From Verrucomicrobiota bacterium (GTDB taxonomy: Bacteria; Verrucomicrobiota; Verrucomicrobiia; Opitutales; UBA953): a stretch of DNA of 56,446 nt. The stretch is from assembly GCA_016871415.1 (NCBI GenBank), contig VHDL01000015.1:1-56446 (forward strand), read 5' to 3'. Under the pieces are notes generated by a model that saw only the letters and a list, made by a program, of their open reading frames with translations, did no database searches and was not told where the DNA came from. Below, one piece after another: positions 1-56,446 of this stretch. The position numbers and the translations under genes are program-made. The number at the start of each line of letters is the position of its first letter. Positions within the stretch are counted from its first letter, which is position 1.

Positions 1-38
1 GCGAAGAGCAGTAACGTGGCGACGGGGGCGATTCGCAT
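1..38 (-). CDS. Start of an exported protein (partial, 5' end only)
   Basis: Only the first dozen codons lie in the window. They begin with ATG at 36-38 and read MRIAPVATLLLF, which looks like the n- and h-regions of a signal peptide. The start lies one base after the TGA of the upstream DUF1080 gene (arrangement TGACATG). The same arrangement occurs at two other gene junctions here (32538-32544 and 33976-33982), so translational coupling in one operon is likely. The function cannot be read; by context it may be another exported carbohydrate-related protein. Confidence 0.6.
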   Translation of the reverse strand, partial: MRIAPVATLLLF

Positions 39-39
39 G

Positions 40-717
40 TCAGAGCGACTTCACCCAGATGTTGCGCCAGCGGATTTCTCCGCCGTGCGTCTGGAGCTGG
101 ATCGGGCCTAGGGCGGGCAGGGCGGCCTTGGGGTCCCAGTAGTTCTGCATGCGGGCGGCGTCGACCACCAGCCTGCCGTTGAGCCAGACCGAGGTGACGT
201 CGCCCTTCTGCGTGATGCGGAACGTATTCCACTCTCCGAAAGGCCGGTCCGCCTTGACCAGCGGGTCGCGTCCGGGCGTCCCGGGGGCGTTATTGAAAAG
301 TCCGCCCGAGCCGAGGTGCGGCTTGCGATCCGGCTTCTTGGGGTCGAACTCCTGGTTCGGGTCCCAGATCTGCACCTGGGGCGTCCCGCGCAGGTAGATG
401 CCGCTGTCGGCCTTGGCCACTGTACGGTATTCGATGCGCAGTTCGATGTCGCCGAATTCCTCGTCCGTGGTCGCGTAGGGACCCGTGCCCGAATTGACCA
501 GCTCGCCGTTCTCGGCCCGCCAATGGAGCGGCAGCTCTTCGCGCATCTTCTTCAGCGCAGCCGCCTTCTTTTCTCCCGTCAGCTTCGCCACCGAGTGGCC
601 GTTGTATCCGTGCCAGCCCTTCAGGTCCTTCCCGTTGAACAGGGTCCGGAATCCGTCCGGCGGTTCCGCGGCCAGGCCGCAGCAGGCGATGAGAAGGCAG
701 GGCAGGACGGATTTCAT
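40..717 (-). CDS. DUF1080 (3-keto-disaccharide hydrolase family) secreted protein
   Basis: A 225-residue protein with an N-terminal signal peptide (hydrophobic LLIACCGLAA, residues 7-16) and one DUF1080 domain filling the rest. Family hallmarks are FNGKDLKGWHGYN near residue 27, DSGIYLRG (about 105) and a GEWNTF-type strand (about 160). This concanavalin-like jelly-roll family is named for hydrolysis of 3-keto-disaccharides and is very common in PVC bacteria. It overlaps the upstream heme protein by 4 bases (ATGA), so the two are probably co-translated; the partner may oxidise what this protein cleaves. It shares a long insert (HSVAKLTGEK followed by an AALKKMREE-like helix) with the first domain of the tandem protein at 22973-24271, pointing to paralogy. 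The substrate is unknown. Confidence 0.88.
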   Translation of the reverse strand: MKSVLPCLLIACCGLAAEPPDGFRTLFNGKDLKGWHGYNGHSVAKLTGEKKAAALKKMREELPLHWRAENGELVNSGTGPYATTDEEFGDIELRIEYRTVAKADSGIYLRGTPQVQIWDPNQEFDPKKPDRKPHLGSGGLFNNAPGTPGRDPLVKADRPFGEWNTFRITQKGDVTSVWLNGRLVVDAARMQNYWDPKAALPALGPIQLQTHGGEIRWRNIWVKSL

Positions 718-3700
718 CGGAGGTTTTCGATGTAGGTGAGAAGGTCGGCCATGTCCTGGGCCGTCAGTCCGGCTTCGAGCCCTTCGGGCATCAGGCTGCG
801 TCCCGTGGAGGATGTGCCTGCGACGTCGCCCCGGCTGATCTGGCTGTCCGTTCCGCCGGGCATGCGAAGCGTCAGCGTCGTGGCGTTGTCATCGACAATG
901 ATGCCCATCCGTGAGCCGCCGTCCTTGGTGCGGACCTCGAAGACCGCGTATTGGGCGGCCACCTCGCGGTTGGGGTGGATGATGGCGTCCAGGATGCCGG
1001 TCCTGCCGCGTGATTTGACCGTGAGTAGGTCGGGGCCGACCGCCTGGCCCTTGCCTTCCGCGCGATGGCAGACCAGACAGCGCTGTTCGCAGATCTGCCG
1101 TCCCTTGGCGGCGTCGCCGGTGGCGTCGATCGAACCCGAGAACGTGCGGGCGATCTCCTCACGCGAAGGCGGAAGCACCGACGCAAGCGCCTTGGCGGCA
1201 CGGGCCGCGACCGCCTTGTCATTCGCCCGCGTCAGGGCGTCGATCTGACCCGCGGAGAGCGCCCCGGGCTTCAGCTTTCCGGTCTCCAGCGCCTTCAGCA
1301 GGGCGTCCGTACGTTCGGGCCTGCCACGCAGCGCCGAGAACGCTGACTCCTTGGGCGCGCCCTCGAGGATGCCGAAGCCCGTCACCAGCCACTGGGCGGA
1401 TTCCGTTCCGGAGAATCTGGCGGCGGAGCGAACTGCCAGTTCGCGCAGTTCGGCGGGCGTCTCCGTCGGGAGGCAGGCATCCAGCGCCGGCTTGAGCCTC
1501 TTGAAATCGGAGAGGGCGAGGAGACTGACGGCGCGGATGCGGGTCGCGACATCACCTGAGATCGCCTCCTTGGTGGCGGCATCGAGGCGAGCCTTGAGCC
1601 GTCCCGCCTTGTCGGCCTTGGCGAGACTTGAGCCGGTCCTGCGCAGTCCGGCGTCGAGGGCCTGCAGCCATTCCACCTCGCCTCCGTCTCTCAGGGCGAA
1701 TTCGAGCAGGTCGTCATGCGCGTCCGTCTTAAGTCCCAGGGGGGTCGACTCGATGAGCTTGCTCACGAATGCCCTGGCGGAGACGGCGAGCCTGCGGTCC
1801 TGCATGAACCCTGGGAGGACTTCTCGGGCCAGCGTGGCGGGCCTTGCAGAGAGCACGGCCGGGCCGATCCAGGGGTGTCCGTGGTCCCTGGCCGCGAGCG
1901 AGCGCAAGGCGGGGCCGAGTCGCAGTGCGTCGGCGTCATCCGTCAGCCGGGCCGCCGTGAGGGCCAGTTCAAAGCGGACCGCCGGGTCAGCGTCATCGGC
2001 GAGAGGGCCGAGCAACGTCGCGAGCGCATCCATTTCGGCGGGCGGGCCGTCCCGACGCAGGGTCCACAGGGCGCGTGCACGAAGTTCGGCCGGCCCTTTG
2101 AGCGCCGCGGCCATGGCGGACGCATCCATCCAGCCGAGACGGCGCAGGACGTTGAAAGCTGTCAGCCTCGCGAGCGTGTCCGGATGGCGCATCAGCGTCT
2201 CCGTAAGCGGAGCCCTTGAGGAGGGGTCCGCCTTTTCCGTGAGCAGGCGGGCGGCCGTGTCCCGATGCCAGCCGTTCGCATGTCCCAGCGTGGCGACCAG
2301 CTCCTTCACGTCCGCCTGGTGCAGGTTCACCTTGCCGCCGCGCGGCGGGCGGCCTCCTTCGGGCGTGATCCGCCAGATGCGGCCCCGGTCATGGCCGCTG
2401 TTGAGGTCGATGTGCTGTTTGATCTCCTCGGGAATCGACCACGGGTGCTCGATCACCTCCCGGTACATGTCGATCAGGTAGAGACAGCCGTCAGGGGCGT
2501 TGGCGAAGTTGACCACCCGCACCCAGGTGTCGCGGCTGGCGGCGAACTCGCGTCCCTTCTCATCGGAAGGGCGGGCTCCAGACATCCCGACCCCGTCGAC
2601 GGCCCGCGTGAGCACCTTGCGGTGGGCCAGCTGGCCGCCCGCGTCTCCCGTGAACGTATTGCCGACGAAGGCGCTTCCGTAGGCGTCGCCTCGGTAGACC
2701 GTCGTGCCCGTCGCGCCCGTGAAATAGCCGCTGACCCGGCCGCCGCCTTCGACCGTGCCCGGGACCGCGCCGGAGATGCGCCAGCGGGTGCGGATGATGC
2801 GCCAGGGTTCGTCCGGGGAGATCCGGAACACCTCGGCCGCTCCGCCGTCGACCGCGATGCTCCTGCGTCCGGAGGGCAGGGGGGCGACCGGGTTGAGACC
2901 TGCGTCGGGCTCCTCGTGCGTCCAGTGCTGGAGATGATCCGAGTTTGAGCAGCCGTATTTCCTTCCCAGATCGTCGTAGCTCATCCCGTACTGGGCGCCG
3001 CCGGGTTCCAGCCCGAAGGCGTGCGTGCGCGGCTCGAACCAGAAGTCACGACCACCCAGTTCGACCGCCGGCTGGTCCGGTCGGAGCGGCGAGGAGACCT
3101 TGCCGCGGTTCCCGCCGCCGGCGAGCACGTGCACACGCTGGTCCGGTCCCCATTGCAGACTGTTGGCGAGCCCTTGCACATTGAGGATTTTGAGCCCCGT
3201 GCCGAAGCCCGTGAACGCGACCTTGCGGACCTCCGCCCGCCCGTCGTCGTCCCTGTCCTCCAGACGGATGATGTCCGGCGTTGCGGCCACGTAAAGACCG
3301 CCGTCGGCCCAGATCAGGCCCGTCGGCCAGGGCAGGTCGTCGGCGAAGACCTTGGACGTCTCGTAGCGACCGTCACCGTCGCGGTCCTCCAGCACCGAGA
3401 TGCGGCCGAGGTGGGGCTTCACGTCGCGCATCTCCGAGTAGTCGATCATCTCGCAGACGAACATCCTGCCCCGTTCGTCGAAGCAGAGGGCGACCGGCGA
3501 GCGCACCGCGGGCTCATGGGCGGCGAGCTCCATCCGGAACCCCTCCTTGATCGTCCAGGTCCTGCCGGCCTCGTCCGGAGGCACCGCCGGATAGCGCGGC
3601 AGTTCCTTGCCCGCGTCGACCTTCGGCGAGCCCTTTGATGCGCCGTAGGCCTTGGAGTAGGTCGTCAGCGTCTTCACCCCGTCGGCTGATTGGGCCAGCG

Positions 3701-3740
3701 CCAGACAGGACAGTAGCAACGGTATGACACGGCGCATCAT
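714..3740 (-). CDS. PVC-type heme-binding protein: propeller, HEAT repeats, cytochrome c
   Basis: A 1008-residue exported protein. Residues 1-18 form a signal peptide. Residues about 60-460 form a sorbosone-dehydrogenase-like beta-propeller (the family often called membrane-bound dehydrogenase domain), with DRDGDG-type loops that may bind calcium. Alanine-rich HEAT-like helices follow at about 480-870. A cytochrome c domain ends the protein: heme motif CLVCH at 888-892 and RSLMPEGLE near the C-terminus, supplying a likely axial Met. It probably works in the periplasm, passing electrons from an oxidised sugar or alcohol. It heads the unit that includes the overlapping DUF1080 gene. The start could be either of two adjacent ATG codons (3738-3740 or 3735-3737); the leader ends in ACACCCC directly before ATG, with no clear Shine-Dalgarno sequence. 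Confidence 0.9.
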   Translation of the reverse strand: MMRRVIPLLLSCLALAQSADGVKTLTTYSKAYGASKGSPKVDAGKELPRYPAVPPDEAGRTWTIKEGFRMELAAHEPAVRSPVALCFDERGRMFVCEMIDYSEMRDVKPHLGRISVLEDRDGDGRYETSKVFADDLPWPTGLIWADGGLYVAATPDIIRLEDRDDDGRAEVRKVAFTGFGTGLKILNVQGLANSLQWGPDQRVHVLAGGGNRGKVSSPLRPDQPAVELGGRDFWFEPRTHAFGLEPGGAQYGMSYDDLGRKYGCSNSDHLQHWTHEEPDAGLNPVAPLPSGRRSIAVDGGAAEVFRISPDEPWRIIRTRWRISGAVPGTVEGGGRVSGYFTGATGTTVYRGDAYGSAFVGNTFTGDAGGQLAHRKVLTRAVDGVGMSGARPSDEKGREFAASRDTWVRVVNFANAPDGCLYLIDMYREVIEHPWSIPEEIKQHIDLNSGHDRGRIWRITPEGGRPPRGGKVNLHQADVKELVATLGHANGWHRDTAARLLTEKADPSSRAPLTETLMRHPDTLARLTAFNVLRRLGWMDASAMAAALKGPAELRARALWTLRRDGPPAEMDALATLLGPLADDADPAVRFELALTAARLTDDADALRLGPALRSLAARDHGHPWIGPAVLSARPATLAREVLPGFMQDRRLAVSARAFVSKLIESTPLGLKTDAHDDLLEFALRDGGEVEWLQALDAGLRRTGSSLAKADKAGRLKARLDAATKEAISGDVATRIRAVSLLALSDFKRLKPALDACLPTETPAELRELAVRSAARFSGTESAQWLVTGFGILEGAPKESAFSALRGRPERTDALLKALETGKLKPGALSAGQIDALTRANDKAVAARAAKALASVLPPSREEIARTFSGSIDATGDAAKGRQICEQRCLVCHRAEGKGQAVGPDLLTVKSRGRTGILDAIIHPNREVAAQYAVFEVRTKDGGSRMGIIVDDNATTLTLRMPGGTDSQISRGDVAGTSSTGRSLMPEGLEAGLTAQDMADLLTYIENLR

Positions 3741-3909
3741 GGGGTGTCCGCGATGTTGGAGCCTGCCTGCCTCATCGCAAGCGGCCAGCCGTCTCCTATT
3801 TCACCGAGAATGAGCATTTTCCGGCCCCGTGACGCCCCCTTCGGCTTGCCACTGGGACGCCTTTGTCCGCTCATCCCCTTTCAGTTTCCAATCGGTCCGC
3901 ATCGTCTTC

Positions 3910-4611
3910 ATGAGCCAGCCCATCGACCCATCGTTCAGGCCTGGCTGGGCCTGGCTGATCGTCTGGGCCTTGCTTGGCGTCGTCCTCTTCGTCGGCCTTC
4001 ATCTCTGGCAGACCAACGATCCCGTGGCGGAGGCGGCCGGAAGGGGCGTGCAGGAGATCGAGCGTCGCCTCACCGAGCTCGCGCCTGAAGAGCTGAGGTC
4101 ACCTGCGTCCAGACTGGCGGCGTTCTTCACCGACAAGTTCGTCCGTCCTCAGGCCGAGGTCGCTCGCATCGTCACTTCCGGCTGGGGGCTCATCTTCGGC
4201 GTCATCATCCCCGTATCGATGACCCTCCTTGGGGCGCTCCTGTCACACGCCGTCCTCAGCGTCACCGGCGGAGCCTCCGGGGGCTGGCGTGAGACCCTCC
4301 GCGTCTTCGCCTTCAACCGCATCATCGCGGAAGTCCTCAGCCTTGCGCTCGTCATGGCGGTCATCGGCGTCGACTGGGGCCTCGCCCTCAAGTTCGTCCT
4401 GCTGTTCTTCGGCCTGCCCCTGATCCGCATCGGCGTGTCCGTGCATCTCACCGTCGCCTTGTGCGAGGCGCATCGCCTCGGAGTCACCCGCGTGCTTCTT
4501 CTCGGCGTGCCAGGCATGCTCATGGGCGGGGCGATGACCGCGCTGCTCGCATTGATTCCCGCCGCCTGGTTCTGGCTGCATTGCGCCTTGGCGGCGCTGC
4601 TGGCCCCCTGA
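3910..4611 (+). CDS. Yip1-like multi-spanning membrane protein
   Basis: A 233-residue protein starting at the ATG at 3910; the open frame extends further upstream, but that part does not look like protein. One hydrophobic segment lies at residues 12-32, then a soluble stretch of about 55 residues, then strongly hydrophobic segments at about 91-117, 136-155, 157-182 and 195-228. The stretch TGGASGGWRETLRVFAFN (119-136) resembles the loop before the second membrane segment of bacterial Yip1-family proteins (typically GGxGSFxxTLRVxAY). I infer four or five membrane spans and no enzymatic motif. It converges directly on the helicase gene with no bases between. The role is unknown. Confidence 0.7.
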   Translation: MSQPIDPSFRPGWAWLIVWALLGVVLFVGLHLWQTNDPVAEAAGRGVQEIERRLTELAPEELRSPASRLAAFFTDKFVRPQAEVARIVTSGWGLIFGVIIPVSMTLLGALLSHAVLSVTGGASGGWRETLRVFAFNRIIAEVLSLALVMAVIGVDWGLALKFVLLFFGLPLIRIGVSVHLTVALCEAHRLGVTRVLLLGVPGMLMGGAMTALLALIPAAWFWLHCALAALLAP

Positions 4612-5826
4612 TCAGATGTCACGTAGGTCGTCGGGCCGCAGGCCTTCCCGTCCCGGAGTCGGAGGCGCGTCGGCGCGGGACTGGATTGTTCCCCGACGAC
4701 GCGAGACCAGGGCCGTGAAGGCGGCGTTGACCCGGTCGTCCGTCCTGCCGTCGGGTCCGCTCATGTAGACCCAGCGCGTCGCTCGCGTGACCGCGACGAA
4801 GAGCATCCGTCCGGCGGAACCGCGGGCGGCGCGCAGGGCGTTCGACGAAAGACCCGGGATGAGCACGCTGTCGAACGTCAGGCCCTTCGCGCTGTGGAAC
4901 GTAAGCACCACCGGCCTGCCGGCGGCGAAATCGAGCGTCGGTCGTCGTCCCTGTCGGTCCGTCTCAGGCTGCTTCGCCGCCATGATGCCTTCCGTCCGCA
5001 GGAAGCCGGCGTAGTCCTGCACCTGGCGCAGCGTGGGGAAAAGGATCCCGACCCGTTCGTTGCGGTGCAGCCGTTCACGCAGCACCTCAAGCAACCGCCG
5101 GCGCTCATCACCGTCATCGGAGGCACGGTAGAGCAGGGGGGTCTGACGCTCCTCCTGTTCCGTCGCCGCCTGGCTGCGGAAGACCTCGCGTTGCGTCGGG
5201 TCCTCGATGAACCCGCAGGCGAGGTCGACCACGAAGGGGCAGGCGCGGTAGGTCGAAGCCAGGTCAATCTCGGCCGCCCGCCCGCCCAGCGAGCTCGGCA
5301 GGTCGTCGCCGGCGGCGTCGCGGTAGATCGCCTGGCGCGAGTCGAAGGCCACCGTGACATGCCCCGCCGCGAGGCGCAGCAGCGCGTAGCAGGTGTCATC
5401 CAGGTCCTGGCCCTCGTCGACCAGCGCCGCGTCGAGCGAGGGTGGCGCCTTCAGGCGGCGAAGGGCCGCGAGCAGGTCACGTCGGATGCGCAGGAAGTCC
5501 GGGAACCCCTTGTCATCGAGCGGCGGCGGACCGATCAGCCGCTGGTGTTCAAGCCGGCACCAGTGGTCGAACGTCAGCACCGATTCCGGGTCGAGGTCCA
5601 GGTCCGCGACCGCCGAGCGGATGAAGTCGCGCAGCACATTGGTGTAGACCAGCACCCGGACCCGGAAGCCCGGAGCCGAGTCCCGCAGCTGGCGGGCCCG
5701 GTGCAGGATCACGACCGTCTTGCCCGAGCCCGGGCCGCCGCGGAGCACCAGTGGGGCGGAGGCCGGCGCGCGCACGGCGGCCTGCTGGACCGGCGTCAGA
5801 CGGTCCGCTGGAGTCAGCCAGATCAA
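4612..5826 (-). CDS. Compact UvrD/Rep-like superfamily 1 helicase
   Basis: A 404-residue P-loop protein with a full set of SF1A motifs: Walker A GGPGSGKT (30-37), Walker B DEGQD (137-141), motif III around FDSRQAIYRD (161-170), an STYRACP strand (191-197), motif V LTFHSAKGLTFDSV (308-321) and motif VI LFVAVTRATR (342-351). UvrD proper is about 700 residues; here the 1B and 2B accessory domains are largely missing, as in small UvrD-like ATPases linked to nucleases or signalling systems. No nuclease domain is visible. The start is TTG at 5824-5826, overlapping the stop of the Hsp70 gene by 4 bases (TTGA), so the two are almost certainly coupled. It may act on nucleic acid or be a regulatory NTPase. 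Confidence 0.85.
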   Translation of the reverse strand: MIWLTPADRLTPVQQAAVRAPASAPLVLRGGPGSGKTVVILHRARQLRDSAPGFRVRVLVYTNVLRDFIRSAVADLDLDPESVLTFDHWCRLEHQRLIGPPPLDDKGFPDFLRIRRDLLAALRRLKAPPSLDAALVDEGQDLDDTCYALLRLAAGHVTVAFDSRQAIYRDAAGDDLPSSLGGRAAEIDLASTYRACPFVVDLACGFIEDPTQREVFRSQAATEQEERQTPLLYRASDDGDERRRLLEVLRERLHRNERVGILFPTLRQVQDYAGFLRTEGIMAAKQPETDRQGRRPTLDFAAGRPVVLTFHSAKGLTFDSVLIPGLSSNALRAARGSAGRMLFVAVTRATRWVYMSGPDGRTDDRVNAAFTALVSRRRGTIQSRADAPPTPGREGLRPDDLRDI

Positions 5827-8204
5827 ACCCTCGGTCCTTCCTGTGCGTCCGGAAGCAGCTTGGGAAGCAGTCCCGGGGCTTCCTTACGCAGACCGAAGCC
5901 CGCCTTGAGTCGCCGCCGTGCCTCGTCTTCGGCCTGTCGGATCCGCGTCGAGTCCCCTGACATCGCCGCTCCGGACTGGAACCAGGAGAGACTCACTTCG
6001 TCGAGCGCGGAGAGGTCCTTGCCGTAGCGACGGAAAGCGTCCGCCAGCGCCGCGTCGGCCCCCTTCCGGTCGCCCAGTGCCTTCAGACAGCGGGCCAGCA
6101 GCACCGTCGCGTTGGCGTTCGGCTCCTCGGCCTCGTAGCGTCGGCAGAGTTCGGCCGCCTCGCTCCAGCGGCCCTTGCGCGAGTAGAGCGCGGCGAGGTT
6201 GAACATCGCCACCGGGCTGCCCGCGAGCATCGCCTCGAGGAACGTGCGTTCCTGACGTTCCGCGTCGCCCTTGCGGCCGTAGGCCGCCGCCAGATGGCAG
6301 AGCGCGGTCGCTCGAATCTCAGGGCATTGCCGCACGACCCTGCGCAGCAGGTGGGCGGCCTTGTCGTGCATGCCGACCTTGCCGTGGAGCACCGCGAGCT
6401 CGATGAGCGTGTTGGGCAGGTGCTCGCGCGGGACCAGTCCGGCTCGCACCTGACGTTCGATCTCCAGGATGGCCTCGCGGTCCTTGCCGGGATTGACCAC
6501 GTTGTGGAGCGGGGATTCCACCCGGCCCTCGAACGGCTCGCCGTCCCCGGGCGTGACGCGGAACGTGAAGCCTTGGTTGGCGTCCAGCTCGTATTCCAGC
6601 GCCAGCGGCGTGCCGGCCTCAACGTCTTCCGTGAGGCCCGTGAACACCGGCCGTTCGCAGAGACCCTGGCCGGCCCAGAAGCTGATGCGCACCGGGCCGC
6701 CTTGGGAGACCAGCCGATGCCCCCTGCCTGAGACGTAGCGTCCCTTGGCGGGCAGAGGCTTTCCCTTCTCGATGAGCGTGTGCTGTCCGCGGTCCGTCTG
6801 GATCGAGAGACGGTCGCTTGCCACCGGCGTGAACAGCCCCCGTCCGTAGAGTTCGAGCAGCAGCGCGTGGTAGGCCGCGCCGCGGGCCACCGCCACCTGC
6901 ATGTCCAGCGCGGTTTCGAAGCGGTGCACCAGGAACTCGCCGAAACGTGACTTCAGCGCCTCGATGACCAGCGGGTTGAGCGAACTGCCGCCGACCGCCA
7001 GCAGGAAGCCGATCTGAGAAGCCTTGAGACCGGCGCGGTCCAGCGCGTCCTCGACGGGCGCGAAGACCGAGCAGGAGAGCGTGTATTCGTCTTCCTTCAC
7101 CTGGCAATGTTCCTGGTCGACGAAGGGCGCCATCACTTCCACGAACTCATCGCCCGTCATCGTCGGTTCCGAGAACCGGAGCCTCGTCCCGTCCTCCAGA
7201 TGGAGCGTCTGGATACCGGGGTAGGCGCGCACCGCCTCCTCGACCGCTTCGGCCATCGTTTCGCCGAGCGAAAGACGGTGGTTGAGGTGGTCGCACATGC
7301 CGACCTTGAGCTGTTCCGCGGTGGCCAGCAGCTGCGGCTCAAGCTGCTCCTTGCGGACCTCGTAGTCCCAGTCGTCGCCGTCGCGTCCGTTCTGGGCCGC
7401 GAGCTGCGGGATGAGCACCTCGTGGACGATGGCGCGGTCGATGTCGGCTCCGCCCAGACGGTGGTAGCGGGAGACCGCGCGCGGGCTGACCTTGAGCCCG
7501 CCGTCCTTCAGCCGCCCGATGGTGAAGACGGCCACGTCGCAAGTGCCGCCGCCGAAGTCGACGATGAGCGCCTCCGTCTCATCTTCCACCCCGTCGAGCA
7601 CGGCCGGTCCCTGACGGGCGAGGAAGTCGATGAAGGCGGCCACTGGTTCGTCGATGAGGTCGCCTGGACCCAGACGGAGCCCGCCCAGCTCGGCGGCGAG
7701 CAGCGTGTCATTGCGTTGTCCGATCTGGAAAGAGGCGGGCACCGACACCACCGTCCTCGCCACGGCTCCCTTGGCCTGCGAGCGGAGGAACTTGAGCACC
7801 TGTCCCGAGACTTCGGCGGGAGAGCGGCTGCCCTGGCGCGCCTGAGGGTAGATGCGGCCCGTGCCAATCTCGTTCTTCACCTCCGCCAGATAGGTCGCGT
7901 TGGGCCTGAGCCCGAGTTCCACCGAACGCGTCAGCGTCCGACGGGCGCCTTCCCCGATCAATTCACGGTCCTGCAGGTGGGCGACCACCGATGGCACCAG
8001 GACCGAAGTATGGTCCCCGGACAGGGTGGGCTGGACGATTTCGACGCATTCGGCGTACTCGACTTCGTCGGGCCGGAGGGGGGACCATCGGACCTGGGCC
8101 AGGGTCGAATTGGTGGTCCCGAGGTCGATTCCGAGGGCCCTGAAGGCCTTGAGACCGGCCTTGGGCGCCACTCCGGGCGGACGCAGGTTGGCAAGCGGGT
8201 TCAT
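5823..8204 (-). CDS. Hsp70-family ATPase with C-terminal TPR domain
   Basis: A 793-residue protein when started at ATG 8202-8204, the first Met close before the Hsp70 fold; upstream codons in the open frame look non-coding. The nucleotide-binding domain has phosphate-1 motif GIDLGTTNS (25-33), phosphate-2 motif VDFGGGTCD (about 212-220) and adenosine motif GGSSLNPLV (about 404-412). A beta-rich substrate-binding-like part follows (about 425-585). Residues 590-725 form four or so tetratricopeptide-like helical pairs (for example ALCHLAAAYGRKGDAERQ, MFNLAALYSRKGRWSEAA), which replace the usual DnaK lid. It lacks the C-terminal EEVD-type tail and no DnaJ or GrpE gene is nearby, so it is not housekeeping DnaK. 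It overlaps the downstream helicase gene by 4 bases. Confidence 0.9.
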   Translation of the reverse strand: MNPLANLRPPGVAPKAGLKAFRALGIDLGTTNSTLAQVRWSPLRPDEVEYAECVEIVQPTLSGDHTSVLVPSVVAHLQDRELIGEGARRTLTRSVELGLRPNATYLAEVKNEIGTGRIYPQARQGSRSPAEVSGQVLKFLRSQAKGAVARTVVSVPASFQIGQRNDTLLAAELGGLRLGPGDLIDEPVAAFIDFLARQGPAVLDGVEDETEALIVDFGGGTCDVAVFTIGRLKDGGLKVSPRAVSRYHRLGGADIDRAIVHEVLIPQLAAQNGRDGDDWDYEVRKEQLEPQLLATAEQLKVGMCDHLNHRLSLGETMAEAVEEAVRAYPGIQTLHLEDGTRLRFSEPTMTGDEFVEVMAPFVDQEHCQVKEDEYTLSCSVFAPVEDALDRAGLKASQIGFLLAVGGSSLNPLVIEALKSRFGEFLVHRFETALDMQVAVARGAAYHALLLELYGRGLFTPVASDRLSIQTDRGQHTLIEKGKPLPAKGRYVSGRGHRLVSQGGPVRISFWAGQGLCERPVFTGLTEDVEAGTPLALEYELDANQGFTFRVTPGDGEPFEGRVESPLHNVVNPGKDREAILEIERQVRAGLVPREHLPNTLIELAVLHGKVGMHDKAAHLLRRVVRQCPEIRATALCHLAAAYGRKGDAERQERTFLEAMLAGSPVAMFNLAALYSRKGRWSEAAELCRRYEAEEPNANATVLLARCLKALGDRKGADAALADAFRRYGKDLSALDEVSLSWFQSGAAMSGDSTRIRQAEDEARRRLKAGFGLRKEAPGLLPKLLPDAQEGPRV

Positions 8205-8299
8205 GGGGCGGAGGTCCGTTCTGACAGGGCGGGGGGCGGTAGGCAAGCAGGGGACATTTTCTAGGTGCAACGACCCGTGTTTAGTGGTGTTTCATAGGC
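8205..8299. other. Divergent intergenic region between the Hsp70 and DUF1549 genes
   Basis: Ninety-five bases separate the two divergent starts and must hold both promoters. I see no clear -35/-10 pair for either gene. The Hsp70 leader ends in CCGCCCC directly before ATG. No repeat or strong hairpin is evident. Confidence 0.4.
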
Positions 8300-10438
8300 A
8301 TGACCCCGAGGGCATCCCACCTAGGCATCTTCACCCTTGCCCTGGCGGCAGCCTGTCTGGCGGCGGCCCCCAAGAAGAAAGCGGCCAAGGCTCCTGCCAA
8401 GGCGCCGGCCGCCGTCTCCGTCCCCGCCGTCGCCACCGCTCCCGTCCGCGCCGTCGAGGACCGTCCGCAGATCTGGCATCTCTGGACCGACGTCGAAGGC
8501 CGCAAGGTCGAGGCGATGTTCTGCGGACTGTCGGGTGACATCGTCTCGCTCCAGACCAAGGACGGCCGCAACTACCGTTTCAATACCTCCATCCTCTCCC
8601 CGGAGGACCGCGAATTCGCCAAGGCCTGCGCCGGAAAGCAGATTGGCGGATTCTCCCGTTCCGTCGTCGCCGCGGCGGCGGCTGACATCGACCGCCTCGT
8701 GGAGGCCAGGCTCAATGCCGCCGGCCAGAAGCTGAACGCCCCCGCCACCGACGAGGAGTTCCTCCGTCGCATCTACGTGGACGCCGTCGGCCGCACCCCG
8801 ACGGCCGAGGAGGCCGCCGCCTTCCTCGGCGACGCCGCGGCCGACCGCCGCGAGCGACTGATCGACCGCCTGCTGCAGTCCCCGGGCTACTCCCTCCAGA
8901 TGTACAACTGGATGGCCGACCTCCTGCGCGCCAAGGACATCATCGGCAAGCGCATCCCCGCCTTCACCTTCGAGGACTGGCTCAAGGCCCGCATCACCGC
9001 CAACGCCACCTGGGACGTCATGGTGCGCGAGATGATCTCCGCCGACGGGCGCATTCTGGACAACGGCGCGGCGGGCTTCCTCCTCTTCGACGCCGACATG
9101 CCCCTCGACGGCGTGTCAAACCTCATCACGACCTTCCTCGGTTCCAACATGTCGTGCGCCCAGTGCCACGACCATCCGCTGGCCGACTGGTCGCAGCGCC
9201 AGTTCTTCGAGATGGCCGCCTTCCTCGGCGCCGCCGACATGAAGAACGAGTCGATGCTCGCCGAGGTGAAGAAGCTCTCCCGCGCCGATTCCGGTCTGAA
9301 CAGGAACTTCGTGCGGCTCATCGGCGAGATCAACGCCCTGCGCATCGCGGACTCCGGCCAAAACAAGCTGACCTTCCCGAAGGATTACAAGTATGACGAC
9401 GCCAAGCCGGGCGATCCTGTGAAGCCCGCCCTCATCGAGTGGGACGCCGGAGACGCGAAACGCTCCGCCTACTCCGTCAGCACCAAGTCGCCGGTTCAGC
9501 TGCGTGACGAATTCGCCCGCTGGCTGACCAGCCCCGAGAATCCCCGTTTCGCCAGCAACATCGCGAACCGCGTCTGGAGGAAGACCTTCGGCATTGCCGT
9601 GAAGGAGCCCGTCGATGACATCGACGACCTGTCCGCCGCCAGCAGCCCTCAGCTCCTCGCCCATCTCACCCAGGTCATGCGTGCCGCACGCTTCGACCTC
9701 CGCGAGTTCCAGCGCGTGATCTTCAACTCTCGCACCTACCAGAGCGCGGCCTCGCCCGCTCCAGACCTTTCCAAGGGCCCCTACCTGTTCAACGGGCCCA
9801 TCGTGCGCCGCCTGACCGCCGAGCAGGTCTGGGATAGCCTCGTCGTCGCCGCCGTCGGGCCCTCCGCGGACAACATCCTGCTCCGTCGCGGTGAGGACCT
9901 CAAACCCCTGGCTTTGCCGGAAGGAAAGATCACCGTCGCGCTGGTCAAGGACGCGGCCACCAAGATGCAGGGCATGCGCTCGACCAAGAAGTCGTCCAAG
10001 ACGGCCGCGGGAACCGATGCCGGTCTGGCCAATGGCTATGAGGGCGAGAAGCCCCAGAGCCGCAACGGCCTGCTGCTCGCTCGTGCGAGCGAGCTGCCTC
10101 AGCCCGCCCCGGAGACCCACTTCCTGCGCGTCTTCGGCCAAGGCGACCGTCTCCTTTCCAATTCCTCCACCGTGGACGGCAGCGTGCCCCAAGTCCTTCA
10201 GCTGATGAATGGTCCCGTGGCCCGTCTGCTCACCGACCCCAAGAGTCATGCCGTCCAGACCGCGGCCAAGGAGAAGACTTCCGCGAAGCAGGTCCGTTCG
10301 CTCTACCTCGCCTTCCTTTCGCGCAATCCGACCGCCGCCGAGGCCGCTTCGGCCCAGAAGGCGCTCGAGGGCGGACTCGGCCTGACCGACGTCGCCTGGA
10401 CCCTGGCCAACACCCGCGAATTCCTCTTCATACGCTGA
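8300..10438 (+). CDS. Secreted DUF1549/DUF1553 protein with SHD1-like domain
   Basis: A 712-residue protein with a signal peptide (residues 1-22), then a Lys/Ala/Pro-rich linker (about 24-50). An SHD1-type domain (SLA1 homology domain 1; about 52-108, with WTDVEGRKVEA and a stretch about the FNTSILSPEDREF) follows. DUF1549 (about 125-330) has an internal CAQCHDHP motif (286-290 plus DHP), a possible heme or metal site, and DUF1553 fills the rest (about 395-700). Unlike the three other DUF1549 proteins here it lacks an N-terminal cytochrome-like PSCyt1 module. Its TGA overlaps the ATG of the DUF1501 gene (TGATG), so they form a translationally coupled pair. The function of these families is not established; by context it is periplasmic and may be redox-linked. 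Confidence 0.88.
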   Translation: MTPRASHLGIFTLALAAACLAAAPKKKAAKAPAKAPAAVSVPAVATAPVRAVEDRPQIWHLWTDVEGRKVEAMFCGLSGDIVSLQTKDGRNYRFNTSILSPEDREFAKACAGKQIGGFSRSVVAAAAADIDRLVEARLNAAGQKLNAPATDEEFLRRIYVDAVGRTPTAEEAAAFLGDAAADRRERLIDRLLQSPGYSLQMYNWMADLLRAKDIIGKRIPAFTFEDWLKARITANATWDVMVREMISADGRILDNGAAGFLLFDADMPLDGVSNLITTFLGSNMSCAQCHDHPLADWSQRQFFEMAAFLGAADMKNESMLAEVKKLSRADSGLNRNFVRLIGEINALRIADSGQNKLTFPKDYKYDDAKPGDPVKPALIEWDAGDAKRSAYSVSTKSPVQLRDEFARWLTSPENPRFASNIANRVWRKTFGIAVKEPVDDIDDLSAASSPQLLAHLTQVMRAARFDLREFQRVIFNSRTYQSAASPAPDLSKGPYLFNGPIVRRLTAEQVWDSLVVAAVGPSADNILLRRGEDLKPLALPEGKITVALVKDAATKMQGMRSTKKSSKTAAGTDAGLANGYEGEKPQSRNGLLLARASELPQPAPETHFLRVFGQGDRLLSNSSTVDGSVPQVLQLMNGPVARLLTDPKSHAVQTAAKEKTSAKQVRSLYLAFLSRNPTAAEAASAQKALEGGLGLTDVAWTLANTREFLFIR

Positions 10439-11733
10439 TGAGCCTCCACACCTTCGCCGACCAACTTCGCACCCCGGAGGACCGACGCGCCTTCCTCGAG
10501 AAGGCCGCCACGATGGCCTTCGGCCTCACGGTCCTTCCCGCCTTCGCCGGCGCGGCTGAGAGCGCCGCCCCCAAGGCTCCCAACGCCGCCCTGCCCGGAT
10601 TCGGCAAGGCCAAGAACGTCATCTTCCTCGAGCTCCAGGGGGGCATGTCGCACATCGACACCTTCGACCCCAAGACCGGAGCCTCCAAGGGGCCCGGAGA
10701 CGCCGTGTCCACCAAGGCCGGATTCCAGATCACGTCCTTCCTGCCCAACACCGCGAAGATTTCGGACAAGATCTGCGTCATCCGATCCATGACCGCCAAG
10801 GTCGGCGTGCATGCCTCGGCCCAGTATCTGATGCGCACCGGCTTCGAGCAGCGCGGCGTCATCCAGCACCCTAACTTCGGCGCGTGGGCCCAGCATTTCC
10901 TCGGACGCAGCAGCCAGACCCTGCCCGCCAACGTCTGCGTCAACCGTCCCTCCAACCAGGGCAACGGCTGGTTTCCCGCGTCCCACGCGCCCCTACCCAT
11001 CCTGGATCCGGCGACCGGCCTGCCCAACACCTCCGGAGTCGGTGACGCTTCCGCCCAGCAGAAGCGTGCCACGCTCCTTTCCGAGCTCGATCGCGGTTTC
11101 GGAGCCGCCGTGGCCGACAGCAACGTCAAGGCCTACAATGATTTCTACGCCTCGACCTTCGAACTGATGCGCAGCCGCGACCTGAAGGCCTTCGACATCG
11201 CGTCGGAGCCCAAGGCCGTGCGCGCCAAGTACGGCGCCGACAAGTTCGCACAGGGCTGCCTGCTGGCCCGCAGGCTCGTCGAGCACGGCGTCCGCTTCGT
11301 CGAGGTCCGCAGCGGCGGCTGGGACATGCACGCCACCCTTGAGGACAGGATGGAGGACGTGGGCGCGGAGTTTGACGCCGCCTTCGCCGCCCTCGTCGAA
11401 GACCTCGAATCCAAGGGGCTGCTCGATACCACCCTGGTCGCCGTTTCCACCGAGTTCGGACGCAAGCCGAACTTCGAAGGCGGCGGCCGCGGCCATCATC
11501 CGCTGGCCTTCTCCACCGTGCTCGTCGGCGGAGGCGTCAAGCGTGGCTATGTCCATGGCGCCAGTGACGCCAAGGGCTATGACGTCGCCAAGGATCCCGT
11601 GACTGCCGGGGCCTTCCATGCGACCGTGGCGCACGCGGCCGGCCTGCCCTTGGGTGTGGAGATTATGACGCCCTCCGGACGTCCGATGATGATCGGCAAC
11701 AAGGCCGCGCCCGTGACTGCCGTTTTCGCCTGA
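10438..11733 (+). CDS. DUF1501 protein (alkaline-phosphatase-like fold), Tat-exported, divergent type
   Basis: A 431-residue protein with a twin-arginine signal at the start (DRRAFLEKAATMAFGL). DUF1501 is a sulfatase/alkaline-phosphatase-related family. Recognisable positions are LELQGGMSHIDTFDPK (about 63-78), STEFGRKP (about 338) and GRGHHPLAFS (about 350-359). The middle motif departs from the WGGEFGRTP seen in the other three DUF1501 proteins of this window, and the protein is about 50 residues shorter. It is the second gene of a pair with the SHD1-DUF1549 protein, overlapping it by one base, and probably belongs to a separate subfamily. Substrate and activity are unknown. Confidence 0.9.
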   Translation: MSLHTFADQLRTPEDRRAFLEKAATMAFGLTVLPAFAGAAESAAPKAPNAALPGFGKAKNVIFLELQGGMSHIDTFDPKTGASKGPGDAVSTKAGFQITSFLPNTAKISDKICVIRSMTAKVGVHASAQYLMRTGFEQRGVIQHPNFGAWAQHFLGRSSQTLPANVCVNRPSNQGNGWFPASHAPLPILDPATGLPNTSGVGDASAQQKRATLLSELDRGFGAAVADSNVKAYNDFYASTFELMRSRDLKAFDIASEPKAVRAKYGADKFAQGCLLARRLVEHGVRFVEVRSGGWDMHATLEDRMEDVGAEFDAAFAALVEDLESKGLLDTTLVAVSTEFGRKPNFEGGGRGHHPLAFSTVLVGGGVKRGYVHGASDAKGYDVAKDPVTAGAFHATVAHAAGLPLGVEIMTPSGRPMMIGNKAAPVTAVFA

Positions 11734-11739
11734 TTGGGT

Positions 11740-12477
11740 TCAGCGCCGCAGGATGGCGGCGGCGAGGTCCGCCGGTCGCTCTAGGTGCACGGCATGCCCG
11801 GCGCCCTCGACCTCTCCGTGCCTTGCGCGCGGGATGAGGGTGACCATTTCACGACCGATGGCCGTGAACTTGACGTCTTCGGACCCGGTGATGAGGTCCA
11901 CCGGAACCTTCAGCTCATGCAGTCGGTGCCAGAGGGAGGGCAGGGCGCCGGTTCCGACGTGGCTCAGGCTGAGGGCAAGTCCCTCCGGGTCATTGTCTCC
12001 TCGGGACAGGAGCAGGCCTGCCAGTCTTTCCTTGGGCAGCCCGAGCAAAGTGCGGAACATCGTCTGACTGTGCCAGTAGCGGAAGAACGTCGCGACGCCC
12101 CGTGAGCGTATGAAATCCCCCAGGGCGGCGTCAGAAGCGCGCCTTTCCACGCGTTCATCCTCCGTCTTCAGTCCCGGAGAGGCGCCGACCAGGATGAGGC
12201 GGCTGAGCCGTTCCGGCCGGGTCAGCGCCCAATGCAGAGCGAGCCGACCGCCTAGCGAATAGCCCAGGAGGTCCACCGGACCGCTCCCAGCCGCGGCGTC
12301 GATCAGCCGCAGGTGAGCGTCGAGCGTGTAAGCGTCTGTGTCCCGTAATCCGCCTCGCATGCCATGTCCGGGTAGGTCAGGGGCGATCAGGCGACGCTCC
12401 CCGGAGAGCTCCGACGCCAGAGGGTCGTAGTCCGTGCTTTGACCCGTGAAACCATGGAGCGCGACCAGCAATCGCAT
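11740..12477 (-). CDS. menH: Alpha/beta hydrolase, probable MenH (SHCHC synthase)
   Basis: A 245-residue alpha/beta hydrolase from ATG 12475-12477; the longer frame upstream has no family similarity. Catalytic residues are visible: Ser74 in LLGYSLGGRLAL, Asp201 in ITGSEDVKF and His228 in GAGHAVHLERP. HGFTGQ (8-13), the DLPGHG loop and the run SPGLKTEDERVERRASDAAL (100-119) with a following YWHSQTMF match MenH, which eliminates pyruvate from SEPHCHC in menaquinone synthesis. No other men gene is in the window, so the assignment rests on the motifs; a carboxylesterase is the alternative. It converges on the DUF1501 gene. Confidence 0.72.
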   Translation of the reverse strand: MRLLVALHGFTGQSTDYDPLASELSGERRLIAPDLPGHGMRGGLRDTDAYTLDAHLRLIDAAAGSGPVDLLGYSLGGRLALHWALTRPERLSRLILVGASPGLKTEDERVERRASDAALGDFIRSRGVATFFRYWHSQTMFRTLLGLPKERLAGLLLSRGDNDPEGLALSLSHVGTGALPSLWHRLHELKVPVDLITGSEDVKFTAIGREMVTLIPRARHGEVEGAGHAVHLERPADLAAAILRR

Positions 12478-12654
12478 GGAGTCATTTCGGGCCGTATGCC
12501 TGCGGAGGCAATCGTCATGGGATGACTTAAAAGGCACTAATTTTTGACTAACTGCTAGGAGTTCAAATAGATGAGTTGTTAGCCTAATTTACGACGATTT
12601 TCGTTCATTAATCTGGCATCAGCCATCCCCTCCCCAACAACGCAGCAACCCCTC
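12478..12654. promoter_or_regulatory. AT-rich divergent promoter region between menH and the flavin reductase gene
   Basis: A 177-base gap whose central part (about 12528-12615) is clearly AT-richer than its surroundings. A plausible plus-strand promoter is TTGACT (12544-12549), 17 bases, then ATAGAT (12567-12572). The heptamer CTAATTT appears twice (near 12537 and 12584). AGGAG at 12557-12561 precedes a four-codon frame, ATG AGT TGT TAG, starting at 12571; I regard this as probable chance. The real gene starts at 12655 without a Shine-Dalgarno sequence. Confidence 0.4.
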
Positions 12655-13140
12655 ATGCCCAGCATTCGTGTGAAGCCTTGGAACCGTGTGGACAACCCCG
12701 TCTACAGCCTTGCTACGACGGCGAACGGGAAGGGCAATCTGAACATCTGCAGTTATGTCACCGCCATCTCGATGAAGCCCAAGCGCTTCATTATCGGGGT
12801 CTACAAGGACACTAGGACCTTGGCCAACCTGGAGGCTAACCCCGTCGGGTTGCTCAACTATCTGGCCATTGACCAGGCAAACCACATCAAGCTGCTCGGC
12901 AAGAAGTCCGGACATTCCGTGGACAAGATTGCCCAGCTCGGCGATCAGATTGAGCACGTCGGAGACGGGCTCTACCGGCTCAAGGGAGCCATCGCCACCC
13001 TGCGGCTGCGGTTCATGGAAAGGCTGGACGGAGGCGACCACTGGGCCTGGCTGGCGCATCTCGACTCCTATGAGAACCTCCGTGAGGCTCCCGCCCTCAC
13101 CATTGAGGAGCTCAAGCGGCTGAAGCTGATCCTCGCCTGA
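12655..13140 (+). CDS. Flavin reductase-like (FMN-binding split barrel) protein
   Basis: A 161-residue cytoplasmic protein with the split-barrel fold of flavin reductase/flavoredoxin proteins. The N-terminal strand VYSLATTANGKGNLNICSY (18-36) and KPKRFIIGVYKDTRTLANLE (41-60) match the FMN-binding part of the family, in which a TN-like turn and a Ser/Thr before the phosphate are typical. It probably binds FMN and reduces flavin or a small electron carrier with NAD(P)H; the partner is not in the window. ATG at 12655 is preceded by AACCCCTC rather than a purine-rich ribosome site. It converges on speA with three bases between. Confidence 0.8.
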   Translation: MPSIRVKPWNRVDNPVYSLATTANGKGNLNICSYVTAISMKPKRFIIGVYKDTRTLANLEANPVGLLNYLAIDQANHIKLLGKKSGHSVDKIAQLGDQIEHVGDGLYRLKGAIATLRLRFMERLDGGDHWAWLAHLDSYENLREAPALTIEELKRLKLILA

Positions 13141-13143
13141 GGT

Positions 13144-15093
13144 TCAGCGTCGGTCCGACTTCCGCAGGCTAGCCCTCTCGTCCCGATGCGGGATGAGGTA
13201 GGTGCGTCCACGGATAAGGCGTTCGTAGAGGTCGACCATGGCCACGCCCTCGCGAGGGCGGACCGAATCGGCCTTCGTGGCCCGGTCCACCTGGCGTTTG
13301 AGCATGCGGCACAGGTCCTCGGAGTTGTACTGGATCATCCCGAGGATACGTTCGACCGAGTAGCCCGGCAGCGCCTCCTCAATGTAGAAGCCGTCGTCCT
13401 CGTCATCCTCCAGGAACGCGTGCACTTCGTTGACGCGTCCGAAGAGATTGTGCAGGTCGCCCATGATATCTTGGTAGGCGCCCACCATGAACGCCCCGAT
13501 GTAGTAGGGGCGGCCTTCCTTGAGGGGGTGGACGGCGAGCGTCCGGCGCAAATCCTCGAAGTCGATGAAGTCGTCGACCTTGCCGTCCGAGTCGCAGGTG
13601 ATGTCTGCCAGTGTAGCCTGGACCGTGGGACGCTCGTTGAGACGATGGATGGGGGCGATGGGGAAGAGCTGGTCCAGGGCCCAGTGGTCGAGCAGCGACT
13701 GGAAGACCGAGAAGTTGCAGACATACTGCTCGGCGAGCATCGCGTCGAGCCGGGCCAGCTCATCCGGTACGTCGGCGGAGCTGGCGAGGTCGGCCCGCAG
13801 CTGACGGCAGACGTCCCAGAACAGGCGGTCGGCGAGGGCGCGCTCCTCGAGGCGCATACTGCCCAGGCTGAAGCGGGCGTGGGCCTCTTCGCGCTTGGCC
13901 TTGGCGTCATGGTAGCGCTCCAGCGGGTCGTACTTGCGTCGGTTGCGGCGGATCGCGTCCAGCTCACGGACCACCTCATGGGGGCGACCCTTGAGGGTGC
14001 CAACGGGCCCCAGATCGCGGGCGATGCGGTCGACCGCCTCGAAGATCAGGATGGAGTGGGGCGCGACGAGCGCGCGGCCGGATTCCGAGACGATGTCGGG
14101 GGCCTCGACGTGGCTTTCGCGGCAGACCTGCATGACGTTAGCGACCACGTCCCGCGCGTAGACCTCCATGCTGTAGTTCATGGAGGACTCGAAGGCCGAG
14201 CGGCTGCCGTCGTAGTCGACGCCCAGCCCGCCTCCGACGTCGAGCAGTCCCATCGGAAAGCCCATGCGGCTGAGTTCGCAGTAGAAGCGGGCGGCCTCGA
14301 CGACCGCCTTCTTGATGGTGGCGATGTTGGGGACCTGGGAGCCGATGTGGAAGTGGACGAGGCGAAGGGCCTCTTTCATCTTCGCCTTCTTCAGCTTCTC
14401 CGCCACTTCGACAATCTCGGCGGCGGTCAGGCCGAACTTGGCGTTCTCGCCCGTGCTGTCGGCCCACTTGCCTTCCCCCGAGGTGGTCAGCTTCACCCGG
14501 ATGCCGATGTGGGGCATGACCCCCATGCGCTTCGCGATGCGGATGATGGCATCGATTTCTGACAGCTGTTCGACGACGATGATTGTCTGCTTTCCGAGGC
14601 GCCGGCCCATCAGGGCGAGCTCGATGAACTCCTCGTCCTTGTAGCCGTTGCAGATGAGGAGCGCCTTACGGTTCTCCAGCAGGGCGAGGGCGATGATGAG
14701 CTCAGGCTTGGAGCCGGCCTCGAGGCCGAAGTCATATTCCTCGCCCGCGTCGAGGATCTCCTCGACCACCTCGCGGAGCTGGTTGACCTTGATTGGGAAG
14801 ACGCCCCGGTAGCGGCCGCGGTAGTCCTCGCCGGCGATGGCGGAGCGGAAGGCCTCGTTGAGACGGGTGACACGGTGACGCAGCAGGTCCTGGACGCGGA
14901 TGGTGAGCGGGGGCTTGAGGCCGGCGGCCTCGGCTTCGCGCACGATGTCGGTGATGCGGATCTTGCGATGGTCGCCCTTGGGGTGGACGCACAGGTGACC
15001 CTGGGGGTCGACTGAGAAGTGGTCGCCGCCCCAGCGTTTGAAGCCGTAGTAATCCTCGGCGTCCTTGATGGTCCATGGCTGGGCTTTGCTCAC
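13144..15093 (-). CDS. speA: Biosynthetic arginine decarboxylase
   Basis: A 649-residue PLP enzyme of the SpeA type, converting arginine to agmatine for polyamine synthesis. The N-terminus (WTIKDAEDYYGFKRWGGDHF) is diagnostic. PLP-binding Lys102 sits in GVFPIKVNQ, the glycine loop GGGLGVDYDGS follows the HFHIGSQ strand, and VSESGRALVAPHS lies near the middle. The helical insertion and C-terminal domain typical of SpeA (usual length about 630-660) are intact. The start is GTG at 15091-15093 with no clear Shine-Dalgarno sequence. No agmatinase or agmatine deiminase gene is adjacent. It is divergent from the uracil-DNA glycosylase gene. Confidence 0.97.
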   Translation of the reverse strand: MSKAQPWTIKDAEDYYGFKRWGGDHFSVDPQGHLCVHPKGDHRKIRITDIVREAEAAGLKPPLTIRVQDLLRHRVTRLNEAFRSAIAGEDYRGRYRGVFPIKVNQLREVVEEILDAGEEYDFGLEAGSKPELIIALALLENRKALLICNGYKDEEFIELALMGRRLGKQTIIVVEQLSEIDAIIRIAKRMGVMPHIGIRVKLTTSGEGKWADSTGENAKFGLTAAEIVEVAEKLKKAKMKEALRLVHFHIGSQVPNIATIKKAVVEAARFYCELSRMGFPMGLLDVGGGLGVDYDGSRSAFESSMNYSMEVYARDVVANVMQVCRESHVEAPDIVSESGRALVAPHSILIFEAVDRIARDLGPVGTLKGRPHEVVRELDAIRRNRRKYDPLERYHDAKAKREEAHARFSLGSMRLEERALADRLFWDVCRQLRADLASSADVPDELARLDAMLAEQYVCNFSVFQSLLDHWALDQLFPIAPIHRLNERPTVQATLADITCDSDGKVDDFIDFEDLRRTLAVHPLKEGRPYYIGAFMVGAYQDIMGDLHNLFGRVNEVHAFLEDDEDDGFYIEEALPGYSVERILGMIQYNSEDLCRMLKRQVDRATKADSVRPREGVAMVDLYERLIRGRTYLIPHRDERASLRKSDRR

Positions 15094-15190
15094 GTCGGTA
15101 AGAGACGGAACTTTTGCGTCCGCCCCCCGCCGTGCAAGGGGAAACCGCGTTCCGGCTCGACCGTCCGCCGAAGGCCGATTGTCTCATCCC

Positions 15191-15922
15191 ATGGGTCCAG
15201 CCGACGCAGTCGTGGGCGCCACGCTTGAGCTTCGGGCGCAGCTGGCCGCGTCCGTCTTTCCGTCTCCGGCCGACTATGTCTACCGGCCTCTTGATTACGC
15301 CTGGGACCGTCACGAGGCCTACCTGCGTCGCCATGCCGCCGCCGGCCCGAGGCGGATCCTGTTCCTCGGCATGAATCCTGGACCGTTCGGGATGGCGCAG
15401 ACTGGCGTTCCCTTCGGCGAGGTGGCCGCGGTGCGTGATTGGCTGGGTCTGGAGGGGGCGGTGGGGCGTCCGGAGCGGGAGCATCCAGGCAAACCCGTGG
15501 TGGGGTTCGCCTGCTCGCGGTCCGAGGTCAGCGGCCGTCGCCTCTGGGGTTTCTTCCGTGAAAAATTCGTCACGCCGGAGGCCTTCTTCGATCGTCATCT
15601 TGTCCACAATTACTGTCCGCTGCTTTTTCTTGAAGAGACCAAACTTGGGAGGAACGTCGTCCCGGAGGAGCTTCCAGCGGAAAGCATGCGCGGCGTCAAT
15701 GCCGCCTGCAATCGTCTCCTGCGTGTGATGGCCGAGGCGCTTTCCGTCCGTACGGTGGTGGGCGTGGGCGGGTATGCCGAGGAGCGAGCCAAGGAGGCCC
15801 TCCACGGGTTGGAAGTGACGTTCGCCCGGGTACCGCATCCCAGTCCCGCCAACCCGGTCGCCAATCGGGGCTGGTCGCAGGCGGCGGAAACGGCGCTCAA
15901 ATCCCAGGGAGTCTGGTCCTGA
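15191..15922 (+). CDS. smug1: SMUG1-type single-strand-selective uracil-DNA glycosylase
   Basis: A 243-residue enzyme from ATG 15191; the frame upstream overlaps speA antisense and is not protein-like. It removes uracil (and in this family oxidised pyrimidines) from DNA. Motif 1 is GMNPGPFGMAQTGVPFG (60-76), nearly the same as in animal SMUG1; VHNYCPLLFL follows at 138-147 and motif 2 is HPSPANPVANRGW (216-228). The key residues Asn62, Asn140 and His216 correspond to human Asn85, Asn163 and His239 at a constant offset of 23, so spacing through the fold is preserved. Its TGA overlaps the ATG of the methyltransferase (TGATG). This is an uncommon glycosylase type in bacteria. Confidence 0.95.
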   Translation: MGPADAVVGATLELRAQLAASVFPSPADYVYRPLDYAWDRHEAYLRRHAAAGPRRILFLGMNPGPFGMAQTGVPFGEVAAVRDWLGLEGAVGRPEREHPGKPVVGFACSRSEVSGRRLWGFFREKFVTPEAFFDRHLVHNYCPLLFLEETKLGRNVVPEELPAESMRGVNAACNRLLRVMAEALSVRTVVGVGGYAEERAKEALHGLEVTFARVPHPSPANPVANRGWSQAAETALKSQGVWS

Positions 15923-16722
15923 TGGGTTTGCTCGGCGAGGCACTTTCCCGTCCCGGAGTGCGACGCGCCCTGTGGCGTGCATGGTATCCCTTCTTTTCCA
16001 GGCGGATCGTCGGCAAGGGGGTCGACTTTCTCAATTACGCCTTCGATTCGCTGGACGGAAGGCGTCCTGCCCTGGAACCGCAGGATGAGCCCATGAGGCA
16101 TAACGTCCAGCTGTACGCGCATGTGGTCGGAGGCGCCGACCTGCGCGGCCAGCGGGTACTGGAGGTCAGCTGCGGCCATGGTGGCGGCGCATCCTGGATC
16201 GTGCGGACATTCCGGCCCTCCGAGTATGTCGGGCTGGACCTCAATCCGGAGGCCATCGCGCACTGCGTGGCGCGACACCGCCTGCCGGGGCTCGGTTTCG
16301 TCCGGGGCGACGCACAGGCTTTGCCTTTCCCGGACGCGTCCTTCGACGTCGTGCTGAACGTCGAGGCTTCGCACTGCTATCCTGATTTCCCGGCCTTCGT
16401 CGGCGAGGTGGCCAGGGTGCTGCGACCCGGCGGCCGATTCCTGCATGCCGACCTCCGTCATGCGGGCGGCGTCAGCGAGTGGGTCGGCGCGCTCGTCTCC
16501 CGTCCCGGTCTGCGGCTCGATGCGATGCGTCTCATCACGCCGGAAGTCATCCGGGGCATGGAGGCCGTCTCTCCGCGCCATGAGGCACTCGTGCGCGAAT
16601 GCCTGCCTTGGCCCCTGAAGCGTCTCGGCCTCGATTTCGCGGGCGTCCGCGGATCCTTGCCTCACCGGGCGCTCCTGGCGGGAGAGCTCGACTATCGGTC
16701 CTTTCGGCTGTTCCGCGTCTAA
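15922..16722 (+). CDS. Class I SAM-dependent methyltransferase
   Basis: A 266-residue Rossmann-fold methyltransferase. Motif I is VLEVSCGHGGGAS (79-91), the acidic ribose-binding loop is GLDLNPE (104-110), then GDAQALPFPDASFDVVLN (129-146) and VLRPGGRF (about 171-178). The order and the phrase EVSCGHGGG resemble the methyltransferases that act on mycobacterial phthiotriol and phenolphthiotriol lipids. A basic N-terminus (RRALWRAWYPFFSRR) could be membrane-associating. I infer a lipid or small-molecule substrate. It is translationally coupled to the SMUG1 gene, though no functional link is obvious. Confidence 0.85.
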   Translation: MGLLGEALSRPGVRRALWRAWYPFFSRRIVGKGVDFLNYAFDSLDGRRPALEPQDEPMRHNVQLYAHVVGGADLRGQRVLEVSCGHGGGASWIVRTFRPSEYVGLDLNPEAIAHCVARHRLPGLGFVRGDAQALPFPDASFDVVLNVEASHCYPDFPAFVGEVARVLRPGGRFLHADLRHAGGVSEWVGALVSRPGLRLDAMRLITPEVIRGMEAVSPRHEALVRECLPWPLKRLGLDFAGVRGSLPHRALLAGELDYRSFRLFRV

Positions 16723-16764
16723 CGTCACGCTTGCCCATCGTCGGGCTAGAGTCAGAGTCCTGTC

Positions 16765-18273
16765 ATGTGCCACGTCCTCGCCGCCCTGTCCCTCGTCGTC
16801 GCCTGCGCGCTGCGCACTGCTTCCGGTCCGAACATCATCTTCATCCTCACCGACGACCAGGGCTACGGCGACCTCTCCGCCCATGGCAACCCGGTGCTGA
16901 AGACGCCCAACCTGGATCGCCTCCGGGCCGAAAGCGTCCGCTTCGAGGATTTCCACGTCTCGCCCACCTGCGCCCCGACCCGCAGCGCTCTGCTGACCGG
17001 TCGGCACGAGTTCAAGAACGGGGTGACCCATACCATCCTCGAGCGCGAGCGCCTGACCCTCAAGGCCACGACCTTCCCCCAGCTGCTGCAGAAGGCCGGC
17101 TACCGCACCGGCATCTTCGGCAAGTGGCATCTCGGGGACGAGGCCGAGTATCAGCCCGACCGCCGCGGCTTCAACGAGGTCTACATCCACGGCGCGGGCG
17201 GCATCGGCCAGTCCTACCCGGGCAGCTGCGGCGACGCGCCGGGCAATTCCTATTACGGGCCCTGGATCCTGCACAACGGTAGGTTCGAGAAGACCGAGGC
17301 CTACTGCACGGACGCATTCTTCAGCCAGGCCTCACGGTGGATCGAAGGTGAGGCGGCGGCCAAGCGCCCCTTCCTCGCCTGGATCGCCACCAACGCCCCG
17401 CACGGTCCCTACAACGCCCGTCCCGAGGACGCCGCGCTTTACGAAGGGAAGGGGCTCGGCAAGGACACGGAGAACTTCTTCGGCATGATCCATAACATCG
17501 ACCAGAACGTCGGGCGCCTGCTGGCCCGTCTCGATGAGCTGGGCATCGCGGAGAACACCTTGGTCGTCTTCATGAACGACAACGGCGGCACCGCCGGTAC
17601 CAAGGTCTTCAACGCCGGCATGCGCGCGAGCAAGGGCTCGCCCTTCCTGGGCGGCACCCGTGCGGTCTCCCTCTGGCGCCTGAAGGGACGTTTCCAGCCC
17701 GCCGAGGTCAGGCAGCTGACCGCCCACGTGGACGTGTTCCGCACCATGACGGAGCTGGCCGGCGCCGAAATCCCGGCGGAAGTCCTTCCGCAGGTCGAAG
17801 GCCGCAGCCTGCTGCCGTTGCTCAGCGGTACCGCCAAGGAATGGCCTGACCGCACCCTGTTCACGCATGTCGGCCGCTGGGGCAACATGCAGAAGGGCGT
17901 CGACCCTGAGTCCGGCAAACTGCAGCAGACCAGCGTGCGGACCGACCGCTGGCATCTGGTCTCCTCATTGCCCAACGCCGGCCTTCCGGCCGCCAAGGGC
18001 GCGGCCCCCAAGGGCGCCCACAAGGGCAATACCAAGGCGAAGGCCAAGGCCGCCCAGCCCCAGCCCGCGTTCGTCTGGATGCTCTTCGACGTCTCGAAGG
18101 ACTATGGTGAGACCACGGACGTCGCCGCCCAGCATCCCGAAGTCGTCAAGGACCTGATCGCCCGCCATGACGCCTGGTGGAAGGAATGCCGCCCCCTCAT
18201 GGTCAACGAGGGCGTCCAGGGGCCGGCCGAGAACCCTTTCAAGGTGCTCTTCCGTCAGCAGGTCGGCAAGTGA
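16765..18273 (+). CDS. Secreted arylsulfatase (formylglycine-dependent)
   Basis: A 502-residue sulfatase. An N-terminal signal peptide (about 1-20) is followed at once by NIIFILTDDQGYGD (metal-binding Asp30 and Asp31). The formylglycine site is Cys69 in CAPTR (69-73), ending in LLTGRH; FGKWHLG (119-125) and FMNDNGG (about 270) complete the active site. CxPTR, instead of CxPSR, is a tolerated variant. It removes sulfate esters, probably from polysaccharide, and needs an anaerobic or FGE-type maturase encoded elsewhere. An Ala/Lys/Pro-rich stretch of about 30 residues (403-434) interrupts the C-terminal subdomain between the RTDRWHLV and MLFDVSKDYGETTD strands. It converges on the DUF1501 gene. 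Confidence 0.93.
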   Translation: MCHVLAALSLVVACALRTASGPNIIFILTDDQGYGDLSAHGNPVLKTPNLDRLRAESVRFEDFHVSPTCAPTRSALLTGRHEFKNGVTHTILERERLTLKATTFPQLLQKAGYRTGIFGKWHLGDEAEYQPDRRGFNEVYIHGAGGIGQSYPGSCGDAPGNSYYGPWILHNGRFEKTEAYCTDAFFSQASRWIEGEAAAKRPFLAWIATNAPHGPYNARPEDAALYEGKGLGKDTENFFGMIHNIDQNVGRLLARLDELGIAENTLVVFMNDNGGTAGTKVFNAGMRASKGSPFLGGTRAVSLWRLKGRFQPAEVRQLTAHVDVFRTMTELAGAEIPAEVLPQVEGRSLLPLLSGTAKEWPDRTLFTHVGRWGNMQKGVDPESGKLQQTSVRTDRWHLVSSLPNAGLPAAKGAAPKGAHKGNTKAKAKAAQPQPAFVWMLFDVSKDYGETTDVAAQHPEVVKDLIARHDAWWKECRPLMVNEGVQGPAENPFKVLFRQQVGK

Positions 18274-18276
18274 CCT

Positions 18277-19737
18277 TCAGCCCAGCAGGGGCTTCACGAT
18301 CTCGCCGTGGATGTCGGTGAGGCGGAAGTCCCTTCCCTGGTAGCGGTAGGTCAGGCGCGTGTGTTCGACGCCCATCAGGTGCATGATGGTCGCGTTGAGG
18401 TCGTGCACGTGGACGCCGTCCTTGACGATGTTGTAGCTGAAGTCGTCGGTCTCGCCGTGGGTGTGTCCCTTACGGACCCCGGCGCCGGCCATCAGGACCG
18501 TGAAGCAGCGCGGGTGGTGATCCCGGCCGTAGTTGGTCTCCGTCAGGGCCCCTTGTGAGTAGGTGGTGCGACCGAATTCTCCGCCCCAGATGATGAGCGT
18601 GTCGTCGAGCAGCCCGCGCTGCTTGAGGTCGGTGAGCAGGCCGGCCGTGGCCTGGTCGGTGTCATTGCACTGGCCCTTGATGGCCTTCGGGAGGCCGCCG
18701 TGGTGGTCCCAGCCCATGTGGAAGAGCTGGACGAAGCGCACGTCCCGTTCGCATAGGCGTCGGGCGAGCAGGCAGTTCGAGGCGTAGGAGCCGGGACGGG
18801 TGACGTCGGGTCCGTAGAGGTCGAGCACGTGCTTGGGCTCCTTGGAAAGGTCCATCAGGTCCGGCACGCTCGTCTGCATGCGGAAGGCCATCTCATACTG
18901 GGCCACGCGCGCCTGGATCTCAGGGTCGCCGAGCGCGCCGAAGCGTTCGCGGTTGAGCGCCGCGATCTCATCCAGCGTCTCGCGTCGGACTTCCCGTGAG
19001 ATGCCCTCGGGGTCCTTGAGATAGAGCACCCGTTCGCCCTTGTTGCGAAGCTTCACGCCCTGGTGACGGGAGGGCAGGAAGCCGGCGCCCCAGAGACGGT
19101 CGTAGAGCGGCTGGTCGTCGGGGCGGCCGCTGCCGAAGGAGGTCATCACCACGTAGGCCGGGAGGTCGGCGTTCTCGCTGCCCAGTCCGTAGGCCGCCCA
19201 CGAGCCGATGCTGGGACGGCCCGCGAGCTGCGAGCCCGTCTGCATGAACGTGATGGCAGGATCGTGGTTGATGGCCTCCGTGAACATCGCGCGGACGACG
19301 CACCACTCATCGGCCTTGGAGGACATGTGCGGCATCAGCTCGCTGAACCAGGCGCCTGACTGTCCGTGCTGCTTGAACTTGAACATCGAGGGCGCCACCG
19401 GGAAGTTCTTCTGACCGGAAGTCATGGTGGTCAGCCGCTGGCCCTTGCGGATTGAATCAGGCAGGTCCTTGCCGCGCATCTTCTCCAGCTGCGGCTTGGG
19501 GTCGAAGAGGTCCATCTGCGAGGGCGCGCCGGACTGGAATAGGTAGATGATCCGCTTCGCCTTGGGCTTGAAGTTCGGGAAGCCCAGACCCGGGTTGGCG
19601 GCGAAGGCCGGTGCGCAGAGCGTGCCGAGTGCCGTGAGGCCGAGTCCGCCGGCGGAGCCCTTGAGGAACGTGCGCCGGGAGAGCGCCATGCGCTCCGCGG
19701 GGCCCAGTCCGTGATAGTCGCGGTCGTTGCAGTTCAT
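18277..19737 (-). CDS. DUF1501 protein, Tat-exported
   Basis: A 486-residue protein with a textbook twin-arginine signal (LSRRTFLKGSAGGLGLTALG) and the DUF1501 alkaline-phosphatase-like fold. Landmarks are FQSGAPSQMDLFDPKPQLEK, NHDPAITFMQTG, ASNCLLARRLCERDVRF, WGGEFGRT and GRDHHPRCFTVLMAG. The His and Asp residues in the last two would bind metal if the fold is catalytic. It is the second gene of a pair with the PSCyt1-DUF1549 protein, overlapping it by 4 bases (ATGA). I infer that the two act as one periplasmic unit; the activity of neither is known. Confidence 0.93.
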   Translation of the reverse strand: MNCNDRDYHGLGPAERMALSRRTFLKGSAGGLGLTALGTLCAPAFAANPGLGFPNFKPKAKRIIYLFQSGAPSQMDLFDPKPQLEKMRGKDLPDSIRKGQRLTTMTSGQKNFPVAPSMFKFKQHGQSGAWFSELMPHMSSKADEWCVVRAMFTEAINHDPAITFMQTGSQLAGRPSIGSWAAYGLGSENADLPAYVVMTSFGSGRPDDQPLYDRLWGAGFLPSRHQGVKLRNKGERVLYLKDPEGISREVRRETLDEIAALNRERFGALGDPEIQARVAQYEMAFRMQTSVPDLMDLSKEPKHVLDLYGPDVTRPGSYASNCLLARRLCERDVRFVQLFHMGWDHHGGLPKAIKGQCNDTDQATAGLLTDLKQRGLLDDTLIIWGGEFGRTTYSQGALTETNYGRDHHPRCFTVLMAGAGVRKGHTHGETDDFSYNIVKDGVHVHDLNATIMHLMGVEHTRLTYRYQGRDFRLTDIHGEIVKPLLG

Positions 19738-22700
19738 TCGCGGGTGACGGTTTCGTCGAGGTTGAGAAGCACGTTGGCGGTCACCGTCCAGGCGGCCAGC
19801 TCGGGGGCCTGCAGGTCCTGCGGGGCGGGGCTGGCGCCGTTGGCGAGCAGCTTGCGGGCCGCTTCGGGTTCGGCGGCGTAGCGGCTGAGGCGTCGGTCGA
19901 ATCCGTCGCGGAGCACCTTGAGTTCGGAGGGCTTGGCCTCGCGGCCGGTCACCCGTCGGAACGCCCAGCCTAGGCGTGCGTCGGTGTCGCCGGCGTGTCG
20001 GAGGGCGTTTTCACCGAGCTTACGGGCGGCCTCGACGTAGGTGACTTCGTTCAGGAGCGACAGCGCCTGGGTCGGGGTGTTGGAGCGGGAGCGCTTCACC
20101 GTGCAGACCTCGCGGCTCGAGCTGTCGAACATGAGCATCGAGGGCGGGGCGGCCGTGCGTTTCCAGATGGTGTAGACGGACCGGCGGTAGAGTCCTTCGC
20201 CGTTGTCGGCCTTGTAATTGCGCATGTCGCCGTAGACGCTGGTCTCGTCCCAGACCGCCTCCGGCATGTAGGGCTTCACGCTCGGTCCGCCGACCTTGGG
20301 CATCAGCAGGCCGCTGACGGCCAAGGCCTGGTCACGGATGGTCTCGGCGGGCAGGCGGAACCGCGGTCCGCGGGCCAGCAGACGGTTGTCGGGATCCTTC
20401 TCCAGCATCTCGGGCGTGACGGCGGCGTAGCGACGGTAGGCGGCGCTCATCATCAGCGTCTTCTGCATGGCTTTCATGTCCCACTTGAGCCGCACGAATT
20501 CCGTGGCGAGCCAGTCGAGCAGCTCCGGGTGGGACGGCCACTCGGCCTGGGAACCGAAGTTCTCCGAGGTCTTGACGATGCCGATGCCGAAGAATCGTTC
20601 CCAGGCGCGGTTGACCCAGACGCGGGCGGTTAGCGGGTGTTCGCCGCTCACGAGCCATTGCGCGAAGCCGAGCCGGTTGTTCGGCGCGCCGGAGGGCAGG
20701 GGAGGCAGGACCTTGGGCAGCGCGCGCGGCACCTTTTCCCCGATCTTGTCGTATTCGCCGCGGAGGAGGACGAACGCGTCCCGCGGCTCATCCTTCTCCT
20801 TCATCACCATGACGCTGATGGGCGCGGAGAGCGCGTCGTCCTGCGCCTTGCGGAGGGCCTCGACCTTGGCGACCGCCTGGCGCCGGGGGTTCTCGGGGCT
20901 TTCTGAGAAAAGCTTTTCAAGGGCCTTCTGGTCGGCCAGGGTCACCTTGTCGGCCGACTTGGAGAGGATCCGCTTGGCGGCCTCGGCCGCGGCGTCCGAC
21001 TTCAAAGAAAGCAACTTCGGGTCCTGGGAGGAGGTGCTGAGGCGGAAGCGGCCGACGCTGTGCTGACTGATCGCGTCGTGCCGCATCACGGCCATGACGC
21101 GAGATCCGGCGGGAATCTGCGTGGGGGCGACGGTGAAGATGGCCTTGCGGGGCACGCGGTTCTCGGGCGCGTTGCCTCCGATCGCCCAACCGGCGCTCTC
21201 CTTGCCGGCCTTCCTGGCCTTGCCTTTGACCATCACGGGCGGGGCGAGCTTGGCGATGCTCCAGCCGGGCTGGTCAAAGTCGCTTTCCGCCGCCACGAGC
21301 GGAATCTGCTTCGCCTTGCCGTCAGGTCCGATGACCCTGACTTCGAATCCGCTCAGCACGAAGTTGCCGTTGAAGGCGCGTCCGAGGCTCTTGTTGGGCA
21401 GGGAGTCATGCGGGAAGACCTCAAGTTGGACGGCGGTGAGGAGTCCCGGATCCTGCTTCCACTCGACCGTGTAGGTCTCCTTGTTCGCCGTACCGCCGGA
21501 GGCCAGCCAGGTCCCGTCATCGAGGCGGCTGAACTCGGCGTTCTCCTTGGCGGAGACCTTCTCGCCTTCGAGCTGCCTCCAGTTGAGGCCGTCCTTGGCG
21601 AAAGCTTGCCGTTGCCGTTCCAGCCAGGCCTTGAACACCTCGGGCTGCGAGGCGGGCATGGCCTTCAGTTCGGCCTCCGCGGCCTGAAGCATCGCGGTGA
21701 CCTCGTCGATCTTGCGCTGCTCCTCCGCGGTGGGCAGGCGGAGGATGGGCTGCGTGTTGCCGCCCCGTCGCGTGCCCCCTGAGCCGCCGAATTCACCGAG
21801 CACGCCAGTCTCGTCGACCGAATTGAAGTAGGCGAAGAACGAGTAGAAGTCCTTCTGGGAGACGGGGTCGTACTTGTGGTCGTGGCAGCGGCAGCAGTTC
21901 ATCGTGAGCGCGAGCCAGGTGAGACCCGTGGTCTCGACGCGGTCGATGACGTTTTCGGCGAACCACTCCTCGACGATGCGGCCTCCCTCGCCGTTCAGGC
22001 GGTGGTTGCGGTGGAAGCCCGTGGCCACGATCTGGTCGGGCGTGGCGCCCGGCAGCAGGTCGCCGGCCAGCTGTTCGACCGTGAAGCGGTCGAAGGGCTT
22101 GTTGTCATTGAAGGCCTTGATGACCCAGTCGCGCCAGGGCCACATCGTGCGCTGGGTGTCGCTCTGGAAGCCGTTGCTGTCGGCGTAGCGCGCGAAGTCG
22201 AGCCACTGCATGGCCATCGTCTCGCCGTAGTGCGGCGAGGCCATCAGGCGGTCGATCGCCCTGGACCACGCTTCGGGCGAGTCGTCGGCGAGGAAGGCCT
22301 CTAGGTCGGCGTCGGAGGGCGGCAGGCCGGTCAGGTCGAGCGCGGCGCGGCGGAGCAGGGTGGCCTTGGGGGCGGGGCCGTTCGGGGCGAGGCCTTTGGC
22401 GGTGAGCGGACCAGCGAGGAAGGCGTCGACGGCGTTGCCGCCGGCAGGGATCGGCGGGACGACCGGCTTCGCCGGCGTCTGGAACGCCCAGTGTCCCTGG
22501 TACTCGGCGCCTTCTTTTATCCACCGTTCCACTAGCGCGATCTGTTCCTTGCTGATCACCTTGTGGAATTCCGCCGGCGGCATGTGGTCGTCCGGGTCAT
22601 CGGTCCGCAGGCGCTTGATCACCTCGCTGGCTTCGGGCTTGCCGGGCACGATAGCGGGTTCGCCGGACTTGCCCCCTTTGCGGGCGGTTTCGAGGGAATC

Positions 22701-22865
22701 GAGGCGCAGTCCGCCCTTGATCTTGTTCTCGTCGGGGCCGTGGCAGGCGAAGCAAGTGTCGGAGAAAATGGGCCGGACGTCGCGGTTGAACTGCACCTTC
22801 TCGGCGGAGGCGGAGAGCGCGCCGAAGAGGCAGGCGGCGGTGAGGCTGAGGCGAGAAAGGCGCAT
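19734..22865 (-). CDS. PSCyt1-DUF1549-DUF1553 secreted protein
   Basis: Started at ATG 22863-22865 (1043 residues), because MRLSRLSLTAACLFGALSAS is a proper signal peptide; the open frame begins seven codons earlier. The PSCyt1 domain carries CFACH (38-42) followed by GGLRLDS and IVPGKPEASEVIKR. DUF1549 has a second CxxCH-like motif, CCRCHDHKYDPVSQKDFY. A lectin-like beta-rich region lies in the middle (about 420-600), and DUF1553 fills the C-terminal 300 residues, with RVWVNRAWERFFG and SNTPTQALSLLN. Heme attachment is inferred from the motifs. It overlaps the DUF1501 gene by 4 bases. A terminator at 22928-22951 separates it from the genes upstream, so it should have its own promoter in the 60 bases before its start. 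Confidence 0.92.
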   Translation of the reverse strand: MRLSRLSLTAACLFGALSASAEKVQFNRDVRPIFSDTCFACHGPDENKIKGGLRLDSLETARKGGKSGEPAIVPGKPEASEVIKRLRTDDPDDHMPPAEFHKVISKEQIALVERWIKEGAEYQGHWAFQTPAKPVVPPIPAGGNAVDAFLAGPLTAKGLAPNGPAPKATLLRRAALDLTGLPPSDADLEAFLADDSPEAWSRAIDRLMASPHYGETMAMQWLDFARYADSNGFQSDTQRTMWPWRDWVIKAFNDNKPFDRFTVEQLAGDLLPGATPDQIVATGFHRNHRLNGEGGRIVEEWFAENVIDRVETTGLTWLALTMNCCRCHDHKYDPVSQKDFYSFFAYFNSVDETGVLGEFGGSGGTRRGGNTQPILRLPTAEEQRKIDEVTAMLQAAEAELKAMPASQPEVFKAWLERQRQAFAKDGLNWRQLEGEKVSAKENAEFSRLDDGTWLASGGTANKETYTVEWKQDPGLLTAVQLEVFPHDSLPNKSLGRAFNGNFVLSGFEVRVIGPDGKAKQIPLVAAESDFDQPGWSIAKLAPPVMVKGKARKAGKESAGWAIGGNAPENRVPRKAIFTVAPTQIPAGSRVMAVMRHDAISQHSVGRFRLSTSSQDPKLLSLKSDAAAEAAKRILSKSADKVTLADQKALEKLFSESPENPRRQAVAKVEALRKAQDDALSAPISVMVMKEKDEPRDAFVLLRGEYDKIGEKVPRALPKVLPPLPSGAPNNRLGFAQWLVSGEHPLTARVWVNRAWERFFGIGIVKTSENFGSQAEWPSHPELLDWLATEFVRLKWDMKAMQKTLMMSAAYRRYAAVTPEMLEKDPDNRLLARGPRFRLPAETIRDQALAVSGLLMPKVGGPSVKPYMPEAVWDETSVYGDMRNYKADNGEGLYRRSVYTIWKRTAAPPSMLMFDSSSREVCTVKRSRSNTPTQALSLLNEVTYVEAARKLGENALRHAGDTDARLGWAFRRVTGREAKPSELKVLRDGFDRRLSRYAAEPEAARKLLANGASPAPQDLQAPELAAWTVTANVLLNLDETVTRE

Positions 22866-22927
22866 GGAGTCAGCGTGTGATGACACTTAAGAGCCCGGGT
22901 TGTTCTTAGCAATGTGCAGTTAACGGA

Positions 22928-22951
22928 AAAACCCCTCAAACCAGGGGTTTT
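22928..22951 (-). terminator. Rho-independent terminator after the tandem DUF1080 gene
   Basis: A nine-base-pair perfect stem (AAAACCCCT with AGGGGTTTT) around a six-base loop, followed on the minus strand by a T-run. It begins about 22 bases after the stop at 22973. It ends the DUF1080 unit and isolates it from the PSCyt1 gene starting at 22865. The plus-strand side also ends in TTTT, but no plus-strand gene needs it. Confidence 0.85.
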
Positions 22952-22972
22952 AGAGCGGCCTGCGGGCCATGC

Positions 22973-24271
22973 CTACTTGCCGGCCAGATCCTTGATCGCG
23001 ATGTTCCGGAACTCGGCCGGGTCATTATGGCCGGCGAAGCCGAAAAAGCCGTTCTTGCGGTCCTTGCCGGGGTGGGGGCTCTTCGCCATGACCGTGGCCA
23101 TGTCGACCTTGGAAAGGTCGGTCTCGAGGATCACGGAGCCGTTGAGTTCGACCTTGAGCGTGGAGCCCACGACCGTGACTTCCTGGAAGTTCCATTCGCC
23201 GATGGGGCGCTGGAAGCCGCGCTGGGCGCCGACCATGCCGTAGGCGGAGCCATGGACCTGACGGGGGTCAATCTTGCCCTTCACCTTGTCGTAGTTGTCA
23301 TCGAGCACCTGCAGTTCGCACATGCCGACGTAGGCCGTGTTGCCCGTGCCGGGGTAACGGAGCGCCAGTCCGTTGTTGCCGCCCTTCGGCAGTTTGAATT
23401 CGAGGCGGACGGCGAAGTCGGTCAGGTCCTGGGCGTAGTAGGGCGTGCCGCCCTTGCCCGTCTTGCAGCGGATGGCGCCGTCGACGACCTCGTAGTTGTC
23501 GACCGGACCGGCCCAGCCCGTGAAGTCCTTGCCGTTGAAGATGGACTTGAAGCCGGCGTCGGCCTTCGCGGTGAGGATCCGATTGGCTTCTTCGCCGGCG
23601 ATCTCGCGGATCGCGACGTTACGCCAGCGGATCGGGGCGCCGTGGGTCTGGAGGCAGATCGGGCCCTTGGCGGCGAGGGCGGTTTTGCGGTCGTAATAGT
23701 TCTCCATCGTCGCGTGGTCGACGGTCTGCTTGCCGTTGAGCCAGACGCTCACGCGGGCGCCGGTCATGACGACACGGAGGGTGTTCCATTCGCCGGCGGG
23801 TTTGTCGGCCAGCACGAGCGGGTCCTTGCCGGGGTTGCCCTTGGTGTTGTTCCAGAGCGCGCCGGAGCCCAGCTGGGCGCCGTGCTTGTGGGCCTTCTCA
23901 TCCGTGGGGTCCCAGATCTGGACCTGGGGCGCGCCGCGCAGGTAGACGCCCGAGTCGCCCTTGGGGGCCATGTTGTATTCGAGCACGAGCTCAAAGTCGC
24001 CGTATTCCTTGTCCGTCGTGGCGTAGGGCCCGGTGCCGGGGTTGAGGATCTCGCCGTTCTTGACCGACCAGTGCTGGGAGAACTCCTCGCGCATCTTGGC
24101 GAGCGCTGCGTCGCGCTTCTCGCCGGTCAGCTTGGCCACCGAATGAGGGTTGTAGCCGTGCCAGCCGGAAAGGTCCTTGCCGTTGAACAGCGGGGTGAAG
24201 CCTTCGGGCGTGGCGGCCGGCAGGGCGGCCGCGAAGAGCGCGAGGGCGGGGGTGAGGATGCGCAGGGTCAT
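22973..24271 (-). CDS. Tandem DUF1080 (3-keto-disaccharide hydrolase family) secreted protein
   Basis: A 432-residue exported protein (signal peptide MTLRILTPALALFAAALPAA) with two DUF1080 domains in series. Domain 1 (about 22-225) has FNGKDLSGWHGYN, DSGVYLRGAPQVQIWDP and PAGEWNTLRV. Domain 2 (about 238-430) starts again with FNGKDFTGWAG and contains GNNGLALRYPG and an IGEWNFQEV strand. Domain 1 is close to the single-domain protein at 40-717, sharing the HSVAKLTGEK insert; domain 2 is much more diverged, so the tandem is not a recent internal duplication. It follows the single DUF1080 gene by 12 bases, in one operon closed by the terminator at 22928. It probably cleaves oxidised glycosides in the periplasm. 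Confidence 0.9.
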   Translation of the reverse strand: MTLRILTPALALFAAALPAATPEGFTPLFNGKDLSGWHGYNPHSVAKLTGEKRDAALAKMREEFSQHWSVKNGEILNPGTGPYATTDKEYGDFELVLEYNMAPKGDSGVYLRGAPQVQIWDPTDEKAHKHGAQLGSGALWNNTKGNPGKDPLVLADKPAGEWNTLRVVMTGARVSVWLNGKQTVDHATMENYYDRKTALAAKGPICLQTHGAPIRWRNVAIREIAGEEANRILTAKADAGFKSIFNGKDFTGWAGPVDNYEVVDGAIRCKTGKGGTPYYAQDLTDFAVRLEFKLPKGGNNGLALRYPGTGNTAYVGMCELQVLDDNYDKVKGKIDPRQVHGSAYGMVGAQRGFQRPIGEWNFQEVTVVGSTLKVELNGSVILETDLSKVDMATVMAKSPHPGKDRKNGFFGFAGHNDPAEFRNIAIKDLAGK

Positions 24272-24283
24272 GGGAGGGGTGGG

Positions 24284-24937
24284 TCAGAGGGGTTCGAGGG
24301 TGCAACGGCGCACTTCGAAGGCGCCGCCTTCGGACTGCAGACCGATGAAGCCTTCGGAGAGGTTGAGGCCGGAGAGCCGGTTGGCCTCCTGACCGTTGAC
24401 GAGGATCACGACCGTGTCGCCTTCGCAGACGGTGGTGAAGGTGTTCCATTCGCCGGCGGGCTTCTCAAGTCCGTCCTTGGCGCGTCCGATGCGGTAGCCG
24501 CGGACGGCTCCGGTCTTCTTGTCCTTGAGTTCGGTTCCTTCCTTGGCCTTGGCTCCGGACCACAGGTAGAAGTCGCCCTGGTTCTTGTGCATGCCCTGGC
24601 ACTCGACGCTCTTGGGCCAGACCGCGTCGGGCGGGGTCATGTGCACCACCACGCCGGTGTTGCCGGGCTTGGTGAAGCGCCATTCGACGGTGAAGCGGTA
24701 CTGTCGGTAGCTCTTTTCGGTACGGAGGAAGCCGTTGGGCTTGCCCGTGCAGACGAGCAGGCCGTCCTTCACGGACCAGGTGCCTTCGGCCGGGGCGTTG
24801 TCGCGGAGGTGGGAGACCCAGCCGGACAGGTCCTTGCCGTTGAAGAGTTCGGACTTGGCGGAGGGCTTGGCGGCCTCGGCGGCGTAGGACGAGGAGAACG
24901 CCAGCAGGGAGAGCAGCAGGGTGCGCAGCGGGGTCAT
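24284..24937 (-). CDS. DUF1080 secreted protein
   Basis: A 217-residue protein with a signal peptide (MTPLRTLLLSLLAFSSSYAA) and one DUF1080 domain: FNGKDLSGWVSHLRD (about 32-46), GNTGVVVHM (about 97-105), SVECQGMHKNQGDFYLW, then PAGEWNTFTTV. It lacks the HSVAKLTGEK insert of the other two DUF1080 proteins and keeps the Cys-Gln-Met variant of the central strand, so it belongs to another subfamily. It leads a two-gene unit with the tandem DUF1080 gene. The leader (24938-24975) lies directly behind a terminator; its promoter is not obvious. Confidence 0.9.
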   Translation of the reverse strand: MTPLRTLLLSLLAFSSSYAAEAAKPSAKSELFNGKDLSGWVSHLRDNAPAEGTWSVKDGLLVCTGKPNGFLRTEKSYRQYRFTVEWRFTKPGNTGVVVHMTPPDAVWPKSVECQGMHKNQGDFYLWSGAKAKEGTELKDKKTGAVRGYRIGRAKDGLEKPAGEWNTFTTVCEGDTVVILVNGQEANRLSGLNLSEGFIGLQSEGGAFEVRRCTLEPL

Positions 24938-24975
24938 GCCGCAAGGTAGCGGCGCAGCCTTCCACGTAGAAGCCC

Positions 24976-24999
24976 AAACGCCGGATTTAATCGGCGTTT
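24976..24999 (-). terminator. Probable rho-independent terminator of the six-gene glycan operon
   Basis: A perfect eight-base-pair stem (AAACGCCG with CGGCGTTT) around an eight-base AT-rich loop, 17 bases beyond the stop at 25016. The minus-strand T-run is short (TTT, then GGGC), so termination may be partial, with some read-through into the DUF1080 genes. Confidence 0.65.
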
Positions 25000-25015
25000 T
25001 AAGTTCATTTCCCGC

Positions 25016-26446
25016 TCAGGACATCACGCCCTTCACCACCTTGCCGGCCACGCCGGTCAGACGGACGTCGAGTCCTTGGAACTTCACCGTGAGTCGGTGG
25101 TGGTCGATGCCCATCAGCGCGAGCATGGTCGCGTGCAGGTCCGGCATGTCGACGATCCGGTCGACGGCGTTGTAGCCGAGCTCATCGGTGGCGCCGTAGG
25201 TCGTGCCGGCCTTCACGCCGCCGCCGGCGAGGAAGACCGAGTAACCGGCGATGTGGTGGTCGCGGCCGGTACCTTGGCCCATCGGCGTGCGGCCGAATTC
25301 TCCGCCCCAGAGGATCAGGGTGTCGTCGAGCATGCCGCGCTCCTTGAGGTCGCGGATGAGGGCGCCGGTCGCCTTGTCGACGTCCTGGGCGCCCATCTTC
25401 ATGCCTTCGTCGAGCCCGCCGTGCAGGTCCCATGCGCGGTGGTACAGCTGGATCATGCGGACGCCCCGTTCGGCCAGGCGCCGGGCCATGAGGCAGTTGG
25501 AGGCGAAGGAGCCGTCACCGACTTCCTTGATGCCGTATTCTTCGAGGGTGGACTTGGATTCCTTGGAGAAGTCGAGCAGCTCCGGCACGCTGGTCTGCAT
25601 GCGGAAGGCCATCTCATATTGCGCGACACGCGTGGCGATCTCGGGGTCGACGGTCTCCTCGGCGAGCTCGCCGTTGAGCCGGCGGACCTCCTCGATGACC
25701 TGACGCTGGGTGCTCTGGCAGACGCCCTCGGGGTTGCCGATGTAGTGCACCGCCTCGCCCTTGGACTGGAACTGGATGCCCTGGAACTTGCTGGGCAGCA
25801 CGCCGCTCGACCACTGCCGGGAGGAGATGGGCTGCTGGCCGGTGCGTCCGGCGGAGGTGAGGACGATGTAGCCCGGCAGGTCGTCGCTCTCGGAGCCGAG
25901 CCCGTAGAGCAGCCACGAGCCCATGGACGGCCGGCCCTTGATGATGGAGCCGGTGTTCATGAACGCGTGGGCGGTGTCGTGGTTGATCTGCTCGGTGCGA
26001 AGCGAGCGGATGACGCAGAGGTCGTCGGCGACGGAGCCGATGTGCGGGAAGATGTCGGTGATCTCGATGCCTGACTTGCCCCACTTCTTGAATTCAAAGG
26101 AGCCTCCGCGAGCCTTGAGGACCGTGTTCTGCAGCTGGGCGATCTGCTTGCCCTTGGTGAAGGACTCGGGGAAGGGCTGCCCGTGCAGGCGCTTGAGCTC
26201 GGGCTTGTTGTCAAAGAGCTCCAGGTGGGGCGGACCGCCGGCCATGCACATGAAGATGATGCGCTTGGCGCGGACTGGCAGGTGGGGCTTGGTCAGGGCG
26301 CCCTTGGAGAAACGTGAGGACTCCGCCGCGGCGGCCTTGGCGGCCAGCATGGCGAAGGCGGCCGAACCGAGGCCGTAGGCGCTGCGCGTCAGGAAGCTCC
26401 TCCGGTTGACGGAGAGGGCGTGGGCGACGGGATCGAAGGGGCGCAT
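25016..26446 (-). CDS. DUF1501 protein, Tat-exported
   Basis: A 476-residue DUF1501 protein with a twin-arginine signal (VNRRSFLTRSAYGLGSAAFAM, NRRSFL at 14-19). Conserved stretches are MAGGPPHLELFDNKPELKR, INHDTAHAFMNTG, ASNCLMARRLAERGVRMIQ, WGGEFGRTP and GRDHHIAGYSVF. It lies three bases after the PSCyt1-DUF1549 gene and is the last gene of the run 37189-25016. The family fold is that of alkaline phosphatases and sulfatases, yet the active-site nucleophile is not identifiable from the sequence alone, so the activity is left open. Confidence 0.93.
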   Translation of the reverse strand: MRPFDPVAHALSVNRRSFLTRSAYGLGSAAFAMLAAKAAAAESSRFSKGALTKPHLPVRAKRIIFMCMAGGPPHLELFDNKPELKRLHGQPFPESFTKGKQIAQLQNTVLKARGGSFEFKKWGKSGIEITDIFPHIGSVADDLCVIRSLRTEQINHDTAHAFMNTGSIIKGRPSMGSWLLYGLGSESDDLPGYIVLTSAGRTGQQPISSRQWSSGVLPSKFQGIQFQSKGEAVHYIGNPEGVCQSTQRQVIEEVRRLNGELAEETVDPEIATRVAQYEMAFRMQTSVPELLDFSKESKSTLEEYGIKEVGDGSFASNCLMARRLAERGVRMIQLYHRAWDLHGGLDEGMKMGAQDVDKATGALIRDLKERGMLDDTLILWGGEFGRTPMGQGTGRDHHIAGYSVFLAGGGVKAGTTYGATDELGYNAVDRIVDMPDLHATMLALMGIDHHRLTVKFQGLDVRLTGVAGKVVKGVMS

Positions 26447-26449
26447 GGT

Positions 26450-29400
26450 TCAGTAGCGGGTGATGGCCTCGTGGGAGTTGAGCACGGCCCGGCAGGCGTT
26501 GGTCCAGGCCGCGAGCACGGCGGGGTCGCCGGGAGGCGCGGACGACAGGCCGACCTTGAGCAGTTTGGCGGCGTCCTCCGGGTTGGACCGGTAGTGTGCG
26601 GTCTGGTCGGCGATCAGCTTCTCCAGCGGGGCGCGGTCGGCTGGACGGATGGGCCGTCCCACCGCCAGGCGGAAGGCGAAGTCGAGACGGTCCGTGCCCT
26701 CGGGGGTCGCGAGCAGGCGTGAGGCCATGGCGCGCGCCGCTTCGATGAAGGTGGGGTCGTTGAGCAGGGTCAGCGCCTGCTGCGGGGTGTTGCTGTAGTT
26801 GCGCAGGGCGGAGCATTCGTCGCGCACGGGCGCGTCGAAGTTCACCAGCATCGGATGGAGGAACATCCGCTGCCAGTGCATGTAGAGGCCGCGTCGCCAC
26901 TGCTCTCGACCTTCGCTCGGGACGTAGGTCCGGTTGGGGAACTGCAGCGGCTCGTAATGTCCGGCGGGCTGGTAGGGTTTCACGCTCGGGCCGCCGATTT
27001 CGGAGGTGTCGAGCAGTCCGGCGATGAACAGGGCGTTGTCGCGCACGAACTCGGCGTCGAGACGACGCGGGTTCTGCGAGGCCAGCAGGCGGTTGGATGG
27101 GTCGAGGTCCTTCAGTTCGGGACGCAGGCTGGAGGACTGGCGGTAGGTGCGGCTGGTCACGAGCAGTCGAACCATGCGCTTCACGTCCCAGCCCTTGTCG
27201 CGGAACTCGAGGGCCAGCCAGTTGAGCATCTCAGGATGGGAGGGCGGTTCGCCCTGAGAGCCGAGGTCGTCGAGCATGACCGTCAGCCCCGCGCCATGGA
27301 AGAGCTGCCACATGCGGTTCATCACCGTACGGGCCGTGATCGGGTTGTCCTTGGAGACGATCCATGCGGCGAGGTCGCGTCGGTCGAGCGGCCGCTCGGC
27401 GGAACTTTCGCGGCGGCCGGGAAGGAAGGACGGCGTGGCGGGCAGCACGACCGGGCCGGATTCATCCAGGAAGTTGCCCCGGGGCAGCACGCGCACCGTC
27501 AGGGGCTTCACGGACTGCGTCACCAGGGTCCAGGCCTTGCCGCCGTTGTAGGACCGCAGTTCCGCGGCCATGCGGCGGTGAGATTCGACCGCGGCGCGGT
27601 CCGCCTGGGCGGAATGCAGCCAGAGCAGGGGCGCGTCGGCGGAATCGAGGGAGGTCGCGCTGACGGATGCCAGCACGCGGGCGTCCGCGGCCGAGAAGGG
27701 CGAGAATCCTGCGAGGAGGGTGAGCTTGGAATCGCAGCCCAGACGAAGCACGAGCGACTCACCCTCCTTGAGGGTCACGGGGCGGTCCAGGGTCCAGATG
27801 GCGTGAAGGTCGCGGCCGAGCCGGAACTTCCAGCCCGACGTGACGTCGGTGAGCTCGGTGCCTCCGTTGAAGCGGGCTTCGCGGTGATCCGCATGTCCGT
27901 GGGAGAGGGCAAGCGGCGTCATCCGGCCTTTGACGTCGCGCAGGAGCAGGGCGGGGGTGAGCGTGACGCTGCGGTCGGGGTCGTTGCCTTCCTTGGGCAC
28001 GTCGATGCGGAATGAGCCGTAGACGCCGGGAGCCGGGCGGAAGGCGGCGTGGAACTGTTCATCGCGGCCGAGCGCCTTGGGGATGATCACCGGTGCGCCG
28101 GCTGCGAACGCCGTGGGCGTCGGGACGACCGCGGCCTTCGCCTTGGTTTCCTTCTTGGCCGCGGCCTTGCCGGGGACGGGCGTGCGGGTGAGCGCATAGT
28201 CGCCTACGGGGCGGATCCAGCCTCCGGAGTGAGCCGTGAGGAACGAGGTCGAAGAGGCCTTCCAGGTTTCGAAGGCCTTGCGACGAGGCTCATTCCCGAG
28301 CGCGTCCTTCAGCCATCCGTCCTCCCAGGACTTGATGGCCGCACGGGCCTCGCGGTCCCGACGGGTCAGGAATGCGTTGCTCACTTCGGCCTCGGGGAAG
28401 AACGGATGGTCGTTGCCCACGCCCTTGAGTTCGGGTTCGGGGGTGTAGGCGTAGTCGGCGTAGACGCCCCACTGCTTCACGTCGGCGAAGAAGGCCTGCA
28501 GCGAATAGAAGTCACGCTGGGAGATAGGGTCGAACTTGTGATCGTGGCATTCGGCGCAGCCGAACGTGCTGCCCAGCCAGGCGGCGGAGACGGAGCGGAC
28601 GCGCTCCGCGCCATACTTGGAGAGATACTCCTTCACCTGCGCGCCGCCCTCGCGGGTCATCATGTTCAGCCGGTTGTAGCCGCTGGCGATGAGCTGATCT
28701 TCCGTCCGGTGGGGCAGCAGGTCGCCCGCGATCTGCTCACGGGTGAAGACGTCGAAGGGCTTGTTGGCGTTGAAGGCCTGGATGACGTAGTCGCGGTAGG
28801 GGAAGATCCTCTGATTCTGGTCGCCGTGATAGCCGACCGTGTCGGCGTAGCGGGCCACGTCCAGCCACCACACTGCCATGCGTTCGCCGAAGCGCGGCGA
28901 GGCCAGCAGGCGGTCGACCTGCCTCTCGTAGGCGTCGGGAGACTTGTCGGCGAGGAAGGCGGCTGTCTCCTCCGGGGTCGGGGGCAGTCCGGTCAGGTCC
29001 AAGGAGAGTCGACGAAGCAGGGTTTCTGGGCGGGCCTCCGGGGAGGGACGCACGCCCTTGGCGGCGAGCTTTTCACCGATGAAGGCGTCGATGGGATTGC
29101 GTCCGCCCTCGGGCATGGGCGGCACCTTGGGTTCCGTCAGCGGCATGTAGGCCCAATGCGGCTCGTAGTGGGCGCCTTGCGCGACCCAGCGACGGAACAG
29201 CTCCTTCTGGGCCGCCGTCAGGGTCTTGTGCGCCTCCTTGGAAGGCATGATGTCGTCCGGATCCTCCGAGAAGATCCGTTTGATGACTTCGCTCTGTTCG
29301 GGCTTCCCGGGCACGATGGCCGTCTCGCCGCTCTCACCGGACTTCAGGGCCTCCTCGCGGATGTCCAGTCGGAGGCCGCCCTTGCGCGACTTCGGGTCGA

Positions 29401-29527
29401 AGCCATGGCAGTGGAAGCAGGTATCCGACATGATGGGTCGGATGTCGCGGTTGAAGCGCACCGTCTCGTCCGCGGGGCAGAGGGCGGACACGGTGAGCGC
29501 GGCGGCAAGGAGCGGGGTACGGCCCAT
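26450..29527 (-). CDS. PSCyt1-DUF1549-DUF1553 secreted protein
   Basis: A 1025-residue protein: signal peptide (1-19), PSCyt1 with CFHCH (37-41) and GGLRLDIREEALKSG, then DUF1549 with CAECHDHKFDPISQRDFY. A beta-rich insert in the middle holds an Ala/Lys-rich linker (AAAKKETKAKAAVVPTPTAF). DUF1553 at the C-terminus has RTVMNRMWQLFHG and YSNTPQQALTLLNDP. It sits 69 bases after the FAD oxidoreductase gene and three bases before its DUF1501 partner. The family is thought to be a periplasmic redox or degradative module; heme binding is inferred from CxxCH only. Confidence 0.92.
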   Translation of the reverse strand: MGRTPLLAAALTVSALCPADETVRFNRDIRPIMSDTCFHCHGFDPKSRKGGLRLDIREEALKSGESGETAIVPGKPEQSEVIKRIFSEDPDDIMPSKEAHKTLTAAQKELFRRWVAQGAHYEPHWAYMPLTEPKVPPMPEGGRNPIDAFIGEKLAAKGVRPSPEARPETLLRRLSLDLTGLPPTPEETAAFLADKSPDAYERQVDRLLASPRFGERMAVWWLDVARYADTVGYHGDQNQRIFPYRDYVIQAFNANKPFDVFTREQIAGDLLPHRTEDQLIASGYNRLNMMTREGGAQVKEYLSKYGAERVRSVSAAWLGSTFGCAECHDHKFDPISQRDFYSLQAFFADVKQWGVYADYAYTPEPELKGVGNDHPFFPEAEVSNAFLTRRDREARAAIKSWEDGWLKDALGNEPRRKAFETWKASSTSFLTAHSGGWIRPVGDYALTRTPVPGKAAAKKETKAKAAVVPTPTAFAAGAPVIIPKALGRDEQFHAAFRPAPGVYGSFRIDVPKEGNDPDRSVTLTPALLLRDVKGRMTPLALSHGHADHREARFNGGTELTDVTSGWKFRLGRDLHAIWTLDRPVTLKEGESLVLRLGCDSKLTLLAGFSPFSAADARVLASVSATSLDSADAPLLWLHSAQADRAAVESHRRMAAELRSYNGGKAWTLVTQSVKPLTVRVLPRGNFLDESGPVVLPATPSFLPGRRESSAERPLDRRDLAAWIVSKDNPITARTVMNRMWQLFHGAGLTVMLDDLGSQGEPPSHPEMLNWLALEFRDKGWDVKRMVRLLVTSRTYRQSSSLRPELKDLDPSNRLLASQNPRRLDAEFVRDNALFIAGLLDTSEIGGPSVKPYQPAGHYEPLQFPNRTYVPSEGREQWRRGLYMHWQRMFLHPMLVNFDAPVRDECSALRNYSNTPQQALTLLNDPTFIEAARAMASRLLATPEGTDRLDFAFRLAVGRPIRPADRAPLEKLIADQTAHYRSNPEDAAKLLKVGLSSAPPGDPAVLAAWTNACRAVLNSHEAITRY

Positions 29528-29596
29528 GACCGTCAGTACATGGTTTTCCTGCAGGCTTTCAAGGCCGCACGACGATTGCGGCGTGGGTGGATGGCC

Positions 29597-31684
29597 TCAG
29601 TCGCGGCGCCAGTTGACCGCGTCGATGAGCACGTAGCCCGAGGAGCCTTCGTTGGAGATCACGACCTCAGCTGGACCGGCCGCAAATTCGTAGGTACCGG
29701 CCGGGACGAATCCGTCCTTGGCCCCCGTCCCAGTCAGGTCGATCCTTCGTTCGGCAACGCCTCCCGCATGACGAATCCTGACCAGGGCGTCCTTGCTGCG
29801 GTTCGCATTGGGCACCACGGAGAGACGCACCTCGTGACGGCCGCCCTCGGGCAGCTTGCCGATGAATTTGGCGGACATCGGCGCGGTTCCCTTGCCGTCG
29901 TGGCGGTAGCCTATGCCGATGAAACCGGAGTTGGCCGAGCTGGCGTGCCATTCGCCGGTGAGCACGGCCTCCTCGTCGTCGACAGTCACGCCGGGGACGG
30001 CCTTCACGGACCGGGCCGTCTTAGGCGGCTTCACGGGACCGTTGTATTCCAGCACCTGTCCGTCCTTCAGCAGCCTCTGACGCAGGGCGGGGTAGGGGAC
30101 GGACTGCACGTCCGAGCCGGCTTCGATGGCCATGGAAGCCGCGGTCGCCGCTGACTGACCGAGAATCATGAAGACGGGTTCCATGCGGATGGAGCCGTAG
30201 GCGATGTGGCTGGCGCTGCAGGCGGTGGGCACGAGCAGGTTGGCGCACTCCGACGCCTTGGGCACCAGGGCGCCGTAGGCGATTGCGTAGGGGGTGATGC
30301 CGACCCCGATGTCGCCCTCGTTCTGAACGTTGCCGTCCGGCGTGACGTAACGGCGGACGTTGTGCGAATCGATGGTGTAGCTACCCATGCCGACCGAGTC
30401 GGGCGTGGGCTTGCGCTTGGTGAGTTCGTTCTCGGTCATCACGAAGGCGCCGGTCATGCGGCGGGCCTCACGCACGTAGATCTGGTGCGGCCAGTTTCCG
30501 TTGTCCTTGAACTCGTCCTTCGGTAGACCCCAGCGGTTCGCCTCCGTCCGCACCTCCTCCGGGACCCTGGGATCATTGGCGATGAACCACAGCAGGCCTT
30601 GCTGGTAGGTCCGGTGCTCGGCGATGATCTCCTTGCGGCGTTCGTAGGAGGCTTCGGGGTAGTCATGGTTCATCCCGATGTTGTCGAAGCTGAACGGCCC
30701 GTGGTTGTTCGTGTCCGTTTTGCGGTTGGGCACATCGTCAAACTTTTGGAAGGTCTCGCGCCAGCCAGCCTCGAATACCCGAGCCAGCAGTTCGTATTGG
30801 TACGCGTCATAGCCTTCGGGCTTCGGGAAGGGCACGCGGTTGTCCGGGTGGTCCGTCGCGCACCAGCGGAAGCAGTAGGCCTGCACGCGCTGGTCGCCCT
30901 CGCCACGCACGCCGGGCGGATCGGCTGAGATCCTGGGAAGCAGTCCGGAGGAAGGATCGCCGGGGACCTTGTAGGCGCTGATGGGCCGCTTCACGGCGCC
31001 GAAGTGATGGCGGTGGTGGAGGATGCCGACCTGGTTGCCGTTCCATTCCTCGCCGTAGACCGAGTTCCCTTCGCGTCCGACGTGGTAGGAGACGCCGGCG
31101 GCCGCCATGAGGTCGCCCTCGTAGGTCGCGTCGATGAACATCTTTCCGGTGTAAGTGCGACCAGACAGCGTTGTGATGGATTCGATCCGTCCGTCCTTGC
31201 GCATCACGCCCTTGGCCCGGTCGAGCCATTCGTCGCGGCGCACCGTCAGGCCGAACTCCTGCACATAGCCTTCGAACACGCGCTCGGCCACCGAGGGCTC
31301 GAAGATCCACATCGTGCGGTTCTCGCCGTCCACGGCCGGCGTTCCCTGTCCCTTGCCGCCGTATTCCGAGGGCTTCTGCCACTTCCATGTCCCGGGCTTC
31401 TGGTATTCCGTCCAGATGCGGTGGTAGAAATCCCGGGCCAGTCCGCCGATGACGCCCTTGTTGCCCGTGTCGGTGTAGCCGAGTCCGCCGCTGGAGAGTC
31501 CGCCGAGATGGACGTCGGGTCCTACGAGGATGACCGACCTCCCCATCTTCTTCGCCTGCACGGCGGCGATGACGCCGGCGGAGGTGCCGCCGTAGACGAT
31601 GAGGTCGGCGCTTTCCGACATGGGGTCGGAAGGCGCTGCGGAGAGGGCGGCGGCCGGGAGCAGGGTCAGGAGGCGGAGGCGCAT
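29597..31684 (-). CDS. Secreted FAD-dependent oxidoreductase with golvesin-like C-terminal domain
   Basis: A 695-residue protein. A signal peptide (1-17) precedes an FAD-binding Rossmann fold, LIVYGGTSAGVIAAVQAKKMG (28-48), where the dinucleotide loop reads GGTSAG. GGLSSGG (61-67) and FIDATYEGDLMAAAGVSY are typical of the FAD-dependent oxidoreductases that PVC and Bacteroidota genomes keep in glycan loci. The last 120 residues (GEWHASSANSGFIG to DAVNWRRD) form a golvesin/xanthan-lyase-type beta domain that may bind carbohydrate or surfaces. It starts four bases after the esterase stop, so it is part of the run led by the gene at 37189. Its substrate is unknown; sugar or uronic-acid oxidation is a reasonable guess. 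Confidence 0.88.
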   Translation of the reverse strand: MRLRLLTLLPAAALSAAPSDPMSESADLIVYGGTSAGVIAAVQAKKMGRSVILVGPDVHLGGLSSGGLGYTDTGNKGVIGGLARDFYHRIWTEYQKPGTWKWQKPSEYGGKGQGTPAVDGENRTMWIFEPSVAERVFEGYVQEFGLTVRRDEWLDRAKGVMRKDGRIESITTLSGRTYTGKMFIDATYEGDLMAAAGVSYHVGREGNSVYGEEWNGNQVGILHHRHHFGAVKRPISAYKVPGDPSSGLLPRISADPPGVRGEGDQRVQAYCFRWCATDHPDNRVPFPKPEGYDAYQYELLARVFEAGWRETFQKFDDVPNRKTDTNNHGPFSFDNIGMNHDYPEASYERRKEIIAEHRTYQQGLLWFIANDPRVPEEVRTEANRWGLPKDEFKDNGNWPHQIYVREARRMTGAFVMTENELTKRKPTPDSVGMGSYTIDSHNVRRYVTPDGNVQNEGDIGVGITPYAIAYGALVPKASECANLLVPTACSASHIAYGSIRMEPVFMILGQSAATAASMAIEAGSDVQSVPYPALRQRLLKDGQVLEYNGPVKPPKTARSVKAVPGVTVDDEEAVLTGEWHASSANSGFIGIGYRHDGKGTAPMSAKFIGKLPEGGRHEVRLSVVPNANRSKDALVRIRHAGGVAERRIDLTGTGAKDGFVPAGTYEFAAGPAEVVISNEGSSGYVLIDAVNWRRD

Positions 31685-31688
31685 GGAA

Positions 31689-32540
31689 TCAGCGATTGGA
31701 CGAGGTCTTGCGGATGAAGTTCACGAAGGCGAGCCGTGCGGGGTCGTCATCATTGCGCAGGTTGTGCCCGACGCTGCCATGGTCACGGTCGTCGACCCGC
31801 AGGGAGTAGTTCTCGGAGTGTCCGGCGGACTTCAGCATCGCCACCATGAACTGATTCTCCTCGGCGCGACCGAGCATGTCCTTCTGGGCGTAGACCGTGA
31901 AGACGGGCGGCAGGGCCCGCTGGATGTGGAAGCAGGGCGCCGCTTCGTCGGCGATGACCTTGTATTTGGAGATCCCGCGCTCCTCCCGTACGGTGTAGTG
32001 GGTGAAGACTTGGCCGCTCACCTGCGCGATGCCGGCCACGTCACCGAGGCTCAGTCCGTGCGGGCGCAGCCGGGAGGGGTCGAAGCCGACGAGCAGGGCG
32101 AGGTAGCCGCCGGCGGAATGGCCGCCGACGTAGACCTTGCGTGGGTCTCCGCCGTAGGTCGCTATGTTGCGCACCGCCCAGGTGAAGGCAGCCGCGGCGT
32201 CGTCGACGTAGTCGGGGTAGCGTCCCTTGGGGGACAGGCGGTAGTCGGCGGCGACGAAGGCGATGCCCGCCCGGGCGAAGCTGGCGCCGATCGCTCCGCA
32301 GTGCTCGGTGGGGCTGTCCTTGGAGCTGGCCTTCAGCCCGCCTCCGTGGAACCAGACCAGCGTCGCGAAGCCCTTCGACGACGCGTCCTCCGGCAGCGTG
32401 AGGTCGAGCTTGCAGCGCTCCTTGGCGTAGGCGTTGGGCGTGACCACCGGATCCCGGTAGGGCAGGTCCCTGAGGATGCGGAGTTCGGCGGCCGACGCCA
32501 GGGGCAGGACGGCCGAGAGGAGGAGGGCGGCAAGGCGCAT
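31689..32540 (-). CDS. Secreted alpha/beta hydrolase (BD-FAE/acetyl-esterase type)
   Basis: A 283-residue protein from ATG 32538-32540, chosen because MRLAALLLSAVLPLASAAE is a signal peptide; the longer open frame is an antisense-like shadow of the DUF1501 gene. The oxyanion motif is WFHGGGLKASS, the nucleophile Ser is in GGHSAGGYLAL, and an Asp/His pair follows (YAQKDMLG; DDRDHGSVGH). This is the arrangement of BD-FAE carbohydrate esterases, which remove acetyl or feruloyl groups. It lies one base after the DUF1501 gene and four before the FAD oxidoreductase gene. De-esterification of the glycan handled by its neighbours is the likely role. Confidence 0.88.
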   Translation of the reverse strand: MRLAALLLSAVLPLASAAELRILRDLPYRDPVVTPNAYAKERCKLDLTLPEDASSKGFATLVWFHGGGLKASSKDSPTEHCGAIGASFARAGIAFVAADYRLSPKGRYPDYVDDAAAAFTWAVRNIATYGGDPRKVYVGGHSAGGYLALLVGFDPSRLRPHGLSLGDVAGIAQVSGQVFTHYTVREERGISKYKVIADEAAPCFHIQRALPPVFTVYAQKDMLGRAEENQFMVAMLKSAGHSENYSLRVDDRDHGSVGHNLRNDDDPARLAFVNFIRKTSSNR

Positions 32541-32541
32541 G

Positions 32542-33978
32542 TCAGGCGATGATCGATTGCACAATCTTGCCGTGCACGTCCGTGAGCCGGTAGTCGCGGC
32601 CCGCGTGATGGAAGGTGAACTCCTCGTGGTTGAATCCGAGGAGCCGCAGGATGGTCGCGTGCAGGTCGTGCACGTGGACGACGTCGGTCGCGGCCTTGAA
32701 GCCGAACTCATCGGTGGCGCCGTGGACGTGCCCGGCCTTCACGCCGCCTCCGGCCATCCACATGGTGAAGCCGTGGTTGTTGTGGTCGCGTCCGTTGATC
32801 TTGCCCTCGTTGGAGCCGGGAGTGGGCAGCTCGACCGTGGGGGTACGACCGAACTCGCCGCCCCAGATGACGAGCGTCTCGTCGAGCAGCCCGCGGCGCT
32901 TCAAGTCGGTGAGCAGCGCGGCGATGGGCTGGTCGGCCTCGCGGGCCAGACGGCGGTGCTGGACCTCCAGGTCGTCGTGACTGTCCCAGGGCTGTCCGTC
33001 GCCATGCCAGAGCTGGATGAAGCGCACGCCGCGTTCGGAGAGACGTCGGGCGATGAGGAACTGCCGTCCGAGCACCGTGTCGCCGTACATCTCGCGCGTC
33101 TTCTCATCCTCGCGGCTGATGTCGAAGGCGTCCGTCGCCTCATGCTGCATGCGGTACGCCATCTCGAAAGAATGGGCGCGGGCCTCGAGGGCCGCGTCGG
33201 CGCCGCGGGCCTCGCGGTGGGCGGCGTTGAGCTTGGCGAGCAGGTCGAGCTGGCGGCGCTGGGCCGGCCGCGAGAGTCCGCCGTTGCGGATGTCCTCGAC
33301 GAGCTCCTCGACCGACTTGCGGCCCGTGTTGACGTAGCTGCCCTGGTAGACGCCCGGCAGGAAGCCGCACTGCCAGTTCTGCGTCTCCTGGATGGGGAAT
33401 CCGTTCGGGCAGAGCGTGATGAAGCCGGGCAGGTTCTCGTTCTCGGTGCCGAGGCCGTAGGTCAGCCAGGAGCCCATGGAGGGACGGATCTGCCGGGCCT
33501 CGCCGCAGTTCATCAGCAGCAGGGACGGCTCGTGGTTGGGGACGTCCGCCTTCATCGACCGGATGACGCAGAGGTCGTCCGCGTGCTGGGCGGTCCGTTC
33601 GAAGAGTTCGCTGACCTCGAGGCCGCTGCGGCCGTATTTCCTCCAGGTGAACGGCGAGCGGAAGGCGGCGCCGGTGCGTCGCTCGGTGGCGATGTAGTCA
33701 CCGGGCAGGGTCTGGCCGTGATATTTGTCCAGGGAGGTCTTGCGGTCGAAGGTGTCGACGTGCGAAGGCCCGCCGTTGGCGAAGATGTGGATGACGCGCT
33801 TGGCCTTCGCGGGCAGGGGCGGCGGACGCGGGGCGAGCGGACGCAGGGGGTCGACCCTGACCTGGGCGCCCAGGGCCTCCTGACGGAGGAAGGAGGTCAG
33901 GGCGAGCCCGCCGAAGCCCATGCCGCATCGGCGGAGGAACTCGCGCCGGCTGACGTCGCTGAGGGGAGGCAGTGTCAT
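32542..33978 (-). CDS. DUF1501 protein, Tat-exported
   Basis: A 478-residue DUF1501 protein. Twin-arginine signal VSRREFLRRCGMGFGGLALT (9-28), then FANGGPSHVDTFDRKTSLDK, NHEPSLLLMNCG, LIARRLSERGVRFIQLWHGDG and WGGEFGRTPTVELP. The metal-binding-like GRDHH of the paralogs is GRDHNNHGFTMWMAG here, with the second His shifted. It is one base after the PSCyt1 gene and one base before the esterase, both junctions reading TGACATG, so ribosome re-initiation is likely along the operon. Confidence 0.93.
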   Translation of the reverse strand: MTLPPLSDVSRREFLRRCGMGFGGLALTSFLRQEALGAQVRVDPLRPLAPRPPPLPAKAKRVIHIFANGGPSHVDTFDRKTSLDKYHGQTLPGDYIATERRTGAAFRSPFTWRKYGRSGLEVSELFERTAQHADDLCVIRSMKADVPNHEPSLLLMNCGEARQIRPSMGSWLTYGLGTENENLPGFITLCPNGFPIQETQNWQCGFLPGVYQGSYVNTGRKSVEELVEDIRNGGLSRPAQRRQLDLLAKLNAAHREARGADAALEARAHSFEMAYRMQHEATDAFDISREDEKTREMYGDTVLGRQFLIARRLSERGVRFIQLWHGDGQPWDSHDDLEVQHRRLAREADQPIAALLTDLKRRGLLDETLVIWGGEFGRTPTVELPTPGSNEGKINGRDHNNHGFTMWMAGGGVKAGHVHGATDEFGFKAATDVVHVHDLHATILRLLGFNHEEFTFHHAGRDYRLTDVHGKIVQSIIA

Positions 33979-33979
33979 G

Positions 33980-36900
33980 TCAGTCGATGAAGTTAAATTC
34001 GTTGCTCTGCAGGAGGATCTGCGCGAGGGCGGACCACGGAGACTGCGGGTCGGGCTTCAGGGCGAAGTCGCGGGCGGCGGAGGCGACGGTCTCGCCCGTG
34101 GCGGCCGACTTGACGACGGGCGTCCAAAGGAAGCCGTCGCTGTTGGAATCGCCATGGCAGTCCACGACGAAGAAGAGCTCTTCACCCGACGCGAGCGAGA
34201 CCTTGGGCAGGAGTGTCCTGGTCGGCACGTCGCCGGGGACGATCCACTCCTTGAGCACGCCCTGGCGGTCGGTGGCGATCCGCGCACGCACGCCCTTGCT
34301 GTTCTTGGAGGTCACATGCACCTCGCCTTTGACGGAGAAGGCGCCGCCCCCGCCGGAAGACCAGCGTCGCACCGAGCCCGTCATCACGTCGCCGCCGGGG
34401 TGCCCGCCGCGCGGGGTCACCGACATGAAGCCTGAGGTCTTGTTCGGATACTTCGCCTCAGGGGAGTGGCGGTCCCTCTCCTGGTGGGCCATGGGGGTGA
34501 AGCGCATCTTCTTGGCGGCATCGTCCCAGTTGCCGAAGCCGCTCAGCCAGAACGCCGGAGGAGGCTCCTTGCCGACGGCTTCGAGGAATTCGGCGGCGGC
34601 GTTCTGCTCCGACGGGGAGGGTCGCCGTGCGAGCGCCAGCCGATAGAGTTCGGAGATTCTGGCGGTCGGGTCCGTCTCCTTGGCCGTGCGGGCGGCGAGC
34701 GCGTCGGCCTGAGCTCGGCCGAAGGGATGGTTCATCATCCAGAGCGCCTGCTGCGGCGTGGTGGTCTGGTTGCGTTTCGCGACGTGGAAGTCAGGGTTCG
34801 CGAAGTCGAAGGTGCGGAAGACCGCGGGCAGGTTCTGGCGGTCGATGTGGCTGTAGAGCGTACGTCGCGGGTTGGAGAAGTCCTTGATTAGGTCGAAGGG
34901 CTGGCCGCCGACGCGTGCGTCGAGCCGGCCGGCGGCGCGCAGGACGGAGTCTCGCATGGCCTCGAAGTCGAGTCGGCGGCGGTTCATGCGCCACATCAGG
35001 CGGTTCTCGGGGTCCTTGGCATAGGCGCGGTCGTCATGGGAGGACGCCTGACGGAAGGCCGAGGAAACGACCATGGACCGGATCAACCGCTTCATCGACC
35101 AGCCGTCCTCCATGAAGGTGCGGCTGAGGTGGTCGAAGAGGGCGTGCTGGACGGGGCGGGGGGTGCGCACGCCGAAGTCGCTGGGGCTGTCGACGAAGCC
35201 TTGGCCGAAGACCTCGGTCCAGATTCGGTTGACCATCACGCGGGACGTGAGCGGATTGGAGGCCGAGGCGATCGCGTTGGCCAGCTCACGTCGACCGCTG
35301 CCCTCCGTGAACTCCTTGCGGGGCCCCTGGGTCAGGATCTCCAGGAACTGCCGGGGCACCTTGCGTCCTTGGCGTGAAGGGCTGCCGCGCAGGAGGATGA
35401 CGCCCTGCACCGGCTTGGACTTGTCCTGGATCACCATGGCGCGAGGGGGCGCGTCGGGGCTGGTGGCCTTGAAGGACTCGATGTCGACCTCGAGCTTGTT
35501 CCGGGCGTTGCGGTCGGCGATGTTGTAGGTGGGGACGAGCGACGGCGCGGTCGGGGATTGCGGGCCTTCGGGCGTGCGCAGCAGCGACACCCACGCGGAG
35601 CGTTCCTTCTTGTCCGCATTCTCCGGCTTTCTGGATTCGGCGATGACGGCGGCATAGGCGGCCGTCAGCTCGGTGAATTTAGTCGGAGTCTTGCGGGCCA
35701 GCTCGGTCCGGAGCAGCGGGTCGGCGAATCGGGCCGGGTCGGCCAGGGCCGTCCGTAGTCTGGCCGGGAATTCCGCGTCGGGGACTCCGGCAAGTGCGAG
35801 CCAGGCTCCCCACACGGGGTCGGATTCCGTCAGGCGGGGCTTCAGGGCCTTGCGCCATCCTTGGAGGATGGAGACGTAGAGATTGGCCCGCTTGGCCTCC
35901 TGCGCGGCGTCAAACTTGGCGTCGCGGTGAGCCTTGATGACCAACGCCAGGTAGCCCGCCGTCTTCTCAGCGTTGAAGGAGATTTCGCGGCGGGTGCGGA
36001 TGAAGTCGTCGAGCTTGACCTGGCGCTTGCCGAGTTCCGCCTCGAAGGCCTTGGTTCCTTCGGTCGGGGTGAAGGGCTGCAGGAGCGGCTTCTCCTTGGG
36101 CTCCTCGCTGGAGTTGAAGACCGCGTGAAGGGAGTAGTAGTCAGCCGTGGGGATGGGGTCCGACTTGTGGTCGTGGCAGCGCGCGCAACCGACGGTCATC
36201 GCCTGCGTCCCGCGCATGACCACGTCGATCCGGTCGTCGATGATGTCGTGGGTGCTGTTCAGGAAGCGCCTGCCGAGGGTGATGAAGCCGAGCGCGGCGA
36301 GGTCGCGGTTGTCGGCGCCCGTGACGAGGTGGTCGGCCGCCAGCTGCAGGCGGAGGAACTGGTCGTAGGGCAGGTCGCGGTTGAAGGCGTTCACGACCCA
36401 GTCGCGGTAGGTGTAGGCGTAGGGGTAGCGGCGTTCCTCCTGGAAGACGTAGCCCTTCGTGTCGGCGTAGCGCGCGACGTCGAGCCAGTGGCGCCCCCAG
36501 CGCTCGCCGAAGGCCGGCGCGGCTATGAGCCGGTCGACCAGCTTCTCATAGGCCAGCGGATCCGGGTCCTGCACGAAGGCCGCGACCTCCTCCGGCGTGG
36601 GATTCAGGCCGTGCAGCACGTAGTAGGCGCGGCGCACCAGCGTCTCCCTGGGCGCTTCGGCGGCGAAGGAAAGCCCCGCCGCCTCGAGGTTGGCGAGCAG
36701 GAATCGGTCGATCTCGTTGCGGGCGCGGGACGCGTCCTTGGGCTGCGGCACGGCCGGACGTCCCACGGGCAGGAAGGCCCAGTGCGTGCGAGGGTCAATC
36801 GCCACGGGTCCGGTCTCCTCGGGCCAGGGCAGGCCCTGCTTCACCCATTCGGAGAGCGCGGCGATCGCCTGATCGGAGATCTTCTTGTCATCGCTCGGCA

Positions 36901-37189
36901 TCGCGGCGACCTCCTTGCCGCCGGCATGCCGGACCGCGATGATGAGCCGGCTTTGCTCCGGCTTGCCCGGGACGACGACGGGGCCGATTTCTCCTCCCTT
37001 GAGGATGAAGGCGCGTGAGTCGAGACGCAGTCCAGACTTCTGCTTCTTGGGCCCGTGGCATTCGATGCAGTTCTCGGAAAGCACCGGACGGACCTGTTTC
37101 TCGAAAAACTCGACCTGCGCTGCGGTGGGGGCGTCCGCGGCCTGAAGGGCCAGGGCCCACGGCAGGAGGATGAGGGGACGGAAAGACAT
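33980..37189 (-). CDS. PSCyt1-DUF1549-DUF1553 secreted protein, operon leader
   Basis: Taken as 1069 residues from ATG 37187-37189, because MSFRPLILLPWALALQAADA is a signal peptide; the frame is open further upstream. PSCyt1 has CIECH (41-45), KSGLRLDSRA and VVVPGKPEQSRLI. DUF1549 has CARCHDHKSDPIPTADYY. DUF1553 includes SRVMVNRIWTEVFGQGF and TTTPQQALWMMN. The last 200 residues extend past the usual end with a beta-rich lobe (about 905-1069). It appears to lead the unit 37189-25016: PSCyt1, DUF1501, esterase, FAD oxidoreductase, PSCyt1, DUF1501, with gaps of 1, 1, 4, 69 and 3 bases. Confidence 0.92.
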   Translation of the reverse strand: MSFRPLILLPWALALQAADAPTAAQVEFFEKQVRPVLSENCIECHGPKKQKSGLRLDSRAFILKGGEIGPVVVPGKPEQSRLIIAVRHAGGKEVAAMPSDDKKISDQAIAALSEWVKQGLPWPEETGPVAIDPRTHWAFLPVGRPAVPQPKDASRARNEIDRFLLANLEAAGLSFAAEAPRETLVRRAYYVLHGLNPTPEEVAAFVQDPDPLAYEKLVDRLIAAPAFGERWGRHWLDVARYADTKGYVFQEERRYPYAYTYRDWVVNAFNRDLPYDQFLRLQLAADHLVTGADNRDLAALGFITLGRRFLNSTHDIIDDRIDVVMRGTQAMTVGCARCHDHKSDPIPTADYYSLHAVFNSSEEPKEKPLLQPFTPTEGTKAFEAELGKRQVKLDDFIRTRREISFNAEKTAGYLALVIKAHRDAKFDAAQEAKRANLYVSILQGWRKALKPRLTESDPVWGAWLALAGVPDAEFPARLRTALADPARFADPLLRTELARKTPTKFTELTAAYAAVIAESRKPENADKKERSAWVSLLRTPEGPQSPTAPSLVPTYNIADRNARNKLEVDIESFKATSPDAPPRAMVIQDKSKPVQGVILLRGSPSRQGRKVPRQFLEILTQGPRKEFTEGSGRRELANAIASASNPLTSRVMVNRIWTEVFGQGFVDSPSDFGVRTPRPVQHALFDHLSRTFMEDGWSMKRLIRSMVVSSAFRQASSHDDRAYAKDPENRLMWRMNRRRLDFEAMRDSVLRAAGRLDARVGGQPFDLIKDFSNPRRTLYSHIDRQNLPAVFRTFDFANPDFHVAKRNQTTTPQQALWMMNHPFGRAQADALAARTAKETDPTARISELYRLALARRPSPSEQNAAAEFLEAVGKEPPPAFWLSGFGNWDDAAKKMRFTPMAHQERDRHSPEAKYPNKTSGFMSVTPRGGHPGGDVMTGSVRRWSSGGGGAFSVKGEVHVTSKNSKGVRARIATDRQGVLKEWIVPGDVPTRTLLPKVSLASGEELFFVVDCHGDSNSDGFLWTPVVKSAATGETVASAARDFALKPDPQSPWSALAQILLQSNEFNFID

Positions 37190-37336
37190 TCGTAAAAGAG
37201 GACACCCGGCGAAGGCGGGGGTTCCCCCAAGAAGTTGCTGGTGCCGTGCGGGATGTAAAGCACTCGGGAGGGTCGGGCGTAGGAGCATTTTGGGCGTGAA
37301 AACCCGGGCGGGGGTGATTGAGATGAACGAACCCCG
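37190..37336. other. Divergent intergenic region with a GGGGGTTCCCCC palindrome
   Basis: The 147 bases between the glycan operon and the NPCBM heme protein must contain promoters both ways. A short perfect palindrome, GGGGGTTCCCCC, lies at 37217-37228, within the likely leader of the minus-strand gene. No convincing -35/-10 pair could be assigned. Confidence 0.4.
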
Positions 37337-40300
37337 ATGAAGACGTCATCCTTGCTCAGGAATCTCACCGCTTTGGTCCTGTCCGCCGCCGGATTGGCCG
37401 CCGCAGAACCGCAGCCGGTGACGGAATCCCCCGTCATGCAGGCCAAGGACAAGGAGCGCATCGTGGAACTCCGCGGTCTGCTCAACGGCTCCAAGGAGCT
37501 CTACCTGCTGGTCTCCGACCTCGGCGCCAACGCCTGCGACTGGGCGAACTGGATCGAACCCGTGGTGGCGCTCAAGGACGGCACCAAGGTCGACCTCACC
37601 AAGCTCAAGTGGAAGGAGGTCGACTCGCTCGGCCAGACCCGCGTGGGTCGCAATTACGACGGCAAGCCCCTGGTCGTCGCCGGCAAGACCTATCAGGTCG
37701 GGATCGGGACCCACGCCAACTCCTTCATCGCCTTCGAGCTGCCGGGTCCGGGCGACGTCTTCGTCTCCAAGGTGGCCATCGATGACGGCGGCGCCATCCG
37801 CGGCGGCAAGCCCAGCTCGGCTGACGTCAAGTTCGCGGTCTTCACCCAGCGCCCCTCCAAATACAAGCCGGTCGATTTCGACTCCGGCCCGCTCGCCGTC
37901 CCGACCGAGCTCTTCACCCTGCCGGAAGGGCTCGAAGTCACCGTCTGGGCGACGTCCCCCATGATCTTCAACCCGACGAACATCGATTTCGACGAGAAGG
38001 GACGGATGTACGTCGCGGAGGGCGTCAACTACCGCAGCAAGGCCGGTCGGCGTCCGGAAGGCGACCGCATCGTGATCCTCGAGGACACGACCGGCGCGGG
38101 GAAGGCCGACAAGGTGTCCGTCTTCACGCAGGAGACCGCCCTGGTCTCGCCGCTCGGCGTGGCCCACATCGACGGCAAGGTCGTCGTCTCGCAGCCGCCG
38201 GACCTGCTCGTCTACACCGACGTCGACGGCGACGGAAAGATCGACCTCGCCAAGGGCGACCGCCGCGAGGTTCTCCTCACGGGCTTCAACGGTCGCAATC
38301 ATGACCACTCGCTGCACAGCGTGACCTTCGGACCGGACGGACGCTGGAACTTCAACCAGGGCAACACCTGCGCGCAGTTCACGGACCGTTCCGGCAAGAC
38401 CTTCCGCATCGGCAGCCCTTACAACCACGGTGAGTGGACCAAGCAGGCGGTCGACGCCCAGGCGGTGGCCGGTCTCCGCAGCGATGACGGCAACGTCTGG
38501 GTGGGCGGCTTCTCCGTGCGCATGAACAGCGACGGCACGGAGGCCCGCATCATGGGGCACAACTACCGCAACTCCTACGAGCAGTCGGTCAATTCCTTCG
38601 GCGACATGTATCAGAGCGACAACGACGACCCGCCCGCCTGCCGCGTCTCGCTGATCATGGAGGGCGGCAACGCGGGCTTCGCCTCCGCCGACGGCAAGCG
38701 TTCCTGGGGCGCCGATCGGCGTCCGGGACAGGAGACGCCCGTCGCCGAATGGCGCCAGGACGACCCGGGCACGATGCCGGCCGGCGACGTCTACGGCGGC
38801 GGTTCACCGACCGGCGTGGCCTTCTACGAGAACGGCGCCCTCGGCGATCGCTGGAACGGACTGCTCCTCGCCTGCGAAGCGGGTAAGAACGTCGTCTTCG
38901 GTTACCTGCCGAAGCCCGACGGGGCCGGCATGAAGCTCGAGCGCTTCGATTTCTTCACTTCGAACAAGGACAAGGAGTGGGCCGGTTCCGACTTCCTCGG
39001 CGGCAAGGCCACCGGGGTGCTCAAGACGCGATTCCGTCCCTCCGACGTCTGCGTGGGTCCCGACGGCGCCATCTACGTCGCCGACTGGTTCGACCCCGGC
39101 GTGGGCGGCCACGCCACGCGCGACAACGCGCTGGCCGGCACGATCTATCGCATCGCCCCCAAGGGATTCAAGTCGGTGGTGCCCAAGATCGACCTCGCCA
39201 CGACGGAAGGCCAAATCGCCGCGCTCCGCAGCCCTTCGCCCAACGTGCGTGCCGGCGGTTTCAACCGTCTCAAGGCCTCGGGTGACAAGGCGTATGACGC
39301 GGTCGCCGCGCTCCTCGCCGACGCCAATCCCTACGTGTCCTCCCGCGCCGTCTGGCTGCTCGCCCAGCTCGGCGAACGCGGCGTCGCCCGGGTCCGTCAG
39401 GAGCTCGGCTCCTCCGACGACACGCGACGTCTGGTCGCCTTCCGCGCCCTCCGCGCCGCCGGCCGTGACGTCTTCGCCCTCTGCGAGAAGATGTCGGACG
39501 ATGCTTCCCCCGCGTTGCGTCGGGAGGTCGCCCTTGCGCTCCGTGACTTCCGCACGCCCGAGGCGGTGCGGCTGCTCGTGAAGATCGCCCGCCGTTTCGA
39601 CGGCAAGGACCGTTCCTACCTGGAGGCGATCGGACTCGCCGCGACTGACCGCGAGGCCGAAGTACACGCCGCCATCGCCAAGGAGATGTCCAGTCCGGTC
39701 ATGGAATGGTCCGAGGCCTACGCCTGGCTGACCTGGCGCCTGCACCCGGCCTCGACGGTCCGTGACGTCCGAGCGCGCCTGGTGTCCGGCAAGCTCGACG
39801 AGATCACACTCAAGCGCGACCTCACCACGCTCGCCTTCACCCGCAGCGCCGAGGCCGTGGGCACGATGGCCGAACTCTCCCTCAGCAAGGACTTCCCCCA
39901 GCGTGACCTGGCCAAGTGGTGGCTGGGCAATCGCAAGGCCGGCATCTGGAAGGACCTGGACGTCGACGGCGTGGTCAAGGCGCATGGCGGTGACGCCTCC
40001 GCCGCCAAGCTCGTCGCGGCTGAACTGCCCCCCGAGCCGGTCGGCGCCAAGCCGCTCGCCTCGGTCGAGGCCATCGCCGCGCTCAAGGGTGACGTCGAAC
40101 GGGGCAGGGCGGCCGCCGCGGTCTGCGTGGCCTGCCACAAGTTCGAGGGCAAGGGCGTGGACTACGGCCCCGACCTGACGACCTACGCCAAGCAGCAGTC
40201 TCCGGAGTCGCTCATCCTGAACATCGCCCAGCCCTCCAACAACATCTCGCACGGCTTCGAAGGAACCCGCGTGGCGCTGGATGACGGCATGGTGATCACC

Positions 40301-40486
40301 GGCATGGTGCTCTCGCCCGGCGACCCGCTCATCATCAAGTCGATGGGCGGCCTGGTGCAGTCCGTGCCCCGCGCCCGCATCAAGGAGGAGAAGCCGCTGG
40401 GCCGATCCCTGATGTTCTCGCCCGCCCAGATGGGCCTGACCGAGCAGAGCGTGGCCGACATCGTCGCCTACCTGCGCAGTCTCTGA
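37337..40486 (+). CDS. PVC-type heme-binding protein with N-terminal NPCBM domain
   Basis: A 1049-residue exported protein. Signal peptide (1-23); NPCBM/NEW2-type carbohydrate-binding module at about 35-165, with LLVSDLGANACDWANWIEPV and YQVGIGTHANSFIAFEL. The sorbosone-dehydrogenase-like propeller spans about 185-620, with VDGDGKIDL-type loops; HEAT-like helices follow at about 625-880. A cytochrome c domain ends the protein, with CVACH (930-934) and RSLMFSP near the end. The binding module implies a polysaccharide or glycoside substrate; the heme passes electrons on. The start is preceded by GAACCCCG. A strong terminator follows at 40519, so it is a single-gene unit. Confidence 0.92.
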   Translation: MKTSSLLRNLTALVLSAAGLAAAEPQPVTESPVMQAKDKERIVELRGLLNGSKELYLLVSDLGANACDWANWIEPVVALKDGTKVDLTKLKWKEVDSLGQTRVGRNYDGKPLVVAGKTYQVGIGTHANSFIAFELPGPGDVFVSKVAIDDGGAIRGGKPSSADVKFAVFTQRPSKYKPVDFDSGPLAVPTELFTLPEGLEVTVWATSPMIFNPTNIDFDEKGRMYVAEGVNYRSKAGRRPEGDRIVILEDTTGAGKADKVSVFTQETALVSPLGVAHIDGKVVVSQPPDLLVYTDVDGDGKIDLAKGDRREVLLTGFNGRNHDHSLHSVTFGPDGRWNFNQGNTCAQFTDRSGKTFRIGSPYNHGEWTKQAVDAQAVAGLRSDDGNVWVGGFSVRMNSDGTEARIMGHNYRNSYEQSVNSFGDMYQSDNDDPPACRVSLIMEGGNAGFASADGKRSWGADRRPGQETPVAEWRQDDPGTMPAGDVYGGGSPTGVAFYENGALGDRWNGLLLACEAGKNVVFGYLPKPDGAGMKLERFDFFTSNKDKEWAGSDFLGGKATGVLKTRFRPSDVCVGPDGAIYVADWFDPGVGGHATRDNALAGTIYRIAPKGFKSVVPKIDLATTEGQIAALRSPSPNVRAGGFNRLKASGDKAYDAVAALLADANPYVSSRAVWLLAQLGERGVARVRQELGSSDDTRRLVAFRALRAAGRDVFALCEKMSDDASPALRREVALALRDFRTPEAVRLLVKIARRFDGKDRSYLEAIGLAATDREAEVHAAIAKEMSSPVMEWSEAYAWLTWRLHPASTVRDVRARLVSGKLDEITLKRDLTTLAFTRSAEAVGTMAELSLSKDFPQRDLAKWWLGNRKAGIWKDLDVDGVVKAHGGDASAAKLVAAELPPEPVGAKPLASVEAIAALKGDVERGRAAAAVCVACHKFEGKGVDYGPDLTTYAKQQSPESLILNIAQPSNNISHGFEGTRVALDDGMVITGMVLSPGDPLIIKSMGGLVQSVPRARIKEEKPLGRSLMFSPAQMGLTEQSVADIVAYLRSL

Positions 40487-40518
40487 TCGTCGGGTGCGGG
40501 CCGGTTGACGCTGAATTG

Positions 40519-40556
40519 AAGGGTCGGGGTCTGCGGACTCCGACCCTTTGCCTTTT
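40519..40556 (+). terminator. Rho-independent terminator after the NPCBM heme protein gene
   Basis: A nine-base-pair stem (AAGGGTCGG with CCGACCCTT), extended inward by a GTC/GAC helix, followed by TTTGCCTTTT. It starts 33 bases beyond the stop codon at 40486 and separates this gene from the DUF6797 gene. Confidence 0.85.
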
Positions 40557-40571
40557 CAGAGACGCACGCGT

Positions 40572-40591
40572 CCGAGCCTTTTTTCTGTTCC
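40572..40591 (+). promoter_or_regulatory. Shared upstream element, copy 1
   Basis: The 20 bases CCGAGCCTTTTTTCTGTTCC match 18 of 20 positions of the element at 45986-46005, also upstream of a gene for a secreted enzyme. A TAT (40609) lies 24 bases after the CTGT and could belong to a -10 box, which would place the end of this element at -35. The DUF6797 gene starts at 40628 with the leader TACCCCC. It is probably part of a promoter or operator; the binding protein is unknown. Confidence 0.5.
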
Positions 40592-40627
40592 ACGCCCGTC
40601 TCTGGTCCTATTTGTCCCGATACCCCC

Positions 40628-42874
40628 ATGCGAATTCATGCCCTTCTCTTCATACTCTCCACGGGCCTCCTCTGCGCCCAGGCCAAGAAGCCGGCGCGCA
40701 AGGTGACGCCGAAGCCGCTGGTCGAGGCGCCCGGGCGCTGGATCATGGGCACGATCGGGGTGGGGCGGGGCGCCGATGGTGCGATTGAGGCCACGGCCTA
40801 CAAGGGCGTCGCCATCCGGCTGGGTGAAGGCGGTCCCGCCTCCATCGCCTACGACCTGCGCCTCGGACGCGTGCTGGGCGGATGGTCCGGTCAGTTCACG
40901 ACGGAGATGAACCTGATGTCCCGGGGCGAGTATCCGACGGCCATGGGCCCCCATTACTTCATCACGGGCGAAGTCGCGGGCTATGCGGTCGGAGAGGACG
41001 CCGCGTCGCTTCCCGTCGCCCCGGGTTACGCCGCGTTGCCGCCTTCGGCGTTCAAGATCCGTTCCTTTGAACCCAAGGACGGTGACGGGGCGCTCATCTT
41101 CGCCACGGCTTCTGGTGATAAGGTCACGGAGCGTCCGTCGACCCTTGAGCACAACGAGGCCCGTCTGATCATCCGTCATGTCTCCGCATCCACGGCCAAG
41201 GGCGTGACCATCACGCTCTGCCGTGCGTCGGACGCCGCAAGGGTCGGCGTCCGCGGACCTGGCAGGGCCGACACGATCGACGGACAGGCCGTGTGGCGCG
41301 TGCCCGCCGGACAGGCCGAGGTCGAGATCGCCTACGCTCCGCCCCTCGCCTCCAAACCGGAAGAATGGCCCTCTCCTGAATCAAGGGTCCGCAAGGGTCG
41401 CGAGTGGAGCGGTGACGTGGTCACATCGGGCGAGCCATCGACGGACAAGACCGCGGCCTACGTCCTGGACCGCATCAAGCTTCCCGAGGAAAATCCGTGG
41501 AAGTCCCCGATGTTCACCTCGGCCCTGGACTTCCTTCCCGACGGTTCCGCGGCGGTGAGCACCTTCCACGGCGACGTCTGGATCGCCTCCGGCATCGACG
41601 AGGCCCTGCAGAAGGTCACCTGGCGACGTCATGCGGCCGGACTCTACCATCCCCTGGGACTCAAGGTCGTGAAGGGGCAGGTGCTGGTGACCTGCCGCGA
41701 CGGGGTCTGGCGGCTCGTCGACCGCGATGGCGACGGCGAGGCGGACGTCTATGAGGCGTTCAACCTCGACCTCATGGTCACGAAGAACTTCCACGAATTC
41801 GTCTTCGACCTGCAGGAGGACGCCGCAGGCAACCTTTACTTCATCAAGGCCGGGCCGGTCAGGAACGGAGGCCGCGGCTTCGACGACATCTGCGACCACC
41901 ATGGCGCGCTGCTGCGGCTGCCGCCCGACGGCTCAAGGCTCGAGGTCATCGCTACGGGCTTCCGCGCTCCCAACGGCATCGGCATCGGTCCGGACGGACG
42001 GCTCACCTCCGGAGACAATGAGGGCACCTGGACGCCCGTCTGCCGGCTGAACTGGATCAAGCAGGACGGCTTCTACGGCGTGGTCGACCTCGCGCATCGT
42101 CAGACCCCTCCGGCCGACTATGACCGCCCGCTCTGCTGGTTCCCCAAGGACGTCGACAACTCCAGCGGCGGTCAGGTCTGGGTGACTTCTGACAAGTGGG
42201 GCCCTTGGAGCGGCCGGATGCTGCACCTGAGTTATGGCACCTGCTCCCTTTTCGGCGTGCTGCCTCAGCCACTGGAGGGCGTTCCGCTGGCTCCGATCCA
42301 GGGCGGCGTCACCCGCTTCGATTTCACCTTCGACAGCGGCGCCATGCGCGCGCGATTCAGTCCGAAGGACGGCCAGCTCTATGTCACCGGCCTGCGCGGC
42401 TGGCAGACCACGGCGACACGCAACGGCGCCCTGCAGCGCGTGCGTTACACCGGCGCACCGGCCCGCATGCCCATCGCGATGACGGCGGTGAAGGGCGGGC
42501 TCCGCGTCACCTTCACCGACCCGGTCGACGTCAAGCTGGCGTCCGATCCGGCGGCCTGGAACCTCGAGGTCTGGAATTACGTCTGGTCTTCGGCCTACGG
42601 CTCTCCGGACATCTCGACCCTCGGTACGGCCGCCACGGCCACCGTGCTGGGCAACGACGGCAAGATGCAGTTCAGCAAGGAGCAGATGTCCGAGCGGAAG
42701 CACGACTCCGTCGCCGTGCGTTCGGTCAAGGTCGAGGACGGACGTACGGTCATCCTCGACATCCCCGACCTGCGTCCCGCCATGCAGACCCAGCTCAAGT
42801 ACGACCTCAGGACCGCCGACGGCAAGGAGCTCCGCGGCCAGATCATCGGCACCATCCACGCCCTCAAGGACTAG
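40628..42874 (+). CDS. Secreted DUF6797-type propeller protein without heme
   Basis: A 748-residue protein with a signal peptide (MRIHALLFILSTGLLCAQA), then a Lys/Pro-rich linker. A beta-rich N-terminal domain (about 30-265) resembles DUF6797, followed by a sorbosone/glucose-dehydrogenase-like propeller (about 275-600), with LVDRDGDGEADVYEAF, RAPNGIGIGPDGRLTSGDNEGTW and LSYGTCSLFGVLPQP. A C-terminal beta domain (about 610-748) follows. No CxxCH motif is present, so unlike its neighbour it cannot carry covalent heme; PVC relatives often do have a cytochrome domain. It may need a separate electron acceptor or may bind sugar without oxidising it. Confidence 0.82.
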   Translation: MRIHALLFILSTGLLCAQAKKPARKVTPKPLVEAPGRWIMGTIGVGRGADGAIEATAYKGVAIRLGEGGPASIAYDLRLGRVLGGWSGQFTTEMNLMSRGEYPTAMGPHYFITGEVAGYAVGEDAASLPVAPGYAALPPSAFKIRSFEPKDGDGALIFATASGDKVTERPSTLEHNEARLIIRHVSASTAKGVTITLCRASDAARVGVRGPGRADTIDGQAVWRVPAGQAEVEIAYAPPLASKPEEWPSPESRVRKGREWSGDVVTSGEPSTDKTAAYVLDRIKLPEENPWKSPMFTSALDFLPDGSAAVSTFHGDVWIASGIDEALQKVTWRRHAAGLYHPLGLKVVKGQVLVTCRDGVWRLVDRDGDGEADVYEAFNLDLMVTKNFHEFVFDLQEDAAGNLYFIKAGPVRNGGRGFDDICDHHGALLRLPPDGSRLEVIATGFRAPNGIGIGPDGRLTSGDNEGTWTPVCRLNWIKQDGFYGVVDLAHRQTPPADYDRPLCWFPKDVDNSSGGQVWVTSDKWGPWSGRMLHLSYGTCSLFGVLPQPLEGVPLAPIQGGVTRFDFTFDSGAMRARFSPKDGQLYVTGLRGWQTTATRNGALQRVRYTGAPARMPIAMTAVKGGLRVTFTDPVDVKLASDPAAWNLEVWNYVWSSAYGSPDISTLGTAATATVLGNDGKMQFSKEQMSERKHDSVAVRSVKVEDGRTVILDIPDLRPAMQTQLKYDLRTADGKELRGQIIGTIHALKD

Positions 42875-42878
42875 GAAA

Positions 42879-44033
42879 TCACTTCAGCTGGCTGTGGGTC
42901 CGGCGGTATTCGGTCGGGGTCATGCCGACCTCGCGTCGGAAAGCGGTGAAGAAACTGTTGGTGTTGGGGTAGCCGCAGCTGGCGGCCACGGTCTCGACCT
43001 TGTCGTCTCCTGCGGCCAGCAACTTCTTCGCGCCTTCCATCCTTGCCTTGATGATGAGTTCGCCCGGAGTCGCGCCGAGGTGCTTGAGGAACGCCTGACG
43101 CAGGCCGCGCTCCGACATTGCGGCGGCTCGGGCGACTTCCTTGACGCCGATGTTGTTGCCGAAGCCGGCCTCGATGCAGCGCAGGGCCTTGGCGATGCCG
43201 CGATGTCCGACGGCCATCATGTCGCTGCTCAGCCGGGTGTGGATGCCGGCCGGAGCGATGAGCACGGGCGCGGAGGGCTTCTTCTCGTCGTCCATCATGC
43301 GGTCAAGCAGGGCCGCGCCGCGGTACCCCTGCTCCTCCAGGTTCGTGTCGACCGCCGAGATGGACCGGTTGGTCCCGCCCACGGCCAGCAGGTGGTCGTC
43401 GACGCCGACCACGGCCACGTCTCCGGGGACCTTCAGGCCGATCTCCTCGCAGAGCTCGCAGACCTCCACCGCCAGCGTGCCGTTGGCGGCGAAGACCCCG
43501 AGCGGCTTCGGGGCCGACTTCATCCTGTCGGCCAGCCAGCGGCGACGTCTGAGCCAGTCAGCGGGCGTCCGGTCCCCCTTCCAGCGTAGGCGCTCGCATT
43601 TGAGGCCCATGGACGTGACCTCGTTCACGAAGGAGTCGCACCGACCCACTTGGGACCAGTTGTCGGAATCTCCGTAGAAGGCGAAATGACGCAGACCTCG
43701 GGAGGCGAAATGCTCGGCGACCAGACGGCCGGCCTTGGCGTGGTCCTGGACGACGTGCGCGAAGGGCGTGTCCGGCCGGCGCAGGGAAAAGTCCACCGTG
43801 GGCTTGCCGAGCTTACGCACGAAGGCGGCCAGGTCGTCGCCGGCCGCCAGCCACGCGAGCACGCCGTCGCCGTCCCAGCCCTGAGGGATCTCCTTTTCAT
43901 GGATGATGCTGTGGGCCGCCAGATGCCAGCGCCTCTCCGTGGCGTAGTTCACGATGCCCTTGAGCAGACGGTGGTCATACCAGCCGAGTGCCAGCAGGAC
44001 ATTGCGCGGCTTCCGGAGGTCGGACGGCTTCAC
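42879..44033 (-). CDS. XylR-like transcription regulator: periplasmic-binding-like sensor plus AraC HTH
   Basis: A 384-residue regulator. Residues about 10-270 form a LacI/periplasmic-binding-like ligand domain (RNVLLALGWYDHRLLKGIVNYA; GVFAANGTLAVEVCELCEEIGLKVPGDVAVVGVDDH). Residues about 275-384 are an AraC-type double helix-turn-helix (IGVKEVARAAAMSERGLRQAF; VETVAASCGYPNTNSFFTAFRR; GMTPTEYRR). This is the XylR layout, which activates sugar-use genes on binding a pentose or other sugar. The start is GTG at 44031-44033, with GGTGGAG just upstream acting as a close ribosome site. It converges on the DUF6797 gene, five bases apart; the glycan genes on either side are its obvious candidate targets. 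Confidence 0.9.
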   Translation of the reverse strand: MKPSDLRKPRNVLLALGWYDHRLLKGIVNYATERRWHLAAHSIIHEKEIPQGWDGDGVLAWLAAGDDLAAFVRKLGKPTVDFSLRRPDTPFAHVVQDHAKAGRLVAEHFASRGLRHFAFYGDSDNWSQVGRCDSFVNEVTSMGLKCERLRWKGDRTPADWLRRRRWLADRMKSAPKPLGVFAANGTLAVEVCELCEEIGLKVPGDVAVVGVDDHLLAVGGTNRSISAVDTNLEEQGYRGAALLDRMMDDEKKPSAPVLIAPAGIHTRLSSDMMAVGHRGIAKALRCIEAGFGNNIGVKEVARAAAMSERGLRQAFLKHLGATPGELIIKARMEGAKKLLAAGDDKVETVAASCGYPNTNSFFTAFRREVGMTPTEYRRTHSQLK

Positions 44034-44149
44034 GACTCCACCATGGGTCGCCGCCGGTTCCGGGCAACGAACTTACGCAGTTCCGGGGGTTGAAAAAACG
44101 GCATCCATACGACTCGTAGGTCGCTTCCGTCATTCCGTGACCCCTGCGG
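44034..44149. other. Short gap between the uup and XylR-like genes with a small hairpin
   Basis: The 116-base gap holds GTGACC-CCTGC-GGTCAC (44137-44153), a six-base-pair stem that overlaps the uup stop codon and has no T-run, so it is not a convincing terminator. No clear promoter for the regulator gene was found. Confidence 0.35.
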
Positions 44150-45937
44150 TCACTTTCTGGCGTCCAGTTCCATCCAGCGTGCCAGGGATGCGGCGTGTTC
44201 AGACTCAGTCTCCTGGAGGCGCTTCTGCAGTCCGGCGGCCCTGGCTCCCCCGTCCTTGTAGAGGTCGGGGTCGCCCAGCTGGGCGGTGAGGTCGGCCTGC
44301 TCGGACTCGAGCTGCTCGATCCGGGCCGGCAGGGTCTCCAGTTCCTTGCGCTCCTTGTTGGAGAGCTTGGCGGGGGAGGGGCCCTTGGGCGCGGCCTCGA
44401 CGGGCTTGGCCGGGGCGGAGCGGCGTGCGGCGGCCAGTCTGGCGACCTCCGCGCGCCAGTCGCTGTATCCGCCCACGTGCTCGGTCACGATGCCGTCGCC
44501 TTCGAAGACCAGCGTGCCGGTCACGACGTTGTCGAGGAAGTCGCGGTCGTGGGAGACGACGATGAGCGTGCCGGAGTAGTCGACCAGGATGTCCTCCAGC
44601 ACGTCGAGCGTCTCGGCGTCGAGGTCGTTGGTCGGTTCATCCAGCACGAGGACGTTGGCCGGCTTGGTGAAAAGGCGGGCCAGCAGGAGCCGGTTGCGTT
44701 CTCCACCGGAAAGCACCTTGGCCTTGGAGCGGGCGCGCGAAGGTTCGAACAGGAAGTCCTGCAGATAGCTGATGACGTGGCGGGAGCGTCCCTGGACTTC
44801 GACCGTGTCGGAGTCCCCGGCGATGTTCTCGGCCACGGTCCTGGAGTCGTCGATCTGGCCGCGCATCTGGTCGAAGTAGACCACTTCCAGCTTGGTCCCG
44901 AACTTGATGGAGCCGGACGTCGGGGCGAGCTGTCCGAGCAGCATACGCACGAGGGTCGTCTTGCCGGCGCCGTTGGGTCCGATGAGGCCGAACTTGTCGC
45001 CTCGGCTGAGGTTGAGGCTGAAGTCGCGGATGACAGGATTCCCTCCCGGGTAGGCGAAGGCGATCTTCTCGACCTCGACCACGCGCACGCCGGAGCGTTC
45101 GGCCTCACTGATCTCCATCTTGGCCGAACCGGTCGCGGTGCGCATCCCGGCGCGCTGTTCGCGCAGGCGCTTCAGAGCCTCCATGCGGGCGTTGGACTTG
45201 GTGCGACGGGCGCCCGGGCTGCGGCGTGACCAGGCTTCCTCCTGGGTGAGCTTCTTCTCGAAGGCCGCCCGTTGGCGTTCCTCGGCTTCGAAGAGCTCCT
45301 CCTTGCGGACAAGGTAAGTATCGTAGTCGCACGACCAGCTGGTCAGCTTGCCGCGGTCCAGCTCGAGGATGCGGTTGGCCATCCGTCGCAGGAAGGCGCG
45401 GTCGTGGGTGACGAAGAGCAGGGGCGTGCGACGCTCGAGCAGGAACTCCTCCATCCAGAGGATGGAATCGAGGTCCATGTGGTTCGTCGGCTCGTCCAGC
45501 AGCAGGAGGCCGGGGTCGGAAGCCAGGGCTCGGGCGAGCAGGCACCGGCGCTTGAGTCCGCCCGAAAGGTCGTCGAAGGCACGGTCTTCGGGCAGGCCGA
45601 GTCGGGCCACGAGGTCGTCGACCCGGATGTCCTTCTCCCAGTCTTCGGCCGGGTCGGCGTCGCTCAGTCCTCCGGCCACGATTTCTCGCACCGTGCCGGG
45701 CAGGGAGTCGGGAATCTCCTGGGTGAGTCTCGCCAGACGTACCCCGTCGGGCACCGACACCGTGCCGCTGTCGGGCTGGGTCTCACCGGCGGCCACCCGC
45801 ATCAGCGTCGTCTTGCCCGCGCCGTTGCGTCCCAGCAGGCAGACGCGTTCGCCGGCCTCGATCTGGAGATTGAGCCTGTCCAGCACGGGGGGACCGCCGA
45901 AACCGACGTGGACGTCAAGGAGGCTGAGCAGGGCCAT
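44150..45937 (-). CDS. uup: ABC-F family ATPase, Uup type
   Basis: A 595-residue cytoplasmic ABC-F protein from ATG 45935-45937; the extra upstream frame lacks homology. Two ATPase domains: Walker A GRNGAGKT (36-43), signature LSGGLKRR, Walker B LLLDEPTNHMD; then GPNGAGKT, LSGGERNR, VLDEPTNDLD. The linker is ABC-F-like, and a C-terminal coiled coil (about 520-595, ERKELETLPARIEQLESEQ) marks the Uup branch. ABC-F proteins bind the ribosome E site and relieve stalls; Uup is also linked to DNA-structure phenotypes. It is divergent from the serine hydrolase gene. Confidence 0.92.
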   Translation of the reverse strand: MALLSLLDVHVGFGGPPVLDRLNLQIEAGERVCLLGRNGAGKTTLMRVAAGETQPDSGTVSVPDGVRLARLTQEIPDSLPGTVREIVAGGLSDADPAEDWEKDIRVDDLVARLGLPEDRAFDDLSGGLKRRCLLARALASDPGLLLLDEPTNHMDLDSILWMEEFLLERRTPLLFVTHDRAFLRRMANRILELDRGKLTSWSCDYDTYLVRKEELFEAEERQRAAFEKKLTQEEAWSRRSPGARRTKSNARMEALKRLREQRAGMRTATGSAKMEISEAERSGVRVVEVEKIAFAYPGGNPVIRDFSLNLSRGDKFGLIGPNGAGKTTLVRMLLGQLAPTSGSIKFGTKLEVVYFDQMRGQIDDSRTVAENIAGDSDTVEVQGRSRHVISYLQDFLFEPSRARSKAKVLSGGERNRLLLARLFTKPANVLVLDEPTNDLDAETLDVLEDILVDYSGTLIVVSHDRDFLDNVVTGTLVFEGDGIVTEHVGGYSDWRAEVARLAAARRSAPAKPVEAAPKGPSPAKLSNKERKELETLPARIEQLESEQADLTAQLGDPDLYKDGGARAAGLQKRLQETESEHAASLARWMELDARK

Positions 45938-45985
45938 TCGCCCGGAGAAGTGAGGCTCGGCGCCTCGGCTGGCGAGGAAAATGGA

Positions 45986-46005
45986 CCGAGGCTTTTTTCT
46001 GTCCC
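45986..46005 (+). promoter_or_regulatory. Shared upstream element, copy 2
   Basis: The 20 bases CCGAGGCTTTTTTCTGTCCC are 18/20 identical to 40572-40591. A TTATCT (46023-46028) follows at a similar distance and could be the -10 box of the gene starting at 46048. The flanking CCTCGG can pair with CCGAGG to give a small hairpin in this copy only, so the hairpin is not the conserved feature. Confidence 0.5.
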
Positions 46006-46047
46006 TCGGCTCTCCCGTCGGCTTATCTGGCCGCACCCCGAATCCCG

Positions 46048-48063
46048 ATGCGTATCGTCGCCGTACTCGCCTTCATCGCCTTCTCCGCTTCGGCCGTCGC
46101 CGACGGTCCCAAGGACAACCTGCCCGCGGCGGTCCGACCGATCCCTCCGACCGACAAGGCCGTGCCCGTGTCCGAGGCCGACCGCGCCGCGCTCAACGCA
46201 TCATTGGTCGAACTCCGCAAGGACATCGACGCCGCCGCCAAGGCGCAGGCCAGGAACGCCCGGCTGCAGGAATTCCTGCCTGACCTGGAAATCTACCACA
46301 AGGCGGTGGACTGGGCGCTCCGTCACAACGAGGTCTTCAAGAAGGAGGAGATCAAGTCCGCCCACGAACTGATCGCCGAGGGCAGGGCGCGCGCGGCCGC
46401 CTTCGCCAAGGGCGAGACGCCCTGGACGACGCAGACGGGCCTGGTGGTGCGCGGCTACCGTTCGCGCATCGACGGTTCGGTGCAGCCCTACGGCATGGTC
46501 ATTCCCGCCGGTTGGGCGAACGGCGCGCCGATGCGCCTCGACTTCTGGTGCCACGGCCGCGGGGAGACCCTGACCGAACTGGCCTTCATGACCGAACGGC
46601 GGCGCAACGTCGGGCAGGTCCCCGCCGACGGCCGGCTGGTCTTGCATCTCTACGGACGCTACTGCTGCGCGAACAAGTTCGCGGGAGAAGTCGACCTCTG
46701 GGAGGCCTACGAGCACGCTCGCCGATCCTACGCCATCGACGACGACCGGCTGTTCATCCGCGGGTTCTCGATGGGCGGCGCGGCCGTCTGGCAGTTCGGG
46801 GCTCACTACGCGGACCGCTGGTGCGGCATCAGCCCCGGTGCCGGTTTCTCCGAGACTCCCGAGTTCCTCAACGTCTTCCAGAACGAGGACGTATCCAAGA
46901 TACCTTCCTGGCAGAAGACCCTCTGGGGCTGGTACAACGCGAGCGACGTGCCGGTGAACTTCACCAACGCGCCGCTGGTCGCCTACAGCGGCGAGCTGGA
47001 CAAGCAGAAGCAGGCCGCCGACGTGATGGCCCGGGAGCTTTCCAAGGTCGGCGTCACCATGACGCACATCATCGGACCGCAGACGGCCCACAAGATCCAC
47101 CCGGACTCCATGGCCGAGATTGAGCGTCGGCTGGCCCAGATGGCCTCCGCCGGCCGCGACCGCATGCCCCGGCAGGTCGCCTTCGAGACGTTCTTCCTCC
47201 GCTACAACCAGATGCACTGGGTGCAGATCGACCGCATGGAGTCCCACTGGACGAAGGCGCGCATCCAGGCCGACGCCGTGCATGCCGCCATCATCAACGT
47301 GATGACCCGCAACGTCACCGCCTTCACCCTCGACATGCCCGCCGGCCTGTCCCCTCAGTCGCGGTTCATCACGACCGTGGTCAAAGTCGACGGGCAGGAC
47401 GTCCAGACGGTCACCGCCGGAAGCGATCGATCCTGGAAGGTCTCCTTGGTCCGCAAGGACGGCCGGTGGACTGTCGGGAAGCCCGACGACGGCGCCCTGA
47501 CCAAGCGCCACGGGGTGTCCGGCCCCATCGACGACGCATTCATGGACGCCTTCCTCTTCGTCTCGCCCTCGGGCAAGGCGCTCAATGAGAAGGTCGGAGC
47601 CTGGACGAAGTCCGAACGCGAGCGGGCCGTCTTCGAATGGCGCCGCCAGTTCCGCGGCGACGCCCCGATGAAGACCGACGCGCAGGTGACCGAGGCCGAC
47701 ATCGCGTCGCGCAACCTCGTCCTGTGGGGCGACCCTTCGAGCAACGCCGTCCTGGCCAGGATCGCGGACCGCCTCCCCATCAAGTGGACCGCCGAAGGGC
47801 TGACGGTGGACGGTCGCACTTACGCCGCGGGCGAGCACGCCCCCGTCCTGGTCTATCCGAACCCCCTGAACCCTTCCCGCTACGTCGTCATCAACAGCGG
47901 CTTCACCTATCGGGAATACGACTACCTGAACAACGCCCGTCAGGTGCCCAAGCTCCCCGACTGGGCCGTGATCGACCTGCGCACCCCGCCCGACTCGATG
48001 TCGCCCGGCAAGGTCGTCGACGCCGGTTTCTTCGACGACGCCTGGGGCTGGCGCAAGCGCTGA
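46048..48063 (+). CDS. Secreted serine hydrolase with alpha/beta fold (prolyl-oligopeptidase-like)
   Basis: A 671-residue protein with a signal peptide (MRIVAVLAFIAFSASAVA). A helical N-terminal part (about 40-125) precedes an alpha/beta-hydrolase core: FWCHGRGET (167-175, oxyanion region), nucleophile Ser241 in IRGFSMGGAAVW, and the candidate His in GPQTAHKIHP. The C-terminal 290 residues form a beta-rich domain of unknown role, preserved in PVC relatives annotated as prolyl oligopeptidase-family proteins. It probably acts as an esterase or peptidase in the periplasm. The start codon is preceded by AATCCCG, and the element at 45986 lies upstream. Confidence 0.8.
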   Translation: MRIVAVLAFIAFSASAVADGPKDNLPAAVRPIPPTDKAVPVSEADRAALNASLVELRKDIDAAAKAQARNARLQEFLPDLEIYHKAVDWALRHNEVFKKEEIKSAHELIAEGRARAAAFAKGETPWTTQTGLVVRGYRSRIDGSVQPYGMVIPAGWANGAPMRLDFWCHGRGETLTELAFMTERRRNVGQVPADGRLVLHLYGRYCCANKFAGEVDLWEAYEHARRSYAIDDDRLFIRGFSMGGAAVWQFGAHYADRWCGISPGAGFSETPEFLNVFQNEDVSKIPSWQKTLWGWYNASDVPVNFTNAPLVAYSGELDKQKQAADVMARELSKVGVTMTHIIGPQTAHKIHPDSMAEIERRLAQMASAGRDRMPRQVAFETFFLRYNQMHWVQIDRMESHWTKARIQADAVHAAIINVMTRNVTAFTLDMPAGLSPQSRFITTVVKVDGQDVQTVTAGSDRSWKVSLVRKDGRWTVGKPDDGALTKRHGVSGPIDDAFMDAFLFVSPSGKALNEKVGAWTKSERERAVFEWRRQFRGDAPMKTDAQVTEADIASRNLVLWGDPSSNAVLARIADRLPIKWTAEGLTVDGRTYAAGEHAPVLVYPNPLNPSRYVVINSGFTYREYDYLNNARQVPKLPDWAVIDLRTPPDSMSPGKVVDAGFFDDAWGWRKR

Positions 48064-48093
48064 AGGTCGTCCGGGAACCGACCGATGTCGCCG

Positions 48094-48126
48094 CGGTCAC
48101 AACCTTTGCGGTTGTGCCCTGACCGC
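48094..48126. other. Nested hairpin between the hydrolase and GMC oxidoreductase genes
   Basis: An outer arm GCGGTCA pairs with TGACCGC, and inside it CAACC-TTTGC-GGTTG forms a second stem. No T-run follows, so termination is doubtful; it might stabilise the 3' end of the upstream mRNA or be a protein-binding site. Confidence 0.4.
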
Positions 48127-48157
48127 CCCATTTCATCCTTCAATCAGCCCCATCCCC

Positions 48158-49939
48158 ATGCCTGTCATCTCCGAGAAGGAACTGCAGCCCGTCTATGACG
48201 TGATCGTCGTCGGATCCGGCGCCGGCGGCGGTCAGACCGCCTACACGCTCACCATGAACGGCGTGAAGGTGCTCATGCTCGAGGCCGGACGTTACTACGA
48301 TCCCCTCACGGAGACGCCCATGTTCCAGTCACGGGCCCAGGCGCCCCTGCGCGGCATGTCCACGCGTGAGAAGCCTTTCGGTTTCCACGACGCTACCGTC
48401 GACGGCGGCTGGGAGGTCCCGGGGGAGCCTTACACGCAGGCCTCGGACGATCCCGCGCAACGTTTCGACTGGTGGCGCGCACGCATGCTGGGCGGACGTA
48501 CCAACCACTGGGGACGCATCTCCCTCCGCAACGGCCCTTACGATTTCAAGCCCCGTTCGCGTGACGGCCTCGGTTTCGACTGGCCGATGACCTACGAGGA
48601 AGTGGCGCCTTGGTATGACAAGGCCGAGATGCTCGTCGGCGTCTACGGTTCCAACGAAGGCCTTGAGAACACGCCCGATTCCCCCGAAGGCTGCCTGCTG
48701 CCGCCTCCGAAGGCCCGCGCCGGCGAGCTCTACGTCAAGAAGCACGTCGCCAAGTTCGGCATCCCGGTGATTCCGATCCACCGTGCCATCCTGAGCGTGC
48801 GTCAGGATTTCGAGAAGCTCCCGTCCAAGCTGCACCCCGGCAACGCCCGGGCCCAGCGCATCCTCGCCGAGTCCATGAAGGCTCGCGCCGCGTGCTTCTG
48901 GGCCACGGACTGCGGCCGCGGCTGCTCCATCCGTGCGAACTACCAGTCCACGACCGTCCATCTGCCTCCGGCCCTCGCCACCGGCAACCTCGACATCCTC
49001 TGCGACGCGCACGTCCACACCGTGACCCTCGGCAAGGACGGCAAGGCCGATGGCGTGACCTACGTCGACAAGAAGACCGGCAAGGAGCGCGGCGTGAAGG
49101 GCAGGGCGGTGGTCCTCGCGGCCAGCTCGGGCGAGACCGCCCGCATCCTGCTGAATTCCAAGTCCAACCGTCATCCCGCCGGCATGGGCAACTCCTCCGG
49201 CCTGGTCGGCAAGTACATCATGGACACCGTCGGCGCCAAGCTCGGCGGAAGCGTGCCCGCCTTCGAGAACCTCCCCGTGCACAATGAGGAGGGAGCGGGC
49301 ACCCACGTCTACATCCCCTGGTGGCTCTACAAGGAGCAGCTCGCCGGCAAGCTCGGCTTCGCCCGCGGCTACCACATCGAATTCGGCACGGGACGTCGCA
49401 TGCCCGGCCTCGGCGCCGGCGGCGCCGGACCCGGCTACGGCAAGGCCTACAAGGAGGAGGTCCGCCTCCGTTACGGCGCCGGCATCGGCTTCGCCGGCCG
49501 CGGCGAGATGATTCCCAACGAGAACTCCTTTTGCGAGCTCGACCCCGCCGTGAAGGACAAGTGGGGCATCCCCGTGCTCCGTTTCCATTGGAAATGGTCC
49601 GAGCACGAGCTCAAGCAGGCCCTCCACATGGAGCAGACCTTCGCGATGATGATCGAGGCCATCGGCGGCAAGGTGCGCAAGCCCGCCACCGACGGCGCCA
49701 AGGCCATCGAGCCGGGCGGCTCGATCATCCACGAGGTCGGCGGCGCGATCATGGGCGACGACCCGAAGAAGTCCGTCACCAACCGCTGGCACCAGCTCTG
49801 GGACGTGCCCAACGTCGTCCTCAACGACGGTTCCGCGTTCTGCAGCAACGCGGACAAGAACCCCACGCTCACCATCATGGCCCTCGCCTGGCGCTCCTCG
49901 GAGCACCTCATCGAGGAGATGCGCAAGGGCAACCTCTGA
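48158..49939 (+). CDS. GMC-family FAD oxidoreductase (large subunit)
   Basis: A 593-residue glucose-methanol-choline oxidoreductase. The FAD-binding motif VIVVGSGAGGGQTAY (15-29) and LEAGRYYDP lie at the N-terminus. The C-terminal domain has HEVGGAIMGDDPKKS, where HxxG..MG is typical, and a final FCSNADKNPTLTIMALAWR strand. No signal peptide is present; the Tat-signal small subunit encoded next probably carries it across the membrane folded. This pairing is seen in gluconate 2-dehydrogenase and in glucoside 3-dehydrogenases, which oxidise sugars and pass electrons to a cytochrome c. The leader reads CATCCCC before ATG. Confidence 0.92.
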   Translation: MPVISEKELQPVYDVIVVGSGAGGGQTAYTLTMNGVKVLMLEAGRYYDPLTETPMFQSRAQAPLRGMSTREKPFGFHDATVDGGWEVPGEPYTQASDDPAQRFDWWRARMLGGRTNHWGRISLRNGPYDFKPRSRDGLGFDWPMTYEEVAPWYDKAEMLVGVYGSNEGLENTPDSPEGCLLPPPKARAGELYVKKHVAKFGIPVIPIHRAILSVRQDFEKLPSKLHPGNARAQRILAESMKARAACFWATDCGRGCSIRANYQSTTVHLPPALATGNLDILCDAHVHTVTLGKDGKADGVTYVDKKTGKERGVKGRAVVLAASSGETARILLNSKSNRHPAGMGNSSGLVGKYIMDTVGAKLGGSVPAFENLPVHNEEGAGTHVYIPWWLYKEQLAGKLGFARGYHIEFGTGRRMPGLGAGGAGPGYGKAYKEEVRLRYGAGIGFAGRGEMIPNENSFCELDPAVKDKWGIPVLRFHWKWSEHELKQALHMEQTFAMMIEAIGGKVRKPATDGAKAIEPGGSIIHEVGGAIMGDDPKKSVTNRWHQLWDVPNVVLNDGSAFCSNADKNPTLTIMALAWRSSEHLIEEMRKGNL

Positions 49940-49949
49940 ACTTACGACC

Positions 49950-50639
49950 ATGGACAACGAACACCCTGATTCTCTCCGTCGTCTCGACCGCCGGGAGGTG
50001 CTCCGCTGGATCGGTGGCGCCGCCGCCGCGGCGGCGGCCGCCAGCCGGCTGCCCATCGGCGAAGCCCAGACATCCGCGCGCATCGGGCGTGACACCACTC
50101 CGTTCAAGTCTTCCGGACAGCGCATCGGCTGGGATCCGGTGCTCAACAAGAACTACAGTCCCGGCGACCTGTGGCCCCTGACCTTGGACGCTCCGCGTCG
50201 CCGCGCGGCGGCCGCGCTCTGCGACCTGATCCTTCCGCCCGAACCCGGCGACAAGAAGCCGTCCGAGCTCGGCGTGCCCGATTTCATCGATGAGTGGATC
50301 AGCTCACCTTACGATGAGACGAACAAGGACCGTCCCGTCATCATCGAAGGCCTTTCGTGGCTCGACGCCGAATCCGGTCGGCGATTCGGAGGCAAGCCCT
50401 TCGCCGACCTCAGCGAATCCCAGCAGTGCGCCATCGCCGACGACATCTGCGGCAGAACGCCCGTCAGGAATGAGTTCAAGCAGGCGCAGCGCTTCTTCGA
50501 CCGTTTCCGATACCTCGCCGCCAGCGGCTATTACACCACGCCGCAGGGCTGGAAAGACATCGGTTACGTGGGCAATGTCCCCATGGTCGATTTCCCCGGC
50601 CCGACGCCCGAGGCCCTGAAGCACCTGGGGTTGGAATAA
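49950..50639 (+). CDS. Gluconate 2-dehydrogenase subunit 3-family protein, Tat-exported small subunit
   Basis: A 229-residue protein with twin-arginine signal DRREVLRWIGGAAAAAAAAS (13-32). The mature part has the family pattern LDAPRRRAAAALCDLILPP and GVPDFIDEWISSP, ending with GYYTTPQGWKDIGYVG. It is the hitch-hiker subunit that exports and stabilises a GMC dehydrogenase. It starts 10 bases after the GMC gene, forming a two-gene complex. A cytochrome partner could be the large fusion protein encoded next. Confidence 0.9.
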   Translation: MDNEHPDSLRRLDRREVLRWIGGAAAAAAAASRLPIGEAQTSARIGRDTTPFKSSGQRIGWDPVLNKNYSPGDLWPLTLDAPRRRAAAALCDLILPPEPGDKKPSELGVPDFIDEWISSPYDETNKDRPVIIEGLSWLDAESGRRFGGKPFADLSESQQCAIADDICGRTPVRNEFKQAQRFFDRFRYLAASGYYTTPQGWKDIGYVGNVPMVDFPGPTPEALKHLGLE

Positions 50640-50833
50640 GGTCGAGGATCCGAGGGCCGGATGGCCAAGAGGACCGGAGGTTGCAACGCCTTCGGTCTAT
50701 TTGTGTCTGCCTGATGTATCGGGTAGGGTTGAGCGCCCTCGCTCAACCGCGGCTGACCGAGGGCGGTCAGCCCTACCTCTGAATTTAAACTCTTGGAACA
50801 ATCGTTCGTGCGGATTGCCTAACGGCTACCCCC
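50640..50833. other. Intergenic region with a cruciform repeat and an SOS-box-like palindrome
   Basis: The 194 bases upstream of the DUF1080-cytochrome fusion hold the 56-base repeat at 50722-50777 and the palindrome GAACAATCGTTC at 50796-50807. The gene start is preceded by CTACCCCC. No certain -35/-10 pair is seen; TTGGAA at 50794 is a weak -35 candidate. Confidence 0.5.
50722..50777. repeat. REP-like palindromic element with two hairpins inside an outer stem
   Basis: The structure is fully regular. Outer stem GGTAGGG/CCCTACC (50722-50728 with 50771-50777). Hairpin 1: TTGAGCG-CCCT-CGCTCAA (50729-50746). Linker CCGCGG. Hairpin 2: CTGACCG-AGGG-CGGTCAG (50753-50770). All 21 pairs are Watson-Crick. 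The loops CCCT and AGGG are complementary to each other. The two halves differ at four positions, each difference being balanced inside its own arm. This looks like a dispersed repetitive extragenic palindrome; only one copy is in this window. Confidence 0.85.
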
Positions 50834-53800
50834 ATGAAGCGCCTCGCACCCGTCTTCGTCATGCTCGCCGGACTGCTCGGTCTGAGCGCCGCGCCGATGC
50901 CGCTTTTCGACGGCAAGTCCCTTGCCGGCTGGGAGGGCGACCCCAAGGTCTGGCGGGTCGAGGAGGGCGTGATCGTAGGCGGCTCAATGGCGGGCAACCC
51001 GCGCAACGAGTTCCTCACGACCAAGGGAAAGTATTTCAACTTCCGGCTCCGGCTCGAATACAAGCTCACGGGCACGGAGGGCTTCGTGAACGGGGGCGTG
51101 CAGCTGCGCAGCCAGCGCGCGGTCAATCCTCCTAACGAGATGATCGGATATCAGGCGGACATCGGCGCGGGCTTCACCGGCTCACTGTACGACGAGTCGC
51201 GTCGCAAGCGCGTCCTGGCCAAGGTCGGGACGGGGGTCGGTTCCAAGGGCGTGAAGTCGGAGGCAGAGCTGAAGCAGGTGGAGAAGTCCGGAGACTGGAA
51301 CACCTATGAGGTGGTGGCGGTCGGCCCGCGCATCATGATCTACCTGAACGGACAGAACACCGTCGACTATACGGAGTCCGACCCTGCCATCGACGACTCG
51401 TACGGGCATGTCGGCCTGCAGATCCACGGCAACTGCAAGGCGGAGATCCGCTTCCGGAACATCACGCTAGACCCGCTCACCGACGTCCCCGTCACGACCC
51501 GTGACGAGGTCCTGAGCCGTTTCGGAGAGCCCAGGAAGCCGTGGACGCCGCCCGCGCCGTTCAAGGAGGGGAAGTTTGAGCTCGGTCAGGATGAGGTCGT
51601 GGTCTTCATCGGGCAGGAGAACCTGGTCAGGGAAGCCAAGTCGGGTGAGATCGAGTCACGGATCGCCGCGGCCTTCGCTTCGAGGAACCCCGCCTTCCGC
51701 TCGATGGCTTGGGAGGCCGACACGGTCCATGAGCAGTGGCGTGACCTGAACTTCGGTCCCTGGAAGGGGCAGCTCGAGGCCGCCCGCGCGACGACGTTGA
51801 TCGTGCAGTTCGGTCAGGCCGAGGCCCTGCAAGGGCAGGGCGGTCTGGCCAGGTTCAAGGCCGATTACCACAAGCTGCTCGACGACCTCAGCCGCCACAC
51901 CCCGCGCATCGTGCTGCTTTCCCCGGCGGGCTTCATGGCGTCGGTCCGGCCTCCGGATCTGCGTTCCGCCGGAAAGTTGAAGGACCTGGACGCCTATGCC
52001 GCCGCGGTGGGTGAAATCGCGCGGCTGCGCGGCCTGCCCTATGTGAAGCTCACCGAGGTCACGCAGGACGTCCCGTCGGTCGACGGCCTACATCTTTCGG
52101 CCAAGGGGCTGGAGCGCGTCGGTCAGGAAGTGGCCTTCGCGCTCGGTCTGCCCGACAATCAGGAGATCTCCGCGAGGCTGCGTCCGGCGATCGTCGAGAA
52201 GAACCGTCTCTGGGCCGATTGCTGGCGTCCGGCCAACTGGTCGTTCGTCTACGGCGACCGGATCTCTCAGAACTACGGCAAAGGCTTCGGACCCGCGCCC
52301 TCGCTGAAGCAGAACTTCGAGGCCTACCGTCCGCTCGTGGCTTCCTGGGACCGGCACATCCAGGCCTTGGCCCGTGGTGAGAAGTCGGTCGAACCCGCGC
52401 CGCAGGCCGGCCCGGCCGTGAGCACCGAGAAGGTCATGACCTCGCCGGAGGAGCAGGCCACGTTCCAGGTCGCCGACGGCTTCGTCGTCAACCTCTTCGC
52501 CGATGAATCCCTTGGCGTCGCCAAGCCCACGCAGTTTGCCTGGGACGCCCGGGGCCGCCTCTACGTCTGCTGCTCCCCGACCTACCCGCAGTCGGTGCCC
52601 GGCGTGAAGCCTCGTGACTACATCCTGCGGCTCGAGGACACGGACGGAGACGGCAAGGCCGACCGTTCAGTGCGTTTCGCGGAGGGCCTGACCATGGTCC
52701 AGGGCGTCGAGCCCATGAGCGAGGACAAGGATGGCGTGTCGCTGGTGGTGTGCGACTTCGACCGTCTGCTGCTGCTCACGGACCGCGACGGGGACGGCAA
52801 GGCCGATGAGACCACGGTGCTCATGTCGGGCTTCGGCGTCGGCGACACGCACCAGCTGGTCAATTCGGTCAGCCACGGTCCGGACGGCACGCTCTGGATG
52901 AGTCAGGGCCTGCACGCGATCACCCGGGTCGAGACCCCGCATGGAATCGTCAGCCTGCCCAAGTCGGGACTCATGCGCTACGACTTCAAGCGCCAGCGGC
53001 TCCAGCCCTTCTTCCAATACGGCAAGGCCGGTCACAACTGCTGGGGCGTGGCCTTCGACGACTTCTTCCAGCCCTTCCACAAGTCGGGCGACCGCGTGGC
53101 CGGCTATTACAGCCTGCCCGGACTGGGCGCGACGCAGACCCCCGAAGAATATGCGGGCACGCATTCGCTCTTCGATTCCCCGCTGAAGTCCAATTCCGTC
53201 GACATCGTCGGCACGGCGGCCATGCCGCCGGAACTCCAGGGCGCCGCCCTCATCGGAGGCTACTACGGCAACACGTTGGACCTGCATCGGTTCGTCGATG
53301 ACGGCGCCGGCTTCAGGACCGAGCGGATCGTCAGCCCCATCGTCTCGAGCAGCAAGGCCTTCCGGCCTGTCGACGTCTCGGTCGGGCCGGACGGAGCGCT
53401 CTACGCGTGCGACTGGTTCAATGCGGTCATCGGCCACTATCAGGCCAGTTATGCTGATCCGCGTCGCGACCGTTCGCACGGCCGCATCTGGCGCATCACC
53501 GCCAAGGGGCTGCCTCCGGTGAGGCAGCCTGACCTCGTCTCCATGACGGAGTCCGAACTGTTCGCGCAGCTCCGCTCACCCGAGCGCTGGACCCGCTACC
53601 AGGCCCGTCGTCTGCTCTTCCATCGTCCGACCGAGAAGGTCGCCCCGGCCGCCGATGCGTTCATCGCTCAGGACTTGCCTGAACGGCAATGGATGGAGGC
53701 CCTCGGTGTCATGCAGTCGCATGGATTGGTCCGCCCGGACTTGCTCGGCCGGCTGGGTTCGTCGGCTGATTTTCGGATCCGTGCCTATGCTGCGCGCGTC

Positions 53801-54463
53801 ACAGGCGAATGGTCTTCCGCGCTTCCTGACGCCCAGGCGCGCCTGAACAAGGCGGCCGTAGATCCGCACCCGCGGGTGCGTCTCGAAGCCGTAGTGGCGC
53901 TCAGTCACGTCGGCGGCCGTGACTCCCTGCGGTCGGCCCTTGGGGCGGCGGATCATCCGAGGGACAAGTTCCTGGATTATGGCCTTCGTCAGACCGTGCG
54001 GCATCTGCTGCCCTCGTCCGGCGGCCTCGCAGACCAGCTGCCGCCCGCTCAGGCGGTCTACCTCAGCAAGATCGCCGGCAGCGGACCTCCCGCCGTCCCG
54101 GTCGGACAGGAAATCTACGAAGCGCTCTGCCTCAACTGCCATCAGCCGGCCGGGCAGGGGTTGGAGGGCGTCTATCCTCCCTTGGCCGGCAGCGAATGGG
54201 TCAGGGGTGACAAGGATCGTCTGATCAGGATCGTCCTCCACGGACTTGAGGGCCCGACCAAGGTGGCGGGCAAGGACTACGGCGTCGTGCCCATGCCTCC
54301 CATGGGCTTGGACGACCAGCAGACCGCCGAAGTGCTGAATTACGTCCGGGGAACTTGGGGTGGGAAGGGCCTGCCTTCGGTCAGCACGGATGACGTGGCA
54401 CGTATCCGCGCGGCTTCCCGTGCTAGGCCGTGGACACAGGCGGAGCTCGATCGGACCAAGTGA
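50834..54463 (+). CDS. DUF1080-SGNH-like-propeller-HEAT-cytochrome c fusion protein
   Basis: A 1209-residue exported protein. Signal peptide (1-19); DUF1080 domain (about 22-215, PLFDGKSLAGWEG and GDWNTYEVV). An SGNH-hydrolase-like domain follows (about 250-440), where block I reads VVFIGQENLVREA, so the usual GDS nucleophile is absent, while the block V pattern DGLHLS is kept. A propeller spans about 545-905, with LEDTDGDGKAD and TDRDGDGKAD loops, then HEAT-like helices to about 1080. Cytochrome c has CLNCH at 1099-1103 and VVPMPPMG as a likely axial Met. It follows the GMC pair on the same strand. It could both accept electrons and cleave 3-keto-glycosides; this is inference. Confidence 0.9.
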   Translation: MKRLAPVFVMLAGLLGLSAAPMPLFDGKSLAGWEGDPKVWRVEEGVIVGGSMAGNPRNEFLTTKGKYFNFRLRLEYKLTGTEGFVNGGVQLRSQRAVNPPNEMIGYQADIGAGFTGSLYDESRRKRVLAKVGTGVGSKGVKSEAELKQVEKSGDWNTYEVVAVGPRIMIYLNGQNTVDYTESDPAIDDSYGHVGLQIHGNCKAEIRFRNITLDPLTDVPVTTRDEVLSRFGEPRKPWTPPAPFKEGKFELGQDEVVVFIGQENLVREAKSGEIESRIAAAFASRNPAFRSMAWEADTVHEQWRDLNFGPWKGQLEAARATTLIVQFGQAEALQGQGGLARFKADYHKLLDDLSRHTPRIVLLSPAGFMASVRPPDLRSAGKLKDLDAYAAAVGEIARLRGLPYVKLTEVTQDVPSVDGLHLSAKGLERVGQEVAFALGLPDNQEISARLRPAIVEKNRLWADCWRPANWSFVYGDRISQNYGKGFGPAPSLKQNFEAYRPLVASWDRHIQALARGEKSVEPAPQAGPAVSTEKVMTSPEEQATFQVADGFVVNLFADESLGVAKPTQFAWDARGRLYVCCSPTYPQSVPGVKPRDYILRLEDTDGDGKADRSVRFAEGLTMVQGVEPMSEDKDGVSLVVCDFDRLLLLTDRDGDGKADETTVLMSGFGVGDTHQLVNSVSHGPDGTLWMSQGLHAITRVETPHGIVSLPKSGLMRYDFKRQRLQPFFQYGKAGHNCWGVAFDDFFQPFHKSGDRVAGYYSLPGLGATQTPEEYAGTHSLFDSPLKSNSVDIVGTAAMPPELQGAALIGGYYGNTLDLHRFVDDGAGFRTERIVSPIVSSSKAFRPVDVSVGPDGALYACDWFNAVIGHYQASYADPRRDRSHGRIWRITAKGLPPVRQPDLVSMTESELFAQLRSPERWTRYQARRLLFHRPTEKVAPAADAFIAQDLPERQWMEALGVMQSHGLVRPDLLGRLGSSADFRIRAYAARVTGEWSSALPDAQARLNKAAVDPHPRVRLEAVVALSHVGGRDSLRSALGAADHPRDKFLDYGLRQTVRHLLPSSGGLADQLPPAQAVYLSKIAGSGPPAVPVGQEIYEALCLNCHQPAGQGLEGVYPPLAGSEWVRGDKDRLIRIVLHGLEGPTKVAGKDYGVVPMPPMGLDDQQTAEVLNYVRGTWGGKGLPSVSTDDVARIRAASRARPWTQAELDRTK

Positions 54464-54480
54464 GGCCTTCGGCGGCCTCA
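54461..54480 (+). terminator. Possible weak terminator hairpin after the fusion gene
   Basis: TGAGGCC pairs with GGCCTCA around a six-base loop. The stem overlaps the stop codon and is followed by ACCCTCGTTT, without a proper T-run, so the evidence is weak. Confidence 0.35.
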
Positions 54481-54488
54481 ACCCTCGT

Positions 54489-54533
54489 TTGACATCTCCG
54501 CGCGGGGCGTCTGGATGGTGAACGGGTGTTCAC
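54489..54533 (+). promoter_or_regulatory. umuC promoter with SOS-box-like operator
   Basis: TTGACA at 54489-54494 is a perfect -35 box; 17 bases on is a weak -10, TGGATG. Directly after it lies GTGAACGGGTGTTCAC (54518-54533), a perfect palindrome with core GAAC-N4-GTTC, the LexA operator type known from Firmicutes and Actinobacteria. It would cover the transcription start of umuC, which begins at 54581. Repression by LexA and DNA-damage induction are inferred. Confidence 0.8.
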
Positions 54534-54580
54534 ACGCACGCACAGACGCGCCATGGGCGCAGCCATCTGAGGAGATCGCG

Positions 54581-55888
54581 ATGTTCCGCGCGCTCGCCGA
54601 CTGCAACAACTTCTACGCCTCCTGCGAGCGGGCGCTGGATCCGTCGCTGGTCGGCGTGCCCATCGTCGTGCTTTCGAACAATGACGGCTGCGTCGTGGCG
54701 CGGTCGGCGGAATCCAAGGCCCTGGGCATCCCCATGGGCGCGCCCTATTTCCAGGTCCGACGGCTCTGCGAGGCCCACGGCATCCGGGTCTTCTCCTCCA
54801 ACTTCAGCGTGTACGGCGAATTCTCCGAGCGGGTGATGTCCGTGCTGACCGAGCATGCGCGTGACATCGAGGCCTACTCGATCGACGAGGCGTTCCTCGG
54901 CTTTCCGGACATGCCCGATGCCGACGCGCGGGCGCTCGGCCTCCGCATCCGTGAGGACGTCCTGCGTCGCACGGGCATCCCGGTCTCGCTGGGCATGGGC
55001 GCGACCAAGGTCCTGTGCAAGCTGGCGAACGAGCGCGCGAAGTCCGACAAGGCCAGCGGGGGTGTCATCGTGGTGCCGTCCGACGCCGCCGGTCGCGAGG
55101 CCTTCCTGCGCGGGCTCCCGGTGGGTTCCGTCTGGGGCGTGGGGCCGGGCCTTGCCGCCCGCATGCGCGCCCATGCCATCCTCACGGCCGCCGACCTTGC
55201 GACGGCCGACGCATCCCTCGTGCGTCGTTTCGCCGGCGTGGTCGGGGAGCGACTCGCCTTGGAACTGCGCGGCGTGGCCTGCCATGAGATCGTCGAGGAG
55301 GCCTCGCAGCGCAAGAGCGTGATGGTGACGCGTTCCTTCGGTCGGCCGGTCTCCGATTCGTCCGAACTTGAGGAGGCCGTGGCGGCGCATGCGGCGCGCG
55401 CGGCCGAGAAGCTCCGTCAGGAAGGACTCATGGCCTCCGCCGTCATCGTCCTGCTGCGCACGGACAAGCACCGTCCCGAAGCCCCCCAGCACCGTGTCGA
55501 TGAATCCGAACCCCTCGAGCCGCCTACGGATGACGCCCGTGCCGTCTGCTCCGCGGCTTCCCGTGCGCTGGCCCGGAGCCGACGCGACGGCGTGCAATAC
55601 AAGAAGGCGGGCGTGCTGCTGCTGGGCCTCCTTCCATCGGCTTCCGCTCAGATGACCCTTCCAGGGCTGACGCCCGGAGCCGACCCCGGACGTGAACGCC
55701 TGATGAAGGCGGTGGACGCCCTCAACGCCAGGCTGGGACGGGACGCGGTGCGGCTCGCCAGCACCGGCTTCGAGCGCAAATGGAAGGCCAAGTCCGAGAT
55801 GCGTTCCGAGGCCGCCAAGGAGGCCGAAGGGGAGGCCCCGACGGCCCCGGCCAAGGCTCCCAAGCCCAGGATCAGGTTCCATGAGTGA
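54581..55888 (+). CDS. umuC: UmuC-type Y-family DNA polymerase
   Basis: A 435-residue translesion polymerase from ATG 54581, chosen because GGAG at 54571-54574 is a good ribosome site and the [16 protein letters not shown] start matches UmuC. Catalytic carboxylates are Asp7 and Asp102-Glu103 in [10 protein letters not shown]. The steric-gate region NNFY (9-12), palm, thumb ([19 protein letters not shown]) and little-finger parts are complete. QMTLPGL near the C-terminus is a candidate beta-clamp peptide, followed by a charged Ala/Lys/Pro tail. E. coli UmuC is 422 residues. No umuD is next to it, so it is an orphan or pairs with a distant UmuD. Confidence 0.95.
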
Positions 55889-55947
55889 AGGGTGACGCTG
55901 GGCACGCATTTACGCACCCATTCAGCCGAAAAGGACGCTCCCGCGGG

Positions 55948-55964
55948 TTTGCCACTTCGGCAAA
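55948..55964 (+). terminator. Possible hairpin terminator after umuC
   Basis: TTTGCC-ACTTC-GGCAAA, a six-base-pair stem about 60 bases beyond the umuC stop. It is followed by TGGGCTTCA, so a T-run is lacking. It may act as a weak terminator or be part of the leader of the next gene. Confidence 0.35.
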
Positions 55965-55984
55965 TGGGCTTCATGTTCTGACGC

Positions 55985-56446
55985 ATGAGCATGCCCCGTC
56001 TCGCCGCCTGCCTTTTCCTGGCCCTTGCCGCCGTCTGCGCACGCGCCGAACTCAAGGTCGGTTTCGCAGAGCGTGACATCACGCCCGAGGTCGGTCTGGA
56101 AGTGCCCGGCGGCTACGGCAAGTCCTTCTCCAAGGTCATCACCGACCCCTGCAAGGTGCGTGCCTCGGTCTTCGATGACGGCAAGCGTCGGGTGGCGCTG
56201 GTCGGACTCGACACCCTCATCGTGCCGCGCGACCTCGTGCTCGCCGCCCGTCGGCAGATCGTCGCCCGCTGCGGGGTCGCCGACGTGATGATCGGCGCTT
56301 CGCACACGCATTCCGCAGGCCCGGTCGGCATGGTGCAGCCCGGCGAATATGACCATGCGGACGACCTCGTGAAGGACCTCGCCTACAACAAGTCCTCCGC
56401 CGCCGACGCCAAGTACCTCGCCCGCGTCCTTGATGAGATGGTCGCC
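55985..56446 (+). CDS. Neutral/alkaline ceramidase-like protein (partial, N-terminal 154 residues)
   Basis: Open to the window end. Start ATG at 55985 (a second Met two codons later is equally possible), with signal peptide MSMPRLAACLFLALAAVCARA. The mature sequence begins LKVGFAERDITPEVGLEVPGGYG, and IGASHTHSAGP (about 98-108) follows. These are the N-terminal hallmarks of the neutral/alkaline non-lysosomal ceramidase family, in which the His-Thr-His stretch binds zinc. In PVC bacteria this domain also occurs in many secreted proteins of unknown substrate, so lipid amidase activity is not assured. Confidence 0.85.
   Translation, partial: MSMPRLAACLFLALAAVCARAELKVGFAERDITPEVGLEVPGGYGKSFSKVITDPCKVRASVFDDGKRRVALVGLDTLIVPRDLVLAARRQIVARCGVADVMIGASHTHSAGPVGMVQPGEYDHADDLVKDLAYNKSSAADAKYLARVLDEMVA

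Follow-up and report, generated by a model that had tools for sequence, protein, structure and literature searches.

LacABC consists of a GMC flavoenzyme, a hitch-hiker subunit and a cytochrome. An oxidise-then-cleave route combining LacABC with DUF1080 proteins is proposed for Caulobacter in the excerpted text of Price et al. 2022 (PMC9007349), and the pathway has been known in outline since that year. According to the available part of PMC9727119, FAD/3Fe-4S sugar dehydrogenases form their full complex with a hitch-hiker and a cytochrome, and one heme domain takes up the electrons of the 3Fe-4S cluster. Freshwater Verrucomicrobia are rich in cytochromes particular to PVC phyla. The function of the PSCyt group is called entirely obscure in the excerpts of He et al. 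(PMC5615132), where its gene density correlates negatively with glycoside hydrolase gene density (r -0.62). For a PVC cytochrome group apart from PSCyt, TIGR02604, we found functional data in a single report in the open-access PMC literature.

The window, a stretch of 56,446 nucleotides comprising contig VHDL01000015.1 of a Verrucomicrobiota bacterium, carries an operon that would represent the recently proposed 3-keto route in fused form. A previous sequence-only reading had placed a GMC enzyme, a Tat-signal partner and a 1209-residue fusion on one strand, which the coordinates and Pfam domains bear out; the ORF listing and the Pfam and NCBIfam profiles located the genes at exactly the coordinates of Table 1. 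Its architecture for the fusion was right as to DUF1080, propeller and C-terminal cytochrome c, but overlooked the HEAT repeats between propeller and cytochrome. Likewise, its GMC/hitch-hiker/fusion order stands, but the operon was begun too late, missing the secreted alpha/beta hydrolase (Peptidase_S9 27.3 bits, cut-off 22.6) that forms its start and whose gene ends 94 nt 5' of the GMC gene. By tblastn, 28 distinct loci, some with the fusion and some without it, have this hydrolase immediately 5' of GMC and in the same orientation.

Table 1. Features of the operon, in positions of the window.
Feature	Position	Strand	Evidence
Alpha/beta hydrolase, secreted, Peptidase_S9 fold, 671 aa, first gene of the operon	46048..48063	+	Pfam
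GMC flavo-dehydrogenase, catalytic subunit, 593 aa	48158..49939	+	ORF, Pfam, PDB match
Cys246, Cys252 and Cys256 of the GMC protein, probable 3Fe-4S ligands	48893..48925	+	alignment to fructose dehydrogenase
Gluconate_2-dh3 hitch-hiker subunit, Tat signal, 229 aa	49950..50639	+	ORF, Pfam
Pair of adjacent palindromes in the hitch-hiker/fusion gap	50723..50777	.	fold z-score
Secreted fusion, 1209 aa: DUF1080 - SGNH - propeller - HEAT - cytochrome c	50834..54463	+	Pfam, NCBIfam
DUF1080 / 3-keto-disaccharide hydrolase domain, subtype YQADIG...YDESRR	50900..51469	+	Pfam, alignment
SGNH-like domain without catalytic serine block	51569..52135	+	Pfam, alignment
Propeller (TIGR02604/DUF7133), fold nearest PQQ sugar dehydrogenases	52448..53503	+	NCBIfam, structure model
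HEAT repeats of the fusion	53741..53968	+	Pfam
Cytochrome c domain, mono-heme, CLNCH at 54128-54142	54104..54358	+	Pfam, profile search

Set beside LacABC and CCNA_01705 of Caulobacter by description rather than by direct sequence comparison, the operon shares a periplasmic multi-component dehydrogenase near a secreted DUF1080 protein, the proposed 3-keto hydrolase. In the part of PMC9007349 that describes them, however, DUF1080 is a single-domain protein adjoined by epimerase/reductase genes, whereas here it is joined to a cytochrome through SGNH, propeller and HEAT regions, the alpha/beta hydrolase gene comes first in the operon and the contig lacks Gfo/Idh genes (PF01408: none on the contig of the window, 23 matches across the genome). 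The glucoside 3-dehydrogenase of Rhizobium radiobacter, as far as the excerpts of PMC9915066 describe it, likewise passes electrons from an FAD enzyme to a mono-heme CYTc, but this CYTc is a separate protein without DUF1080. FAD-glucose dehydrogenase of Burkholderia cepacia and fructose dehydrogenase (FDH) share the GMC cluster cysteines, the hitch-hiker, a cytochrome and a homologous docking-heme region, yet their cytochrome subunit is tri-heme and carries no hydrolase domain.

The GMC protein scored above the Pfam cut-offs for GMC_oxred_C (73.6 bits, cut-off 24.6) and GMC_oxred_N (37 bits, cut-off 23), with fructose and FAD-glucose dehydrogenases as its best PDB relatives, led by the large subunit of fructose dehydrogenase (E 7e-37). 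Pairwise alignment matched Cys246, Cys252 and Cys256 with three cysteines of FDH, which we take to be the 3Fe-4S ligands and which are kept in 7/7 aligned GMC proteins. No signal peptide was seen in the GMC translation read by eye; the hitch-hiker translation, read in the same way, contains the Tat motif LDRREVLRW. The hitch-hiker (Gluconate_2-dh3 78.2 bits, cut-off 23.4) is the sole PF13618 match in the genome. These features support a pair built like the FAD/3Fe-4S sugar dehydrogenases that hand electrons to cytochrome c. In the same pairwise alignment, Phe247 falls opposite FDH Cys217, which we equate with the BcGDH cysteine joining the catalytic and small subunits in the accessible text of PMC9727119, and the inter-subunit disulphide cysteine of BcGDH and FDH seems not to be conserved in this GMC protein.

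The fusion begins with a Sec-like N-terminus (translation, by eye). In Pfam it matched 3keto-disac_hyd (DUF1080, PF06439; 136 bits over aa 23-212 against a cut-off of 26.8), DUF7133 (204.6 bits, strongest over aa 541-753), HEAT_2 (31.4 bits, aa 970-1045) and Cytochrom_C (41.5 bits, aa 1091-1175), together with Lipase_GDSL_2 below the cut-off (30.2 bits against 32.9, aa 292-425). At the site where we presume the SGNH catalytic serine block with its GDS motif to lie, a placing of our own, G-Q-E-N is invariant in 16 aligned sequences, and on this alignment the SGNH domain is degenerate, with the catalytic serine missing. The fusion belongs to TIGR02604, 'PVC-type heme-binding CxxCH protein' (NCBIfam; 192 bits, cut-off 122.2), whose propeller-HEAT-cytochrome architecture it shares; it differs from other members in carrying DUF1080 and SGNH domains, in sitting in a GMC operon and in giving no match at E<=0.01 to the C-terminal heme domain TIGR02603. 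The 1049-aa protein of the window does match TIGR02603 in NCBIfam. Several motifs of DUF1080 proteins encoded beside GMC pairs are kept in the fusion, but it reads Y-Q-A-D where 8/8 aligned GMC-adjacent proteins read E-x-Q, and in this alignment its DUF1080 is a subtype distinct from those eight. The YDESRR subtype occurs on propeller ORFs in 49/62 cases, against 5/45 for the other subtype. In profile searches the cytochrome matched the docking-heme region of FDH/GDH cytochrome subunits (7w2j_C 324-443, 8hdd_B 327-426), with nitrite reductase cytochrome domains matching better.

A structure model of the propeller (pLDDT 80.9, pTM 0.88) gave sugar or glucose dehydrogenases or AA12 enzymes as its ten top VIA-align entries (Z 24.1-27.0; next others 23.1); three of the ten titles name PQQ, and we assume the remaining entries to be PQQ-type as well. 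In Foldseek's own order for the same model, a luciferin-regenerating enzyme came first. By hhalign profile alignment, 22 PVC propellers aligned with GSDH members at 98.9% probability; in our reading of it, the arginines that we presume, by identity and position, to bind PQQ have no evident counterparts in the fusion. The 16-sequence fusion profile gave no propeller match among PDB sequences at E<=0.1, and a more diverse profile gave weak ones (2g8s, E 0.006, among many repeat proteins). A model of the full fusion built from 16 sequences was set aside (mean pLDDT 56.7, pTM 0.34). PqqE had no match in this genome or in 24 genus relatives, a search in which several genomes were incomplete and none of the control genomes reached the cut-off; PQQ may still be taken up. 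The propeller thus resembles the PQQ-dependent AA12 pyranose and aldose sugar dehydrogenases in its fold and in being joined to a cytochrome, but differs from them in these ligands and in the genome's lack of a PqqE match. The propeller of Coprinopsis pyranose dehydrogenase is joined to a cytochrome b.

The sequence-only reading had suggested scoring how often the architecture lies close to GMC pairs. It does so in one Verrucomicrobiota clade (25 rows; in L131, L135, L136, L138, L140 and L141 the contig stops inside the fusion), where the fusion lies 3' of the pair in 20/22 loci uncut by a contig end; the fusion beside the GMC pair, conserved in this clade, is a new element, with no report in the open-access PMC literature. 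Elsewhere, the architecture mostly does not lie near a GMC pair. It was distant from GMC pairs in 9/12 sampled genomes, a sample leaving aside the SGNH-propeller proteins without DUF1080 seen at order level, and in one family fusion and pair are unlinked in all 33 genomes holding both. Closely related operons also lack the fusion (5/25 uncut loci), among them L148, whose GMC is nearly identical to that of a fusion-bearing locus. A general tie of the architecture to the pair is not supported. Between the window and locus L126, identity is 98% for GMC, 80% for the fusion and 64% for its cytochrome, a mismatch indicating that pair and fusion have different histories.

Within that family, the unlinked fusion and the hitch-hiker co-occur, in 33/37 against 17/31 genomes (p 0.002) and, among good-quality genomes, in 29/31 against 7/16 (p 0.0003), by tests that ignore relatedness. 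The fusion was scored here by its DUF1080-SGNH part (aa 1-442), and the whole protein up to CxxCH was seen in five family regions (L235-L238, L240). No recurring partner emerged among 20 neighbour proteins of unlinked fusions; one of these fusions, L236, adjoins a FAD_oxidored gene. The fusion of L088/L204, which are from the same genome, reads as two ORFs and was counted as one.

Around GMC pairs in general, DUF1080 occupied the adjacent same-strand slot in 5/92 cases against 3/558 distal ones (OR 10.6, p 0.002) and lay within three genes in 8/426 (p 0.065), by Fisher tests that ignore relatedness, as do those below. CxxCH proteins of any kind, largely multiheme, were found within three genes in 21/426 against 10/558 (p 0.009). 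PVC propellers showed no enrichment in the 75-pair Verrucomicrobiota set (3/426 against 6/558, p 0.74), and a general linkage of PVC cytochromes to GMC pairs in Verrucomicrobiota was rejected. This set omits the fusion loci L088 and L089 and includes the fragment-split genes L098 and L108. Since a CxxCH gene lies within three genes in only 16 of its loci, most GMC pairs must use a distant cytochrome. Among the loci drawn from the best 80 of 267 matches to the window's GMC, the greedy ORF caller gave no GMC/hitch-hiker pair in 8/79 (L142, L175, L176, L179, L182, L186, L190, L202), and none in L286. At L175, which was left out of the counts, DUF1080 overlaps the end of the hitch-hiker.

Relatives of the GMC protein, 34-52% identical, are encoded in operons that also contain DUF1080, isomerase and Gfo/Idh genes. 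In Pseudoalteromonas (52% identical), DUF1080, GMC and hitch-hiker stand with Gfo/Idh, isomerases and MFS; loci of Xanthomonas and Paracoccus are similar, with DUF1080, isomerase and Gfo/Idh by the pair, and in all three genera DUF1080 is a stand-alone gene. Runella and Catenovulum have a PVC-type cytochrome gene near the pair, and that of Runella adjoins DUF1080. The plasmid loci examined were 8 of 669 matching records, chosen non-randomly, by genus, from the best 15. On the GMC tree (FastTree, local support), built after removal of six duplicate loci and of GMC fragments scoring below 480 bits, DUF1080 linkage, adjacent or fused, needs 10 changes.

We tentatively propose, with rather less than even confidence, that the operon specifies a glycoside-oxidising system in the periplasm, of the same kind as LacABC or glucoside 3-dehydrogenase. 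The GMC-FAD enzyme, already folded, would be exported via Tat together with the hitch-hiker and would oxidise a hydroxyl group of a sugar, with C3 of a glycoside as the likeliest site. From FAD, electrons would pass through the 3Fe-4S cluster to the C-terminal mono-heme cytochrome of the fusion and then enter the respiratory chain, while the DUF1080 domain would bind and cleave the 3-keto product and the hydrolase may strip an ester group off the substrate. The C3 site, the transfer to the fused cytochrome, the cleavage and the hydrolase role are all predicted; what we observed are the genes, their order and domains, the cluster cysteines, the conservation in one clade and the relatives beside 3-keto genes. 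The oxidise-then-cleave pathway, already put forward in the sequence-only reading, is plausible for this operon: the sugar-dehydrogenase build and the DUF1080 linkage favour it, whereas the DUF1080 subtype, the propeller fold and the fusion-less operons speak against it. The docking-heme match, the co-occurrence of fusion and hitch-hiker and the CxxCH genes near GMC pairs also count in its favour; the missing SGNH serine, the closer match to nitrite reductase cytochromes, Phe247 and the contig's lack of Gfo/Idh genes count against it. The claim that the fused cytochrome is the acceptor of the GMC enzyme is not supported in the form in which it was made. Because the propeller is PQQ-dehydrogenase-like, the fusion is often apart or absent, related operons included, and the DUF1080 subtype differs, this cytochrome is not necessarily the partner of the GMC enzyme; it may serve the fusion itself.

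It is accordingly a serious possibility, short of probable, that the fusion is a self-contained PVC-type protein whose AA12/aldose-dehydrogenase-like propeller reduces its own cytochrome or acts as a glycosidase, with the cytochrome of the GMC pair encoded elsewhere and the fusion present in the operon only through a shared substrate. The VIA-align entries and the GSDH alignment point this way, as do the many occurrences of the architecture without a GMC pair nearby and the few pairs with a CxxCH gene at hand; in the excerpts of PMC5342196, moreover, a purified propeller-HEAT-cytochrome c protein hydrolysed lactose (Km 1.8 mM). The unequal divergence of pair and fusion makes this explanation more likely and the oxidise-and-cleave proposal less so. 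The absent PqqE match, the PQQ-ligand arginines that are not evident, the Foldseek ranking and the co-occurrence of pair and fusion across genomes, however, argue against it. Fructose and glucose dehydrogenases, the closest PDB relatives of the GMC protein, oxidise positions other than C3. This is consistent with a further, improbable explanation, in which the pair oxidises a non-C3 target, such as an alcohol or an aglycone that the hydrolase sets free, and DUF1080 does no more than bind carbohydrate as a module of the cytochrome. Within the clade, the neighbour that recurs most steadily is the secreted alpha/beta hydrolase and not a 3-keto pathway gene, annotations of DUF1080 and CBM66 overlap in the available part of PMC5673643, and PSCyt proteins, another PVC cytochrome group, bear carbohydrate-binding domains in the excerpts of He et al. 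(PMC5615132). The GMC relatives encoded alongside DUF1080, isomerase and Gfo/Idh genes, and the 10 changes in DUF1080 linkage, count against a non-C3 target.

By linking a TIGR02604 protein to a sugar dehydrogenase pair and to DUF1080, the operon suggests a testable substrate class and electron donor. A broader view, which appears unlikely to us, would make TIGR02604 proteins in general the electron acceptors and scaffolds of an oxidative, keto-sugar type of glycoside cleavage in the periplasm. This operon would then be a Rosetta case tying together dehydrogenase, hitch-hiker, cleaving domain and cytochrome, whose products could act as one oxidise-and-cleave complex in place of ordinary glycoside hydrolases. 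The 194-nt gap between hitch-hiker and fusion has a fold z-score of -4.33, and the first of its two palindromes occurs at 3 places in the genome.

The four genes of the operon share one strand (table), with intergenic gaps of 94, 10 and 194 nt, and coordinates and domain matches confirmed the GMC flavoenzyme, the Tat partner and the 1209-residue DUF1080-propeller-cytochrome protein described by a sequence-only reading. This last protein (the fusion) comprises DUF1080 (aa 23-212), an SGNH-like domain (aa 246-434, own profile), a TIGR02604 propeller, HEAT repeats and a cytochrome c with a single CxxCH. The source genome (2.2 Mb, 99.5% complete) contains 25 matches to the DUF1080 profile PF06439, 21 of them above the cut-off, and one match to the hitch-hiker profile PF13618. 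The window holds four more DUF1080 domains, two in tandem in one protein, and two further proteins of the PVC type that combine a propeller with CxxCH, one of them also bearing an NPCBM domain. The first palindrome of a doublet in the hitch-hiker/fusion gap occurs at three places in the genome and is perhaps a REP/REPIN-type element.

Coordinates of features in the window and in loci of related genomes (L numbers)
Source	Position	Strand	Feature
Window	46048-48063	+	Secreted alpha/beta hydrolase, first of four genes
Window	48158-49939	+	GMC flavoenzyme, 593 aa
Window	49950-50639	+	Gluconate_2-dh3 subunit (hitch-hiker), Tat signal
Window	50834-54463	+	Fusion, 1209 aa
Window	50723-50777		Palindrome doublet
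Window	40-717; 22973-24271; 24284-24937		Other DUF1080 domains
Window	37337-40486; 714-3740		Further propeller proteins
L126	12533-16192		Fusion
L128	12590-16222		Fusion
L204	12680-16305		Fusion, split
L091	1-4800		Fusion paralogue
L166	6947-8413		Gene upstream of GMC pair
L168	7914-9245		Gene upstream of GMC pair
L094	7116-8153		Multiheme protein after pair
L096	3722-4843		Multiheme protein after pair
L097	11842-12834		Multiheme protein after pair
L099	5282-6292		Multiheme protein after pair
L110	11787-12848		Multiheme protein after pair
L265	12169-13287		Multiheme protein after pair
L266	7146-8144		Multiheme protein after pair

The closest solved relatives of the window GMC are the large subunits of fructose and FAD-glucose dehydrogenase. 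Cys246, Cys252 and Cys256 align with three fructose dehydrogenase cysteines and are kept in 7/7 aligned GMC proteins from Verrucomicrobiota, Pseudomonadota and Bacteroidota. Also conserved in these proteins are His525 and Asn568, which we take to be the usual GMC catalytic pair. In enzymes of this type, electrons run from FAD to a 3Fe-4S cluster and on to a heme c domain at 7-8 Å, and the small subunit serves as the hitch-hiker for Tat export (PMC9727119). These relatives, the kept cysteines and this electron path give good support to reading the pair as a sugar-type dehydrogenase that uses FAD and passes electrons to a cytochrome c; C3 is the putative site of oxidation. Among the best 80 of 267 GMC relatives, which gave 79 loci, the nearest contig (GMC 98%) is from Verrucomicrobiota, and the remaining 78 loci come from Verrucomicrobiota groups, mainly Opitutae or Opitutia, with Roseateles as the single exception; isolate names point to lakes as the source of many.

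An oxidise-then-cleave route is already known: Price et al. proposed periplasmic lactose oxidation by LacABC and 3'-ketolactose hydrolysis by a DUF1080 protein, encoded together across diverse bacteria (Price et al. 2022, PMC9007349). What is new is the fused form beside the pair. Plasmid-borne relatives of the window GMC (eight loci opened, chosen from the best 15 of 669 records) give the same picture as LacABC with DUF1080. A Pseudoalteromonas plasmid (GMC 52% identity) carries Gfo/Idh, isomerase, MFS, DUF1080, GMC, hitch-hiker and isomerase genes, and the Xanthomonas and Paracoccus loci combine GMC, hitch-hiker and DUF1080 with isomerases and Gfo/Idh. By annotation, the pair has DUF1080 no more than three genes away in these three and in Runella, and in none of Hymenobacter, Catenovulum and Croceicoccus; in an unannotated Novosphingobium record, our own profile placed it beside a second pair, not the matched one. 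For 75 control Verrucomicrobiota pairs outside fusion loci, DUF1080 occupied 5/92 adjacent same-strand slots, 8/426 within three genes and 3/558 beyond (adjacent versus beyond, p = 0.002; within three versus beyond, p = 0.065). In a phylogeny built from 146 GMC proteins, DUF1080 linkage, adjacent or fused, requires 10 changes and has therefore been gained or lost repeatedly. One Gfo/Idh gene and one glucuronyl-esterase-like gene stand upstream of GMC pairs without DUF1080 in L166 and L168.

A single clade has the fusion added to its operon. In the same tree the window GMC belongs to a clade of 25 rows with a local support of 98, where the fusion directly follows the pair in 20 rows, six of them with the contig ending inside the fusion gene, the contig ends in 3 and the fusion is absent in 2. 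The hydrolase directly precedes GMC in 28 distinct loci, of which 20 have the fusion, 3 are cut and 5 lack it (L086, L087, L148, L155 and L199); the operon core is thus hydrolase-GMC-hitch-hiker. The GMC of L148 is almost identical to that of the fusion-bearing L146, so a clean loss is possible. Identity between the window and L126 is uneven (hydrolase 93%, GMC 98%, hitch-hiker 83%, fusion 80%; within the fusion, propeller 91%, DUF1080 75%, cytochrome 64%), as it is with L128 (DUF1080 88%, cytochrome 80%), and the fusion thus looks mosaic, with a history unlike that of GMC. The differing per-domain identities of L126 and L128 suggest recombination among fusion genes. In one relative, whose genome holds both L088 and L204, the L204 copy of the fusion gene is broken into separate frames of 139 and 1069 aa, which may be either sequencing error or decay.

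Proximity of the DUF1080-SGNH-propeller-CxxCH architecture to a GMC pair, proposed as a check, was found in that clade and in 3 of the 12 order- and phylum-sample genomes encoding it (G000, the source genome, G116 and G166); in the other nine, some on short contigs, it is not beside a pair. In family f33, the DUF1080-SGNH part occurs in 37/68 genomes and PF13618 in 50/68, and by coordinates the two share a neighbourhood in 0/33 genomes with both. Their co-occurrence exceeds expectation (PF13618 in 33/37 genomes with the part versus 17/31 without, p = 0.002; 29/31 versus 7/16 in good-quality genomes, p = 0.0003), and all 7 phylum-sample genomes with the full fusion are among the 35/387 with PF13618, such tests being inflated by relatedness. 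The order sample includes a genome, G131, that encodes the fusion but lacks a PF13618 match. SGNH-propeller proteins without DUF1080 are more widespread. A fusion paralogue in L091 has two tandem DUF1080 domains before SGNH and propeller, with the GMC pair on another contig.

The main alternative is that the fusion works as an independent enzyme. Its modelled propeller resembles PQQ-kind sugar dehydrogenases, one of which, the Coprinopsis pyranose dehydrogenase, is itself joined to a cytochrome. With a good propeller model such dehydrogenases filled the first ten VIA-align entries (Z 24.1-27.0), and profile alignment with GSDH proteins agrees; however, luciferin-regenerating and SMP30-like propellers follow closely (Z 23), and Foldseek E-values place a luciferin-regenerating enzyme first and PQQ-kind enzymes fourth and sixth. 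The arginines that bind PQQ in such enzymes could not be made out in the fusion in that alignment. PqqE had no match in the source genome and 24 of its genus, and control genomes likewise gave none above the cut-off. Cheng et al. (2017, PMC5342196) reported that a protein of propeller-HEAT-cytochrome build, once purified, hydrolyses lactose; together with the propeller fold, this is why the fusion could act by itself.

Within the fusion, the DUF1080 motifs YQADIG and YDESRR are invariant in 16 aligned sequences; in our loci, whose ends truncate some ORFs, 49/62 DUF1080 domains with YDESRR lie on propeller ORFs versus 5/45 of those without it, and the motif is absent from the window's four other DUF1080 domains. 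E-x-Q, present in 8/8 aligned DUF1080 proteins beside GMC pairs, is Q-A-D in the fusion, and G-Q-E-N stands where we placed the SGNH serine block. NCBIfam profiles did not report the TIGR02603 type for the cytochrome, which in a profile search of PDB sequences matched best, at E 2e-25, the cytochrome domains of nitrite reductases and, more weakly, the docking-heme regions of fructose and glucose dehydrogenase cytochrome subunits (E 2e-9 and 2e-8). In Catenovulum, a PVC protein adjoining the GMC pair has, by eye, a similar C-terminal cytochrome.

Oxidation by the pair and cleavage by the fusion, as the sequence-only reading predicted, is a reasonable hypothesis, partly supported by the comparative linkage to DUF1080 and 3-keto genes and weakened by the fusion's independent occurrence and history. 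PSCyt cytochromes of freshwater Verrucomicrobia are said to be of unknown function (He et al. 2017, PMC5615132); the fusion belongs to another PVC group, but with its operon a question of that sort can be put to the test.

In the 75-pair set, PVC propellers were not enriched near GMC pairs (3/426 slots versus 6/558 beyond), whereas CxxCH proteins of any kind were (21/426 versus 10/558, p = 0.009), lying in 16 loci and many being multiheme. A separate branch of hitch-hiker/GMC pairs is directly followed by a protein of 330-373 aa with 8 or 9 CxxCH motifs and a membrane-anchored look at its N-terminus, which might connect the oxidation of sugars with a multiheme electron chain.
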